The notes under the pieces were generated by a model, which did no database searches, had not been told where the DNA came from, and saw only the letters and a program-made list of their open reading frames with translations. Both the position numbers and the translations under genes were made by a program. DNA of 64,000 nucleotides from Phytophthora colocasiae (taxonomy: Eukaryota > Oomycota > Peronosporomycetes > Peronosporales > Peronosporaceae): positions 1,860,001 to 1,924,000 of the forward strand of contig JAGKQI010000052.1 of NCBI GenBank assembly GCA_018806915.1, in the 5' to 3' direction. This document shows positions 1-64,000 of this stretch, piece after piece (positions within the stretch are counted from its first letter, which is position 1; every line of letters begins with the position of its first letter).

Positions 1-2
1 GT

Positions 3-1172
3 GCTGTCTACAGAGAATTCGCACCTAAAGATATCGCCCCTCCTGCTATTTCTTCTCCTCTTCCGTCCCGTGGTCATGTTCGTCCCAGTCCCCATCTTTC
101 GCGCCACTACGTTTCGCCTAGGACACGTCCTACTGAATCTACAGAGCGACGTTTATTCTACCAACACGACCTAGATCCTCACAAGATCCACGAGATCCAC
201 GTCCCAGCTGAAATCCCACAATACCGCGAGGAGATCTCCAGGAGGCTTTCAACTGCGAGCAGGTATCTTCGACCGACACCGCCCCAGCAGAAACGTCCAG
301 TGTTTTATGAAGAAGAAATGGAGATAAATGTCCAGAAACGACGTCGAGTGACGCCATCCCCAACGACAAGGCCTCGCCAACGGCTTTACGAGTCCGAGTA
401 CGGACTGACTGTACTGGAGACGTCCAAGCCGTTCATGCGGTCTCGATACTCTCCAGTGGAATATTCAGAAACTGGAAGTGAAGCTGAAAGTCGACGGCGC
501 TACGTCCGAGGCAGCTCTGGTGACTTTGAGAAGATCAACTCTCCAGCTGTCGGCTCTCGCAGGATCTTGAATCATGGAGAAGGAGAATTCAGAGCCACTG
601 CGGAGACCAAACCGTCAACGCCTATTAACGTCGAGGAGCACGAGACGACACCTATGGCCACTTTAGTTATGAAATCCAAGGAGTTCCTCAAGTCCAAGAA
701 CCTCGTGCGCAACCGCCACGACGAAATCGACTGGGTGGCGACGTTCCTCAAAGTTGGCTTCGACTCGTCCAGTATCTACGCACTCATGTGTCCATTACGC
801 AAAGGTCGCTGGAAGTCGGAGGAAGAGAACTATACGATGGGGTTGCTGCGGCTTATTGAGAACGGGACGATCCTCCTGCGCCACGGCCAGAGTATTCGAG
901 GATACATTGGCGAAAAGCTGCACAGCGATGACATGCGTGTGCTCAAGAAGCTCAGCAACTGCAAGATTTTCCACTTTGCAAAGCTCATCAACCCAAGGCT
1001 CGCAGAGGAAGAGAAGATCGATTTGGGTGTGGAAGGAGCTCGAGAGGAGCTGGAACAATTAGACCAGCTCAAGGGTGAATTCCTCCGCTCAGTGCAGCTT
1101 GAGGCTCTCGTGGCTGTGCGCAAATACCTCAGCGACAGCTCTCTGCGCGACATGCTCAACATCCGTGCGTGA
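3..1172 (+). CDS. Conserved stramenopile-type protein, 5'-partial
   Basis: The frame is open from the first bases of the window, so the true start lies outside; the visible part is about 389 codons ending in TGA at 1170-1172. The first half is basic and low in complexity (Ser, Pro, Arg-rich). The second half holds a block with the pattern GRWKSEEE, then a run of hydrophobics, GQSIRGYI, and DDMRVLKKL. This resembles a short domain that recurs in many uncharacterised oomycete and diatom proteins (pattern RW-x-EE ... G-x-x-LR ... DPMRI-x-KK); that family link is from memory and the function is unknown. A C-terminal segment rich in Glu, Leu and Lys could be helical. The next gene starts 85 bp downstream on the same strand. 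No signal peptide or membrane segment is visible in the part present. Confidence 0.7.
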   Translation, partial: AVYREFAPKDIAPPAISSPLPSRGHVRPSPHLSRHYVSPRTRPTESTERRLFYQHDLDPHKIHEIHVPAEIPQYREEISRRLSTASRYLRPTPPQQKRPVFYEEEMEINVQKRRRVTPSPTTRPRQRLYESEYGLTVLETSKPFMRSRYSPVEYSETGSEAESRRRYVRGSSGDFEKINSPAVGSRRILNHGEGEFRATAETKPSTPINVEEHETTPMATLVMKSKEFLKSKNLVRNRHDEIDWVATFLKVGFDSSSIYALMCPLRKGRWKSEEENYTMGLLRLIENGTILLRHGQSIRGYIGEKLHSDDMRVLKKLSNCKIFHFAKLINPRLAEEEKIDLGVEGAREELEQLDQLKGEFLRSVQLEALVAVRKYLSDSSLRDMLNIRA

Positions 1173-1257
1173 AAATGTAGTATCCTAAAGATGTTCTATA
1201 CGACGAAATACCAGATAATCAATGAATGAGAAGAAAGTTCTCTTTGGTCAGTAACAA

Positions 1258-4200
1258 ATGCCTTTGACTCCAGCACAACCGAGTCATTTGTCGGCTGTCC
1301 TGCCTGAAGTTCATGACCGTTGTGTACCGACTCCAGTCGTACAGTTAGTTAGCAACAATCCACCTCCCTGCTTCATCGCATCTGGTTATTCCTGGCTGCT
1401 CTCCAAATGCGTTTTGAAGGCATTCCCAAGCTCACTAACTTCATTCGAAGTCATGAAGACAGCGGAAGGTGTTAGCAAAAGTGACGACGTGGAGGCCTCA
1501 GCTCGTAAATGCACTTTCACGCTGCAGATTGACGCCGCAGTTGAGAGTGGAGTCTTCGAGGCACCAGGTTTCCGCTTCCGATTTCTGGATGGTTCCAGGA
1601 AACAAACGAGCACCATCGGATCTGGTCACGGGTGGACACCTGTGCACGACATCGACTCCCCTGAGGTTTCGTCGCCTTCACCACTGCATTTTCGCTTTGA
1701 ACAGAGCTTTCCGGACGTCGCCGTAACTGAATCCTTGGCGGCATCGCTTGATGACGATCCCATTTTGTCCTTCTTCCTCTTCGACCATCCAGGTCTCGCA
1801 GGTGCTGGGGCTACTCCTCGAGCACAGGGGAAAGAGACTAAGCCTTCAACAGCGAAAACGGCAGCAGTGACTACTCCAGTGCCAACTCCAGCGGTAGAAT
1901 TTACTCCAAAAGCCTTCGCAGGGCTGTACGAGATGGATGTCAGTAGTCTCTTGTCGGGGTCCCTCGTTGTGAAGGAAGTGTGGGCAGCAAAAGCAGACGA
2001 TAGCTCTTCCCAAAGTCTCTGTTTGATTCCATCAGCGTCAGGGCTGAGCTACCTCTCCATCCAGCTCACAGTAGATAAACCAGTCCTGTCAGGTGAGCTG
2101 TTGAAAAAGCTTAACCCACTCACAATCACCATCGGAACGGGACGACAACTTCCTGGAGCTGTAAGCCAAGGGATCGGAACAGCTTCACCACACTCACCTC
2201 TGCAAAAGTACTGTAAGCCAGCTTTTGCGTTGATTCACTTCTTTCCAGACCAGCTACAAGCCAAATCAACCTCCGCATGCCTTCAGTCTGTTCCTCGTCT
2301 TTTGTTAACTCCAGGACAGCGCCAGGTATGTCGTAAACTCCATCGTACAATACCACCAAACTGCTAACTCGACGGTGTGTGTGTGATCAGAGTGGTACAG
2401 TCCGATGGAATGCCAGCGTGACGATACTTTGCGGTCGTATCGACCCACTAAAACTCGTGGACGCAATCCGCTTCGCAGCGCTAACAGTGGAGATCCGTGA
2501 CCGAGACTTGAAGCAGGAGGGGACACTAGCACGGTATCAGTTGAAGTGGGAGAGCTTGTACACGACTGGAGTGGATCCCGGGGTTCAGCAAGATCCCGAC
2601 ATATCTTCAGGTGACTCAACTCACCCTGTAGCTCCTGTAAAACCCATGGAGCTATCGGCAGTGGATGATATTGCACGAAGTGATTGGAGACTGATGCTGG
2701 TAAACTCCAATCGACTCTTTCCGTACGGACTAGCCACATTCCGCCTCACAGAGCTACTCAACACGGCAAAGCAGAGCATGGGCGGGATGAAATCAGACAC
2801 CGACAGACCATACATGGCCCTGAAGCTCACAAATGACATAGTCGCTATGAAGCGACGTGCCAGTCCTCTTGGCACTGCTACTTTAAGTGAAGAAAGTGAG
2901 CTGCCAGCTACAATTGATTTGTCACCACTGGAGAAAGTCATTCGAGAGCCTGGTGCCTATGTTTCCACGGGTGCTTCATTAAGCATTTACGTCGTGCTGC
3001 AATCTCCGGTTGAAATTATTGATGCAAAACCACTGGAGGTTCTTAGCACAGCAGTTGGCAGTGAAAACCCTGCAGCAGTAGAACCATTTGACTTGAAATT
3101 CTCTAGAATGGTCGTGATCATCCCATACAAAGACAATGCCACCCTGGACGAAGTGGCCAAAGCCATGACGACTGTCAACTTGAAGGCTCTGCCTGGTGTC
3201 CCCATTAGGTCGTACCAACTGACGGAAGTAGAGAAAAAAGACTGTGAAAGCGGCGCATTGGACGTCATCACCGGAACTCAAATCATCGACAATCAGTTCC
3301 GCATGATCATCTTGGAAGGTCTGGCCCATAAAGGCATGAAGTTCTTGCATGAGCAACTGCAGCGCAAGTGCCCCAACGACCCACAAGGCTACCGAATGTT
3401 CTGCAACGACGAACTCCGCTTCACTCGACGCCTGTACACTGAATTCGAGATCGACTTGAAGCGGATTAAGCTCCGTTATCCACTCCCAGTGTTGATGACA
3501 ACGCCAGACATTTACATGCGAGCCAAGGTATCTGAAAACTGCCACCAGGCTCTGGCTCGACTAGCGGACATGCGGAAGGTCCAGCGTCTCATTGAAGTGA
3601 AGCATCTGGATCTCTTCCCCACCTCCCAAATGCTGCTCGAAGTTGAGAGTAAATACGGAGAAAGTATCACTCTGGAAGACATCCACGGCTCAAGCAATAA
3701 GTCCAGCAAGTCTTCTCAAATCGACGTGAATCACTCTGGAGTATCTGCACCCACCAAACTAGAAGAAGGAGAGAAAACACCCACTTGGCATCGTGCAGTT
3801 AGACTAAAAGCATCAACCGACTCCACAAATGCCAGCTATGAGCTCTCCCGTCGAAGTCGCGTTGAAAGGGACTTCGTCCTAGAACGCAAGAAACACGCCG
3901 ATCTCCTCCAGACCGAGTACCTTGAGAAGAAGCAGGTTGCTGAGATGCTTGAGGACAAATCGCAAGGTCCTGTTTATCTGTACAGCGGCCAAAGACTTCG
4001 AGTAAGTGCATGGGCGTTTATATATCAACTGGAAACCAAGAAGCATACTTACCACTTGTCTGTACTCTCGCTTAGAACCAGGATATCCAACAGGACAAGA
4101 TGCGTGATAGGTTATCGAAAGACCAGCACGCTACGTACACATACAGCAGTGATTTCCAGTCCCTTGCGCTCAGTATGATTAACCCGGACGCGTTACTGCA

Positions 4201-4999
4201 GATAGAGGAGCAGGAGAATCGCAAAAAGTGGACTTCCCAGCGAGGGTTCATCTACCCTGCGCCTCGACAATCAAGCGAATATTCAAAGCACCCCAACGCC
4301 CCGAGTGAAGCTCGACGTGAAGAACTAAGACAGCCATTTGTAGACAATATCAATCACCCAAAGCCTGTTTCAAGAGACTCTAGTGAGTTTGGTAGAAAGG
4401 GTCCGGAATTCTCCACTTTGCCCTCCAAGGACACGATATTTGGAGGAACCAACGGAGACGGCACAGTGAACCCCGACTACTTCCGGAGCGTCCATCTCTG
4501 TGGCGAAGGGCTTCGTCTTGAGATGGAGGACGCATTGAAGAAAGAGCAGGAAGACTGGGAACGCCGTCTCGTAGTCGACAAGAAGCAGCTCAAGTTTATC
4601 GCACACGGGAACATTTGCAGCCAGGCTAGAGAGAAACCATCTCAGCTGGATAAAATCTCGGATATTCTCAAAGGCTCAGCACGTTCCAAGCCTATTCGGA
4701 TCGTCAAGAACGCGACATTGCCGAGCGGGAAGCGCGTACCACTAGAGAAGGCACCAGTAACGATTCACAACCAGGAGGAATACGTTGGATGCGTTGCTGC
4801 CACGTTCGCGAGTACTCTTCGTCCTTCCGACAGCAACCAGTTTGTTGCTGTTAATGAGATGTCAGGCAAACCGAAGGACTTCTTCTTCCCTTCAGCGACG
4901 AAAGTCTTGACACCGCCAGTGAAGCAATTTGTCACTCGAAAGGAGGTTGTGCCAGTGCGTGAGACTGAAAAGAGAGGGCTCGTCTGGAGAAACGAGTGA
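1258..4999 (+). CDS. CFAP92/KIAA1257-like (DUF4550) cilia-associated protein, three exons
   Basis: Three exons join in frame: 1258-2325, 2391-4001 and 4076-4999, giving about 1200 residues. Both introns are phase 0 with GT...AG ends. The middle exon carries a conserved stretch (around IIDNQFRMIILEGLAHKG, then LRFTRRLYTEFEIDLKRIKL and PDIYMRAKV) that I associate with the DUF4550 region of CFAP92/KIAA1257. The last exon has a charged EDALKKEQEDWERRL tract. Such proteins are linked to motile cilia, which fits an organism with flagellate zoospores; this is inference from family memory. The start is uncertain: the ATG at 1453, just after an initiator-like TTCATTCGAAG, opens a better conserved-looking N-terminus and may be the real start. 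The gene ends 16 bp from the convergent gene at 5016. Confidence 0.6.
2326..2390 (+). other. Intron 1 of the CFAP92-like gene
   Basis: Donor GTATGT at 2326, branch-like GCTAAC at about 2363, acceptor CAG ending at 2390; 65 nt, phase 0. Removing it joins the two long open frames exactly. Confidence 0.8.
4002..4075 (+). other. Intron 2 of the CFAP92-like gene
   Basis: Donor GTAAGT at 4002 and acceptor TTAG ending at 4075; 74 nt, phase 0. It joins the second and third open frames without a break. Confidence 0.8.
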
Positions 5000-5015
5000 T
5001 AGCACAAAGTAATGT

Positions 5016-6650
5016 TCAACTATCAAGCTGACGTAAGGCTTCTTCCAGAAGTGAAATGCGCCCCAGTAACATTTGGACGACTTTGTCGTCTTCTTCTCCA
5101 GGGACTTGGCTGGATTCGGTTTCCTCGTCATCTGGGTCGGGTTGAGTGGGCTTTTGCGCCAAGTAATCAGCGGTCACGGTTGAATCTTGGTTCGCTTCCG
5201 TTTCATTGTCTTCACCGGGATCTCCAACAGTTCCTGGAACCTGCGCGTCGGGTGATACAGGAACTTCAAAGACTTTGTTATCATTTGAATCCTCTCCATC
5301 TCCAGTTGCGTGCTCTTGCTGATCATTTATGGGTCTGGTTGGTGAAAGGAGATCGCTTTCCCAAGAATGAACCACCAAGCTCACGAGGTTATCAAGCGTC
5401 TTCGCTGTTTCGCTAACCCTTTGGACAGAAGAAGAGGTGGAATCTTGGGAACGCACCGACTGATTGTAATCCGGTGATGTCATTGCCAAGTCCAGAGCGA
5501 AATTTGGTCTCGCCGGACTTCGTGGTGGTAGTTGTGGGGGAATAGGAACTTCAGGAAGCGCAGGTTGAAGATTTTTCTTTGGATTGTCGAGTGCAGTGTT
5601 GTTCTCGTATGCGGCCTTGAAGTCGGTAGTGGCAGGTCCTTCTTCATTGTTTTCATCTAAAACCGAATTATCCTTGAGTTCTCCACGTGGTTCCGACTTC
5701 TGTGTACCGTATGAACCTCCGAATGAAATACTGGATCGCAACCCCTGATCTGCAATATCACATATTGTATACAGTAACTCACTGCGTGAGCTTTGTGTTT
5801 CGCCTGCATCTGCTGATCGTTCACTTCGAGTAGTTTTCATCTCGTCAAAGTCAAGACTCTTTTCCTCCTCCCTTCCATTGGCCACCATATCCTTTGCATC
5901 AGCGCTACTAAGAGAAGCCGTTACGAACTGATCGTCACCGAATTCTCGTTCTATCGTTCTCCAACTCGATGGCGATGAGTAGCCAAAACTGTCTCGAGTG
6001 TCTTCTCTCTTGAACAATGGAGATAGCGGAGGCTTCGTCCGTAATTGCCTCCTGTCTGTATTAATACTCATCGGAGGCTCCATCGACTTGATCCTAGTCG
6101 GAGTAGAAGTATTCATCCCTGGTGTTGACCCCCAGTTGAGACGCCTGCGCACCCTCTCGATAACCTTTTCAGGGTCCTCCTCCATTTCGTCTTCCTCCAA
6201 ATCCACAGCTCCCCACTCCTCGGAACTCCATACTGGCGACTTTGCATCACTTAATTCGCTGTCCTTCCCGTCGTTAATTCTTTGCTCTACATCACTACTT
6301 GAAAGACCAAGACGCTGTCGCCACTTGTGCTCCACGCTCTCTTCATCTTCAACTAGAATTTTATCTTTGGATTCGTCGAACTCATCGTGTATGTCCTCCT
6401 CCTCTTCATCTGGAAAGGAAAAGGCACCGGATGCCCACGTGGATGGAGACGGAGGCGACGGACTGCGAGTGTATCGAGGAGATTTTGTCCACCAAAAGTC
6501 CCTCCGCTGGGCTGCTGCACGAACCTCACGCGGCTGTGGCTTCTCGTATCGGAAGCGAGCAATGTATTTACCGATGGTCGTCTCCTCCTGCGCTGGAGGA
6601 GGAGACAAAGGAGGTGGTGGCGGCGGCGCTGCCTTGTCCTCGGTGGTCAT
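5016..6650 (-). CDS. Proline/serine-rich acidic protein with PROSER3-like N-terminus
   Basis: This single-exon frame of 544 codons starts at ATG (6648-6650). After a proline run, residues about 25-55 read TIGKYIARFR ... REVRAA ... DFWW. That resembles the short conserved N-terminal motif of vertebrate PROSER3 (a centrosome/ciliogenesis-associated protein); the assignment rests on motif memory only. The rest is low-complexity, strongly acidic and Ser-rich, with a short predicted coiled coil at the C-terminus (VQMLLGRISLLEEALRQL). No membrane segments are seen. It converges on the CFAP92-like gene with a 16-bp gap. If both calls hold, two cilium-related genes lie tail to tail. A DNA transposon begins only 63 bp upstream of the start codon, so the promoter lies within or beyond that insertion. 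Confidence 0.65.
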   Translation of the reverse strand: MTTEDKAAPPPPPPLSPPPAQEETTIGKYIARFRYEKPQPREVRAAAQRRDFWWTKSPRYTRSPSPPSPSTWASGAFSFPDEEEEDIHDEFDESKDKILVEDEESVEHKWRQRLGLSSSDVEQRINDGKDSELSDAKSPVWSSEEWGAVDLEEDEMEEDPEKVIERVRRRLNWGSTPGMNTSTPTRIKSMEPPMSINTDRRQLRTKPPLSPLFKREDTRDSFGYSSPSSWRTIEREFGDDQFVTASLSSADAKDMVANGREEEKSLDFDEMKTTRSERSADAGETQSSRSELLYTICDIADQGLRSSISFGGSYGTQKSEPRGELKDNSVLDENNEEGPATTDFKAAYENNTALDNPKKNLQPALPEVPIPPQLPPRSPARPNFALDLAMTSPDYNQSVRSQDSTSSSVQRVSETAKTLDNLVSLVVHSWESDLLSPTRPINDQQEHATGDGEDSNDNKVFEVPVSPDAQVPGTVGDPGEDNETEANQDSTVTADYLAQKPTQPDPDDEETESSQVPGEEDDKVVQMLLGRISLLEEALRQLDS

Positions 6651-6769
6651 AGTCCTAACCTATAGATGTAGTTAAACTTATAACAAGTATTTCAACCGAT
6701 AAGTGGCTTAGTAACGGAAATTCCCGATTAATACCCCGGGCACTATTTAATAGTACCCTCCCAAAATCC

Positions 6770-6843
6770 AAAAGGTTACTCTGTATTGCCGAAAGGTTAC
6801 TCTGTATTGCCGAAGGTTACTCTGTATTGCCGAAAGGTTACTC
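6770..6843. repeat. Tandem repeat of about 21-22 bp, three copies plus a partial
   Basis: The unit AAAGGTTACTCTGTATTGCCG is repeated head to tail, with one-base length differences between copies, just inside the left end of the pogo-like element. Confidence 0.85.
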
Positions 6844-7225
6844 GTCGAGCAGGGCAGTATCATCAAGAGCATCGTGCAGCTCGTCCAGATTAAAGTTTCC
6901 TACGTTCTCAGGGTCCTCGTGATCTTCGTCAGCGGCTTCCCAGCTTGTACGGAATCGCTCACCGTAGACGTCGTGCTTTTCAATATGCCAGTCCAGGTAG
7001 CTGTCTGTAAAGCCAGCAGCAGCGACGGAGTTGATGACAGTAGTATCTTGCCATGCCTTTCTTACCCACTCACAAACTACAGCTACCGACGGCATACGCG
7101 GGTTGCCGAAGCGAGCGTGCTCGACCTTGTCGCTCTCCTTCTACGCAATGATCTCCACGTAGAGTAGGTTTTTGAACGTCTTGTAGATGCCAATATCATG
7201 GGAATTCTTGACGGCATTTTGCTGA
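6838..7225 (-). pseudogene. Pogo/Tigger-like transposase C-terminal remnant
   Basis: Read on the minus strand, the frame contains HDIGIYKTFKNLL, an in-frame TAG near 7142, then VVCEWVRKAW, GFTDSYLDWH and an acidic tail ending at 6838. This matches the layout after the DDE core of pogo/Tigger transposases (position of the 'LQPLDVGVFKPFK' segment, then a WV-x-x-AW helix). The catalytic core is absent. It is dead by truncation and by the stop. Confidence 0.6.
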
Positions 7226-7385
7226 ATGAGCGTTGCTGGTATAGGACAGACGCACACCTGTAGACAGTGCTAGTGAATTGCTGGCGCTGCAACAAAATAG
7301 CTGGTCACTTGTGTTGAAGGTTACGATCGGGTTACCCTCGGAGGGCACTATTCGGGTAGAGGGTATTAATCGGGAATTTCCGTTA

Positions 7386-8135
7386 GATCGCAAGCACGTT
7401 AGTTACGGTACTCCTACGTTGTAGACCACTTGATTTTTGTAAGTCGTGCATAGACACCTGCGGGTGTCTATAAATCTCAACAGGTTTTCCTATCGATGTC
7501 GTAACTTACGACTCGTAAGTTATACGCCATGCCATTGCTTGGCAGCTCCTCAATGTCGTACATGTAACTGACTCCGTCTTCAAAGACTCCGTCTTCAAAG
7601 ACACCTGACAAAACAACTAGTGTTGTTAATTACCGTGGTATTACCTCCTAATACATGTAACTACCACGTGGGAATTTGGCAGGTATTACTGAACGGTAAT
7701 AGGAGGTGTATTGTAAAATTTGCATTTGGGTCGCCAATTATCATGTGAACTTCAACGATGTCGTAAGCTAATATTCCTTGCCACACCACTACTACGTAGT
7801 ATTACACAAAAGGTAATCCTAATACTGGCGAAGTGGTATTCCCTTATTGATTTCATCCAATACTAGAAACAACACATGCCAAAAGTGCACTTCAATAAAT
7901 AAAAGCCACTCATCACTGATGGGCCATCAGCGATGAGTGGCTTTTATTTATTGAAGTGCACTTTTGGCCATCAGTGATGGCACACATCTTGAATAAAGTC
8001 AAGCACATTTTCTATTGTCACACCACTATGTCGTAATTTACGACATAGCGGATTAGCTATGGTGTAAGTTATGACGTTGGGAACCAGGGGCCCTTGTGCT
8101 AAACAGTTCAATGGAAACATTCGCCCTTGAACAGC
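7386..8135. other. Intergenic region without recognisable gene
   Basis: There is no convincing open frame here. It holds a small hairpin at about 7450-7470 (TAGACACC/GGTGTCTA), several GTCGTAA-type repeats near 7500, 7758 and 8030, and the long hairpin at 7878-7968. A 28-bp direct duplication at about 8100-8155 spans the end of the GIP-like frame. Probably old transposon debris. Confidence 0.5.
7878..7968. repeat. Near-perfect 91-bp palindrome (45-nt arms)
   Basis: Arms 7878-7922 and 7924-7968 are reverse complements with one mismatch and a single-base spacer. It could be a foldback/MITE core or fused terminal repeats. No target duplication was found. Confidence 0.9.
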
Positions 8136-8820
8136 TCAATGGAAGCATTCGCCCTTGATGATCGATTCAATCCAGTCACGACCAACCGGCAGACGCGAGT
8201 AGTAACTCGGGTACCCTGGCTTCCTGCAGTCGTCCCCCCAGCTGACCATCCCAACCAGAACATCGCCCTCGGGACGTTCAACGATCAGTGGCCCACCGTA
8301 GTCACCCGTGCAGGAATTTTGATTGCCAACGGGGCGTGAACACATCCTTGATTCGTCCACTGGCGTCACCTTGGCGCATTCTTCATTGCTCATCAACTGC
8401 ACGTCTGCGCGTTGAAGCTCATGTGCAATTTGGCCTTGACCGCCAGTGTTGTACCAGCCCAGTTTGGTAACAGTCTCGCCATCCTTGATGTCGGAGCTGT
8501 CGCCGAACGGGATCGGCTTGAAGGAGCTGGGTCTCTGCAGCTCGAGGACCACATAGTCGTACGCGTATTGGGCGCTTTCAGAGATGTTGGGGTGGCTCAG
8601 AATGGCCACAACCTTGATCTGCTCGCCGTCTTCGGTGCCGTTGTTGTAGTGGGAGCCGATCGAAGCATATCGGATGTTGCCACCAACAGAGGCTCCTCCT
8701 GTCAGCACATGCGTCGGGGAGGTGAGGATTCCAGCGGCAAAGTTGTTTTTCGTAGCGTTGACCCGCAGACTAACAGTGTACGTCTTGGTCCCCTTCGGGA
8801 CCGTACTGTTGCTGGAGACG
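8136..8820 (-). pseudogene. GIP-like trypsin-fold gene, 3' part, disrupted by retroelement A
   Basis: Read on the minus strand from 8820, the frame is intact to the stop at 8136 and encodes the mature trypsin-fold domain. The motif expected to be LTAAHC reads LTGGAS, so the catalytic His is gone. The Asp region (YAYDYVVLEL) is kept, and GDSGGP reads GDYGGP, so the nucleophile Ser is Tyr. This loss is the hallmark of Phytophthora glucanase inhibitor proteins, which keep a serine-protease fold but do not cleave and instead bind host endoglucanases; the link is by family knowledge. The frame meets element A exactly at 8821. The missing start with signal peptide is at 19853-19976 beyond A. The stop lies inside a 28-bp direct duplication. 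Confidence 0.85.
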
Positions 8821-9103
8821 TGTGGGGTATTGTATCAGACGACCTGGCGCTGCTGTCGCCGACGGCGACGACGTGCAGACAGAGACCTACCGACATCTAC
8901 ATGTACACCTGAAGACCGCGTCAACATCGGGCTGCATATACAATGTGTGCCGCGTCAACAGCGACCTTCATCAACAAGCACCAATGGTTGGTGCTGGGGA
9001 GCTGGAGCGTACTGAGGCAAGTAGAACTAGGAGGTAAGCTCGGGGAACTGCTTGCTTTAATAAACTCACTTCGCAACTTACTTTGAAGCGCGCAAACGTC
9101 ATA
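8821..9103 (+). repeat. 5' LTR of element A
   Basis: Starts TGTGGGGTATTG and ends GTCATA. It matches 19570-19852 at a constant offset, with one substitution seen (C at about 8850 against T in the right copy). Confidence 0.93.
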
Positions 9104-9115
9104 AAGAATTCTTTG
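9103..9115 (+). other. Putative primer binding region of element A
   Basis: AAGAATTCTTT directly follows the 5' LTR. The same 11 bases directly follow the 5' LTR of element B. It lacks the TGG expected for pairing to a tRNA 3' CCA end. Confidence 0.5.
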
Positions 9116-9136
9116 ACGACAAGAACAAGCATCGCA

Positions 9137-9910
9137 ATGCCGGGCATGGTGGATTACGAGTACGACGCAGAAGGTGACGTCAAGATGACCGTACCCCAGC
9201 CAATTTTCGAGGTGGTTACTACACCTGAGCTTGCGGTGTGGAGTCAAGCTGCGATCACTGCGTTCATCCGAGAACGTAGGCGGTATGAGACCAAGATCGC
9301 TGAGAGATGCTCAACCACGGGCGAAGTCCCAGAAACCGTGGCAAGAAGTATCCGGACGTCATTGAAACCCCGGGTGCTCGAGCATGTAGCTCACTATATT
9401 CTGAAGAGAGAATTGGAGAGTGTTACCGACGCTATGCTTCTGGCGGAGATGAAGCGTAAGGTTGGTGGAATGGTGAATGACCGAGTTCCTGATGTAGCTC
9501 GGCTCTTCACAGAATTGAAGATGGACTTGGAGGAGGTTGATGTTGAGGCGAGAATCGTCAAATACTTCATGAATTTTGACTGTTTGGTTGAAGACAATGG
9601 CTTGACAGGCATGTTGGGCCGGGGACCGGCCGTTGGTGAGGCTGGCCGACAGCGAATGAAGATGAGGTGCAAGCTGCTGCTGAAACACGTGACCCCCGAG
9701 ATCCTGAAGGTTGATTTGACTCGGATGGTGGTCTTGACACATCGGCAAGCGAAGACCGATGATCTCGTCCTTCACGACTTGATGATTGAGAGAGCAACTC
9801 GCCAACAGCAGTACTATTTGATACAAAGTGAAATGAAGCAGAACACATCTCTGCGTTCAAAAGAAGAAGGTAATGCAGTGAATAAGTTGCATAACCGACC
9901 TTCTAAGTAG
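9137..9910 (+). CDS. Element A gag, stopped by TAG before the zinc knuckle
   Basis: Starts at ATG 9137 and runs to TAG at 9908-9910 (257 residues). It is a helical, charged gag-like protein with no close named match from memory. After the TAG the same frame stays open into a CX2CX4HX4C zinc knuckle (CLVCKGPHWVRDC, from about 9983) and on into pol. So either the TAG is a nonsense mutation, or it is read through to make Gag-Pol as in some gammaretroviruses. The context TAG CTT is not a classic readthrough signal. Host-type splicing around it is not suggested. Confidence 0.75.
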   Translation: MPGMVDYEYDAEGDVKMTVPQPIFEVVTTPELAVWSQAAITAFIRERRRYETKIAERCSTTGEVPETVARSIRTSLKPRVLEHVAHYILKRELESVTDAMLLAEMKRKVGGMVNDRVPDVARLFTELKMDLEEVDVEARIVKYFMNFDCLVEDNGLTGMLGRGPAVGEAGRQRMKMRCKLLLKHVTPEILKVDLTRMVVLTHRQAKTDDLVLHDLMIERATRQQQYYLIQSEMKQNTSLRSKEEGNAVNKLHNRPSK

Positions 9911-12468
9911 CTTCCTAAGGCGGGGAGTACCAAGGAAAATGGTTCGGGCGCTGCAAGTACTCGGAAGCCTCCTCGCGATGGATGTTTGGTATGCAAGGGC
10001 CCTCACTGGGTTCGAGATTGCCCAACCGCGACCGCGGAGCAAAAGGCCAATGTGGGGAAGTTAATGAAGGAGAAACGGAATCGCCCGCAGGGCGTCAAGA
10101 GGGTCACTACTGAAGGTGAACTCGAGTTCCGTAACGCGATTGTGAACGGTGTGATGGAAGTACCGTTCTGCCCGGACACAGGTTCGGACGTTAACATTAT
10201 AGGTCGGCCGGTGATGGCTGAGTTACGCGACTTGATGCCCGAGTTGCCTACTGTGGCAATTGAACCACCTCTGGAAGTTGTTGCAGCCGGCGGAAACTCG
10301 ATGTTGTGTCATGAGAAGGTCCTGATAGACATAGAGATTGTGACTGCAGCAGGACCGTTGCATCTAGATGCCATCGAGTGTTTGGTGCTTGACGCACCCG
10401 AGGAAGAGCTGTTATTGGGAAAAACGACGTTGCAATCAATCGGGGTAGACCTCGATGGGGTGTTTGCCCAATTGGCACAACAACATATCGATACCGCCGA
10501 TCTTGAGGCAGATGACATACCCAGCGACGACTTGGATGTACTGGGGGCTGCCGACGGCAGTGAAGTTGATGTCTTGTTGCAAAGCATGGTTGATGAGGCC
10601 ATTGATGCCGGATTTGAACCAAACCTGTCAGCCGAACTACGAGACTTGGTGACCAGCTATTCGGACGTTTTTCGAGTGAACCTTGGTCGCGATGAAGCTG
10701 CCGATGTTCAGCCTCTTGAGGTGCGTCTACAAGACGACGCACAACCGTACCGTAGTGGTGTCCGGCGATATCCCGAGGCTCAGCGACAGTTCCTTCGGGA
10801 ATATGTGCGGGAGCTTGAAGAAGCAGGTTTAATTCAGCGCAACACTCAAAGTCGCTGGGCGTGTCCGGCACTACCGGTGGCGAAGCGGGGCACGGATGAG
10901 TTTCGCATTACCATTGATTACCGGCCCGTTAACCGTCTTACGGTGCCATTGGCGGGTGCATCGCCGAATCTAGCAGTCGTGACGGAGTCCGTACGTGGGT
11001 CTTACGGTTTCGGAGCTTTTGATTTTCACAAAGGTTTCTGGCAGATGCCTCTGCATTCGAATAGCAGAGAGATGTTCAGTTTTGTGACAGAGGATGGAGT
11101 TTTCACGCCAACTCGCGAACCTCAAGGCGCTAGTGATTCGGCAGTACACTTCCAAGCTCAGATGAACGAAGTACTGAGGGACCTATTGTTCCGGAGTGTA
11201 CTGGTGTGGATAGATGATGTGCTATTGTTTGCACGCACTGCAAGTGAATATCTCGAGAATCTGACGATCTTTTTCGGTATTTTACGCCAGCGGAAATTAA
11301 AGCTAAACGCTCGCAAGTGCAAACTTTTTGCCAAGCGAGTTAAATGGTGTGGAAAACTGATCGACGGAGAAGGTGTTGAGCATGATCCCGAGCGGTTGGC
11401 TGCGTTGCAGCAGATGCCATTACCCCCCACTGGAGCCGCGCTCCAGCATTTTCTGTGTGCTCTCAATTGGCTGAGAGACTCGATGGTGGACTACTCACGC
11501 ATCACATCGCCTCTGCATGAGAAACTGGAGCATGTGATGCAGTCTCGTGGGCGTAGGAAAGCTCAGCTGAGTGGAGCTATACTGGAATGGAGTGCCGCAG
11601 AGACCGAGGCGTTTCGCGAGACGCTCATGATGGTTGAACGCTCGTGCAAATTAGCGTTTCCGGACAAAGGTGCGACAGTTTGTATGTTCTCCGATGCCTC
11701 GCTCACCGGGTACGCACTGGTATTGACTCAGGTACTGAACTGGCAGGATGGTGTCCCTGTGGAGGAGCAGCAACATGAATTGCTGATATGTCGAGGTGGC
11801 CTGTTCAAGAAAAACTGGTCGATCGTTGAGAAGGAGGGGTACCCAATTGTGAAAGCGTGTGGAGATCTAGACTACATGCTCGTCCGTGAGAAAGGTTTCC
11901 ACGTGTACTGTGACCACTCGAACCTGATCCAGATCTTTACGCCTGACCGAGAAGTGAAACAACACATCAAGGGAAAGCTCCAGCGCTGGGCGTTGAAACT
12001 AGTGGGTTGCCGGTATGTGATTCATCATATCGCTGGCGAGACCAACCTCTGGGCGGATATAATTTCTCGCTGGGGCCAACCTGCGCATCCCGATGCATCT
12101 GAGCCGCTAGCAGTTCGTAGAGTGACTACACGTTCTGCACAGACTCTCCCAGAGCTCCGTCCGTTGCAGAATGACCAGTTCACGTGGCCGACGCGGGCTG
12201 AGATCGTTCGCGTACAGCAACAGTATCGCGGAAATGAACCTGACAGTGCTGTCACGGTTAGCGATGGGATCGAAGTGGACGGGAAGCTGTGGTTACCTTC
12301 CGAGGCGAAGAATCTTTTGAAGCGTCTGTTTGTGGTGGCGCATTGTGGCACCCAAGGGCATCGAGGTGTGAACGTGATGGTGGAGCTTCTGGATCGCCGT
12401 TTCGTGTTATTAAACGCCCGCCAAATGGTCACTCGGTTTGTCAACCAGTGCCTCTTATGCAAGCACGT
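9911..12468 (+). CDS. Element A pol, 5' part: zinc knuckle, protease, RT, RNase H, integrase zinc domain
   Basis: The open frame continues in the gag frame. In order: zinc knuckle near 9983-10020; aspartic protease with DTGSDVNII (about 10175); RT with the active site VWIDDVLLF, where W-I-D-D replaces the usual Y-x-D-D; RNase H with FSDAS, EKEGYPIV and YCDHSNL; and the HHCC zinc domain of integrase, which runs into the B insertion at 12468. Beyond B the frame resumes at 18221 in the correct phase, so before B arrived pol was one open frame. No other stop or shift is visible. Confidence 0.9.
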
Positions 12469-12729
12469 TGTTGTGTCGCTCGAATGCAAATGTAGAAGTG
12501 ATATGTATTGAGTAGTCTGTAGTTTTCACTAGCTGTGCTCTTCCTATGTATGCTCTTAGAGATTGGATTCCACGTAATAACGGTCCATGCTTGCTGTCCT
12601 TGCGTAACAGTCCGTAGTTCAGCAACCGTCCTTACTTGCTGTAGTCGTAGCCGTAACTCTTCTACAAAGTACTTGTGTTGCTAGGCTTGACCCCAGCAAC
12701 TGCAAGACGATGTAGCTTCAGCTACAACA
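12469..12729 (-). repeat. 3' LTR of element B
   Basis: On the plus strand it begins TGTTGTGTCGCTCG and ends GCTACAACA; it is identical by eye to 17955-18215. The flanking CTTCCCCCTCGAGGAG is the polypurine tract read on the minus strand. Confidence 0.95.
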
Positions 12730-12793
12730 CTTCCCCCTCGAGGAGATCTTTCCATGTAGATATGCAAGCGCTCCACACTGAGAGCTGTTGTCG

Positions 12794-14987
12794 CTACTTG
12801 ACTTGTAGCGCCTTGCGCAACGCCTTCACCGGTGCCAGCTTTGCGTTACTGTGAACGAAAGCCTTAACCACAGCAGGGACATCCTGCAGCAGAACATCTG
12901 CGGGTTCCCACGAGTCTTCGTGTTGGCTCAGACCTCGCCAGTGGACCTTGATCTCATGGCGCTTCTCGTGTCGATTGTAGCGTGCCTCCAGCAAGTTGTC
13001 CACCACGTGACCTTCACTGTTATGGGCGATGTGCAATAACAGGTTCTCCGTCACATTCAGGGACTCGTCCGCGTAGAACTTTAGGCGACTAGCATGCGCC
13101 TCCCGTTTTTGCCCTGTTACTAGGTTTTGGATCACGAATATCCAATTTGACACGGTGTCGGTCACTTGGGCTGGACCACACCACTTCACGCGAAGTTTAC
13201 TGCGCGCATGTTGCCACACATCAGCATACAACACAAAATCCCCAATGTCGAACTGTGCCATCGTTGTGCCTTTCTTGTTGCCGTGACTAGCACGGCCAGC
13301 AGCTCTCACATTCGAATTTACTCGGCTGCACTGTTTGTGCATGTCTTCTAGTGCCTGCTTCAGACGATCAACGTTATCGCGCTGGGTAGCCTGTATTTGC
13401 TCCAGTGTAGTAGTCTTAATAGGCCCAGGTAGCGCAATATGATCAGTTGGTCCCATAGCTGTCAGTCCTGTCATTGCAGTGATAGGTGCTATTCCACCCA
13501 GTGATGGCGACGGCGAGTTGTTTAGCACCATCTGCACGATCTTGATTACTCGGGGCCATTCACTTGGCTGCAGCCTCCACTCGGACAGCAGTGCACGACA
13601 GCAGCGTAGTACTTCTCGCATTACCACTTCAACTGTCCCGTTAGCCCAAGGACAGCGTGCCGTAGTGAAGTGGTGGTGTGCGCCGAGTGCATGTTGCAAA
13701 GCTTCGATTGTCTTGTTCTTGAAGTGGGTTCCCTGATCGCTAACCCAGCTTCGGCACACTCCAAAAGACGCAAACCACTCCATTAGACCTGTAAACGTAG
13801 CATCTGCGTCTGCCGTCTCGTTCGGCAAAAGCCACGTAAACTTGGATGCGTCGTCTTTGATAACTAACACATATTCCTGGTTCGTGACACTCTCCCCTAA
13901 ATACAAGAAGTCCCAATGGATTAGCTCGTTAGGGCGGTCTGCGTGCATAGCTTCACCGAGAATCCGTGCTTGAGGCGGACCTCCAAGCGTACTAGCACAG
14001 TGTAGACATCTTCGAACAAAAAACTCAACGTCCTTCTGTATGTCGGTCCACACAAATCGATCACTGATCTGCTGTAGCGTTACCGCAGCACCTCGGTGTC
14101 CAGCAATGCCAAAATGGCCAACAACACACACACGGACTCTGCAGATCTGTTGCATCGTCCGGTATCCAGATGCGACCGTCTCCATCTTTCCACAATGAGT
14201 CATCTTGGCACTGCTTCATATCTCTTGGTGGTTGCGCTGAATTTTGAGCAGTTGAAATAACTTGAAGCGTTGGCCAGACGAAGTTGTCTTCCAGCTGTGG
14301 AGAAAGAGGTAGTGGCACTTGCCAAATTGCACAAACCGTCTTGAAAGACGAGCCCCATCTCGACAATAAGTCTGCCCATACGTTGTCGTCACCAGCGATA
14401 TCATGGATTTCGTACTGGTAGCCCATCAGCAGGAGTGACCAGCGATGCAGTTTGTCCGCGGTGTACTTGGCCACAGACTTCGCGACACTATGTGGGTCAA
14501 AAATGTAGCACAGGTTTCGATGGTCCGTGAACAGTGCAAACCCATCTGGGCGATGAAGCAAATAATCTGCTCGTCGGCAAGTTTCCACTATTGCGTAAGC
14601 TTCTTTTTCCACTATAGCCCATCGTCGTGCTGCCCCCGAGAAAGACCCGCTCAACATCATCAACGGTTCATGCTCCTGCTCACTAATTGGTCGCTGAGCT
14701 TGATCTCGGGGAATCTGAGTAATTGCGGCCCCCCAATGCTCGTCACTAGCATCCGTGTAGACAGTGAGCAGTTTTTCAGGGTCCGGATGCGCCAATTGCA
14801 GTGCATTTTTCAACGCAAGCTTGCATCGTTCCACACAGGCCGTTTCGTCATCACCCCAACCTACGTCACTGAGCTTCACTGCCCGAACTTGGGTCTTCTT
14901 GCGGCCACCAGCCTGGTCATACACCTTCTCCATCATTTTTACCAGTGGATGGACTAGCTTGTTAAAAGCAGGAAGCGAAGTCCGCAT
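12794..14987 (-). pseudogene. Element B RNase H, integrase and chromodomain (frame broken)
   Basis: Minus-strand frame 14061-14987 gives RNase H (YTDASDEHWG, EKEAYAIV, FTDHRNL). It loses frame before the integrase zinc domain, which continues in another frame at 12794-14203. The integrase core keeps its D-D-E triad (IHWDFLYLG, WVSDQGTHF, NGTVEVVMRE) and ends in a chromodomain (EIKVHWRGLSQHEDSWEP). The shift lies around 14060-14200. The protein cannot be made as one chain without a frameshift. Confidence 0.85.
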
Positions 14988-15124
14988 CCAATTCAGTGCG
15001 CAAACGAATTGTTGCAGCTCCTGGCCTGTTGTTGGTGCTGGGAGTTTTGCCAGAGCATCAATCCTGGCAGGGTCGTGTCGAACGCCTTCTCCTGAGACGA
15101 CCCGGCCACACCAAAGTGCTTCTC

Positions 15125-16697
15125 TTAAATAAAATGAAACTTCTTTGGATTGAGTTTCAAACCCTTGTCAGCGCATATTTGCAATACCTTCTGCAGCAAC
15201 ACCAGTAGGGCCTCATCGCTCTCCTCGTAGCCAAGTAGATCATCGATCCAAATCATCAAACCGTTGTTAAATAGCTCTGAGAACATCTCCTGGACAGTCG
15301 ATTGTACATAAGCCACGCTGTTGGTTCCCCCCATCAGGACGCGCGTGGGTGTAATGACCCCTTCTTCGGTCAGGATAGAATAGATCTGTTGACACCACAC
15401 TGCCATAGCAAACTGCCAAAATCCCTTAAAAAAGTCTAACGAGAAGTATCGAGAAGATCCACGTAATTGCTCGAACGCCGCCTCAAGAATCGGCATTGGC
15501 CACACGATCGTCTCCACACATTCGTTAGGCCCTCGAACATCCACTGTCATACGAAAAGCATTTACCTCAGGCTTATTCACCACCAACGGAGGCGAGCACC
15601 AACTGCTTTTGGGGTTTCGATAGCATAGCCCAGCTGCAAGTAAGGCGTCAACGTGTTTTGAGGAATTCACGATGAGCAGGCGAGTATCGGCGTGCTCGGC
15701 ATCTCACTGGTACTGCACCAGGTTTCAATTTCACTTCCATAGGTGGCATATCGACCGGAGGGTCCCTGCCGATAATGATGCGAAACACGTCAATGAACTG
15801 CATCAAAATTTGCTCCAACTCCTGGAGAAATTCCTCGTTCGCACCCAATTTACGTGCCTCATCAACTTTCTCGAGCAATATTGACCTTATCTCCGCGTGT
15901 TCCTGTTCCTTTCCAGTGGAGAAGTCGGGAAAGCATGCCTGATCTTCCTCTTCCACGAGGTCAGCCTCCTCAGGTGTTGGATTTGGGTTCTCAGCACTTC
16001 TGGCGTAGGCTAGTACACTGGCGGCCTTACCCAGAGGACCATCGTCGACATCTCCCATATCCCACGCCTCGCTTACCTGCTGTGCCCCAGCTAACAGTTT
16101 TTCGGGACTGTAACCTAGTTTCTGCATGATCCACTTCGATAGCAACAATTCACCAACTCCCGGTGGTAGTCGGTCAGTCACCCAGCAGATCACGTTGTGC
16201 AGAATTAATGGCCCCCCTGGTGTCGTGAATCTTAAATTCAGCTTCACTTTGTTCTTCACTGTTACGGGTTTATCGCCAATGCCAGTCACACCAGCGTGAT
16301 CAGCAATTTCGAGATAGTTTAGCCATATTCCGCGGTCCGAGAGAGCTTTTAGCAATTTAGTCGTGACGATTGACACTTCTGCTGCACTGTCCGGCGTGAT
16401 ACAGGTCTCAACAAGCTCCATTACCTTGCATAGTATCGCTGACGGCGTCCTGTCATCCTCATGGATTCTTGTACTCACAGTCAGTACAGGCTTTACGACT
16501 TTGCGGCCGGTGCTCTTTTCATAGAGCTCCTTTGCCTCCACGGGGCTAGCGACCTCCGGGCACTGGAAAACACCATGAGCCTGATCACCGCATTTAAAAC
16601 ACTGTCTGGCCTGCCTCTCCTGCTTAGCCTGTCCGACCTGATATCCTTTGCGAGCATTCGCCTGCTTTGGTTGCGATGTAGTGTTTTTTTCTGTCAC
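15125..16697 (-). pseudogene. Element B zinc knuckle, protease and RT (frame broken)
   Basis: Frame 15648-16697 carries the zinc knuckle CFKCGDQAHGVFQC and a protease-like segment where the usual D-[ST]-G reads DSAAEVSIV. RT continues in another frame (15125-15670) with LDFFKGFWQ and IWIDDLLGY. The junction at about 15650-15690 and the end at about 15125, where the RT thumb shifts frame again, are both breaks. W-I-D-D is shared with element A, which supports the two being one clade. Confidence 0.85.
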
Positions 16698-16775
16698 TCG
16701 AGCCGTGTTATTTGACCCACTTTGTCCTTTCTTCGACTGGGAAGGGACGTTTGCTGCTGATTAGTCCTGGACGCG

Positions 16776-17922
16776 TTACCTGACTGCTGCTGCACCGATA
16801 TGTGGGCCTCGAATCGCATGAATCCTTCCAAGCTCAGTGCGGAGCCACTTCAAGAACGTCTGGACGCTGGACTTAGTTGGCTTGTGCACTTGGCGACTGA
16901 GTTGATCCCTCACCGCAGCCTTAAAAGCAGGAGGTCGAAGCCCGTCGACTAAATACCCAACCACCTTCTTCGGCTCCTCGTGCACCACATCTTCCATGTT
17001 CAGGCGGTCAATAATCTCATAGAAGTCCGCCATCAACCTGGACAAGCGGGACTCTGCGTCCTGCAGATTTGTGTCCATGCAAAGTGTCTTTACTTCCCGG
17101 TCCAGTGTCTTATAAGCTGTATTGTCTGGTACGCGGGCCGACAAGAAATAATCTCGCCACTCAGACTCGGTCACGTCCTTTTCATCCTTGAACAATTCAA
17201 ACCCACAAATTCTCACCATGGTGCCTTGTTCAATGCACGCACTTAACGGCATGACGAAAATTTTTGCCTGAGTGCCCTGGTTTAACGCCTTGATGCGTCG
17301 CGTGTAAATTGCGTAGCTATCCATGAAATCACGCTTCTCTTTTTGAACTGCCCCTGTATATGGGTGGTACAGGCAGGTTAGTTCCTGCAGCCACGGTGAC
17401 GGCAGGTGATTCCTCTACGGGTCGACTGTCAGCTGAAGGAGCAGCACCTTGAGCGAAAGCCCCCCATCGAGCCTGCAAGTGAGGCTGCACCGCCTCTGCC
17501 AAGCTCTCCAGTCGTTGCCCCTGCAGCCCAACTGCTTCTTCAGCAGCCTTCAGCAACCGGTACTGTTCCTCGAGAAACTGCCGATGGTCCTCCATCTGCT
17601 TACGCATCTCTAGTTGCTGATCGAGCAGCGCAGACTGACGATCATGTTGCGCTTGTAGGTACTCAGACGTTTTTGCCGCAAGATGGTCTTGCTGACGTTG
17701 CACCTGGCCTAGCTTCGCAGTCGTCTCCTGATGAGCAGCGGCTGCAGTCTGAGCTAGAGCCTCAACTTGACGATTGGTGTCGCTGCCTTGGATCCTCGCC
17801 GTTCTCGTTGTCGTTTCCTGAAACTGCAGGTCGACGTCCGGATACGGCGGCAGCGGTGGGTATACAGCTACCGGCATCTCACTATCAGAGTGAACCACCA
17901 TCGCTTCGTCGGCTTCTTCCAT
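16776..17922 (-). pseudogene. Element B gag (frameshifted)
   Basis: It starts at ATG 17922 on the minus strand. The first half is Gln- and Glu-rich and coiled-coil-like, to a stop at 17329. The remainder is in another frame (FMDSYAIYTRRI ... to 16776), typical of Phytophthora gypsy gag cores. The shift falls at about 17330-17345, inside an A-rich KREKRDF-type stretch. A short Ala-rich tail precedes the zinc knuckle frame. Confidence 0.8.
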
Positions 17923-17954
17923 GCTGGGAGCGACTTCCCAGCTAAAGAATTCTT

Positions 17955-18215
17955 TGTTGTGTCGCTCGAATGCAAATGTAGAAGTGATATGTATTGAGTA
18001 GTCTGTAGTTTTCACTAGCTGTGCTCTTCCTATGTATGCTCTTAGAGATTGGATTCCACGTAATAACGGTCCATGCTTGCTGTCCTTGCGTAACAGTCCG
18101 TAGTTCAGCAACCGTCCTTACTTGCTGTAGTCGTAGCCGTAACTCTTCTACAAAGTACTTGTGTTGCTAGGCTTGACCCCAGCAACTGCAAGACGATGTA
18201 GCTTCAGCTACAACA
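17955..18215 (-). repeat. 5' LTR of element B
   Basis: Identical by reading to the left copy. On the minus strand it is followed at once by AAGAATTCTTTAGC. Confidence 0.95.
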
Positions 18216-18220
18216 CACGT

Positions 18221-19373
18221 CAAAGGCGGTCAAGTGATCCAAAGGAACTGGACTGTAGACCGACCAGTGGCTAAACGCAACGAGTGCCTGCATCTCGACT
18301 ACCTATACCTCGGTGACAGCTACGGTGACACTTTGTACGTGCTGGTCCTCAAGGACGAACTTACCCACTACTGCGAACTTGTACCGGCAGATGTAGCGGA
18401 CAGTCAGACTGCAGTGGCAGCTATTCTTGATTGGAACAAACGGTTCGGGGCTCCGGTTTCGTGGATGTCTGACAATGGCTCGCATTTTAAGAACGAAGTG
18501 ATGGAGCTGTTGGCAGAGCGGCTTGGTGCGACTCACCAGTTCGCTCCGGTGTATACGCCGTGGATTAATGGTACCGTCGAGCGAGTGAACCGGGATATTC
18601 TTCAAGTCCTGCGTGTTATGCTATTGGAGAGCCGGCTGGACACCCGCAATTGGGTACATCTACTTCCTATCATTCAGGCGAACCTGAACCACACTCCAGT
18701 GTTCTCGCTAGGCAACTGTGCCCCGGTAGAGTTATTCACCGGCCTACCTGCAGCATCTTGCCTGGATGTTGTGGCTGCACCTACAGAGAGAGTACTACGA
18801 AACCTTCCAATGGAGAAGGCTGAGCTACGAGAGGCTGTCGAGACTCTTCGACAGAGCCTGCACGGAATGCATCGCGTTGTTCGTGACCGCCGTGAGCAGC
18901 AACGCGTGGCTGCAATGGCTCGTTCCAAAGGCACCGTGTGCAATTTCAGTGAAGGGGACTACGTGCTGTGGTCCAGGGTGGACAAGCGCCTGCAGGGAAA
19001 CAAGCTGCTGGTGCGTTGGGTCGGGCCATTCCAGGTTGTCAAAGCCCTCCCTCACTCTTTCCTCGTCCGTCATCTACTCACTGGGGCTGAGTATGACGTT
19101 CATGGATCAAGACTGAAGTTCTACTACGATGCAGACCTCGACGTGACCGCCGAGATCCGTGAGCATGTGTCACTGCAAGGAATTGTTCTAGAAGTCCGAG
19201 CCATAAATGCGCACCGATTCAACACGGCGTCTGGTGAGCTGGAGCTGCTTGTTGCCTGGCGTGGTCTACAAGACGCTGAGAACTCCTGGGAACCCGCCCA
19301 TTCGATCAAGCGTGACGTTCCGGCGCTGGTGGCCAAGTATGCTGAGGACCACAATGTGGAGGAGCTCCAGTAG
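18221..19373 (+). CDS. Element A pol, 3' part: integrase core and chromodomain
   Basis: The frame is continuous with 9911-12468 if element B and one copy of CACGT are left out. The integrase core carries the D-D-E residues in LHLDYLYLG, WMSDNGSHF and GTVERVNRD. It is followed by an SH3-like strand region and a chromodomain (LELLVAWRGLQDAENSWEP) near the C-terminus. Chromodomains in gypsy integrases steer insertion to marked chromatin; that is family knowledge. Stop at 19371-19373. The next 196 bp before the 3' LTR hold no gene. Confidence 0.9.
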
Positions 19374-19569
19374 AATTTTGGCGGTTCAAGGGTGTCTGGT
19401 TGTGGAGTTATGTCCAATCGCAGTGAAAGGGTACAAGTTCAACACGTTGCCGTTGAAGTTGGGTACATACGACGGGACATGGCTACATGTGTTCAGAAAC
19501 GGTCAAGGGAAATGTGACCCGAAGGTTATCGGAAGGTACCAAGTTTGCGTCTGGTCGTCTTGGGGGCAG

Positions 19570-19852
19570 TGTGGGGTATTGTATCAGACGACCTGGCGTT
19601 GCTGTCGCCGACGGCGACGACGTGCAGACAGAGACCTACCGACATCTACATGTACACCTGAAGACCGCGTCAACATCGGGCTGCATATACAATGTGTGCC
19701 GCGTCAACAGCGACCTTCATCAACAAGCACCAATGGTTGGTGCTGGGGAGCTGGAGCGTACTGAGGCAAGTAGAACTAGGAGGTAAGCTCGGGGAACTGC
19801 TTGCTTTAATAAACTCACTTCGCAACTTACTTTGAAGCGCGCAAACGTCATA
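19570..19852 (+). repeat. 3' LTR of element A
   Basis: Copy of 8821-9103, preceded by the purine tract TTGGGGGCAG and followed by the duplicated target AGACG. Confidence 0.93.
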
Positions 19853-19976
19853 AGACGCTCGCTGGTACAAGGTCGCCCACCGAAACGTTGTGGTAGGTTG
19901 AACCATCTTGAGCGTCCGCTGCAACACAGCTTAAGACCACTGATGCAACGGAAAGAAGCACAGATGCAAGCTTCAT
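19853..19976 (-). pseudogene. GIP-like gene, 5' part with signal peptide
   Basis: ATG at 19974-19976 on the minus strand opens a hydrophobic signal peptide (MKLASVLLSVASVVLSCVAA), followed by a short mature start (AQDGSTYHNV). The frame runs into element A at 19852 and fits the frame at 8820. The two parts together would give a protein of about 265 residues, the usual GIP/trypsin size. As it stands, a transcript from the native promoter would enter A antisense and give only a short secreted stub. Confidence 0.85.
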
Positions 19977-20002
19977 GGCAGCGGGTGGAGAGTATCCACA
20001 CA

Positions 20003-20018
20003 GCAAAAATCCAAATGA
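20003..20018 (-). promoter_or_regulatory. Oomycete initiator-like motif of the split GIP-like gene
   Basis: On the minus strand TCATTTGGATTTTTGC lies about 27 bp upstream of the ATG, a good fit to the oomycete TCATTYY...WTTT initiator. So the promoter appears to have survived the insertion. Confidence 0.55.
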
Positions 20019-20493
20019 TCAAGTGAGAACACATAGATTTGGGGAAGACACTGCACGGCAATTTGCAGCACGTCACATGATAGCATTTGGTCTTTCTACG
20101 ATAACGTTTCATTTGATTGTTCGGGCGTGACGTGGTTTGCTCAACAAGACCGACCAACTCCGGTTTTCGGGCTGTAGCCTCACAGAAGCAACTGACTCAA
20201 TGCTGCATGTACTCCCTGCAATCACTGCTAGGGTCTTAGTTGGAAAGATCGAAGTCATACTCGAACGAGCGCTGGTATTTTCTCGGCAAGAAAAGATGAA
20301 AATGAAATTACACGAGGAAGTTCGTTGATGGCAGATCCTATTTATCAAAGCATATGAGGCAAACCGAGAAGCTTTGAAGAGGAAACTATCTTGTTCTTCG
20401 TATGTCATCGCGTGTCCCAACTTGTGCCGGAATGAATCGATGGCATTGCCATCATGGCAATCCCCCAGAACGAAACTTCCTCCAATCCCAAGA

Positions 20494-20510
20494 GCATTCC
20501 CATTTCAACG
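20494..20510 (+). promoter_or_regulatory. Oomycete initiator-like motif of the 20563 protease
   Basis: GCATTCCCATTTCAACG, 53-69 bp upstream of the ATG, fits the oomycete initiator plus flanking promoter region pattern. Confidence 0.55.
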
Positions 20511-20562
20511 TCACTTCGGATTCATTCACCGAAGAGCACAGTACGCGAGACTCCCATTCCAA

Positions 20563-21357
20563 ATGAATCCAGTCGTCTCCCTCGCCACCTTTGCTGCCTT
20601 TGCTGCCAGCACTGCGATCGCCTATGAAGGTCATGTCGAGCGTGAACTGATTCTCAGCGGGGAAGTCGTACCAAGCGGTGCCAAGTCGTACGTCGCTGGA
20701 CTGCGACTCCGTCGTGATTCCGACAGCATGTGTGGCGGTTCCCTCATTACGCCGACACACGTACTCACCGCATCGCACTACACAGTAAATGCTCCTCGCT
20801 GGGTGGCAATCGGTGAGCACTACCGCAACGGGACTCAGGTTGGAGAGCAGATCAAAATCGTATCCATGATGAACCACCCGAACTACGCGGAGAACATCCC
20901 GAACGCTGACGATTTCATGGTCATCGAGCTCGAAAGACCCAGCAAATTCCAGCCTGTGAAGCTCGCAGCAGCCGACGATTCCGACTTCAAACCTGGGAAA
21001 ATGGCGACTACCATGGGCTGGGGAACCGATTCGGAAGAGGAGCAAAACTTTTCCTACGAGTTGAAGCGCGTGGACGTTCCGTTGGCGAGTGACGAGGCGT
21101 GTAAAGCCTACACTACTGTCGACTCGAGTATGGTGTGCGCCGGTGGTGTTGCTAACAGAGATTCGTGCACGGGTGACTCCGGCGGTCCACTTATCGTCGA
21201 GAACGAGAACGGGGAGGACGTGCTGGTTGGCGTCGTTAGTTGGGCGAAGGACGATACGTGCGGCCATGATGGCTACTATGGGGTGTATTCTCGTGTGTCG
21301 AGCGCTCGTCCGTGGATCGACACGATCACAGGCGGGAGCGGGTCGTGCTTGCCATAG
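20563..21357 (+). CDS. Secreted trypsin-like serine protease (complete triad)
   Basis: 264 residues. The ATG at 20563 is chosen because it directly opens a signal peptide (residues 1-20) and follows an initiator motif; the frame upstream is longer but shows no conserved content. Motifs in order: LTASHY with His72 (the neighbouring Cys of LTAAHC is Tyr), Asp116/117 in ADDFMVIEL, and GDSGGP with Ser206. The triad is present, so proteolysis is possible, unlike the GIP-like neighbour. Closely related to the 23422 gene. Likely extracellular. It could also be a GIP family member that kept its triad. It is divergent from the split GIP-like gene across 586 bp. Confidence 0.85.
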   Translation: MNPVVSLATFAAFAASTAIAYEGHVERELILSGEVVPSGAKSYVAGLRLRRDSDSMCGGSLITPTHVLTASHYTVNAPRWVAIGEHYRNGTQVGEQIKIVSMMNHPNYAENIPNADDFMVIELERPSKFQPVKLAAADDSDFKPGKMATTMGWGTDSEEEQNFSYELKRVDVPLASDEACKAYTTVDSSMVCAGGVANRDSCTGDSGGPLIVENENGEDVLVGVVSWAKDDTCGHDGYYGVYSRVSSARPWIDTITGGSGSCLP

Positions 21358-21708
21358 TCACTATTAAAACGTTAGGATCTCGTATTGACGAGCAGGTGTG
21401 GAACCAAGACCACAGCAACAGCAACCAACGTGGGTATCAACCATACACTTTACACTCCTAGAACAGTAATCGCAACTTACACTCCAGGAAAGTCATCTTC
21501 CTGACTACGAATAATCTTCCTCCCCCCCCCCCCCGCATTTGTTCGGCTACTTCTAGAATAAGCCCTTAGGAGACCCATTCTTCCTCTGTAACCCCAGTGA
21601 AGTTGTACAATGTCATGTACTCGAAAGCAGAAAAAAACTCTTTTATTTCGTATATATTGAAGAGTATCATAACAAAGAGGGTGGTAGCACCTATTAACGT
21701 TATTTCCA
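21358..21708. other. Intergenic region with poly-C run
   Basis: 351 bp without a supported gene. A run of 13 C lies at 21522-21534. The region contains the 3' end of the protease gene and the promoter of the channel gene; no clear initiator motif was found. Confidence 0.6.
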
Positions 21709-23274
21709 ATGAGCTGGATTGAAGCTGGACGACTCTTTGCGCTGCTCCGACTGGCGCTGCATGTGACTGCTGCGCTGCTGCTGACGTCCCGCAGCTCCCA
21801 ATTAAGTGCTGCACTGCATCCATTCCAGCGTGCGGTGGCCAACGACTGGGTGCGTCTTCTCTTCTACGTGGACGTGGTGAAGCAGATCCCGCCGGACGAT
21901 TCGACTGTCGAGACGCTCCCCCACTTCCTCCTGGAGACGGAGGAGGAAATCGCAGCCAACATCGACGACGAGTTCTTCGCTGGGGGCTTCGCAGCTCGAG
22001 CTTCTGCTCTGCCGGTCGGCGCGCTGTTCACAATTGAAGAGACTCGGCAACATTTGCATGGGGCTGTTCGCAACTATTTCCAATTGTCAGAAGTGGCTCT
22101 GGACGCGTACTTGGTCTATAATAACGATACGCAACTTCTTCTTCCCCCTCCACTACTTACAATGCGTACAGACATGGGTGAGGACCCTGTGGACGCATTT
22201 TATAACATCACCAATGCATCAACTAGTGAACAGTGGCCACCTGCTCTACGATTAGGGAAAGAAGCAGCGAGACAACAGGAAACAAGAAAGTTTTTCGATG
22301 AATTGGACGCTATGGAGCTGAAGTTTGTGGTGGGTATGAAAAGAAAAGACAAACGAGAAAAACTGCAGGAGAAACTCTATGAGTGGACAGTGGTCATTCG
22401 CTACGACCTTCTGAATCAAGGCCACTTGGAGGTGACGATGAACTATGATTTGGTGCATGTGCCGCTGCTAGAGAATGGGAAGAGAGGAGACGAAGGGGAG
22501 GACATGCCACCAGTATTATTGGACACGAGTGTCAAGCTCAATTGGATCACGTTGGTGGTGATTTGCTTGTACCAGGTAGTAGAGTTCTCGCTTAAGTGGA
22601 CTCATGTGAAGGCAGTAAGTGATCAGCATTCAGATGGAAGTGAAAAGAACCGAATCGCAGTTGCACTGAAGAGAGAAGCTGCCAAAGACTTCTGGTTCTG
22701 GTTTGCGCTTGTCGTTAATTTCGTGACTGTGGTGTGCTTGCTGGCTACGTGGCGACACGCATACCGACTCTCGTTGAACGACACGCTATGCTTTACGTTC
22801 GCCTCTTGTTGTGCATTGCAGTGGGGTAGTTTGGTGCGATACCTTCAGGTGAATACGCGCTTCCACATTCTCGGACTCACTCTTCAACGGGGTTTACCTC
22901 GGATAATGCAGTTCCTCGTTGGTGTTTTCCCTATCTTTGTAGGCTTCGTGCTGTTTGGGACTGTCATGTTCGGTGCGAAAGTGCCTAGATTCCAAAGTGC
23001 GAGCTCTACAGCCACCACACTGTTTTCCGTTGCGAACGGTGATGAGATTCATGACACTTTCAATGATGTCTCGTATACCCCGTGGATTGGGCAGATTTAC
23101 GTGTACAGCTACATGATCCTGTTCAGCTACGTGGTCCTGATGGTGTGCATTGGTATTATCGAGGATGCTTTCTTCTCTGCTGTGTTCCCCGCCTCGTGGC
23201 CAACACTTGACGAAACGCAACACGAAGGGCAGAGTCACCAGACTAACTCCGCACAGCCTGGGAGACGACCATGA
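21709..23274 (+). CDS. Mucolipin (TRPML)-like cation channel
   Basis: 521 residues. Hydrophobic segments: TM1 about 8-28, then a long non-membrane loop (29-275) as in mucolipins and polycystins; TM2 277-296, TM3 327-348, TM4 360-380, TM5 399-422, TM6 463-490. Between TM5 and TM6, TLFSVANGDEIHDTF aligns in pattern with the mucolipin pore (FSLINGDDMF-type), with NGDE at 443-446 as the putative selectivity filter. Mucolipins are endolysosomal Ca2+/Fe2+/Na+ release channels; the role here is inferred. The protein is a little shorter than animal TRPML (about 580). It sits between two protease genes on the same strand, with no sign of co-regulation. Confidence 0.8.
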   Translation: MSWIEAGRLFALLRLALHVTAALLLTSRSSQLSAALHPFQRAVANDWVRLLFYVDVVKQIPPDDSTVETLPHFLLETEEEIAANIDDEFFAGGFAARASALPVGALFTIEETRQHLHGAVRNYFQLSEVALDAYLVYNNDTQLLLPPPLLTMRTDMGEDPVDAFYNITNASTSEQWPPALRLGKEAARQQETRKFFDELDAMELKFVVGMKRKDKREKLQEKLYEWTVVIRYDLLNQGHLEVTMNYDLVHVPLLENGKRGDEGEDMPPVLLDTSVKLNWITLVVICLYQVVEFSLKWTHVKAVSDQHSDGSEKNRIAVALKREAAKDFWFWFALVVNFVTVVCLLATWRHAYRLSLNDTLCFTFASCCALQWGSLVRYLQVNTRFHILGLTLQRGLPRIMQFLVGVFPIFVGFVLFGTVMFGAKVPRFQSASSTATTLFSVANGDEIHDTFNDVSYTPWIGQIYVYSYMILFSYVVLMVCIGIIEDAFFSAVFPASWPTLDETQHEGQSHQTNSAQPGRRP

Positions 23275-23421
23275 CCAAAATGATCAGATGGGATAACGTT
23301 TCGCCGTATTGCCGATTCTTGCTTTGAGCTTTGCAACCCGAAAAAAATAATGACACGTGCATTGCCATCAACCTGGCAGTTTTGATTTGTCCAGTAGCTG
23401 CACACCACCTGTCCATTCACG

Positions 23422-24213
23422 ATGAATTTACTCAGTGTCTCCACTGTGCTAGCTTCGGTCAGCTCCCTCTCCAATGCTTACTACCACGATGCCCAACGAA
23501 TGCTTATCCTCGGCGGAGAGACTGTCCCCAGCGGCACGAAGACGTATATGACCAGTCTACGCCTCACAGAAGACGGCAACACTTACTGTGGTGGAGCTCT
23601 AATCAGTCCAACCCACGTGCTGACCGCTTCCCATTGCAGTGTGTATCACTGTCGTTGGGTCTCCATCGGGAGCCACTACCGAAATGGAACTGAAGATGGC
23701 GAACGCATCAAGATTGTGTCGATGATGAGCCATCCCAACTACTCCGAGAACGTGGAATACTCGAATGACTTCATGGTTGTTGAGCTCGAGAGACCCAGTG
23801 CATTCGAACCTGTGAAACTTGCTGCAGCTGACGACTCGGACTTCAAACCTGGTAGAATGACGACTACCATGGGCTGGGGAACGTCTGCTGAAGAGAATGG
23901 GACTGCTCCCTATGAACTACAGCGTGTGGACGTCCCATTCGCGAGTGATGAGGCCTGTGCAGCCTATGCCACCGTCGATTCGAGTATGGTTTGTGCTGGT
24001 GGTGTTGCCAAAAAGGATGCCTGCACGGGCGATTCTGGTGGTCCACTCATCGTCGAGAACGAGAAAGGTGGAGATGTTCTGACAGGGATCATTAGCTGGT
24101 CGAAGGATGACACTTGTGGACGTGAAGGCTACTACGGTGTCTACTCTCGTGTGTCAAGTGTTCGAGCGTGGATCGAAACGATCACGCGTGGGAAAGGGAC
24201 GTGTCTGCCGTAA
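23422..24213 (+). CDS. Secreted trypsin-like serine protease (complete triad)
   Basis: 263 residues with an N-terminal signal peptide (about 1-19). LTASHC has His71, SNDFMVVEL has Asp116 and GDSGGP has Ser205, so all three catalytic residues are present. It has paired cysteines as in trypsins. It is close to the 20563 protease over its whole length, so the two are duplicates flanking the channel gene. The upstream TCCATTCACG is a weak initiator candidate. It ends 71 bp from the convergent GIP-like pseudogene. It may be a digestive/virulence-associated protease or a GIP relative; activity is not shown. Confidence 0.85.
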   Translation: MNLLSVSTVLASVSSLSNAYYHDAQRMLILGGETVPSGTKTYMTSLRLTEDGNTYCGGALISPTHVLTASHCSVYHCRWVSIGSHYRNGTEDGERIKIVSMMSHPNYSENVEYSNDFMVVELERPSAFEPVKLAAADDSDFKPGRMTTTMGWGTSAEENGTAPYELQRVDVPFASDEACAAYATVDSSMVCAGGVAKKDACTGDSGGPLIVENEKGGDVLTGIISWSKDDTCGREGYYGVYSRVSSVRAWIETITRGKGTCLP

Positions 24214-24284
24214 TTGGGGGATAATTTACTCACCCAGTCACGGAATAAGACTTCCTACTTTTGCCTCACAAATGAGTGATAACA

Positions 24285-24975
24285 TTATCCTACCACTAAT
24301 GATCGTTCAATCCAGTCACGACTAGCAGAAATATGCGAGTAGTAGCTGGGGTAACCAAGTTCGTCGCAGGCATCACCGTGACTGACCAAACCGACAAGGA
24401 CATCATCTTCCGGGTATGACTGGACCACCAGAGTCACCCAAACATGCAGGCTCATTACCGATAGGGCGTGAGCACATTTTGGTATCATCCACTGAAGTTA
24501 CTTGGGAGCATTCCTCGTTGCTCATCAACTGCGTATCAGCTCGCTGTAGATCTTGGGCATCCTGACCTTCGCCTGCAGTGTTATACCAGCCCAGTTGAAC
24601 GATGTAGTTGGAGGACCACGAAGTCGTAGGCGTATTTGGTGAAATGTTTGGGTGGCTCATAATGGCTACAACCTTAATCTGCTCACCGTCCTTGGTACCG
24701 GTGGCGTGAATGTCGGCACTGATACAGCCTCCGCCAGTCAGAACGTGACTTAGACTGATGAGGACAGCGGCGCAGAAGTTGTGTGTGGCGTTTACACGAA
24801 GAGTGGTGGCGTACGTCTTGGTGCTTTTGGGAACGAATCTGTTGGCAGTGATCAACGAGGTGAGGTTGGTCGACATAAGGTTCCCCGCCGAAACGTTGTA
24901 ATTGTTCGAGCCGTCTTGAGCCTCAATGTGCAAAGAGACCAACGCAAGAAAACTGCTACGATAAGGACGCGCTGG
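24285..24975 (-). pseudogene. GIP-like trypsin-fold pseudogene
   Basis: Minus-strand segments match the split GIP-like gene in order: a signal-peptide remnant without ATG (SSFLALVSLHIEAQDGSNN), KSTKTYATTLRVNATHNF, LTGGGC at the former His position, IKVVAIMSHPNIS, then LGWYNTAGEGQDAQDLQRAD, SNEEC and GDSGGP. Compared with the split gene, a stretch around the catalytic Asp is deleted (near 24610-24650). The frame shifts at about 24410-24420 before the last segment (DDVLVGLVSHGDACDELGYPSYYS), which ends at 24285. It was a His-less, GIP-type protein before decay. Confidence 0.8.
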
Positions 24976-25439
24976 AAAGTTGTACTAGACATTTTTGGTG
25001 CGCTGAGCTGCAGACACGAAAAATACCAAATGAGCAGAACGCTTTATCGACCGGCAATCTTGAGAGATCAAACCTGGATGCCGTATTCATCTCGATCCGC
25101 GTAAATATCCTCTATCTGTTGTTCATCAAGAAACGCATTACCGGTATACAGAATTGTGCGATTTGCTCGATGAGAAAAGATCACGTGCTCCGTATCGTGT
25201 ATTGGCTCCTCGTCCTGTCTGGACAACTCGGCTTATCGTCCTCATGTACATGTATGAACTGATGTTGCACTAGTAGTTGCCATACCGTAAAATCTCCGAC
25301 CTCCGACCGGCTCCGACGGTAACAGAAAAAAGGTAGATTAAAATAAATTATTTTTATTTTGATATATTGTGGGCCACACTATATTTTGATTCCATTTGTT
25401 GCGGGTGAGTGCGGCGGCCGCGCCGTGAAAGGGTGGTGG

Positions 25440-25700
25440 CGGAGCGTTAGACCAGCAGGGGAGCAGACAGCGACCAGAGCTGCTGGAGGACAAGGAGCGG
25501 GGGGAGGAGGCTGTAGGGCAAGGAGCGAAAGGCGGGGGCTGGCTAGCAGACAAGGCCAGGTGCAGAGGGCAAGGGCGGGAGTGAAAGGAGCGGGGGGCAA
25601 GCAGCAAGGGGCAAGGTGCGGAGAGAAAGGAGCGGCGACAGGACGGATGAACGGCGCGAGGTTGGAGGTGGTGGTGACTCGCGGGCGAGCAGGCGGAGCT
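25440..25700. other. Purine-rich, G-run-rich block
   Basis: The plus strand is mostly A/G, with many runs of three to seven G. The several open frames across it are composition artefacts and no protein is supported. Confidence 0.6.
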
Positions 25701-25805
25701 CGGCGCCCATGATGGCTTACCCGGCAGGGCGGCCGGCAGGCTGCCCGTTGGGTGAGCACTTTGGCTTGCGCCCCCAGCCTCCTCTCGCGATAGAAGCTAG
25801 GCTGC

Positions 25806-25843
25806 GGCGTCGTAGAGACAGCTGCGGCTGTCTCTACGACGCC
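25806..25843. repeat. Perfect 17-bp stem hairpin
   Basis: Arms 25806-25822 and 25827-25843 with loop TGCG, inside the GC-rich block. Confidence 0.9.
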
Positions 25844-26511
25844 AAGAACTCGTTATCTACCCGGTAGGGCGTGTGGCGGCATGCCCCACGCCCTGCACAA
25901 GCGGGTAGCTGCTGTATAATTTATATATATGTGAAGTATATTAATTTAAGTAGTATCTAAAAAGCTGTACTACGTAATTCGTTCCTGTTTCGTTATTGCT
26001 TTCCTACCAGCATGCTTCGGCCATGGCTGGACGTAATGATAACTCTACGAGCATGTACGCAGCAGGACAGAAGACTGCATGTGTACTGTACCGTCATGAA
26101 GGTACAGGTCGAAAAAGGTCGGAGAAACGACAATATGCTTGTGATATGTAAATATCTTGAAATTTGTAAAAGCATATACATATTTTTCGTGCAGCTCCGA
26201 CCAGATATGTCGGAGCTGCTTACATTGCCGACCCACTTAGCCCTATCGATATCTATTGGTCAAAATGCATAATTGATCGTTCTATGATTGGCTAAAACAA
26301 TTTTAAATGATGTGATTGGTTGTTGATGGACATACACAATTTAAGTAAGGTCGGAGATTAAATGATATTCATCCATAGTTTTTTTTACACTAATTGCGCA
26401 CTTCCTGTATCTATACTCTCTGATAGGACAAAGCGTAAATAAAATCATATGATTGGATAAAACGACTTATCACTTGCTGGCTCTATGTAGATTATCCTGC
26501 TAGGGGACATA

Positions 26512-28119
26512 ATGGCGGACTCCTCCGCAGACCGCAGCGATGGCATCCGCGGACGCAACAAGAAGGCGGACGCTTCCTCTGACATGGAGAACGGCGGTAT
26601 CAGTAGCCCCAGTGCAGCCAGCACCTTGGACAGCTCCGCAGACGACGATAACTTGGTGTCCTCCGCCCCCGAAAAGGACAAAAAGTCGTCGCCAGCTCTC
26701 TCCAACGTTCAGGCTGTAATCCACTGGTGGAAATCGATGCGGCTACAATTCGGTGATGCCCTATTACTCCAGATCTTCTTCGTCTACTTTACACAGGGCA
26801 TCCGGAGTACACTCTGCTCGCTGGGAACGAGTTACTATCTGAACGAGACGCTGGCGTTGCCCCCTGCGCAATCCGAGTCGCTACGAGCTACTGCTGCTAT
26901 CCCATGGATCATTAAGCCATTGTATGGAATACTGTCGGACAGTGTCCCTATCTGGGGCACGCGCCGCAAGTCCTACTTGCTCATTTTCAGCGCCATCTCG
27001 GCCGCTGCCTACTTTGCACTCTCGACACCTGGTCTCATCACGACCTACGAGAGCGCGTTAGTGGCTCTTGTAGTCGCCAGTCTGGGTATCGCGTTCTGTG
27101 ATGTGGTTATTGATGGAAAAGTCGTAGAAGCGGCACGCAGTGAGCGTGAAGACATGGCTGGTAATCTGCAGACGCTGTCGTGGATCTCGCTTTCTGTTGG
27201 CTCTGTACTTGGCTCGATGGTGTCGGGGTACGCACTGAACACATTCGGACCGCTCGGTGTGTTCTTTCTATCAGCCGTAGGTCCGCTGTGCGTGGTGTTC
27301 ATCTCCATCAAGATCTCGGAGGAAACGTACATACCACCAGGAGATTTGAGCTTCTTCCGAACCGTTCAGGACCAGTGTCGAGCTCTCGCGACTGTGGTGG
27401 TGGACCCAATCTGCTGGCGTCCCATGCTTTGGATCTTCTTGTCGAACGCGCTCCCACCCAGTGTAGGCGAAGCCATGTTCAGCTTCAAGACCGCTGAGTT
27501 GGGCTTCTCGAAGTCCTTCCTGGGCTTCATCTCCACGGTGGGCAGCTTCACACTGCTGGGCACCACTGCACTGTACAACGCTTACTTCCGTGACATGCCG
27601 TTCCGCCGCATGTTCTTCCGCATCCAGCTTGCCTCCGCCTGTGTTTCGTTTGCCGAGTTTGTGCTGGTCTCGCGTCTGAATGTCACGCTCGGTATTGGGG
27701 ACCGGTTCTTCATCTTTGGTGACGAGATCCTCTCGGACGTGGTAGCTCGCCTCAAACACATGCCGTCGCTTGTGCTCTGCGCCAAGATCTGCCCGCCAGG
27801 TATCGAAGGTACCATGTTCGCGCTGCTCATGTCCATCTACAACTTCTCGTGGTCTGTTGCCTCGTATGGCGGTTCGTGGCTGTGCAACTATCTGGAAATC
27901 TCCAAAACCAACTTCGCAGGCCTCGCTGCTGCCGTGACGATCCGCAGCGTGGCCAAGGTCGTGCCGCTCTTCCTACTCTTCATGGTTCCGGCGACCACCA
28001 GCATCAGCAGCTCGTCGCTGGCCTCCACCACCAAGATGAAAACTACAAAGTCCAGGAAACAGAGCGAAAGCGAGAGTGACAGCGATAGTGTTGCCATCGA
28101 CCTCAAGGTACAAGCGTAA
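26512..28119 (+). CDS. Folate-biopterin transporter (FBT/BT1) family membrane protein
   Basis: 535 residues. A charged, Ser-rich N-terminus (1-70) is followed by about 12 hydrophobic segments. Family-type signatures include IPWIIKPLYGILSDSVPIWGTRRKSYL (in the cytosolic loop after an early helix) and the conserved region FCDVVIDGKVVEAAR. The C-terminus is a Ser/Glu/Asp repeat tract. FBT/BT1 proteins are major-facilitator-type carriers for folates and pterins; the family is expanded in oomycetes. The substrate here is not known. Starts at ATG 26512, about 150 bp past the right end of the TIR element. No intron is needed. Confidence 0.88.
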   Translation: MADSSADRSDGIRGRNKKADASSDMENGGISSPSAASTLDSSADDDNLVSSAPEKDKKSSPALSNVQAVIHWWKSMRLQFGDALLLQIFFVYFTQGIRSTLCSLGTSYYLNETLALPPAQSESLRATAAIPWIIKPLYGILSDSVPIWGTRRKSYLLIFSAISAAAYFALSTPGLITTYESALVALVVASLGIAFCDVVIDGKVVEAARSEREDMAGNLQTLSWISLSVGSVLGSMVSGYALNTFGPLGVFFLSAVGPLCVVFISIKISEETYIPPGDLSFFRTVQDQCRALATVVVDPICWRPMLWIFLSNALPPSVGEAMFSFKTAELGFSKSFLGFISTVGSFTLLGTTALYNAYFRDMPFRRMFFRIQLASACVSFAEFVLVSRLNVTLGIGDRFFIFGDEILSDVVARLKHMPSLVLCAKICPPGIEGTMFALLMSIYNFSWSVASYGGSWLCNYLEISKTNFAGLAAAVTIRSVAKVVPLFLLFMVPATTSISSSSLASTTKMKTTKSRKQSESESDSDSVAIDLKVQA

Positions 28120-28554
28120 TGCAATACATGTATGTAGGTTTCTGTGTCGAAGATTCATTCGTCCATGCAATGCATAAACTTTGTGAGATGATCTGTGGTG
28201 GTGTACGAATGCTTTGCTGCTTGCAAACTAGCGGAACTGGTGACGCACTTATGCTGGCCCAGCATTGCTGGGTGCTAATCAAGCCGTTGCAATGTCACAG
28301 CGTGTGGGTAAATTCCAGTCATCAGACTAGTTCTCAAAGGTTTATCAATTAATTTAACAGGAGAACTTAAGCTAAAAGAACTTTTTCCAGCTCTACATAT
28401 AAGTTATCCAAGTAATTAAGTTTGATGTTGTAGATCAGGTGATGCAAAAGTATCCTGACCTCCAGAAGTGTACTTGCACTGCTAAGTAGACGACACCCTC
28501 GCCTGTCATTCCTTAATCTCCCCCCTCGAGTGCAAGCCTCTCCAATTTTCCACC
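28120..28554. other. Intergenic region, FBT to annexin
   Basis: 435 bp, AT-rich, with no supported gene. It carries the annexin initiator near its right end. Confidence 0.6.
28506..28520 (+). promoter_or_regulatory. Oomycete initiator-like motif of the annexin gene
   Basis: TCATTCCTTAATCTC, about 35-49 bp upstream of the ATG, fits the oomycete initiator consensus well. The start itself is in CACCATG context. Confidence 0.6.
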
Positions 28555-29544
28555 ATGTTGAACCTCTATCCGCCTGCAAACCACGCCGTGCACAATGGTG
28601 CGTCCCTCAACTTCTCTCCAGAGATCGACCAGGCCTGTCAGGCCATCCACGATGCCTGCAAGGGCCTGGGCACAGATGAAGACGGTCTCATCGCTGCTCT
28701 AGGCACCAAGTCAGCGGATAAGCGCTACCTCATTTCTGTGCGGTACCAAGAACTCTTCGGCAAGGACCTGAAGAAAGTGCTGAAGTCCGAGACGTCCGGG
28801 GATTTTGGCTACTTGCTGCAGCTCATTGCCCGCCCGCTGCCTGAGGCTGAGGCTGCCATCCTCCGTAAGGCTACCAAGGGTTTCGGCACCAAAGAGAAGC
28901 TCATCTACCCCGTTGTCATGGGCCGCACCAACGTAGAGATAGGTATACTCAAGAAGACGTTCTTCGACAAGTACGGCAAGGACCTGGGCTCTGTCATGGA
29001 CAATGAACTCAGTGGAGACCTTAGCAAGGCTGTGCTAGCCTCTCTGCAGGCACCTTTGGAGGAGTTCAACCCAGAGTTCCACACCGCAGAGAAGGCGGAA
29101 GAAGATGCTGAAGTTCTTTACAAGGCCGGTGAGGGTCGCATGGGCACGAAGGAGCATGAGTTCATCAACCTCTTGGTGACTAGTCCGCCTCAACACCTGC
29201 GGGCTGTTAACGCTGCTTACGAGAAGAAGTACAATCATGGCATCGCGCATGCAGTGAAAAAGGAGTTCGGTGGTGATGCGGAGGACGCGCTGCTGTTCCT
29301 GGTTCGCATGGTGTTGGAGCCGCTCGTACTGCTTTCGGAGCTGTTCGAGGGCACGATGAAGGGCTTCGGTACGGACGAGAAGGCGCTCAGCGCGGCGCTC
29401 GTGCGCTACCACCTGGTGCTGCGTGACATCCGACCTGTTTACAAAAAGACGTATGGCAAGGACCTGCGTGATCGCATCCAAGGCGAGGTCAGCGGAGACT
29501 ACGGCAAACTTGTGCTTGCTGTCTATGACTCGCCGGCACAGTAA
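28555..29544 (+). CDS. Annexin
   Basis: 329 residues. Four annexin repeats can be followed: residues about 22-85, 95-160, 180-245 and 255-325. Loop-type GLGTDED, GFGTKEK, GRMGTKEHE and GFGTDEKAL mark the Ca2+-binding turns, with repeats 1 and 4 the most canonical. Repeat ends read LKSETSGDFGYLL and IQGEVSGDYGKLV, typical of annexin helix E/A junctions. Annexins bind acidic phospholipids in a Ca2+-dependent way. In oomycetes they are abundant and have been associated with membrane and cell wall/callose synthesis (general knowledge). No signal peptide and no intron. Confidence 0.92.
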   Translation: MLNLYPPANHAVHNGASLNFSPEIDQACQAIHDACKGLGTDEDGLIAALGTKSADKRYLISVRYQELFGKDLKKVLKSETSGDFGYLLQLIARPLPEAEAAILRKATKGFGTKEKLIYPVVMGRTNVEIGILKKTFFDKYGKDLGSVMDNELSGDLSKAVLASLQAPLEEFNPEFHTAEKAEEDAEVLYKAGEGRMGTKEHEFINLLVTSPPQHLRAVNAAYEKKYNHGIAHAVKKEFGGDAEDALLFLVRMVLEPLVLLSELFEGTMKGFGTDEKALSAALVRYHLVLRDIRPVYKKTYGKDLRDRIQGEVSGDYGKLVLAVYDSPAQ

Positions 29545-29753
29545 GTAACACATGTAATGAAGGTCACCTTAAGACGAGCAAAAAATTGCATTAAAATGCA
29601 AGTTCTAGTTTCTACAGTTGATCAAAAGTGTGGTCAACTGTTATGGCTCCCAAATGGAAAATGTAGAAGTGATAATGTATTGAGCATTTCCTTAGCTCCT
29701 GCACTAGCTGCTCTTCTTTGATATGCATGTCCTGGAGGCTTTATGGACGGTTA
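29545..29753. other. Annexin 3' flank with LTR-like fragment
   Basis: 29657-29727 resembles the start of the element B LTR (ATGTAGAAGTGATA ... TGTATTGAG ... CACTAGCTG), with small differences. It may be an old solo fragment of a related LTR. Confidence 0.4.
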
Positions 29754-30683
29754 GAGCATCTCCACCGGCAAGTCCTACGCAAAGTTCTAATGGGGTCTTC
29801 TATGTTCTGAAGCTTACAATAAAACTCCACATTGCTTCCGATTCTGCAGCGGCAAGTTTTATCGGTGTCATACACCGATCGACAGAATGCAGCGTCCATA
29901 TAAAAAGGGCGCCTGTGATATAAAATTGTGTGCACATTTTGTTATCAACCAATCAAATTGCCCGATGCAGCGTTCAATCGCTAAAATAAAACTCCACCAG
30001 CCACTCGATAAAACGGAGGTCTCCACCAGCCACTCGATAAAATGGAGGAAGCGGACGAGGAGTCCTCGCAGCCCCCACCACCCGCGACAGTATTGCAGGA
30101 AGCAAAGGAGGTTGCCACACACAGGCCTCCTTGACGAGGTGTACGCGCCAGCCAAACAACGCCGCATGCACTACACAATACAAGAAAAACGACGTGTCCT
30201 TTTAAGCTATAGAGGGGCTAAGCCAACGCAAAGCTACGCAAGAGCAACAGCTACTGCTACGACGGCGAAAGGAGAGCGCTTGGCTACGATAAAGCGTGCC
30301 ATTTCAGCCTGGGAATCCATTAAACCGTCACTAGTGCAATTTTTAGTGCAAAATACAGCTGCTCTCTATCTTTGATATTAATTCGCTCTCACATAACCAG
30401 TCTACACGCGCCGAACAGACTTTGCACCTGCGGGAAAGTGGTCGTTGCATTCTGTCGATCGGTGTATAGCCCAATCAGGACTGCTATTCCAGAAGATTCC
30501 CGAAAGACGAATGGACGGGCTACCATGGGCGAACAGCACCTCTCCTCAAGAACATCACTACTCGGCTGATGTCCGACTACTTTGGCGACACCCGACGTAC
30601 GACGAACGTAAGGAATGCTTGGTGCCATGCTTTATCGTGGATGAAATTGCTAACTTCGAAACTATATTTTTGTAGGCGAATTC
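29754..30683. mobile_element. DNA-transposon debris, PIF/Harbinger-like
   Basis: It begins GAGCATCTCCACCGG directly after TTA, like the ends of PIF/Harbinger elements. Near 30575-30650 two frames carry LMSDYFGD and then PTYDERKE ... CFIVDEIANF, which resembles the N-terminal part of Harbinger-type transposases, frame-broken. No right end is present because element F begins at 30684. Confidence 0.35.
29873..30464. mobile_element. 592-bp TIR element with TA target duplication
   Basis: Ends CACCGATCGACAGAATGCA on both strands (19 bp perfect), flanked by TA at 29871-29872 and 30465-30466, as for Tc1/mariner/pogo elements. The inside has a 30-bp direct repeat (CTCCACCAGCCACTCGATAAA, about 29993-30045) and an open frame with RRMHYTIQEKRRVLLSY, which may be a transposase helix-turn-helix remnant. 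Confidence 0.55.
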
Positions 30684-30999
30684 TGTGACGGGGGTCACAC
30701 AGCACTTCACACAGAGGAAGGCTTGGAGTATACAAACTCCTAGTGAACGGCAGTTCACTCGGTCCCCAAAGACTTGGGGAGACTAACTAAAGATTAGGTA
30801 GATTTAAGACTGAATATATTATAGATACTTGTTAGCTTGGCCTGCAATACAAACTAAAAGATATCTATAGTGTAACCTATATAGAAGGTGATAGGTGGCT
30901 GCGGAGCCACCTGCCACGTGTCACCATTATGTGTGACACACCAAATGTATCCACTTCGGAAGAGTGACTAAAGTCACTCTTCAATGTAACCCCGTTACA
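30684..30999 (-). repeat. 3' LTR of element F
   Basis: 316 bp and rich in short hairpins, e.g. TGTGAC/GTCACA, AGTGAAC/GTTCACT, GGTGGCT/AGCCACC, AGAGTGAC/GTCACTCT. Confidence 0.75.
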
Positions 31000-31472
31000 T
31001 CCTCCCCCACTTAGATTCGACTCTCGTCCAATCAGAGAAGAGAGAAAATCCCTTTCACATTTCTCTCTTCAATGCCGAAATCGATCGACCTGCCGCCAGC
31101 TCTAGTCGCTGCGGCTTCTGCTCTCACAGAGCACAGGGCGCACTGCCAACGCGTACCAGGCTTCCTTGGAAGCCCAGCAACATGTCTGCAAAGGGTGCAA
31201 ACCCAGACGCGCAAGCGTCTTCACGGAAGAAGGAAGGCTGCAAAGCCAACTTCCAAGCCAGCCAAGCCTCGCGGCAAGGCTTCGGCACTTCATGAGGCCA
31301 CCGATGTGGCCTCCAGGGCTTTTAGCTCGCCCAGCAGCACTGCTGCGACGGCTAGCCCTAGCCAAAGGCGCAGTAGGTCTCCGTCCCTACCGCCTGATAC
31401 TCGACCGAATCCTCGGTTCGAGTATAGGGACCATAGTCCCGGTTCCTGGAGTCCATCCGAACAGGAAGCGAC
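30684..31472 (-). mobile_element. Element F: 3' end of a C/E-like gypsy element, cut by D2
   Basis: The LTR at 30684-30999 starts TGTGACGGGGGTCACA and ends CCCCGTTACA, the same end as the C and E LTRs. It is followed by TCCTCCCCCACTTAG, the polypurine tract read on the minus strand. So the element lies on the minus strand with its body to the right. D2 interrupts it at 31473; the rest should lie beyond 64000. Only about 470 bp of its 3' internal region is seen. Confidence 0.75.
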
Positions 31473-31868
31473 TGTGGTGAAGCGCGAATAAGAAATCCGA
31501 GAAAAGGCAACGTCAGGCCCAGAGAGAGTCGGATCAAGCGACAGGGGCCTCTGGCGAAGCAAGATGTCAGTTGATGACCCCAGATTGCGCGAACGATGGC
31601 TGACGAATGGATCCAGATCGATGTTCGTCTCGATCTCGCCAGCGATGATGGATGGCGTCTTGGTCGAGTGAGACTAAGTGATTGGGGAACCCCGCCGTAC
31701 GGTCCCGCGTGGCGGCTCAGGGTCGAAGGAGAAAAAAAAGGCGCCTTGCCTGAGATCGCATGAGAAGGAGATCAAGGCAGCAGAGGATCGGGAACGGTGC
31801 GATCTATGGCTGGCCGGTGACAACATAACTGCGAGATGCTGCCGAGGGGACATGATGGCAGCGTTGGT
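31473..31868 (+). repeat. D2 5' LTR, first part
   Basis: Ends at the TTGGT duplication made by C. It matches the D LTR only in patches (TGTGGTGAAGCG, GAGTCGGA..AGCGACAGGGG), so it is a diverged subfamily. Confidence 0.7.
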
Positions 31869-32328
31869 TGTAATGGGTCTACCTAGACCTATTAGGTGGC
31901 GTACACGTGCGCTTACGTGTATGAGGAAGCGTGCAATTAGAATAGACTTAATTTAAGTATACTTATTTAAATAAGTATAATTAAATCAAATATAACTAAA
32001 TTAAACTGCAAAATACCGTAAAATGAGAACTGTTATTGAATTTGGCATAAGCCAATTGTGGACCTCCTAAAACTGTTTGTTATCTATTTCTAAAGGGTCT
32101 GACAACGTGTGGTTGGCAGAAACTCTGCTCAGTGATTGGTAGAAATCCGTTACTTTCTACCAATAATATGCACAAATGCACACGAACCACCCAATAATGT
32201 GGTTCGCCCATGTATCCTTTGGTGTGTACAGCACACCAAGGTCTGAGGCCCATTTCCAACCTCTAACAGTTATCCTAACTGTTAGAGTTACAAGTGGTAC
32301 AACCACTTGTACGTGTAACCCCGTTACA
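31869..32328 (-). repeat. 3' LTR of element C
   Basis: Starts TGTAATGGGTCTACC, ends CCCCGTTACA. Many short hairpins, e.g. GGTAGAAA/TTTCTACC, ACAAGTGGT/ACCACTTGT, TAACAGTT/AACTGTTA. Confidence 0.93.
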
Positions 32329-32429
32329 CCATCCCCCCGTTAAGATTCGACGTATCGGTCTCGATACGTCAATCAACAGAACTTGACAAGACCGTCAAGT
32401 TCCCGAGAGAAGTCCGAGTTCATTTCGCA

Positions 32430-33432
32430 ATGGACTCGCCAACGCCCACGTCTCCGTCCGCTTCTGCGGACGCGCAAGCCTCTCCTGCTGCAGAAGCAGC
32501 AGGAACAACAACCTCAGCAGTGCCTACTAGCACTGCTGCTCCAGCGGTTCGACAGAGAAGTTATTCTGTCACCGTCTACCATGCTCTCCACAAGGAGAAG
32601 CAAGCGAAGAAGACTTCTTCTTCGCTAGCAGGGATCAAACACCCTGCTGGCGTATCGCGAGCGCGTTGCTGTAGCTCGCGATCGCTACTACACTTACACT
32701 ACACGTGGTAAGTGTGAACGCCTCCATGATCAGTCCATGGAAGCGGGGATCCCATGTGCCGTTCCCTTTGGCACACCCTGTCCGTGTTGCCCACCCTTGG
32801 CAACACGCCTTACCGAAAGTGATCTCCTGGGGTACACGGTCGTCCGTGTACCCGATCACATCAAGGAGCTTCGTGGTCGTATTGTGCCACGCGAAGCTCC
32901 GAGTGCTGTGGCTGACCGCAGCACTCCTCGTGCAGGGTTTAACCCTGCAAGTTATGGTGGGCTTCGTACGCCCTCACCATTTCCGGAACGTCCTCCATCA
33001 GGACGTTCCGCGGCTCCCATGTATCTCGATGGGGAGGAAATCCTCTCCAACGAATACGAAAACGAACCCCTTGAGAGTTCGTTCTCTTATGAGCCACAAT
33101 CCGCTCAACAACCCAGCGGATCGCTCCACGCGCGTCGCGCAACGGCGGCAGAGGGGGTGGGAACACTCCCTCCGCATGGTCAACGCTATGACCATGACGA
33201 TCGTGCCCTGCACGATCGAGTTGCTGCGCTGGAGCAGACACAGAGCGCTGAGATAGCTGCTCTGAAGCAGGAGGTTCGTGTCCTCCGTGCTGAGGTCTGC
33301 GAGGCAGCTCAGACTGCCTCGAACCTCTCGTCCGGTCTTGGGACGAGAGTGAACCGATTGATCGACCGTATCGACGGTCTCAAGAAGGCCTTCCAGGCCT
33401 CTCGCACTCCTCAGTCGGACTACCAACCCTAG
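32430..33432 (+). other. Plus-strand (antisense) open frame at the 3' end of element C
   Basis: ATG at 32430 follows an initiator-like TTCATTTCGCAA. A Ser/Thr/Ala/Pro-rich frame runs to about 32640, then shifts by one into a frame that stays open to 33432. The second part reads RERVAVARDRYYTYTTRGKCE and ends with a coiled-coil-like stretch (IAALKQEVRVLRAEVCEA). It is antisense to the chromodomain and the end of integrase, but the first 500 bp lie outside pol. It may be an antisense gene or a by-product of composition; no family is recognised. Confidence 0.35.
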
Positions 33433-34666
33433 GTAGTCCGTGCTGCACGTACGGCTTCAACCGCCCGACGTAGAAGGTCGGGTGTAGCCTCATGCTGGAC
33501 GGTATGTTCAGCCGGTACGCGTTGCCGTGCCGTTCAAGTACCTTGAACGGCCCAATGAATCTTGGAGCAAGCTTGCTTGCTCCAAAGTCAGACACTGCAT
33601 GTTTAGGTAGGTTTTGTGTAGCTAACAAAACTAATGAACCCTTTTCGAATTCATTTGTGTTGCCTCTACCAACAGTATCAGCGTTCAGCTTCTGTCGATC
33701 GACAGAAGCTGCGATAGCATCCTGGACAAACCGTATGACGGCTTGTCTTCGCTGGACAAAGTCTAGCGCACCCGAGCTGAATCCATTCAGCTTGTCGCCC
33801 TTGTCAGCAGCAGGCCCTGCCTGCTCGCTATCATCTCTCATGTCTGTGCCCGGCACAGACATCGCGCGCTCGTTCCTGCTCGAACGAGACGTCGCACGCG
33901 TCACCGCAGCTGATAGTGTGCTGCTATCAGTTGCATTCTGCGGTTGTTCGGACGCAACCGTAGATCCTCCCCCACTTAAGGAGGAAGCTACCCCGCCGAG
34001 CATGCTCGGCAATCGTGGATGCCTCATGGCGTTCACGTAGAACGGTGTATGCCCTGTCGAGGCATGCACCGAGTTGTTGATGGCAAACTCTGCCATCGGC
34101 AAGCACTCGCTCCAATGCGGGAACGAGTGAGCGTAGCTCTTCAACGTGTCACCCAATACACGGTTGACACGTTCGGTCTGTCCGTCCGTCTGCGGATGAT
34201 CCGCAGTCGACATTGATAACAGTGAACCAAGAAGTGTAAACACTTCTTGCCAGAACCGCGCTGTGAAGCGTGGATCACGGTCCGACACAATGTCGAGCGG
34301 CATGCCATGGTGTTTGAACACCATGTCAACAAACAGTCGCGCAGTCTGCGCGGCTGTAACAGTAGCCGGGACGGCAGCAAGATGAACCATCTTGCTGAAT
34401 CGGTCCACAAAGACCACGATGCCCGTCCTCCGCTTGCTGTCAGGCGGAAGACCGAAGACAAAGTCCATGGACATGGACTGCCAACACTCCGACGGAGTCG
34501 GTAGTGATTGAAGAGGAGCCTGCGAGAACTGCGCAGGCTTCACGCGTTGACAAACCTCGCAAGCACGTACGTACTTGCGCACCCACTTGTACTGGTGGTG
34601 CCAGTAGAAGTCACGCGTGAGAAGAGTGTATGTCTTCTCGACCCGGATGCCCTGCCGTGGGGGCAT
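32939..34666 (-). pseudogene. Element C integrase and chromodomain (frame broken)
   Basis: Integrase 33380-34666 keeps D-D-E in SMDFVFGLP, VSDRDPRF and DGQTERVNRV, then a GPF-type module (APRFIGPFKVLERHGNAYRL). The chromodomain (VRFRIRWRGFPPHRDTWEP) follows in another frame at 32939-33241. Upstream, the zinc domain is split by a shift near 34650 (GHPGRED then KTYTLLTRDFYWHHQ). A Ser/Thr/Asp-rich insert lies between integrase core and GPF module. Confidence 0.85.
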
Positions 34667-34704
34667 CGTGATACTCGAACATGATCCTCAACCGGAGGTC
34701 ATGA

Positions 34705-36940
34705 TCATTCGGAACGACAATGCGATCCGCATTGTCGTCTACTGCACTGTACAACAGTAGGCCTTCGTGTACACGATAGCGGTGTACACGAGCTCGAAGA
34801 TGAGGGGTTAGCTTCCGACGTGCCACGTCGGAAGGTGCTGCGAGGAACTCCAGCAGCCCCTTCGCGTCTGCATCCCTTGCATACGCAGTTCTTCACGTCG
34901 TCAATCAACGTTGACGACGGCACACTTGTCCTCACGACGCCAACAGCGTTGGCGTCGACCGTCTCCGCATAGTCAGGTCGACGCGATAACGCGTTGGCCA
35001 CTACATTGAGTCTTCCGGGTTTGTACTCCACCCGGAAGTTGTACTCCGCGAAGAAGCGACAACCAACTCGCCATACGTTGCGAGATGTGCGGCGACTTAA
35101 TCGCCGTACGCAATGATGCGTGGTCTGTATAGACCACGAACGGTCTACTCCCAAGTAGATACACTCGGAACTTTGCGAGTGCATACTTCATGGCAAGGAG
35201 CTCCTTGTCATGTACGGGATAGTTACGCTCAGCTGGCTTCAGCTGACGCGATTGATAGTAGACTACACGATCACGCCCTTCGTGATCGTGTTGCATCAAT
35301 GCACATCCGATTGCAAAGTCGGATGCATCGCACACTACGTGGAATGGACGATCTTGGTCCGCCACGGCCAAGATCGGCGCTTCAGTCAAGCCCTGCTTGA
35401 CTGCACCGAATGCATCCTCGCACTCGGTCGTCCAAATCCACTCAGCTTCTTTCTTAAGAAGCTGTGACAACGGGCGAATCTTGCCCGCATAGTTGTCCAC
35501 GTACTTGCACAAGTACGTGGCAAGCCCAAGGAACTACCTCAGTTCCTTTACATTGGATGGCGTGGGCCATTCATTGATCACTCTGACCTTCTCTGGGTCA
35601 GGGCGCACGCCGTCTTTCCCCACGAGACACCCCAGCACGGGTATCTCGCTCGCCCCGAAGATACACTTCTTCAGGTTCGCATAGAGCTTATGTTTCCTCA
35701 TAAGCTCTAGCAGCTTCCGGAGATGCACAAGGTGCATCTCAATGTCCGTCTTCCCGTTCACAGCCCGGCTGTGGACGAACACGTCGTCGAAGTAGCTCGG
35801 TGCGAAGTCGCGCACCGAGCGCAATAGATGTGTCACGCATCTATTGAACGTCGCAGGGGCGTTCTTAAGCCCCTGTGGCATGACGAGCCACTCCCAAAGC
35901 ATACCGCTTGGAGTGCTTACCGCAGTAAGAGGGATGTCCCTCTCACGCATGAGGATCTGATAGAATCCATCACGCAGATCTAGAGCACTGAAGATAGTGC
36001 TCAAGGCCATCGAATCGATGATAACATCTTTTCGCGGTATCGGCGTCTGCGCCGGTATCGTCGCATCGTTCAACTTGTTGTACGCATGAACGATGCGCCA
36101 GCCGCCCTGTGGTTTCTTCACACAGAACGTTGGAGCACTGTGCGGGGACTTTGACTCCCGCACTTGACCTGCAAGACGACGACTTTCAAAGAAGTCGTCG
36201 ATCGCTTGCACTTGTTCACGCGGCAGTGGCCACTGCCGTGTAACACAGTACTTCGTGCCCGGCACGAGATCAATCTCGTGCTGTACGCCCTTATCCTTCG
36301 GAAGCTCCGAAGGAATCTCGTCCGGGAGTACATCCTTGTACTCCCTCAGAATCGTGTAATAGGGACTCGACTTCAACGAGTCCCAACTCTGCTCCTCGAA
36401 GCGTTGCTTCTTGGTCTTCGCACTGAGGGGGTCAACGCCCTCAGTGATGCCATCAACGACGAGCTGCTTCAGCTCCTCGGCTTCGCGATACACTCTCTCG
36501 ATATCCGAGAGAATGCAAATTTGTTCGATGCGTCCATCGTACAAGTCCCGCGCGAAGCGCTTCCAACTCATCGTTGGAAGTGCGGTCAACGCCGACGCAC
36601 ACGTCGGCGGATTCTCCAACCGCATCCTCTGGTACTGTAACCCAGTACCAGTACGTGTCAAGACGCTCAACGTCTCGACACTCGGTGTCTGCCCTGCAGA
36701 TACACCCTTCTCAGTCACGGACTGAGACTCACACAGCTCACTGAGCTGGTGCCGCGCGCTCTGATACTGTACCGCAGTATCAGTTCGTGTCAAGACGTCC
36801 AACGCCTTGACACTCGGTGTCTGCACCGCAGACACACCCTCCACAGTCATGGACTGGGACTCGCAAAGCTCCCTGAGCTTGCGCCGCGAAGGTCTGCCAT
36901 GGAGCTCAGCTCCAGGCGCTCCACGTCCAAGGCATCCCAC
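34705..36940 (-). pseudogene. Element C reverse transcriptase and RNase H (stop and shifts)
   Basis: RT (35534-36940) has the YCVTRQWPLP entry, LDLRDGFYQI and the active site SYFDDVFVHS. An in-frame TAG at about 35534 replaces the residue after KELR, before FLGLATYL. RNase H follows in the same frame (VCDASDFAIG, HDKELLAMKYAL, YTDHASLR). It loses frame after QRMASWLS at about 35060, with the C-terminal part (FFAEYNFRVEYKPGRLN) in another frame. Closest relative in the window is element E pol. Confidence 0.88.
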
Positions 36941-38205
36941 CTTGGACTTTTATCGCCATCGTCAGCGGATTCCTTCCGCTGACTCGCACATTCAAGCACT
37001 GCTTGTGTGCCGCTCATCGCGTGCAGCACCGCTGCACGTGAGCACGCAGGTTTTTCTGGTGCTGGGCGTTTGCAACCGCCAGCACCTCCTGCCGCACAGT
37101 CGGTTCCCTGAACCGCTGCGCCTCCATCCGCTCCTACGGATGGAGCAACTTCGCCCGCTACTACGGATGAAGCAACCGCATCGTCGACTCCCGGAGTCGA
37201 CGTGCTCTCGCTAGCTTCCTGCGCTAGCGAGTGTTCGCTTGTACACGTATCGTCAGCTCCCAGAGCTGACGCACGATCGCTAGTTCCCGGAACTAGCAGC
37301 GAATGTTCGCCTGTACACGCATCATCAGCTCCCGGAGCTGATGTACGATCGCTAGTTCCCAGAACTAGCAGCGACGCGCCAGTGGTGTCAGCTCCCAGAG
37401 CTGACGCACGCCTTTCGGTTCCCCGAATTTTATTTATTTCGTCAACTCCCGGAGTTGACGCGACGTCGTCGGCGCGACCCTTGGGGGCTTGAAGTACCTC
37501 CAAGGATACCGGTAATACCGGTATTTTACCTTCTCTCAGGTGAATTGCATTCACCTGACCATCACTCATGTGACAAACATCATTCAGATGTTTACGCGTC
37601 AGGTGATTCACATTCACCTGACCATCACTCATGTGACCGCGACTCTTCGGCTCAGATTTCTGAGTCGACACACATTTTCTCCCAACGACTCTCGGAGTCG
37701 TTGATGGTCGCCGGCAGCGATCGGAGGCAGCGGCGGCCGCTGCTGCCTCAACTGGGGATTCACATGCACCGGCCGGTGCATGTGCAGCACTGACAGGGCC
37801 ATCGCTCTCTGTCGCGCATGTGTTGTTGAAGCGTACGAGCGTACGCTTCTCCCAGTTGATCTCCGGGTCATGCCGTGCAAGCCACGGCATGCCTAATACC
37901 AAGTCGAACTTATCGTCTAGATCCAAGACGATAAGATCTTCTACAAACGTCCTTCGTTTGTAAGAGAAGCGCACACGGACCACGCGCTTCTCACTCCTTA
38001 CGGTGGCACCTGTTGCCAACCGCACCTCCAACACGCCGCGAGGCGTGTCGGTCTCTTCGAAGTCAAGCCTTCGAAGACTTCCCTGTCGAACAAAGTTGTT
38101 CGACGCGCCCGAGTCCACTAGGGCACGAAGAGAGTTCACTCTCTTCGACATCACGTTCAGGATGACAAGGCCTGGCTTGTCATCTTGCATCTCGCAGCGA
38201 GAAAC
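36847..38205 (-). pseudogene. Element C protease and repeat-rich linker, cut by D
   Basis: Read leftward from 38205: CEMQDDKPGLVILNVMSKR, then the protease active site LVDSGASNNFV and VLGMPWLARHDPEINW. A long low-complexity linker follows, with Ser/Gly/Ala/Asp repeats (units of about 72 bp near 37235-37400, e.g. LGADTTGAS, PGADDACTGEHS). It ends at 36847 in a frame different from RT. Element D interrupts the start at 38206; the preceding bases are right of D at 52194 and beyond. Confidence 0.8.
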
Positions 38206-39577
38206 TGTGGTGAAGCGGACGAAAATTTTTCCCGGAGAGGCGATGTCAGCCACGAACCCGAATAGAGTCGGAACGAGCGACAGGGGGGACCGGTGATCGC
38301 CAGATCTGGGTCGAATCACACGAAGGTACGATGGGTCCCGCCGGGAACAGGCAATGGAGACACCGGCGAAGAAGCAGGTGGAGCGGTGTTCGTGGGTGAT
38401 CCGAATCCTGCCGTGGTGTTCGTGGGTGATCCGAATCCTGCCGGAGGAAGAATGGGGAAATCAAGGATGTTCTCGCGCGATCAACGATGACGGGTCCCCA
38501 AGCGAGCATGATCAGCTTACCCTGGCGCCCCGAAGCCTCTAACAGCACGATCCAACTTCCCCGGGCGGCGACGAAGCGAGATCACGCAAGATCGCGCAAT
38601 GATCCTCTCCCGTATAAGTACGAGATCAGCTCCGGATCAAGGTCAACCCCAGGCGCGGCGCAGACTCTTCTTGTGGCCTGATCCGGATTCTATGAAGGAT
38701 CACCAAGCGGGATCAGGCAGTGATCAAGTCCCGATTAAGTACGAGATCAAGCTCCGGTTAAGTGCGAGATCAAGCTTCGGTTAAGTACGAGATCAAGCTT
38801 CGGTTAAGTACGAGATCAAGCTTCGGTTAAGTACGGAATCGGCTCAAGATCAGGGTTAGGGGAACCAAGCTAGGGATCAGCTATGTAGCCAGTGTCATGT
38901 GATCGTAGGATAGTAAATCAGGATGGGATTAGTAGGCATAGGAATAACCATAAACAGACTCGAATTTGCCCTGAACCACTCAAGTGTCTTCGCTACGCCT
39001 GGAACCGGGAACTACATTGGCCCTACAAGCGTCAGGAAGGTAAGGATACGTGACCTAGTATAGCGGTTAAGACTGGATAATATATTGGCCAGCTTTGCCC
39101 TATCTAGTGAACTATCCTTTAAGTGCATACATCGGATCGGAAGGAATTGGTTGTTTAGGCTAAGGATCCCGTCGAATCTCGCCCCCTCAAGACCCCCGCT
39201 ATCGGAAGCGGAAAACAACGAAAGGAAGGGACTGAATCCCGAACATTGGACTATTGGAAGACCTGGATCAAGAACCAGGCACCCGGATCAAGGCTCGAGA
39301 ACTCGCCTACGACCGGGATCAAGTACCCCGAGGTGGAGTGAAGAACTTCCACGCCGCCTCAAACCCCTGCGTCACCCAAGACCTTCTTCTCGTCCCAAGA
39401 CATCTTCAGAAGTTACCTGGAAGAGCGTAACCCGCCTACCGACGGGTACACAAGGTGAACACTACACGCAACAAGATCACGGATCATCGGGGGACCCCCT
39501 CCGTTAGTCGGTGTCTGGGCGCAAGTGGCGATCGCGATCGGCCTCAACCAGATTTTGGCCAGATCCGCTCCACCACA
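38206..39577 (+). repeat. 5' LTR of element D
   Basis: 1372 bp. Contains tandem 23-bp units (GGTTAAGTACGAGATCAAGC..., 38733-38845), two fewer than in the 3' LTR. A 30-bp duplication (GTGTTCGTGGGTGATCCGAA...) lies near 38390-38440. Confidence 0.93.
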
Positions 39578-39578
39578 A

Positions 39579-39603
39579 TGGTGCGCGTGCCCGGATTCGA
39601 ACC
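39579..39603 (+). other. tRNA primer binding site of element D
   Basis: It starts TGGTGCGCGTGCCC one base after the LTR and continues into GGATTCGAACC. The whole 25 bases are complementary to a tRNA 3' end: CCA, acceptor arm and TPsiC arm. Good evidence for tRNA priming. Confidence 0.85.
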
Positions 39604-39609
39604 GAGGAT

Positions 39610-41904
39610 ATCACCGTGAGTCCCAAGAAGATGTCAAGATTAAAGAAGAACAAGGGGAAGAAGTGCCTACGAAGGTTGGATCGACGGAGGCACTGCTTAA
39701 AACGGAAAGATCCACAGATCAGCAGAGTTCTGGGAGGATCTCTACTGACAGGCACGAGGCAGACCTGGATCGCAATCCAGATCTCGAAGAAAAACCTCGA
39801 ATTCCTCCCAAGGCCCCGTCGAGGGCCATTGCGGATCTCGATGAGAATCGAGATCCGCACACGAGCGATAAGGAATCAGCAAAGCTGAAACCTAATCTGC
39901 TCACCAAGACCACTGGTGCCTCAAGATCGACCAAGAAAAAGAAGATCAAGAGCACCCGGACGAAATTGAAGGCTCCAGACTCAGAGCCAGAGGATGTGAT
40001 CAACCCAGGATCAACGATCACCAAGGACGCGATCGAACAGGCCTACTACAGGAAGAGGCTAAGCGAGACCTTGCTTAATGATCCTGTTCTTACGATCATA
40101 CAAGTCCGCCAGATCGGTAACCTCACCGGCCCAGTGTCGAAGCCCCGGATTAGCTCTGACCGCCTGAACGCGGTGAAGATCCTACTTGATCTGCTCCAAG
40201 AAGCTGGTTTGGTGGCTGGAGAGTTCGACCCAAACTCTCTATTTGACTTGGAACTGCAAGCGATTCAATCTGCGACCCATGATCTATTCGACTCCCTCAA
40301 GATCTTGGTCGGCGAGCGCCTACTGACGCCCGACCCAGGCTATCAGACTGGGTCGTCATGCTACGCGTCAGCGACCTCGGAACCAGACTCAGATAGCCCG
40401 AGAGGGTTGCAACGCATGTCGTTAGGGCCCTCCGGCGCCAAGTTCCTGAAATCGCGTGTGAAGAAACAGGATACGCGATCGGTGGCCGCAAAGCTGGAGG
40501 TCAAGATGCCCGATCAGCAAGAAAATCGCCGGATCCGGACGGACCAGACCGCGCCGACGACTAATTCCACTGGATCGAGCAACAAGTTGGACGATTACTT
40601 TCAAATGGCGATGGATCGTTTCTTGAAAGAACGGAATCTCGCGACACCCCGATCGCCGATCAAAGGGGAGTTGGATGTTGAAATGGAGTCCGTCACGGCC
40701 TCGGATCCGGATGCATGGGAATACGATCCGGACGATATGGGCATACCAAGTTCTGGTGGACAGATGTCGAGCCGAGCAGTGATCGCATCCGCGGCAATCG
40801 GTCAAGGAGGATCGTCGATGATCCAGCGGGTCCGGATCTCAGCGATCTCGGATCTGAAAGATTTTGCGGGTAAAGATCTGGACGAAGATCGCGCTCGGGC
40901 CTGGATCAGTAAAGTCAAGTCAGCATTTCAGCGCGATCAGGCTACGGAAGAAGAGAAATGCCTCACATTTGCAGATCTGATGGTGGGACCGGCAAAGAAC
41001 TGGTACAGGCAGCTCAGTCGAACGACGAAAACCAAGTGGGCAGATCTGTTGGACAGTTTCCAGACCCAGTATTGTGGGTTGGGTATGTCGGTCGCGTGGC
41101 AATACTATCACGCTCGCAAACGATCGGAGGATACTCCCATTGACTATCTCAACCCTATCAAAGTGGCGGCTTTACGTGCTACACAGAAGATCAAGGATGG
41201 GAGCCCTAAGGCCCGCCGGGAACATGTAGATCACTATATCGAGACATTGGAAGATCCGGAGTTAGCTGGATCGGCTGACCCTACTCCGGCTGAATGACGT
41301 CGATGAACTTGAGGAAGTACTTCGTGCCCGGGAACGGGCGAAAAGCAGACAGCGTAAATCTGCGTTCGGATCGAAGTACAGACAAAAGGCACCGGCCAGT
41401 GCCCCGGCGGCACCCACCCGGGCGGTGGTACGGGCGATCCAAACCCAGGATCCGAGCTCGGAATCGGAGGAAATATCCGGATCGGACGGGTCCGATTCTG
41501 AAGGCGATCTCCGGAGAATATATCTTGCTGCGTCGGAAGACAAGCAGATCGGCACTGGGGGCGTCCCCCACCAACAGGATCAGTCGCGATCGCAGGTGAA
41601 CACGCAAGATCGAGGCCGGATCGCGGATCGCAGGGGTACGTCGGACCACGATCGAGGTCGCTGTTCACACTGTGGATCGCGGAAGCATACGGATCTGGAC
41701 TGCTGGAGACGTCTAACCTGCGAAAAGTGCGGGAAGAGAGGTCACCCAACAGATCGCTGTCTGTATACCTGCCGTGGTTGTGGGGAGATCCATGAAGCTG
41801 GAGAATGCCCCATGGAAGAATTCTACAACCAGATCCGCAAGTGGTACGACCCGACCCGACATGCCGGATTGTTCCCCGAGAAGGTGGAAAAGATGTTAAA
41901 CTAG
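39610..41904 (+). pseudogene. Element D gag with zinc knuckles (frameshifted)
   Basis: The frame from the LTR to 41297 gives an acidic N-terminal half and then a retrotransposon gag core (ARAWISKVKSAFQRDQ, VGPAKNWYRQLSR, SVAWQYYHARKRSE). A one-base insertion at about 41269 (CTGGATC where D2 has CTGATC) shifts it to an early stop. The true continuation is at 41298-41904 and holds zinc knuckles CSHCGSRKHTDLDC, CEKCGKRGHPTDRC and CRGCGEIHEAGEC. In D the ATG overlapping the primer site is out of frame with gag; in D2 it is in frame. Confidence 0.85.
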
Positions 41905-41921
41905 GACGCTCGCCGGTTTGG

Positions 41922-43238
41922 AAACCGGTACGAGCCGAGCGTTCTGAGTACTGCATCTATGCATATGTGAACAAGGAATCGAGAGATCAAGATAGGGAGA
42001 ATTCGGATCTGCGCGGTAATACATGTAAGTTGCATTCGTATACTGCTAAGATCGCGAGTCTTCCCCGGATCGATGAGTTCTCGCGATCTGGTGCGGAAGT
42101 AGCTTTGGATCTCAAGGAAGGAGAATCCAGGGGGTATTGGAAATACCACGCACCAGGAAAATGGTTCCGCCAAGCCAAGATCTCAGGCAAGATCAATCAG
42201 GAAAGAGCGATCTTGCTCCTGGACACTGGCGCCGAGGTATCCATCTTGAATACCACCTTTGCTCGTAAGGTTGGGTGCCACTTTGACACTAGTCAGAGAC
42301 AGGAGTGTGTTGGGATCGGCGATAATGTGTACACCACCGAGGGAAGAACGAGGATCAAGATCACACTTGCGGGATATTTGGTCTACTTTTTCGATATTTG
42401 GATCGGAGATCTATCCGGACAAGATGCGATCCTGGGTATGGATTTCATGATCCCGGCTGGGGTCCGGATGGATCTGGCAGAGGGATCGATGTGCTTACCT
42501 AATGAAGTGGGGATACCACTTAGTGGTCACAAAAGATTATACGGGGAGAAGGTGAGATCAGTGAAATTGGAGGAAGATCTACATATCCCAGTTGGGGGAT
42601 CTGAAGAGACCGCATCGAGAGTGAAATTATCGGCGACGGAGAAATTATGGGTGACCAGAGGCGACCGATGGGTACCCACCGTGGTAAATGGACCCGGCCG
42701 AACTCGGTACTTAGTGATCACGAATTTGAGCGAGAAGATTTTACGACTGGATCACAGATTACATGTCGTGATGGTACTTGATCAAGAAAAAGTTCCTCGC
42801 TACCCCGGGTTTGTGTCGGTCGGGTCCCGGCGTTACATGGAGTGGCAGAATCTAGCTCTAGAAGCGACAGTGGACGCAAGACCGGAACCTCAGGAAACCG
42901 TAGAGATCCCCTTACCGTCGGTCGAACGGCCGACCTACGTTACGCCGCGATCTATACTCCGTCGAGGTGGGGCAATCAAGACCGATCCTGATCCTGCACC
43001 AATATCGACATTGGAACCGCGATCACCGACCGATACGGCCGAAGTCAAGGTCGCATTCATCGATCCCCAACCGGATCCCATGGATACCCCACCGATCACG
43101 ATCAGTTCCGACAAGGCCCCGAGTGGCGAAGCTGGGGCGGTGAGACTGAGACGAATGGTGAGACTGAGACGAATGAGAGCTTGCCAGATCAGGCCCCAGG
43201 TCGGACAGATCGGACATGTGAAGAGGAAATCGAGGTAA
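41922..43238 (+). pseudogene. Element D protease region
   Basis: Open frame with the aspartic protease site ILLLDTGAEVSIL and the flap-side DAILGMDFMIPAG. A long linker follows to about 43140, where the frame shifts at a duplicated GTGAGACTGAGACGAATG. RT then continues in another frame. The frame differs from gag, so either a programmed shift or a lesion lies around 41900. Confidence 0.8.
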
Positions 43239-46200
43239 AAACAGAAAAACCAGATTTTCAAATCGAGATCCAACATGTATCCGACGCCGACGCCGTCCCC
43301 ATGGTTAAAGACACCCCGATCTTGACAGCCAAGGACGATAGGCTGCGTGATCAATCAACGGATGAACCGGATCCGACATCTCCTGAAGGGATCGAGAACG
43401 CTGATCAGACCCACTTACACGAAAGTGGCGATTTTTCGGCCGAAGATCTAGCCGATAATCTCGCAGTAGTACCAGAAATCCAGATCTCCACCACTGAAGA
43501 AGTCAAGATCGAAGATCTGCAAGTAGGAAATCCGGGATCGGCTACCCCGGAGGAGATCGAGAAACTTCGACAGATTATTTGGAAGAAGCGACATCTCCTG
43601 ATCGGAAAGGGAAACGCACTTCCTCCAGCGGCCAAGGGTGTTATATGCGATATCGACGTGGGTGATGCAAAACCGATCGCACAACGAGTCCGAAAGGTGG
43701 CGCCACAGTTCCGCGAGAAAGTATCGGATCTCATCAAAGGCCTCCTAGCTGCCAAGATTATCCGGCCATCGACCTCGCCATGGGCATCGCCGATCGTGGT
43801 GATCATCAAGAAGAACGGTGTAGACATCCGACTATGTATCGATTATCGGCTGGTGAACGGTCTCACGAGGCTGATGATCTACCCAATGCCTCTGATCAAT
43901 GACCTGTTAGAAGATCTTGACAAGGTTCTGTGGTACTGTTCATTAGACATGGCGAGTAGATTCTGGGTCGTATCAATGACCGATCGAGCTCGCGCGATCT
44001 CAGCTTTCATCACCCCGTTCGGCCTCTTCGAGTGGAATCGCATGCCGTTCGGGCTGAAGAACGCCCCTCAAATCTATCAACGTCTTGTGGACAACGCCCT
44101 ATATGGATTTTTGAAGATCTCCCAGTCAGGGAATACGAAAGACTCTACAGATGTGTTTGAATCAGGGGTCCCGGAAGATCCTGGTCGCCCGTCGGTTCTA
44201 GGACGGAGATCTTACATCGACGATATCTTGATCACGGCTGGAACATGGGATCAAATGTGCGATCGGGTGGAAGACCTATTGGAGGCCTGTGATAAGTGGA
44301 ATCTCTCGATCAGTGTGGCGAAGAGCTTCTGGGGCATGGATAAGGTGGAATATCTCGGACACAAAGTGTCGATCGACGGATTGGAGGCAAACCCGAAAGA
44401 CCTGAAGTCTCTGACGGATCTGCCATTCCCTGGGTCGCTCCGATCCATGCAATCGTTCCTGGGAAGTTTGAATTACTATAGTCGGTTCATCGAGGATTAT
44501 GCGATCTATGCATCGGTCCTATATGAACTACGTGAAGTGGAGTTCGCAGAACTGAAGAAGCGACCAGATCTTCGGAAGATCATGGATAGTACGGACCCGA
44601 TCAATCGAGATCCCGTTGCGCTTAAGTCGAATCAGGATGGATCACCCGACACCTTGACTCAAAAGGGGAATAGTACGCCGGATCTTAACTTGGGGGCGAC
44701 GCCTCCCCCCTGTTCAAGCAAGGTCGGAGCCAATCTGGCCCAAAGAGCTGGCGACGAAAGGTGGGGTAGGGCACACAGGGCGTTTACAGCCTTGAAAACC
44801 AAGATCGCGTCGACCCCGATCCTTCGTCACTTCGACATGACAAAGTTACCCGTGGTGATCGTGTATGCCAGTGACTGGGCGATTTCCGCCGCACTAATGC
44901 AGGAACACGACCAGGTCTACCACCCGGTCGCGTTTGCCAGCCGAACCTTGAAGACGAACGAGTTAAACTATAATGTTGCCGAAAAGGAGGTGTTGGCTCT
45001 ACTTCGGATCCTGGATCTACACTACACCCTGTTGGTGGGACGTCGGATCAAGGTCCTAACCAGACACTCCACGCTTGCCTGGCTGTTCAAGTCTGCCGGC
45101 CTCCAAGGGCGTCTGGGACAATGGTCTGCTCTCCTGTCCCCATGGACACTCGAGATCACGAAGTGTACGAAGGGAGAGGATGAGATACTGGGGGCGATCG
45201 CAGCTAATATAACGCCTAGATCGGAGATCGACGAAGCCCTGATCGCGATTGCGCCACAGAAGGAACCAAGACGTAAGATCCAGATGCCGATTCCCACCGT
45301 AGATCCAGGCGAGGAGCTATGGGTGGTAAGTTTCGACGGTTCGGCACGCGTGAAACGAGGAGGAGGCGCTTTCAGCGCGATCGTGTGGAGTTTGCCGGAG
45401 TGGAAAGTGATCAAAGCTAGATCAGACTATGCGGAGAGTCTTACTGTCAATGAAGCGGAATACCGTTGGCTCTTGCTAGGTCTTTGCATGATCGCACAGT
45501 TAGAACGCCGCCGTTTGCTCATTTGTGGCGATTCGAACCTAGTGATCCGACAAGTCCGGGGCGAGATCGACTGCAAGGCGCCAGGATTGACGTTACTGAA
45601 ACAGAAGGTGCTAGATCACTTGTGGAATTGGGGAGGTCATGAGCTAGTCCATGTGAAGAGAGACTGGAATGGGAGCGCAGACAGCTTGGCGAGCGCCGCG
45701 CTGCAGCGAGGAAGCGGGATCGAGGTCCACGATGAAGCAGATCGGTGCGATCTGGTCACCCTGAATCGGCTTGATGAGGTGTTGATCCCTCGAGTTGAAG
45801 ATCGAACGGTGCAAGTGTCGGCCGTAGCCACGGGTGCAGCCCGAGCACGACCCGATGCCGCCGTCCTGCGAGAGGAACTGATCCGGGAGATGCGAGTGGA
45901 TCGGATCAGGCGAGCCCAGGACGAGGAGGTCTGGATCGCCGGACTAAAGAAGTACCTGGCTGGGCAGATCGTGGATCTTACTCGAGCCGAGGCTGGATCC
46001 TACGCCAAGATCGCTTCCGAGTACGAGGTAGATGAACAGGATCTGTTGTTTTATTGCCCACCAGGGCCGAGATCAAGAGGTGATCGCGACCGTCTGATGA
46101 GACTCGTGGTTCCAGAAACGCTACAGCAGGATGTCCTCCACCACTACCATACGACTCTGGAAGGGGACATCAAGGGATCGGACGCACTTATCAGCGGATC

Positions 46201-46252
46201 CGAGATCATTTCCACTGGAGGGGATTATATCGGAGTGTGCAGCGATACGTAG
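43140..46252 (+). CDS. Element D reverse transcriptase with two RNase H domains
   Basis: Frame open for over 1000 codons. RT: RLCIDYRLVNGLT, CSLDMASRFWVV, MPFGLKNAPQIYQRL, active site SYIDDILI. First RNase H (gypsy type, about 44835-45170): VYASDWAIS, EKEVLALLRI, but the expected TDH reads TRH, so a catalytic Asp is missing. Second RNase H (about 45320-45710): SFDGSARVKRGGG, NEAEYRWLLLGL, ICGDSNLVIRQV and RDWNGSADSLAS, with all acidic residues of an archaeal/plant-type RNase H. Dual RNase H is known from plant Tat/Ogre elements and from some oomycete gypsy lineages. The frame is lost in the integrase zinc domain near 46165. Confidence 0.88.
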
Positions 46253-47511
46253 GCGAGTGTGTAGACTGTGAGACCGGAAAGGGGAGACCCACGATCCGGG
46301 GCGAGTCACCTGGGAATCTGCAAGCTACATACCCATTCCAGATCATAGCGATGGATCACATACCCTCTCTGCCCAGATCCAACAAAGGCAATACTGAACT
46401 GCTGATCTGGGTGGATCTGTTCACTGGATATGTGATCGCAAAGGCTAATTCCTCCCGATCGGCCCAGACCGTCGCGGAATCTTATGAAGAATGCGTGTTC
46501 CGCAGATTTGGCGCTAGCGAGATGATCAGGCACGATCGAGAGCCGGGCTTCATGTCCGACTTCTTCAGATCGTTTAATAGGATCCTGGGGCAACGACAAC
46601 GGGCGACGATGGCCTACCGACCACAGGCCAATGGGACTGCGGAACGGATGGTGCAAACGGCCACTAGGGCAATCAAGATGTATGTTCAAGATCTCGATCA
46701 AAAGGACTGGGATGAATATGCGGAGAGATTGACTTTCGCCATTAACACGGCTCACGATCGGGTCCGGGGAGATGCCCCTCACTATTTGGTACACGGATGG
46801 GACCCGAGATCGACGCTGGAAGCGACGATCCCGATCGGGTCGACCAGGCGCCATGACCGCGATCCAAGACGATGGAGATATCGCGTTCAGAGATACTACC
46901 AGCAGTCGAGAGAACAGGTCAACGCTAGGCTGCGAGAGGCGATTGCGGACCGAGCTGATCGACACAATGAGGACGTCGACCCGCATTAGATCGAAGCTGG
47001 ATCACGTGTTTGGCTATACCTAGATCGTGTGAAGGAAGGGTATGCACGTAAACTCGCTCACCTCTGGCACGGCCCGTTCCGTGTTGCAGAGAAGCTCAAT
47101 GAATTCACGATCAAGCTGGAGATCGCGGGATCTGATTACCATATCTTCCCGGTGGTCCATGTTTCTAAGCTAAAGCTGGTACGGAATTTCCCGGATCGAC
47201 CGCGGATCGAGTTGACGGTGGATGAAGCAGATCGGCTCGATTTCGATGAGATCCTCCTTCCGGAAGACAGTTGGGTCCCGGATCTGGATATCGATGAGTA
47301 CGAAGTTGAACGGATCTCGGACATGCGAAGTGGGAAACGAACTCGCTACGGCCGGATCTATCGTGAATTTCTGGTGCACTGGGTCGGTTATGATGAGCCA
47401 ACGTGGGTCGACGAAGCTGATCTTAACTGTGGGGTCATATTGAGCGCGTTCCTACGTGACCACGCTAATCGGAACCGGTTCGGCGTGATGCAGTCGCATG
47501 AAGAGGTGTAA
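46165..47511 (+). pseudogene. Element D integrase and chromodomain (shift and stop)
   Basis: After the shift near 46165 the frame holds the rest of the zinc domain (YVGECVDCETGK). The integrase core has D-D-E in IAMDHIPSL, RHDREPGFMSDF and ANGTAERMVQ. It stops at TAG 46987-46989 (CAT TAG ATC), where D-family sense would probably be Lys. The same frame continues with a GPF-type module (LWHGPFRVAEKLNEFTIKL), and a chromodomain (REFLVHWVGYDEPTWVDEADL) to 47511. Confidence 0.88.
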
Positions 47512-47863
47512 GGAGAGTCAGGCGAGGTGACAGGGTTGCCTCGCCGTGATCGAGGAAGCTGATGTGGAGGAGAATCCAGATCAGAGCGAGAGTTTTATAT
47601 TTGTGTATATGCATGTGCGTAGGGAATTTGACGGTGGAAGATGGTGGTCCGGGATGTCGAGATGGAGATGAAAGGGGATCACATTCCTAAAATGATAGAG
47701 TACGATGGAATGACGGTGAGAATGGAGATTACGGATTACGAGTGGAGATTATGAGAATTACGAATGGAGATGGAAGAATGTAGAACGGCCCTGGAAGGGG
47801 TTCCGAATCCGAACTCGGGGAGAAGCCCTGAGCCTTGCTGCAAGTGATCGAAGTTCGCACGAC
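47512..47863. other. Spacer between pol and antisense gene in D
   Basis: 352 bp with no supported gene. It contains purine-rich, GAGATGG-type low complexity. It must hold the 3' ends of both the sense gag-pol unit and the antisense gene. Confidence 0.5.
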
Positions 47864-50668
47864 TTACGGAGAAGCGGCCCCAGCGGGAGGAGGATTGAAC
47901 TTGCCGATAAGTCGGGGAATCCTGGTGGCGGGATGGTTGACCGGGTCTTGCCGATACTGGTTACGCCACGGATCCGCCTCGTCACACTCCTCCAGAGCCT
48001 CGATCAGGTTCGCCGGCTCTGGGACGTTCGCGTTGGGATCCGACAGGTTGGCACGCCGAGAGACCACGCCGGGATACCAACGAACCACATCCACCGACGG
48101 AATGGGGAGGTGAAGGAAGAACGGATCCAGCAGGATGTCGAGATCGAACCACTGATCGCGCATTATGGCGGGGAAGGAGGCGAGGAATTGGCGCCAAGCA
48201 GACCCAGCCCGACTCCGCCGGGCCTTGCGAGCAACGTAATACCGCTGCAGTTCAAGATCCGCATCCTGCATGGCAGAGGTGATCTCAAAGTTGTGGGTGG
48301 CCTCCCAAAATGCTTGACGGTGCCGTTCCTCCAGAACGCGATAGGTGGCGGCCACGGCCGCGAGGGGTGTTCCCTCCCTCTCATGCAGATCGAGGTCGAA
48401 CGTAAGGGGACCCGGGTTCGCGAAGTCGTTCCACGGCTCCAGAGCCAGCAGATCAAGCACGTTCACGCCCGTGATCAACTCGTGGAGGTATTCGGTGCGG
48501 GGGGTCGGTGCAGGCCCAGCCTGTATCTGGGAAGGGAACAGCCAACCCGAAGGGATCAACAACCGTTTGCCCAGAGAACTGGCGATCAGACCCACGATCG
48601 AATACTGCCCGATCACCTGCGGATCCCACGGCACGATGTCAGCAGCCGCGAAGGTACGCTGCCGATCGTACCCTGGAATGAAAGAGGCGACCGGGAACAG
48701 GGGTGGTCGGAGCCCGGGGGGCGAGGAACCGCCGGAAGGAGGTGGCGGCGGCGACGGGGAACCCGGAGGTGATCCTGGAGACGGCGGGCCTGATCCATCT
48801 GGAGATGGGCTTGAGCCGTCCGGAGACCCCGATCCACGGGTGCCAGAAGGTCCGGATCTCGGAACCTGACCAGACTCGCGCCGGTGCGTCGAGATAGATC
48901 GTTGGCGGCTCATGTGTAAAATATCATCATCCTCGGAGTCCTTCGCCTCGTTGGAGCGTTCCGATTCGGCTTCAGAACTAGTTCCATTGCTGGGTTCTGG
49001 ACTTCCGTCCTCTTCGGACGGCGACGAGAATGGGTGCTGGGGATCGTAGTCGGAGTCTTCCTCGTCCTCATCCGGCGAACCACCCTCGGCGGGAAGTGAT
49101 CCGGACTGATCCGTAGGCGCTGGGGTCGGATCAGGGGCTGGAGTGTCGGTTTCCTCCCCTCCGGCTTGCCCAGAAGCTTGATCCGCCAACAGATCCAGCG
49201 GACTCGCCGTTGATCCTGCCGGGGTCGGGACTACCGTGGGTGTGACAGGCTGGGTTGACCCGGGAGCTTCGGTAGCTGCAGGTTTTAGATCACGGGGAGC
49301 TGAGGTGCTCCGAGCCGGACGCTTGCGTGAGGAAGGAGGAACGGCCGGGGAAGCGGAGGCGCTTCGAGATCTTTTGGTGGCACGAGCCGCCCGTCGATCC
49401 GCGATCCACGAGGACAACCGAGCAGAGGAATCCTCGGCGTGGTGCAGCTGTTGCTCGGCTTCGGCATAATCAGCGTCCAGCTCTTGGTGAGCCTGTCGAA
49501 GCTCCGCGTTCTGTCGCTGGAGTTGGTCGAGCTCTTGTGTCGCCGCATCCCGGGCGGAACGAGCCACGTCAAGGTCTGCGAGGGCAGACAAACGATCTTG
49601 GGTGGCATCGTCCAGGTCGACCTGGATTCGATCACGGTCTGCCGTTACTCGATTGAGATCTTGCATTGCCTGATCCCGGTCGAGGCGGGCCTGATCCAGG
49701 TCTGCGAGGGCCTGATCTCGCTCGGCAATGGCGGCACGATGCTGGACGGAGAGCTGGTCCCGGTCGTGCTGGATTATTTCCAGATTTCCCAAGGCGTCTG
49801 CCAGATCTTGCTCCAGGCTGGATACGGCGGCGGCATCGGCGGTTGCACCCAGAGGCGGAGCGCGAGAATCCGGGGCGGATACGTCCTCCAAGGCGAGGTG
49901 TGCCCGAGCCAGTTCAACCTGGTGATCCTCTGCCTCGCGTTCCAGATACGCGACTTCGGCTCGAGCGGCGAGCAACTCCGCTTGGGTCCGCGTTAACTCC
50001 AACCTTAACCGAGCTTCCTCTGCCGTAGGGCGAGTCTGATCAGCGGGCATGGCCATAGCCGCTTGTGGACCCTGGGAGGAATCGTTCCTCTGCCAGCGAT
50101 CAAGGCTACGCTGAGTGAGGGTCAGGTCATGACGCACGGCGGCGAGCTCCCGTTCGCGATCCTGAAGCTCATCCCGGAGTTCAATCTCCGTCTCCCCGGC
50201 TATGCGAAGTTCGGCCAGCCGGAAGTCGAGATCCTCGAGCGCAGAGTCTAGCCGCGTCTGGATCCGGGCCAGTCGCTGCTCAGACTCCCGTCGTTCGGCG
50301 TCGTGCTGGGCCCGCTGATCCTGCAAGGCGGCGATCGCGTCCCCACCGATAGCATCTCCGGTTCCCGATCGCAGATGAACGATTTCGGCGTTCAGCCGCA
50401 AAATCTCCTCCGCTTGGTCGTCCCGGAAGCGCTCCATATCCTCCATGTCGGATCGCAACCGGCGAACGGTGTCGTCCAGGTGGTCCCGATCGCGGCTCAA
50501 GGTCTCGCGCATCCGTTGGCTATGGGCCAGCCTCGCTTGCAAGGTGACCAGCTCAGGGTTTACCCCGGGGGTTGAGAAGCGGGAGGCCGTGGATCGGGCG
50601 GATCGGAGCGAGTGCTCGCTCGAGGGCGTCCTCGGCGTCAAGGGGGGCGAGGAAGGCGGATCGGACAT
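47864..50668 (-). CDS. Element D antisense gene: large coiled-coil protein
   Basis: 934 codons on the strand opposite to gag-pol. Start ATG at 50668, only 104 bp from the 3' LTR; a longer frame from 50752 exists. Residues about 30-430 are a long coiled coil (ERDQALADLDQARLDRDQ-type heptads). Then comes a basic patch that could be a nuclear signal (TKRSRSASASPAVPPSSRKR), and an acidic, Pro/Ser/Gly-rich linker. A globular C-terminal domain of about 270 residues follows (ASFIPGYDRQRTFAAADIVP, then Trp- and Leu-rich helices ending RIPRLIGKFNPPP). No stops or shifts, unlike the sense genes. No known family is recognised. Plant Tat/Ogre elements and deltaretroviruses also have antisense genes near the 3' LTR; any shared function is inference. 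Confidence 0.8.
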   Translation of the reverse strand: MSDPPSSPPLTPRTPSSEHSLRSARSTASRFSTPGVNPELVTLQARLAHSQRMRETLSRDRDHLDDTVRRLRSDMEDMERFRDDQAEEILRLNAEIVHLRSGTGDAIGGDAIAALQDQRAQHDAERRESEQRLARIQTRLDSALEDLDFRLAELRIAGETEIELRDELQDRERELAAVRHDLTLTQRSLDRWQRNDSSQGPQAAMAMPADQTRPTAEEARLRLELTRTQAELLAARAEVAYLEREAEDHQVELARAHLALEDVSAPDSRAPPLGATADAAAVSSLEQDLADALGNLEIIQHDRDQLSVQHRAAIAERDQALADLDQARLDRDQAMQDLNRVTADRDRIQVDLDDATQDRLSALADLDVARSARDAATQELDQLQRQNAELRQAHQELDADYAEAEQQLHHAEDSSARLSSWIADRRAARATKRSRSASASPAVPPSSRKRPARSTSAPRDLKPAATEAPGSTQPVTPTVVPTPAGSTASPLDLLADQASGQAGGEETDTPAPDPTPAPTDQSGSLPAEGGSPDEDEEDSDYDPQHPFSSPSEEDGSPEPSNGTSSEAESERSNEAKDSEDDDILHMSRQRSISTHRRESGQVPRSGPSGTRGSGSPDGSSPSPDGSGPPSPGSPPGSPSPPPPPSGGSSPPGLRPPLFPVASFIPGYDRQRTFAAADIVPWDPQVIGQYSIVGLIASSLGKRLLIPSGWLFPSQIQAGPAPTPRTEYLHELITGVNVLDLLALEPWNDFANPGPLTFDLDLHEREGTPLAAVAATYRVLEERHRQAFWEATHNFEITSAMQDADLELQRYYVARKARRSRAGSAWRQFLASFPAIMRDQWFDLDILLDPFFLHLPIPSVDVVRWYPGVVSRRANLSDPNANVPEPANLIEALEECDEADPWRNQYRQDPVNHPATRIPRLIGKFNPPPAGAASP

Positions 50669-50771
50669 TTCGAGAGAGTGGTGGCGCTTGAACGACTTGT
50701 GTTCCAGGTGGTGAATGTGGAAATAAACCCGAAGTGAGCTGCGGCAGCTCAACTTACGTGCTGGGGGCGGA

Positions 50772-52189
50772 TGTGGTGAAGCGGACGAAAATTTTTCCCG
50801 GAGAGGCGATGTCAGCCACGAACCCGAATAGAGTCGGAACGAGCGACAGGGGGGACCGGTGATCGCCAGATCTGGGTCGAATCACACGAAGGTACGATGG
50901 GTCCCGCCGGGAACAGGCAATGGAGACACCGGCGAAGAAGCAGGTGGAGCGGTGTTCGTGGGTGATCCGAATCCTGCCGTGGTGTTCGTGGGTGATCCGA
51001 ATCCTGCCGGAGGAAGAATGGGGAAATCAAGGATGTTCTCGCGCGATCAACGATGACGGGTCCCCAAGCGAGCATGATCAGCTTACCCTGGCGCCCCGAA
51101 GCCTCTAACAGCACGATCCAACTTCCCCGGGCGGCGACGAAGCGAGATCACGCAAGATCGCGCAATGATCCTCTCCCGTATAAGTACGAGATCAGCTCCG
51201 GATCAAGGTCAACCCCAGGCGCGGCGCAGACTCTTCTTGTGGCCTGATCCGGATTCTATGAAGGATCACCAAGCGGGATCAGGCAGTGATCAAGTCCCGA
51301 TTAAGTACGAGATCAAGCTCCGGTTAAGTGCGAGATCAAGCTTCGGTTAAGTGCGAGATCAAGCTCCGGTTAAGTGCGAGATCAAGCTTCGGTTAAGTAC
51401 GAGATCAAGCTTCGGTTAAGTACGAGATCAAGCTTCGGTTAAGTACGGAATCGGCTCAAGATCAGGGTTAGGGGAACCAAGCTAGGGATCAGCTATGTAG
51501 CCAGTGTCATGTGATCGTAGGATAGTAAATCAGGATGGGATTAGTAGGCATAGGAATAACCATAAACAGACTCGAATTTGCCCTGAACCACTCAAGTGTC
51601 TTCGCTACGCCTGGAACCGGGAACTACATTGGCCCTACAAGCGTCAGGAAGGTAAGGATACGTGACCTAGTATAGCGGTTAAGACTGGATAATATATTGG
51701 CCAGCTTTGCCCTATCTAGTGAACTATCCTTTAAGTGCATACATCGGATCGGAAGGAATTGGTTGTTTAGCCTAAGGATCCCGTCGAATCTCGCCCCCTC
51801 AAGACCCCCGCTATCGGAAGCGGAAAACAACGAAAGGAAGGGACTGAATCCCGAACATTGGACTATTGGAAGACCTGGATCAAGAACCAGGCACCCGGAT
51901 CAAGGCTCGAGAACTCGCCTACGACCGGGATCAAGTACCCCGAGGTGGAGTGAAGAACTTCCACGCCGCCTCAAACCCCTGCGTCACCCAAGACCTTCTT
52001 CTCGTCCCAAGACATCTTCAGAAGTCACCTGGAAGAGCGTAACCCGCCTACCGACGGGTACACAAGGTGAACACTACACGCAACAAGATCACGGATCATC
52101 GGGGGACCCCCTCCGTTAGTCGGTGTCTGGGCGCAAGTGGCGATCGCGATCGGCCTCAACCAGATTTTGGCCAGATCCGCTCCACCACA
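50772..52189 (+). repeat. 3' LTR of element D
   Basis: 1418 bp: 46 bp longer than the 5' LTR owing to two more 23-bp units (51299-51457). At least two substitutions are seen elsewhere (51771 region G/C, 52026 region T/C). Confidence 0.93.
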
Positions 52190-52276
52190 AAACCTTCTCG
52201 CTGGGGGCAGCAGCCTTCAACGTCGCGTGTCCGAGTTCGACACGCGAGACTGCATTACCAGTAGGACGCCCCGCGC

Positions 52277-53262
52277 CTACTGGTCCTTGGCGTTTTTTGA
52301 ACGCCCGCCCGCTGTGCACTTGCGTGCATAGTGACCGATGTTACCACACAGGTAACATCGAACCTTGACGTTCTTACGCTGCTGTTGACCAGCAGTCGTA
52401 GCACTCGAGAGGTCCATAGGTTCCGGACCTCCCGTCTTCGCAACAGGACGCGCCGGCTTCGGCGCGTTCGCATGGAGTTTAGCTTGACGCCGGCTAAACT
52501 CCTCTTGCATCGCAAGGCTGATCGCCTCTTCGAGAGTATTCGGATACTCTCGGAAGAGATATGTTTTGACGGGACCATCTCGTAGTCCCTTCATGAACGT
52601 GACGACCTTGGTCGCCTCGTCGATCGGGTTGGCCACTATGTTCGATACCAAGTATCGAGCACGCTGGGCAAAGGTGTGAACATCATCCTTGCCCTGCTGC
52701 AGATCGAGAAACTCCGCTCTCGATCTGAACTCGTTCTTCGGAGGCTCAAACGCAAGCTTGAGTTCCTCCTTGAACACCTCGTACGTGCTGAAGCACGTAG
52801 GATCTGAGAGTCGGCGCCCATAGGCCCAACTCCTCGCACGTCCGCCAAGACATGACATGGCGAACGCGACCTTCGACATCGGATCGACGATACGTCGAGC
52901 CACAACGGCTGTGTCAAGTTCGACAAGCCAACGAAGGAGGGCTCGTCCTCCTTCCCCGTGTAGGTACTCACGTGGAGTTTCAACGACTCCACGCGTGGCT
53001 TCGGAGAAGCCACCGAGGCAGCAACATCCCGTTGCTCCTTAACAATGTACCCCAGAGCAACACCATGTTGCTCTGTCGGCGATAGCGTACGAAGCATCGT
53101 CGCTACCGCCGCCTCTCCAATGACTTGCGAAAGTCTTTGGATAGCTTCCCACTCTGGGTCCGACAGGTGGGCACAGTCCGTGCGCGTCACGGACATGTGT
53201 GGGGTCCCAGTGGATCCCTGATTCATTGGGGAGTTCTCGACCCCGCGTTCGTATGACTCCAT
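52277..53262 (-). pseudogene. Element C gag (frameshifted)
   Basis: ATG at 53262 opens the N-terminal part. The frame is lost at about 52935, after YTGKEDEPSF. The gag core continues in another frame (AFAMSCLGGRARSWAYG ... YLVSNIVANPIDEATKVVTFMKGL), ending with a zinc knuckle CYLCGNIGHYARKC and stop at 52277. Homologous to element E gag. Confidence 0.85.
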
Positions 53263-53290
53263 ACGAACGAACTGCAGTCGGTCGTGGGAC

Positions 53291-53309
53291 GGACTACAAA
53301 GTGCTACCA
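53291..53309 (-). other. Primer binding site of element C
   Basis: On the minus strand TGGTAGCACTTTGTAGTCC begins two bases after the 5' LTR. E has nearly the same site. Confidence 0.7.
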
Positions 53310-53311
53310 GG

Positions 53312-53771
53312 TGTATTGGGTCTACCTAGACCTATTAGGTGGCGTACACGTGCGCTTACGTGTATGAGGAAGCGTGCAATTAGAATAGACTTAATTTAAG
53401 TATACTTATTTAAATAAGTATAATTAAATCAAATATAACTAAATTAAACTGCAAAATACCGTAAAATGAGAACTGTTATTGAATTTGGCATAAGCCAATT
53501 ATGGACCTCCTAAAACTGTTTGTTATCTATTTCTAAAGGGTCTGACAACGTGTGGTTGGCAGAAACTCTGCTCAGTGATTGGTAGAAATCCGTTACTTTC
53601 TACCAATAATATGCACAAATGCACACGAACCACCCAATAATGTGGTTCGCCCATGTATCCTTTGGTGTGTACAGCACACCAAGGTCTGAGGCCCATTTCC
53701 AACCTCTAACAGTTATCCTAACTGTTAGAGTTACAAGTGGTACAACCACTTGTACGTGTAACCCCGTTACA
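53312..53771 (-). repeat. 5' LTR of element C
   Basis: 460 bp. It differs from the left copy at two sites seen (TGTATT/TGTAAT near the end; AATTATGG/AATTGTGG). Confidence 0.93.
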
Positions 53772-53776
53772 TTGGT

Positions 53777-54690
53777 CGCATGGGAACGGTGGTCAAGTCC
53801 AGGAAGATCAAGACCTGGAATGTCGACGACACAGGCACGCGAGATCAAGTGTGAAGGTTGCTGATCGAGATCAGTGTTCAAGACGGTGGACCAAGATCGA
53901 TGATCGAGATGGTTGATCGAGATCGGCAGATCGGTAGATCGAGATCGCGATCAGGGGTTAGGTGAGATCGAGATCGAAGATCGGAGGGGCAGCTGTGTAG
54001 CCGGATGTCAGGAAATCGTAGGATAGCGGATGAGGATGGGACTAGTAGACATAGGAATAATCATAAACAGACTCGAATTTGCCCTGAACCACTCAAGTGT
54101 CTTCGCTACGCCTGGAACCGGGAACTACATTGGCCCTACAAGCGTCAGGAAGGTAAGGATACGTGACCTAGTATAGCGGTTAAGACTGGATAATATATTG
54201 GCCAGCTTTGCCCTATCTAGTGAACTATCCTTTAAGTGCATACATCGGATCGGAAGGAATTGGTTGTTTAGCCTAAGGATCCCGTCGAATCTCGCCCCCT
54301 CAAGACCCCCGCTATCGGAAGCGGAAAACAACGAAAGGAAGGGACTGAATCCCGAACATTGGACTATTGGAAGACCTGGATCAAGAACCAGGCACCCGGA
54401 TCAAGGCTCGAGAACTCGCCTACGACCGGGATCAAGTACCCCGAGGTGGAGTGAAGAACTTCCACGCCGCCTCAAACCCCTGCGTCACCCAAGACCTTCT
54501 TCTCGTCCCAAGACATCTTCAGAAGTCACCTGGAAGAGCGTAACCCGCCTACCGACGGGTACACAAGGTGAACACTACACGCAACAAGATCACGGATCAT
54601 CGGGGGACCCCCTCCGTTAGTCGGTGTCTGGGCGCAAGTGGCGATCGCGATCGGCCTCAACCAGATTTTGGCCAGATCCGCTCCACCACA
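53777..54690 (+). repeat. D2 5' LTR, second part
   Basis: The first 220 bp are GATCGAGATC-rich and unlike D. From about 54040 it is almost identical to the D LTR, ending CCACCACA. Confidence 0.85.
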
Positions 54691-54858
54691 ATGGTGCGCG
54701 TGCCCAGATCTTCTGGTGACTTCGGATATCACCGTGAGCCCCAAGAAGATGTCAAGATTAAAGAAGAACAAGGGGAAGAAGTGCCTACGAAAGTTGGATC
54801 GACGGAGGCACCGATGAAAACAGAAAGATCCACAGATCAGCAGAGTTCTGGGAGGATC
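54691..54858 (+). CDS. D2 gag, first part, ending at element E
   Basis: The ATG at 54691 overlaps the primer site (ATGGTGCGCGTGCCC) and is in frame with gag (MVRVPRSSGDFGYHRE). The frame runs into E at 54859 and resumes at 62452 in the same phase. Confidence 0.75.
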
Positions 54859-55279
54859 TGCAGCGGGGCTGCGTAGGTGTGCACGGCACAGAGGAAGTTT
54901 AGTTGACTCGTAGAGTCCTGCTTGCAAGGCACTAGCCTTCGGTTCTATACAAGAACCAAGTAGTCCACTAAATACGGGACTCACAGAGTCAGTGTCCCTA
55001 TAACAAAGGACTAACACTAACTATGTAAAATGCAAACTGATTTTTATTGACTTTATTGCCCTAATCCTAAATGTAACGGATTTAGTATCTAACATACTAA
55101 ATCCTAATCAAAATGCAACGTGAGGCTCTGAGGCCATCTACGTATCTACTCGTGTGTGCCACACCATTATGTACCCACATAAATGTATCATGAGTGTCAC
55201 ACACTATTATGTACCCACATAAATGTATCCACGTGTGTCACACACCAACGAGAAACATTCGTGTAACATCCCCGTTACA
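54859..55279 (-). repeat. 3' LTR of element E
   Basis: Starts TGCAGCGGGGCTGCG, ends CCCCGTTACA. It holds a near-duplicate of about 50 bp around CACACxATTATGTACCCACAT. Confidence 0.95.
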
Positions 55280-56190
55280 CTCTCCCCCACCAAGATTCCG
55301 GATACCGTATCCGGAAAGTGTAAACACACGACGCGATTATCGGCCGATGGCCACGGCACCTTGCCTTGCGCGGACGGCGCTGTCTCTCGTGCGTGTTACA
55401 CGCCTCCGTACGCGATGCCACTTGGTACACACTTGGGCCCAATGCTTACCAAGCATAGGAGCCTACTGGCTCGAGTCAAGGGGCTCTACGGGCATGGAAA
55501 GAAGGCCACAGGTGGCGTATCTATGATACTACTGGATCAGTGATCCACAGGGCAAGCCTTCCAAGCTACCAACGGTTCCACGAACCACACAGCAGTGGGG
55601 CCCACTCGCTTCACAGTTAATGAGACCCTCGGATGAGCACTGTGTGCAGGGCTTGATGCCCAAGTTGTCCTTGAAGCAGGCGCAAGCGCCACTATGTGTC
55701 ACAGACACTGTGTCTTGTGAATACACGTGCTCAGCACAGTCGTAGACACGACAACGAGCACCAGACAGCTAAGCTGTCGCTCAGGAGGAGCTTACCTACC
55801 TCCTACTGCTATGCAGCATGCGGGGTCCAATGCATTGGCATCCCTGGCATCCACAGTGCCTCATGACATAGTCATACCCATTGATCGCTTCTAGCGTCAG
55901 GTGATCGGATAGAATCCGTTTCCATCACCACTTGTCACTTATACAGAACGTCATTAAGACGGTTGTTCATCACGAACCATCTTCGCTTCATGATCGCGAA
56001 GCTCCGGGCCATAGGCCAGTGTTGTTAAAGGGTCATAGACCTTTGAAACACGCGCGCGAGGCGCATGTAGCTCTACTGCACTTGCAGTTTGAGCATTCGA
56101 TGCCATGTCGACGGCACCAACGTGCTCGCTGCAAGTATTGCAGCTACGGGTCAGAGCCTGAGCTCAGCAACGACCCTGTGAACTCCCACC
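55280..56190. other. 3' untranslated region of element E
   Basis: 911 bp between polypurine tract (CTCTCCCCCACC, read on minus) and the end of pol. There are Cys-rich short frames on both strands (minus 55529-55726; plus CKYCSYG near 56130), but nothing supportable as a gene. Confidence 0.5.
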
Positions 56191-59100
56191 TTAGTGGGAG
56201 GTGCTTGGCACCCGGCGACTCCGTCGCACCCCCATCGGGCGGTCTGACACCGGGTGTGCCCGATCATACGCGTCAACGACGTCGGGGCAATCCTGCCGTA
56301 GTGGCACCTCAAACTCCCACGAGTTCTGTGAGTGAGGGTAACCTCGCCACTTCACCAGATACTGGTTGTGACCTTGGCGACGACGCCGCGCCATCAGGCG
56401 ATCCACGTGATAGTGAAGCTCACCTTGCTCATCGAGCAGAGCAGGAGGAGGACGAGCGGTCGATGGGTTCTCGCGCTGCGAGTGTAGACGCGCTGCATTG
56501 CTTGCAGACCCGCGTCGGCTCGGTGAAGGAGCACGACCACCACGTCGGTCATCCGACCCATCGCTTAGCGACTGGTCTCGAGGAGACCTAGAGTCGCGGG
56601 GACCGGTCTGAGTCGCCTCTGGTGCTGCATCAGCGGGTCTATGACCTCGAGCATCACGTTGCTCCGGATTGACAAGACCTGTTGGTTCGGATGCAACCAC
56701 CTGTGGCTCTGCCACCTGCTGCCGTGCAGCCTTCGTCCGACTCGGCGCCAGCTCCTCAGAACTCACAAGCGCAGGGTCCCGATATGGCTTAAGCAAGCCC
56801 ACGTAGAACACAGGATGTGTTCGCATACGCTTTGGCAAGTCAAGCGTGTATGCCAGGCCCTTCTTGGCCACGACCGTGAACGGTCCAATGAAGCGCGGCC
56901 GCAACTTCGTCTTGAAGACGGCTGACACTGCGTGTGTAGGCAGGTTCTTAGCGTTTAATAAAACGTGGTCACCGTCCTTGAACTCCCACATGTTGCTTCT
57001 GCCTTTGGTATCAGCTTGTTCCTTTTGAACATCTTGGCTTTCAGCCATTGCGTCACGCACACGGCGTAAGACGCTAAGCCTCATCGAGAGGAAGTCATCG
57101 ACTTGCTTGCGAACAGCAAGGGGGCTGACATCAGCAAGCTCGGAGTCGAGCGACGGCACAGCCTCTCCCCCACCAAGCCCAAGGCTACCGCGTGGCGGAG
57201 TGAGCGGGACGCGCGGATGCGCAAGGCCGTTCACGTAGAACGGGGTGAAGCCTGTCGAGGCATGCACCGCGTTGTTCATTGAGAACTCAACGAGAGGGAG
57301 CATAGCGCTCCAACGCTTCGGCGTTTCAGCGCATACGCTGCGGAGGATGTCCTCTAGGACGCGGTTCACGCGTTCAGTCTGACCGTCGGTCTGCGGATGA
57401 TCCGCCGTGGACATGTCCAGTCGAGTGCCAAGCACTTTGAAGACGGACGTCCAGAAGTGACCCGTGAAACGGGGGTCTCGATCCGAGACAATGGTCTCTG
57501 GCAGCCCATGCTGACGGAAGACCCGATCGATAAAGATCGTCGCTGTACCAGCGCCATCGACGGTGTCCGGCACAGCCGCTAGGTGAGCCATCTTGCTCAG
57601 ACGGTCAACGAAGACCACAACGCCCGTGTTGCCTGCCGTATCCTTCGGCAGGCCAAACACGAAGTCCATACTCATGGACTGCCAACATCCAGAGGGTACA
57701 GGCAAGCTCGCCAAAGGCGCTGCCGCATGCGGCGAGGGTTTAACCCGCTGACACGTCTCGCACGTGTGCACATATGTGCTGACCCACTTGTACATCTTCG
57801 GCCACCAGTACATGGAGCTCACCGAGCCGTAGGTCTTCTCGCGACCGAGGTGGCCGCTTGTGGGCGTGTCGTGGGCCTCATAGAGGATACGATACTTCAG
57901 GTCCTCATCGTGAGGAACCACCACACGTGGTGGGTCATCCTGACCCGTGCTGTAGTACAGCAGACCGCCTCCCAGGCTATAGCGTTGGAGTCTCGCCTTT
58001 AGGCGTCGTGACAGAGTCACCTTTGAGTCCTTAAACTCATCGCTCCCTAGAGCTTGAAGCAGCGCGACACAAGAGGCGTCCTGAGCGTACGCTGCTCGAA
58101 CCATGTCCGTCACGGACGACGTCACCGAGGTGACATGAGATAACTCATAGTCCGGGCGACGTGATAACGCGTCAGCGAGGCCGTTCTGCCTGCCAGGCTT
58201 GTACTTCACCTCGAAGTTATACTCCGCAAAGAAGGAGAGCCATCGGGCCATCCTCTGCGAGAGGTGAGGCGACTGCGTCGCTGTGCGTAGTGACGCATGA
58301 TCCGTGTAGATCACAAACGGCTTGGAGCCGAGCAGGTGAACCCTGAATTTGACGAGAGCGTACTTCATCGCAAGTAGCTCCTTGTCATGAACTGGATAGT
58401 TCTTCTCAGCAGCCTTGAGCTGCCGAGACTCAAACGCAATGACGCGTTCGCGCCCGTCGGCGTCCGCTTGTAGCAAAGCACTGCCGATGGCAAAGTCCGA
58501 GGCGTCACAGACGACGATGAACGGACGATCGGGGTCTGGCAACGCCAGTATCGGTGCCTGAAGCAGGCTATCCTTGATACGAGTGAACGCACTCTCGTGC
58601 TCAGCACGCCATACCCATTCGGCATCCTTCTTAAGGAGATCCGACAGTGGCCGAGCCAACTCAGCGTAGTTCTCGCTGTACTTGTGCAAGTAGTTGGCCA
58701 AGCCCAGCCACTTACGCAAGTCCTTCTGGTTCAAGGGAACCGGCCAGTCCACAATGGCCTTGACTTTTGCTGGATCAGCACGAAGGCCATGCTTCCCAAT
58801 GAAGCACCCTAGGAAGGGGATTTCTTCCGCGCCAAAGACGCACTTGTCCGCGTTGGCGTACAACTTGTTGGTGCGCATGCACTCGAGCACTGCTCTCACG
58901 TGTTCCACGTGTACCTCGACATCAGTCTTCCCGTGCTCAGCACGACTGTGGACGAACACATCGTCAAAGTACGTCTGTGCGAATGCCCGTAGGGGCCTGA
59001 ACAACTGCGTCACTAGACGATTGAACGTTGCAGGCGCATTCGACAGCCCTTGGGGCATGACGAGCCACTCCCAGAGCATACCGCTCGGGGTGCTCACCGC

Positions 59101-60843
59101 TGTAAGCGGAATATCACTGGCTCGCATGAGCAGCTGATAGTAGCCATCGACTAAGTCGAGCGCACTGTACATGGTGCAACCCACCATGTTGTTCTGAAGA
59201 ACATCCTTCCTAGGAATCGGCGTCTGCGCCGGAATCGTGGCAGCGTTGAGCTTGTTAAAAGCGTGAACGATACGCCACTTGCCATTCGGCTTTCTGACAC
59301 AGAACGTTGGCGCGGAGTGCGGAGACTTGCTCTCGCGCACGAGACCCGCCGCGTGCTTAGCACGGAAGAAGGCGTCAATGACGTCGCATTGCTCTTTAGG
59401 AAGAGGCCACTGCCGGGTCACGCAGTATTTAGTTCCGGGAACTAAGTCGATCTCGTGACGAACGCCTCGGTCAGGAGGCAGGCCACTCGGTGGTTCCTTT
59501 GAGACAACGTCTCCATATTCCTTCAGCAAGGAGTAGAAGGGATCCGAGGGATTCTTGAGGATCTCCGATCCACTCCTGGCGCTCAGCGCCTTCTTGACCT
59601 CGGCCAAGACGGACTCGTCAACGAGGGACGATGAGTTTAACTCCTCTTCAGGTCGAACGATGACCACCTCGGCGAGTTCGCCAGCCTTCAAGGCATCGCC
59701 AAAGTCGGCGAACGACATCTCTTCTAGCTCAAGGAGCTTGTCAACACTCGGCAGTCCGTCCAGCAGGACGCTGCCTTCGGCACTGCCGTCCACTCCATCA
59801 ACCAGAGTGTATAGCTGCCCACAGCCCTCCCGTGCGTTGACACTTGATGTCACGGACGACTCAGACGCAGAGCGTCTCGCCCATAGGGCCTTACGACGTC
59901 GTCGCCTAGCCGACGAACGTCCACTCGACGGAGTACGTGCCGCTGCACAGGTAATGGCCTTGCCCGGCCCAGTGTCAGTGACACTCAGTGACTGACTCGG
60001 TCTACCGCCGACGTCACTAGACGGAGTACGTGCCGCCGCACAGGTTTCGGCCCCTTCAGGCCCAGTGTCAGTGACACTCTGCGATCCACTCGGTCGACGA
60101 CCGATGCCGCTCAGCGGAGTACGTGCCGCTGCACAATCAATGACCGTAACAGGTCCAGTGTCAGAGACACTCAGCGATCGACTTGGTCCACGACCAGTAT
60201 CACTCGACGGAGTACGTGCCGCCCCACAGTTCACGGCCTGGTAAGGCCCGATGCCATCGGCATCCAGTGACGGTCCATGACCGGCGTCACTCGGCGGAGT
60301 ACGTGCCGCCCCACAGGGGTTACGTGAGCTTTGCCCACACGTTGACTCACTGTCAACCAGCGCTACGCGCTCAACAGGACTGCGGTCCTCGCACTCGGTG
60401 CTGTCCACCAACTCGGACACACCGACTTCCAGCATCATAGCCGACTCGGCTCGATGCTCGCGCCAATAGCGCTTCTGCTTCCTAGCAGATGTGGGTTCAT
60501 GACTCGCCAAAGCTCCACTAGGAGAGAAGTGCGTAGCACCTAAGGTCTTCGACCTCCAATCAATCCATGGCTCGTGGCGCTCCAGCCACGCCATGCCAAG
60601 GATGAGGTCGTACCTCGAATCCAGGTCCAGGACCAAGCAGCGCTCCACGCTATCGAAGTCCAAGAACTTCAGCCGCAGGTCCATGGGGACCTTGGCCACC
60701 GTGACACGGACGCCCGTCGCTAGACGGACTGTGACTGTGTCACCTCTTCGCGCTCGAAGCGCCTCAGCATATTGCTGACTACCTTCAACGGTGGAGCGTC
60801 TGACGTAGTTGCCAGACGCCCCGAATCGATCAACACGATCCAC
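56191..60843 (-). CDS. Element E pol: protease (end), RT, RNase H, integrase, chromodomain
   Basis: 1550 open codons. The frame enters one base out of register with the protease active site: the DSG is in the frame ending at 60720, and this frame begins ASGNYVRR. Then DLILGMAWLERHEPWIDW, a linker with tandem repeats, RT (TRQWPLPKEQ, ALDLVDGYYQL, QTYFDDVFVHS), RNase H (VCDASDFAIG, HDKELLAMKYAL, YTDHASLR) and integrase (zinc domain HLGREKTY ... CETCQRVKP; D-D-E in SMDFVFGLP, VSDRDPRF, DGQTERVNRV). A GPF module (PRFIGPFTVVAKKG) and a chromodomain (NQYLVKWRGYPHSQNSWEF) end it. All catalytic residues are present. Confidence 0.92.
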   Translation of the reverse strand: MDRVDRFGASGNYVRRSTVEGSQQYAEALRARRGDTVTVRLATGVRVTVAKVPMDLRLKFLDFDSVERCLVLDLDSRYDLILGMAWLERHEPWIDWRSKTLGATHFSPSGALASHEPTSARKQKRYWREHRAESAMMLEVGVSELVDSTECEDRSPVERVALVDSESTCGQSSRNPCGAARTPPSDAGHGPSLDADGIGPYQAVNCGAARTPSSDTGRGPSRSLSVSDTGPVTVIDCAAARTPLSGIGRRPSGSQSVTDTGPEGAETCAAARTPSSDVGGRPSQSLSVTDTGPGKAITCAAARTPSSGRSSARRRRRKALWARRSASESSVTSSVNAREGCGQLYTLVDGVDGSAEGSVLLDGLPSVDKLLELEEMSFADFGDALKAGELAEVVIVRPEEELNSSSLVDESVLAEVKKALSARSGSEILKNPSDPFYSLLKEYGDVVSKEPPSGLPPDRGVRHEIDLVPGTKYCVTRQWPLPKEQCDVIDAFFRAKHAAGLVRESKSPHSAPTFCVRKPNGKWRIVHAFNKLNAATIPAQTPIPRKDVLQNNMVGCTMYSALDLVDGYYQLLMRASDIPLTAVSTPSGMLWEWLVMPQGLSNAPATFNRLVTQLFRPLRAFAQTYFDDVFVHSRAEHGKTDVEVHVEHVRAVLECMRTNKLYANADKCVFGAEEIPFLGCFIGKHGLRADPAKVKAIVDWPVPLNQKDLRKWLGLANYLHKYSENYAELARPLSDLLKKDAEWVWRAEHESAFTRIKDSLLQAPILALPDPDRPFIVVCDASDFAIGSALLQADADGRERVIAFESRQLKAAEKNYPVHDKELLAMKYALVKFRVHLLGSKPFVIYTDHASLRTATQSPHLSQRMARWLSFFAEYNFEVKYKPGRQNGLADALSRRPDYELSHVTSVTSSVTDMVRAAYAQDASCVALLQALGSDEFKDSKVTLSRRLKARLQRYSLGGGLLYYSTGQDDPPRVVVPHDEDLKYRILYEAHDTPTSGHLGREKTYGSVSSMYWWPKMYKWVSTYVHTCETCQRVKPSPHAAAPLASLPVPSGCWQSMSMDFVFGLPKDTAGNTGVVVFVDRLSKMAHLAAVPDTVDGAGTATIFIDRVFRQHGLPETIVSDRDPRFTGHFWTSVFKVLGTRLDMSTADHPQTDGQTERVNRVLEDILRSVCAETPKRWSAMLPLVEFSMNNAVHASTGFTPFYVNGLAHPRVPLTPPRGSLGLGGGEAVPSLDSELADVSPLAVRKQVDDFLSMRLSVLRRVRDAMAESQDVQKEQADTKGRSNMWEFKDGDHVLLNAKNLPTHAVSAVFKTKLRPRFIGPFTVVAKKGLAYTLDLPKRMRTHPVFYVGLLKPYRDPALVSSEELAPSRTKAARQQVAEPQVVASEPTGLVNPEQRDARGHRPADAAPEATQTGPRDSRSPRDQSLSDGSDDRRGGRAPSPSRRGSASNAARLHSQRENPSTARPPPALLDEQGELHYHVDRLMARRRRQGHNQYLVKWRGYPHSQNSWEFEVPLRQDCPDVVDAYDRAHPVSDRPMGVRRSRRVPSTSH
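59930..60330 (-). repeat. Tandem 93-bp repeats in the protease-RT linker of E
   Basis: GGAGTACGTGCCGC starts recur at 59930, 60023, 60116, 60209 and 60296 (spacings 93, 93, 93, 87). They encode 31-residue units such as AARTPSSDVGGRPSQSLSV. Multiples of three, so the frame is kept. Confidence 0.9.
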
Positions 60844-61968
60844 GGCTTCTCAAAGCCCTTCACGTCCACCTGGACGACCAGCAAGCCCTGCTTGCTCACA
60901 CGTTCCGTGTTCAAGAGCACGGAGCTCTTCGGGGCTGAGCCCCAGTGCCTCTCACGCACTGCAGAACTCAGTTCTTCCCCAGTAGACCGCCCCGCGTCTG
61001 CAGGAGCCGGCGTTTCCCTGGGCAGAGCCCAAAGCGGGACCCGCGACAGGGTTGCGGCCATTTTGGCCGGCGCGCTCTTTGCGCAGAGGGCAGTTGGGCC
61101 TCAGGTGTGAGGGACTGCCGCATGTATAGCACCGGCGGGTGCTCATACGCTGCACCGCAGCTCGTAGCTCAGCTACCTCATCTTCAGCATAGCTGAGGTC
61201 CATGGGCTCAGGTCCACCGGACCCTGTGCTGCTAGCACCGACCCTCGACAACTTAAAGTTGTGTTCGGCATTCAATGCCACGCTGACAGCATCTTCGAAG
61301 CTGTGGGGGTTCTGACGGAATGTCTCCGTCCTGGCCACGCCATCTCGTAAGCCTTCCATGAAGACGGTCACGGCGACCACCTCAGGTAGAGGGTCGGCAG
61401 CCATGCCAGCAATGAGCGTGCGCAGCTCTTGGACATAGTCCACCAGATCCTTCTTGCCCTGGCGACAAGCAAGGAAGCGTGACCGCACGCGATACGCCTG
61501 GTTAGGCGGAGCAAACACTTGCGTGAGCTTGGCCTTTAGCTCGCCCCATGTGGGGAAGGCCGCTTCCACCGACGTCCCAGACGTCAAGGCCCATTCTCGT
61601 GCTCGTCCTTCGAGCTTAGAGATGGCAAACGCAACGCGTTGCCCCTCCAACTGGAGCATGGCGGCCCCCATGGCCATTTCTGACCTCTCGGGTCCACAAA
61701 GGAGGTTCTCTCCTCATTCCCGAGGAAGGTCTTCACGCTGAGCGTGACGGGGCTTAGCTCTCGGAGCAGGGGTAACCCCTGTTACATTCCGCTGAATGTG
61801 CTCGACGAGAGCGTTTTCGTACGAGGCAAATGCCTCGAGGCGCGCGTTGACGGCCTCCGGCCCTTGGGACGCAAGGTGCGCCGTACCTTCCGGGCCCAGC
61901 AAGGACGTAAGCTTGTTAAGCGTGTCCCGCTGACTCGGAGTCAAGTGAGCGTATGCTTCTGGCTCCAT
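60720..61968 (-). pseudogene. Element E gag and protease start (frame lesions)
   Basis: ATG at 61968. The N-terminal frame meets a TGA at 61714-61716. Between about 61755 and 61700 the sense-looking reading (VTLSVKTFLGNE) is in another frame, so two compensating shifts are likely. The gag core follows (VAFAISKLEGRAREWAL, ADPLPEVVAVTVFMEGL), with zinc knuckle CYTCGSPSHLRPNC, to a stop at 60952. The protease start is in a further frame (LLVVQVDVKGFEKPWIVLIDSG) and shifts again within the active site near 60815. Confidence 0.8.
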
Positions 61969-62025
61969 TCTCACAGAGAAACAGTCTTCAACTCAGGAGT
62001 TGGATTGACTACAAGTGCTACCAGA

Positions 62026-62446
62026 TGCAGCGGGGCTGCGTAGGTGTGCACGGCACAGAGGAAGTTTAGTTGACTCGTAGAGTCCTGCTTGCAAGGCACT
62101 AGCCTTCGGTTCTATACAAGAACCAAGTAGTCCACTAAATACGGGACTCACAGAGTCAGTGTCCCTATAACAAAGGACTAACACTAACTATGTAAAATGC
62201 AAACTGATTTTTATTGACTTTATTGCCCTAATCCTAAATGTAACGGATTTAGTATCTAACATACTAAATCCTAATCAAAATGCAACGTGAGGCTCTGAGG
62301 CCATCTACGTATCTACTCGTGTGTGCCACACCATTATGTACCCACATAAATGTATCATGAGTGTCACACACTATTATGTACCCACATAAATGTATCCACG
62401 TGTGTCACACACCAACGAGAAACATTCGTGTAACATCCCCGTTACA
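62026..62446 (-). repeat. 5' LTR of element E
   Basis: Identical by reading to the left copy. Followed on the minus strand by TC and the primer site TGGTAGCACTTGTAGTC. Confidence 0.95.
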
Positions 62447-62451
62447 GGATC

Positions 62452-64000
62452 TCTACTGACAAGCACGAGGCAGACCTGGATCGCAATCCAGATCTTGAAG
62501 AAAAACCTCGAATTCCTCCCAAGGCCCCTTCGAGGGCCACCGCGGATCTCGATGAAAATCGAGATCCGCACACGAGCGATAAGGAATCAGCAAAGCTGAA
62601 ACCTAATCTGCTCACCAAGTCCACTGTTGCCTCATCGACCAAGAAAAAGAAGATCAAGAGCACCCGGACGAAATTGAAAGCTCCAGACTCAGAGCCAGAA
62701 GATATGATCAGCCCGGGATCGACGATTACCAAGGACGCGATCGAGCAGGCCTATTACAGGAAGATGCTAAGCGAGACCTTGCTTAACGATCCCGTTCTTA
62801 CGATCATACAAGTCCGCCAGATCGGTAACCTCACCGGCCCAGTGTCGAAACCCCGGACTAGCTCGGACCGCCTGAACGCGGTGAAGATTCTACTTGATCT
62901 GCTCCAAGAGGCTGGTTTAGTGGCTGGAGAATTCGACCCAAACTCTCTATTTGATCTGGAACTGGAAGCGATTCAATCTGCGACCCATGATCTATTCGAT
63001 TCCCTCAAGATCTATGTCGGCGAGCGCCCACTGACGCCCGACCCAGGCTATCAGACTGGGTCGTCATGCTACGCGTCAGCGACCTCGGAACCAGACTCAG
63101 ATAGCCCGAGAAGGCTGCAACGCATGTCGCTAGGGCCCTCCGGCGCCAAGTTCCTGAAATCGCGTATGAAGAAACAGGATACGCGATCGGTGGCTGCGAA
63201 GCTGGAGGTCAAGATGCCCGATCAACAAGAAAATCGCCGGATCCGGACGGACCAGACCGCGCCGACGACTAATTCCACTGGATCGAGCAACAAGTTGGAC
63301 GACTACTTTCAAATGGCGATGGATCGTTTCTTAAAAGAACGGAATCTCGCGACACCCCGATCGCCAATCAAAGGGGAGTTGGATGTTGAAATGGAGTCCG
63401 TCACGGCCTCGGATCCGGACGCATGGGAATACGATCCGGACGATCTGGGCATACCAAGTTCCGGTGGACAGATGTCGAGCCGAGCCACGATCGCATCCGC
63501 GGCGATCGGTCAAGGAGGATCGTCGATGATCCAGCGGGTCCGGATCTCAGCGATCTCGGATCTGAAAGATTTTGCGGGTAAAGATCTGGACGAAGATCGC
63601 GCTCGGGCCTGGATCAGTAAAGTCAAGTCGGCGTTCCAGCGCGATCAGGCTACGGAAGAAGAGAAATGCCTCACGTTTGCAGATCTGATGGTGGGACCGG
63701 CAAAGAACTGGTACAGGCAGCTCAGTCGAACGACGAAAACCAAGTGGGCGGATCTGTTGGACAGTTTCCAGACCCAATATTGTGGGTTAAGCATGTCGGT
63801 CGCGTGGCAATACTATCACGCTCGCAAGCGATCGGAAGAAACCCCTCTCGATTATCTCTACCGGCTCAACGTGGCGGCTTTACGTGCTAGACTGAAGATC
63901 AAGGACGGGAGCCCTAAGGCCCGCCGAGAACATGTGGACCACTACATAGAGACATTGGGAGATCCGGAGTTAGCTGATCGGCTGACCCTACTCCGACTGA
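62452..64000 (+). CDS. D2 gag, second part, open to the window end
   Basis: The frame continues from 54858 across E. No stop occurs to 64000, giving over 510 codons: acidic N-terminal region, then the gag core (ARAWISKVKSAFQRDQ, SVAWQYYHARKRSE, REHVDHYIETLGDPELADRL). It lacks the one-base insertion that breaks D gag at the same place, so D2 gag looks intact apart from the E insertion. The rest of gag and pol lie outside the window. Confidence 0.85.

Follow-up and report, generated by a model that had tools for sequence, protein, structure and literature searches.

Why should a retrotransposon carry short perfect inverted repeats along its entire coding sequence? The question is raised by a 64-kb stretch of the Phytophthora colocasiae genome, here called the window (assembly GCA_018806915.1, contig JAGKQI010000052.1, positions 1,860,001-1,924,000 of the forward strand; coordinates below are those of the window), and all data come from this one genome. 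The window contains element C, a Ty3/gypsy LTR retrotransposon with its sense on the minus strand, which is split by a nested gypsy-type element D (38206-52177), whose direct repeats include 38206-38505 / 50772-51071 and 38893-39192 / 51505-51804. The LTRs of C (31869-32328, the 3' LTR in C sense, and 53312-53771, the 5' LTR) have TG...CA termini, agree in 458 of 461 aligned columns and are flanked by the target-site duplication TTGGT (31864-31868 and 53772-53776). A purine-rich tract on the minus strand, read by eye, adjoins the left LTR. Pfam matches on the minus strand follow the order gag, then pol with protease, reverse transcriptase (RT), RNase H and integrase. Gag and the 5' internal region lie right of D (52178-53311, with Retrotrans_gag and zf-CCHC matches at 52277-53038). 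The aspartic protease and a linker (36847-38205; RVP_2), RT and RNase H (34973-36949; RVT_1 and RT_RNaseH, their frames separated by a single in-frame stop) and the integrase part (33432-34687; H2C2, rve and SH3_Tf2-1) lie left of it. By eye, part of the linker repeats short palindromic units. The 3' internal region (32329-33432, listed on the plus strand) holds a frame of 267 aa from stop to stop (32629-33432), which runs opposite to pol and has no Pfam match. Pfam found no chromodomain in the integrase frame, and C is thus not filed under the chromovirus branch; a chromodomain was found in the related Ty3/gypsy element E (54859-62446, minus strand), which GGATC flanks on both sides as read by eye. 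A search for related DNA in the viral_contigs and genome_contigs collections found no relative.

The original prediction described element C as packed with perfect inverted repeats, and this was borne out. All eight stems it quoted lie where it placed them and are perfect, with arms of 9 bp (32349-32357/32362-32370, 32379-32387/32394-32402 and 38161-38169/38176-38184), 10 bp (35795-35804/35811-35820) or 11 bp (32984-32994/33000-33010 and 35265-35275/35281-35291), together with a 26-bp palindrome (33686-33711) and a gag stem right of D (52336-52345/52351-52360). We counted perfect stems with arms of at least 8 bp and loops of at most 10 nt per 1-kb bin of the 64 kb. The six bins of 32001-38000 contain 11-21 stems each, the two of 52001-54000 contain 11 and 8, bin 38001-39000, of which C occupies about 200 nt, contains 4, and all remaining bins contain 0-2. 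Compared with 100 codon-preserving shuffles per frame, C exceeds expectation about 30-45-fold, with 27 such stems in the protease and linker frame against a shuffle mean of 0.9 (maximum 4), 18 against 0.5 (maximum 2) in RT, 7 against 0.2 (maximum 2) in RNase H, 12 against 0.4 (maximum 2) in integrase and 9 against 0.2 (maximum 2) in gag. For the LTRs and the 3' region the null was a dinucleotide Markov model, and stems of at least 7 bp number 8 in the left LTR and 7 in the right (0.4 expected in each) and 20 in the 3' internal region (0.9 expected). Counts per kb of hairpins of at least 5 bp were set against a frame-free null, giving 19.4 in gag and the 5' region where 7.7 are expected. The hairpins span the LTRs, gag, pol and the 3' region of C at about one per 30-40 nt. 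Element D serves as an internal control with 8.2 hairpins of at least 5 bp per kb against 7.1 expected, and stems in D, in the host-type gene BT1 and in another gypsy frame of the window are at chance under codon shuffles. In five other window frames, E pol included, 8 bp stems stay inside the codon-shuffle range. An origin of the hairpins in chance, in base composition, in tandem repeats or in codon bias has a negligible probability, because the codon-preserving and dinucleotide nulls are more than tenfold too low for C; chance, composition and codon bias are refuted by these nulls.

Hairpin saturation is shared by three families. Element E had been thought to encode similar protein without the stems. 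The 9-11 bp pol stems of C are indeed absent there, but E is itself saturated with shorter hairpins, with 33.5 of at least 5 bp per kb against 7.0 expected and 48 stems of at least 6 bp in pol against 16.6 in codon shuffles. A mostly synonymous placement of the stems is supported by amino acid identities to E of 0.63 and 0.60 in C arms compared to 0.65 outside. The third family, F, is represented in the window by an LTR (30684-31000, minus strand) with 7 stems of at least 6 bp where 0.64 are expected. The genome contains the F LTR at 40 or more sites, and all 40 scored, out of 362 first-look candidates, match at 98-100%. A codon shuffle of locus L060 used one frame, which fits its second half only; the densities per kb rest on the frame-free null. 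Hairpin density is alike across the families (19-34 per kb for at least 5 bp), and arm length is specific to each, at about 9 bp in C, 5-6 bp in E and mostly 6 bp in F. Exact hairpin axes are shared at 3 of 31 between C and E (1.4 expected), 4 of 15 between F and C (0.5 expected) and 4 of 17 between F and E (0.7 expected); therefore, a minority of axes is common between families in the parts compared. We tentatively suggest, at somewhat less than even chances, that an oomycete Ty3/gypsy clade comprising at least families C, E and F stays foldable into Watson-Crick hairpins, which are maintained in C while the element propagates. These elements would be kept foldable over their whole length as small local hairpins, about one per 30-40 nt, and families would preserve hairpin density and their own arm length much more strictly than the place of each hairpin.

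Arm length follows base composition in both C and E, dropping as arm GC rises (rho between -0.20 and -0.27, near 0 after shuffling), which is what a stability window would give. The relation of arm length to loop length is negative as well (rho -0.24 and -0.21), opposite to a simple stability rule. Stems also end although a synonymous extension is available, in 31 of 95 cases in C and 50 of 132 in E, and the first outer mismatch in C is synonymously repairable somewhat less often than controls (0.33 vs 0.39-0.48). No clear loop-motif preference emerged.

Copies of C allow a test, by which the hairpins would be maintained during propagation rather than after insertion. At least 90 places in the genome were scored as C, and the copies compared here are a part of these, namely 37 of 55 loci (L001-L055); the other 18 are the window itself or places already included, except that L043 and L052 are one place and were both omitted in error. 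Alignment stretches below 75% identity were masked, and for variant rates columns with fewer than 15 copies were dropped, which kept 5521 of 6337 columns. Stems are present in all 37 copies. Variants common to at least three copies occur per site at 0.022 in arms, 0.062 outside and 0.124 in loops, and private variants at 0.123, 0.144 and 0.217, respectively. At synonymous third positions, variants in at least three copies reach 0.012 in arms, 0.145 outside and 0.130 in loops of RT-RNase H, 0.014, 0.084 and 0.077 in integrase, and 0.051, 0.117 and 0.216 in protease-linker, and private variants in RT-RNase H reach 0.124, 0.148 and 0.275. Synonymous sites in C arms are nearly frozen for shared variants, and for private ones they are not. 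Changes present in at least two copies concentrate at the stem ends (0.083 and 0.061 vs 0.016-0.023 in the interior), while private changes run flatter along the stem (0.132, 0.116, 0.118, 0.139 and 0.086). From the most to the least stable stems, shared changes occur at 0.041, 0.039 and 0.057, and are thus no commoner in stabler ones. We infer that selection is behind this conservation. Strong correction of one arm by the other in reverse transcription, together with protein constraint on the two arms, would freeze arms too. Among conserved internal mismatches, 5 are synonymously fixable, 16 are not and 7 lie outside frames; a predominance of mismatches lacking synonymous repair is also predicted by arm-to-arm correction. 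Four copies of E, offering little sequence, differ at 43 of 1043 arm sites and 104 of 2300 sites outside, with no clear arm conservation.

Copies of C also differ by changes that involve both arms or the loop. Double changes relative to the window copy keep pairing in 73 cells and break it in none; 63 of these cells are Watson-Crick (9 distinct kinds) and 10 are G·T. If the majority columns are used to define stems, a pair is broken by one double change, which affects 3 cells. Exact loop inversions between copies affect 11 of the 99 stems, in loops 2-6 nt long, above the level of overlapping non-stem segments (26 of 2583 for 2 or 3 nt, and 4 of 2583 for 5 or 6 nt). Strand switching at C hairpins happens, and this part of the template-switch cause named in the original prediction stands; the creation of stems by such switching does not find the same support. 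Hairpin-templated strand switching would contribute part of the variation, visible as the loop inversions. In 7 of the 11 loop-inverted stems one form is found in a single copy only and could post-date insertion, as expected if the palindromes are made or kept by a host process that works on DNA already inserted, for example the extrusion and repair of hairpins. Such a process is very unlikely given that private variants, which would mostly arise after insertion, strike arms nearly as often as other sites (0.123 vs 0.144), and that stem counts do not exceed chance in D, in BT1 or in a further gypsy frame of the window.

Reverse transcriptase could make and repair hairpins by foldback copying, with selection on the protein purging non-synonymous products, and the hairpins would then bring no benefit to the element. 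This account is plausible yet on balance doubtful. The loop inversions and paired changes are in line with it, as are stems that pair by Watson-Crick rules only and strand-symmetrically. PMC8794818 provides a precedent in RNA genes, whose hairpins can be created and maintained by template switching. A few single-copy multi-base changes lengthen a stem, for example in L031 at C-sense position 4104. We found 118 multi-base clusters and tested 102 of these rare events after excluding 16 that adjoin gaps. A reverse-complement match is gained in 3 and lost in 12; the number of gains falls between those of the two controls, 0 (complement-only) and 6 (reverse-only). Single changes flanking stems show no bias towards pairing (observed and expected at the first, second and third offset: 35 and 33.2, 19 and 19.3, 14 and 18.3), and stem growth by single-base correction is rejected for lack of flank bias. 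Wobble identity gives no clear direction of arm overwriting (C, p=0.10; E, p=0.63); since arms do not differ in wobble identity, the overwriting of one arm by the other finds no support here. The 5' arms of E are purine-poor (0.437, p=0.001), an arm asymmetry in line with foldback copying, though it is located mostly at the loop-adjoining pairs. Of these, 93 of 138 have a pyrimidine on the 5' side and a purine on the 3' side, compared to half in the shuffled null. In C the purine fraction of 5' arms is 0.509 (p=0.53), and closing pairs have no preference (51 of 97). Shared loop inversions also appear few when set beside the mutations in arms that would need correcting.

The second cause originally put forward was selection for a highly structured RNA. 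A structured sense RNA might, for instance, be packaged better, be more stable or evade silencing by small RNAs, and the conservation of arms while C propagates fits such selection. In four regions of C the sense strand folds with an energy 28-41% lower than that of codon shuffles; the difference is 11% for both E pol (z -10.9) and E gag (z -2.6), and 0-2.5% for four control frames. Phytophthora transposable elements carry a 25/26-nt small-RNA class, according to PMC3804510. We nevertheless consider such selection an unlikely explanation. The antisense folding energy is near the sense value in both C and E, and G·U should pair in RNA, yet one-mismatch stems in C hold 10 G·T and 12 A·C. In E 5-pair hairpins, internal G·T is found at 1.1, A·C at 0.9 and Watson-Crick at 4.4 times expectation. 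As stems accept G·T no more readily than A·C, the pairing is Watson-Crick and strand-symmetric, which argues against selection on sense-RNA folding alone. Folding excess, as in ordered RNA structure, is thus found in C and E, and tolerance of G·U in fixed stems is not. Shared arm variants among C copies do favour G·T (16 vs 8), a lean that leaves room for a contribution of sense RNA. Spacing is mixed, with C hairpins of at least 5 bp spaced more evenly than random (385 stem-free 25-nt windows vs 549 expected), but the 6-bp C set within the random range and E hairpins more clustered than random. A strict 25-nt spacing rule is rejected on the latter two, despite the evenness of the former.

Strand-symmetric pairing without a preference for G·U points to single-stranded cDNA, or to both transcripts, as the relevant molecule. 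For the maintained foldability that we favour, the molecule that matters would most simply be the single-stranded cDNA of reverse transcription, or else sense and antisense transcripts both. Benefits might include the shielding of replication intermediates, or the prevention of sense/antisense annealing that feeds 25/26-nt small RNAs. It is possible, if rather doubtful, that in a lineage of retrotransposons the entire genome, coding or not, has become a string of Watson-Crick hairpins acting in single-stranded cDNA or both transcripts, with density and arm length as the heritable features. If selection keeps the hairpins, a coding genome can bear a dense strand-symmetric structural constraint, which ordinary RNA-structure searches relying on G·U and on conserved positions would misread. 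If mutation makes them, the elements document, in nature, how a reverse transcriptase rewrites its own genome. Three families with numerous copies in one genome make either reading testable, and the synonymous sites of such elements are not neutral clocks.

Element C resembles Phytophthora Ty3/gypsy elements in its gag-protease-RT-RNase H-integrase order, LTRs and 5-bp flanking duplication, and its RT matches an annotated protein of Phytophthora cinnamomi with an identity of up to 92% across 63% of the query. Gypsy-type D in the same window is, unlike C, without hairpin saturation. Hairpin saturation is not named in the titles and abstract openings of the literature found by search. Genome-scale ordered RNA structure in RNA viruses consists of a whole-length excess of folding energy over codon shuffles. 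The whole-length folding excess of C (28-41%) is similar, but its pairing is perfect, local, strand-symmetric and without preference for G·U. In chloroplast DNA, scattered non-coding hairpins with perfect arms undergo inversion of their loops. Loops of C flip too, but across the whole element including pol. Template-switch hairpins of RNA genes, as described in PMC8794818, have loop inversions and paired changes in common with C. The events there lie in RNA genes, whereas here a whole coding mobile element carries a hairpin about every 30-40 nt.

Element C is a Ty3/gypsy LTR retrotransposon with the minus strand as its sense strand, and is split by the nested element D (38206-52177). Its LTRs (31869-32328 and 53312-53771) are equal in 458 of 461 aligned columns and flanked by TTGGT on each side. 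Pfam assigns domains of the pol region (protease, reverse transcriptase (RT), RNase H, integrase and SH3) to the stretch from 38205 to 33432, and gag together with a zinc knuckle to 52277-53038. A 267-aa stop-to-stop frame at 32629-33432, opposite the pol strand and adjoining the LTR, has no Pfam match and is only a candidate gene. The terminal parts of D carry 23-bp tandem repeats (38699-38863 and 51265-51475) differing in copy number between sides. Across the genome (105 contigs, 92.5 Mb), 90 candidate places of the C RT were scored, and those listed are at least 93% identical to C over the main match. LTR pairs elsewhere are ~7.8 kb apart and 99-100% identical to the window LTR, which points to recent activity of C. 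In many copies, alignments overlap by ~130 nt near 1447/1450 (C-sense ~1318-1579), separating two subfamilies as if part of the protease-RT linker were tandemly duplicated in window-type C. Among the 120 database proteins listed of 1511, the best matches of the C RT segment come from Phytophthora species, including two P. cinnamomi proteins (84% over 85% and 92% over 63%). None of these 120 reaches 97%, thus the source species' own copies are probably absent from the searched protein database.

The original prediction described C as saturated with perfect inverted repeats, and the eight stems it named are all perfect and correctly placed. The main C piece contains 11-21 stems of at least 8 bp per kb and the bins right of D contain 8-11, compared to 0-2 per kb in non-C bins. 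Codon-preserving shuffling removes nearly all of them (27 observed vs 0.9 in protease, 18 vs 0.5 in RT, 7 vs 0.2 in RNase H, 12 vs 0.4 in integrase and 9 vs 0.2 in gag), and five other frames in the window stay inside the shuffle range for stems of this size. The LTRs and the 3' region of C are likewise filled with stems. The excess starts at arms of 4-5 bp, peaks relative to chance at 7-11 bp and extends to a maximum of 13 bp, with loops of 0-10 nt. Overall, 176 non-overlapping hairpins of at least 6 bp cover 47% of C. In four C regions, the folding energy of the sense strand is lower than that of codon shuffles by 28-41%; the reduction is 11% in pol and gag of the related Ty3/gypsy element E (z -10.9 and -2.6, respectively) and 0-2.5% in four controls. 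Elsewhere in the window, short hairpins exceed expectation in the bin 7001-8000 (z 5.4), where ~7880-7970 forms a long, nearly perfect palindrome whose arms measure ~40 nt, read by eye as foldback- or miniature-transposon-like.

The stems sit largely at synonymous positions, as had been proposed. Over 842 codons aligned between C and E (469 in RT-RNase H and 373 in integrase), C arms show amino-acid identities to E of 0.63 and 0.60, compared to 0.65 for codons outside the arms. Stems in RT, RNase H and gag avoid the phase that places wobble opposite wobble (7 of 48), which we read as the phase worst served by synonymous change. The phase is found in 8 of 20 integrase stems and 16 of 30 stems of the looser protease-linker part.

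E (54859-62446, minus strand) shares 60% identity with C across 354 columns including RT. The proposed contrast between both elements was only partly borne out: E pol has no stems of at least 9 bp, but E is itself rich in short arms, with 135 of exactly 5 bp where 55 would be expected and 39 of exactly 6 bp where 15 would be. Loops of 1-6 nt are favoured, and the excess extends across the element (z 8-12 in eight bins, 55001-63000). RT identity of 97-100% across 150 scored places, many with long open frames, makes recent activity of E probable. The window positions 30684-31000 are an LTR of a third family, F, and carry 7 stems of at least 6 bp where 0.64 are expected. All 40 scored places of this LTR (of 362 candidates) are at 98-100%, marking F as a young family, and some of them form pairs ~8 kb apart elsewhere in the genome. 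A 1-kb segment midway between two F LTRs, and by this position presumably the inside of F, has 64-65% identity to C and 71-81% to E over RT and RNase H, and holds 17.0 hairpins of at least 6 bp per kb vs 2.3.

Counting hairpins of at least 5 bp with loops of 1-8 nt, densities per kb are 28.6 in C internal sequence, 19.4 in the C gag piece, 33.5 in E and 26.0 in F, with 6-8 expected; the controls D (8.2 vs 7.1) and window positions 1-30000 (7.7 vs 6.8) remain low. Hairpin density is thus alike across the three families, each of which has its characteristic arm length. Hairpins of at least 5 bp in C are spaced more evenly than random (CV 0.78 vs 0.99; 385 vs 549 stem-free 25-nt windows), those of at least 6 bp fall inside the random range for both measures, and E hairpins cluster above random. 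A minority of hairpin axes coincide between families (C/E 3 of 31, expected 1.4; F/C 4 of 15, expected 0.5; F/E 4 of 17, expected 0.7), in part perhaps through a protein motif that gives palindromes.

All 37 other C copies compared with the window copy carry 11.7-15.5 stems of at least 8 bp per kb. Variants common to at least three copies, taken as predating the insertions, occur per site at 0.022 in arms, 0.062 outside and 0.124 in loops; private variants occur at 0.123, 0.144 and 0.217. Shared variants at synonymous third positions follow with 0.012, 0.145 and 0.130 (arm, outside, loop) in RT-RNase H, 0.014, 0.084 and 0.077 in integrase, and 0.051, 0.117 and 0.216 in the protease-linker part. 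Changes common to at least two copies fall mostly at stem ends, and private changes are flatter along the stem. At positions where the two bases of a pair have both changed relative to the window copy, pairing is retained in 73 non-independent cells (63 Watson-Crick of 9 distinct kinds and 10 G·T) and lost in none; with stems defined from majority columns, one of nine double-change kinds (3 cells, likewise non-independent) breaks pairing. In four E copies of ~850-900 nt each, 43 of 1043 arm sites and 104 of 2300 sites outside deviate from the window, no clear difference, so that arm conservation is demonstrated in C only.

A target in sense RNA would imply that G·U is accepted. Among stems with one internal mismatch in family-majority columns, however, G·T (10) is no more frequent than A·C (12; other, 6). 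Relative to expectation, C 8-pair hairpins show 6.6 times for one internal G·T, 10.2 for A·C and 52 when fully paired, and E 5-pair hairpins 1.1, 0.9 and 4.4. With G·T no better than A·C, pairing is Watson-Crick and the same for both strands, although arm variants common to several copies tend toward G·T (16 vs 8). Arm length declines with GC in C and E, and the pair adjoining the loop is 5' pyrimidine/3' purine in 93 of 138 E hairpins (51 of 97 in C, no preference), hence formation of the hairpin itself seems to matter. Arm length also declines with loop length, a relation not expected from stability alone.

Template switching, one of the causes first offered, might by mutation alone have produced the stems. 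Consistent with this, exact loop inversions between copies, up to 6 nt long, occur at 11 of 99 stems with loops of at least 2 nt, compared to 26 of 2583 non-stem control segments at 3 nt and 4 of 2583 at 5 or at 6 nt. Three further comparisons do not help this reading: stem flanks have no bias toward pairing, wobble identity gives no arm direction, and of 102 rare multi-base clusters, 3 gain a match to a reverse complement, a count lying between those of the two controls (0 and 6), with 12 losing one. Stems ending despite an open synonymous extension are somewhat rarer than chance in C (31 of 95; controls 0.39-0.48); in E they make up 50 of 132, with a control of 0.42. Pure mutation is possible, if less likely than not. 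We give a slight and tentative preference to selection on strand-symmetric hairpins, which would account for arm conservation in C being limited to the propagating phase and for the relation of arm length to GC. Selection and mutation may also act together.

The original prediction knew of no comparable element, and none of the open-access matches listed, judged by title and abstract start and with subscription papers and preprints outside the scope, describes a hairpin-saturated retrotransposon. The published precedent for a mutational origin comes from RNA genes, where template switching is described as making and keeping hairpins (PMC8794818). Regarding function, two ideas could be tested: hairpins might protect cDNA, or they might help the element to avoid small-RNA targeting or the annealing of sense and antisense strands. 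The latter is suggested by the association of 25/26-nt small RNAs of Phytophthora with transposable elements (PMC3804510).
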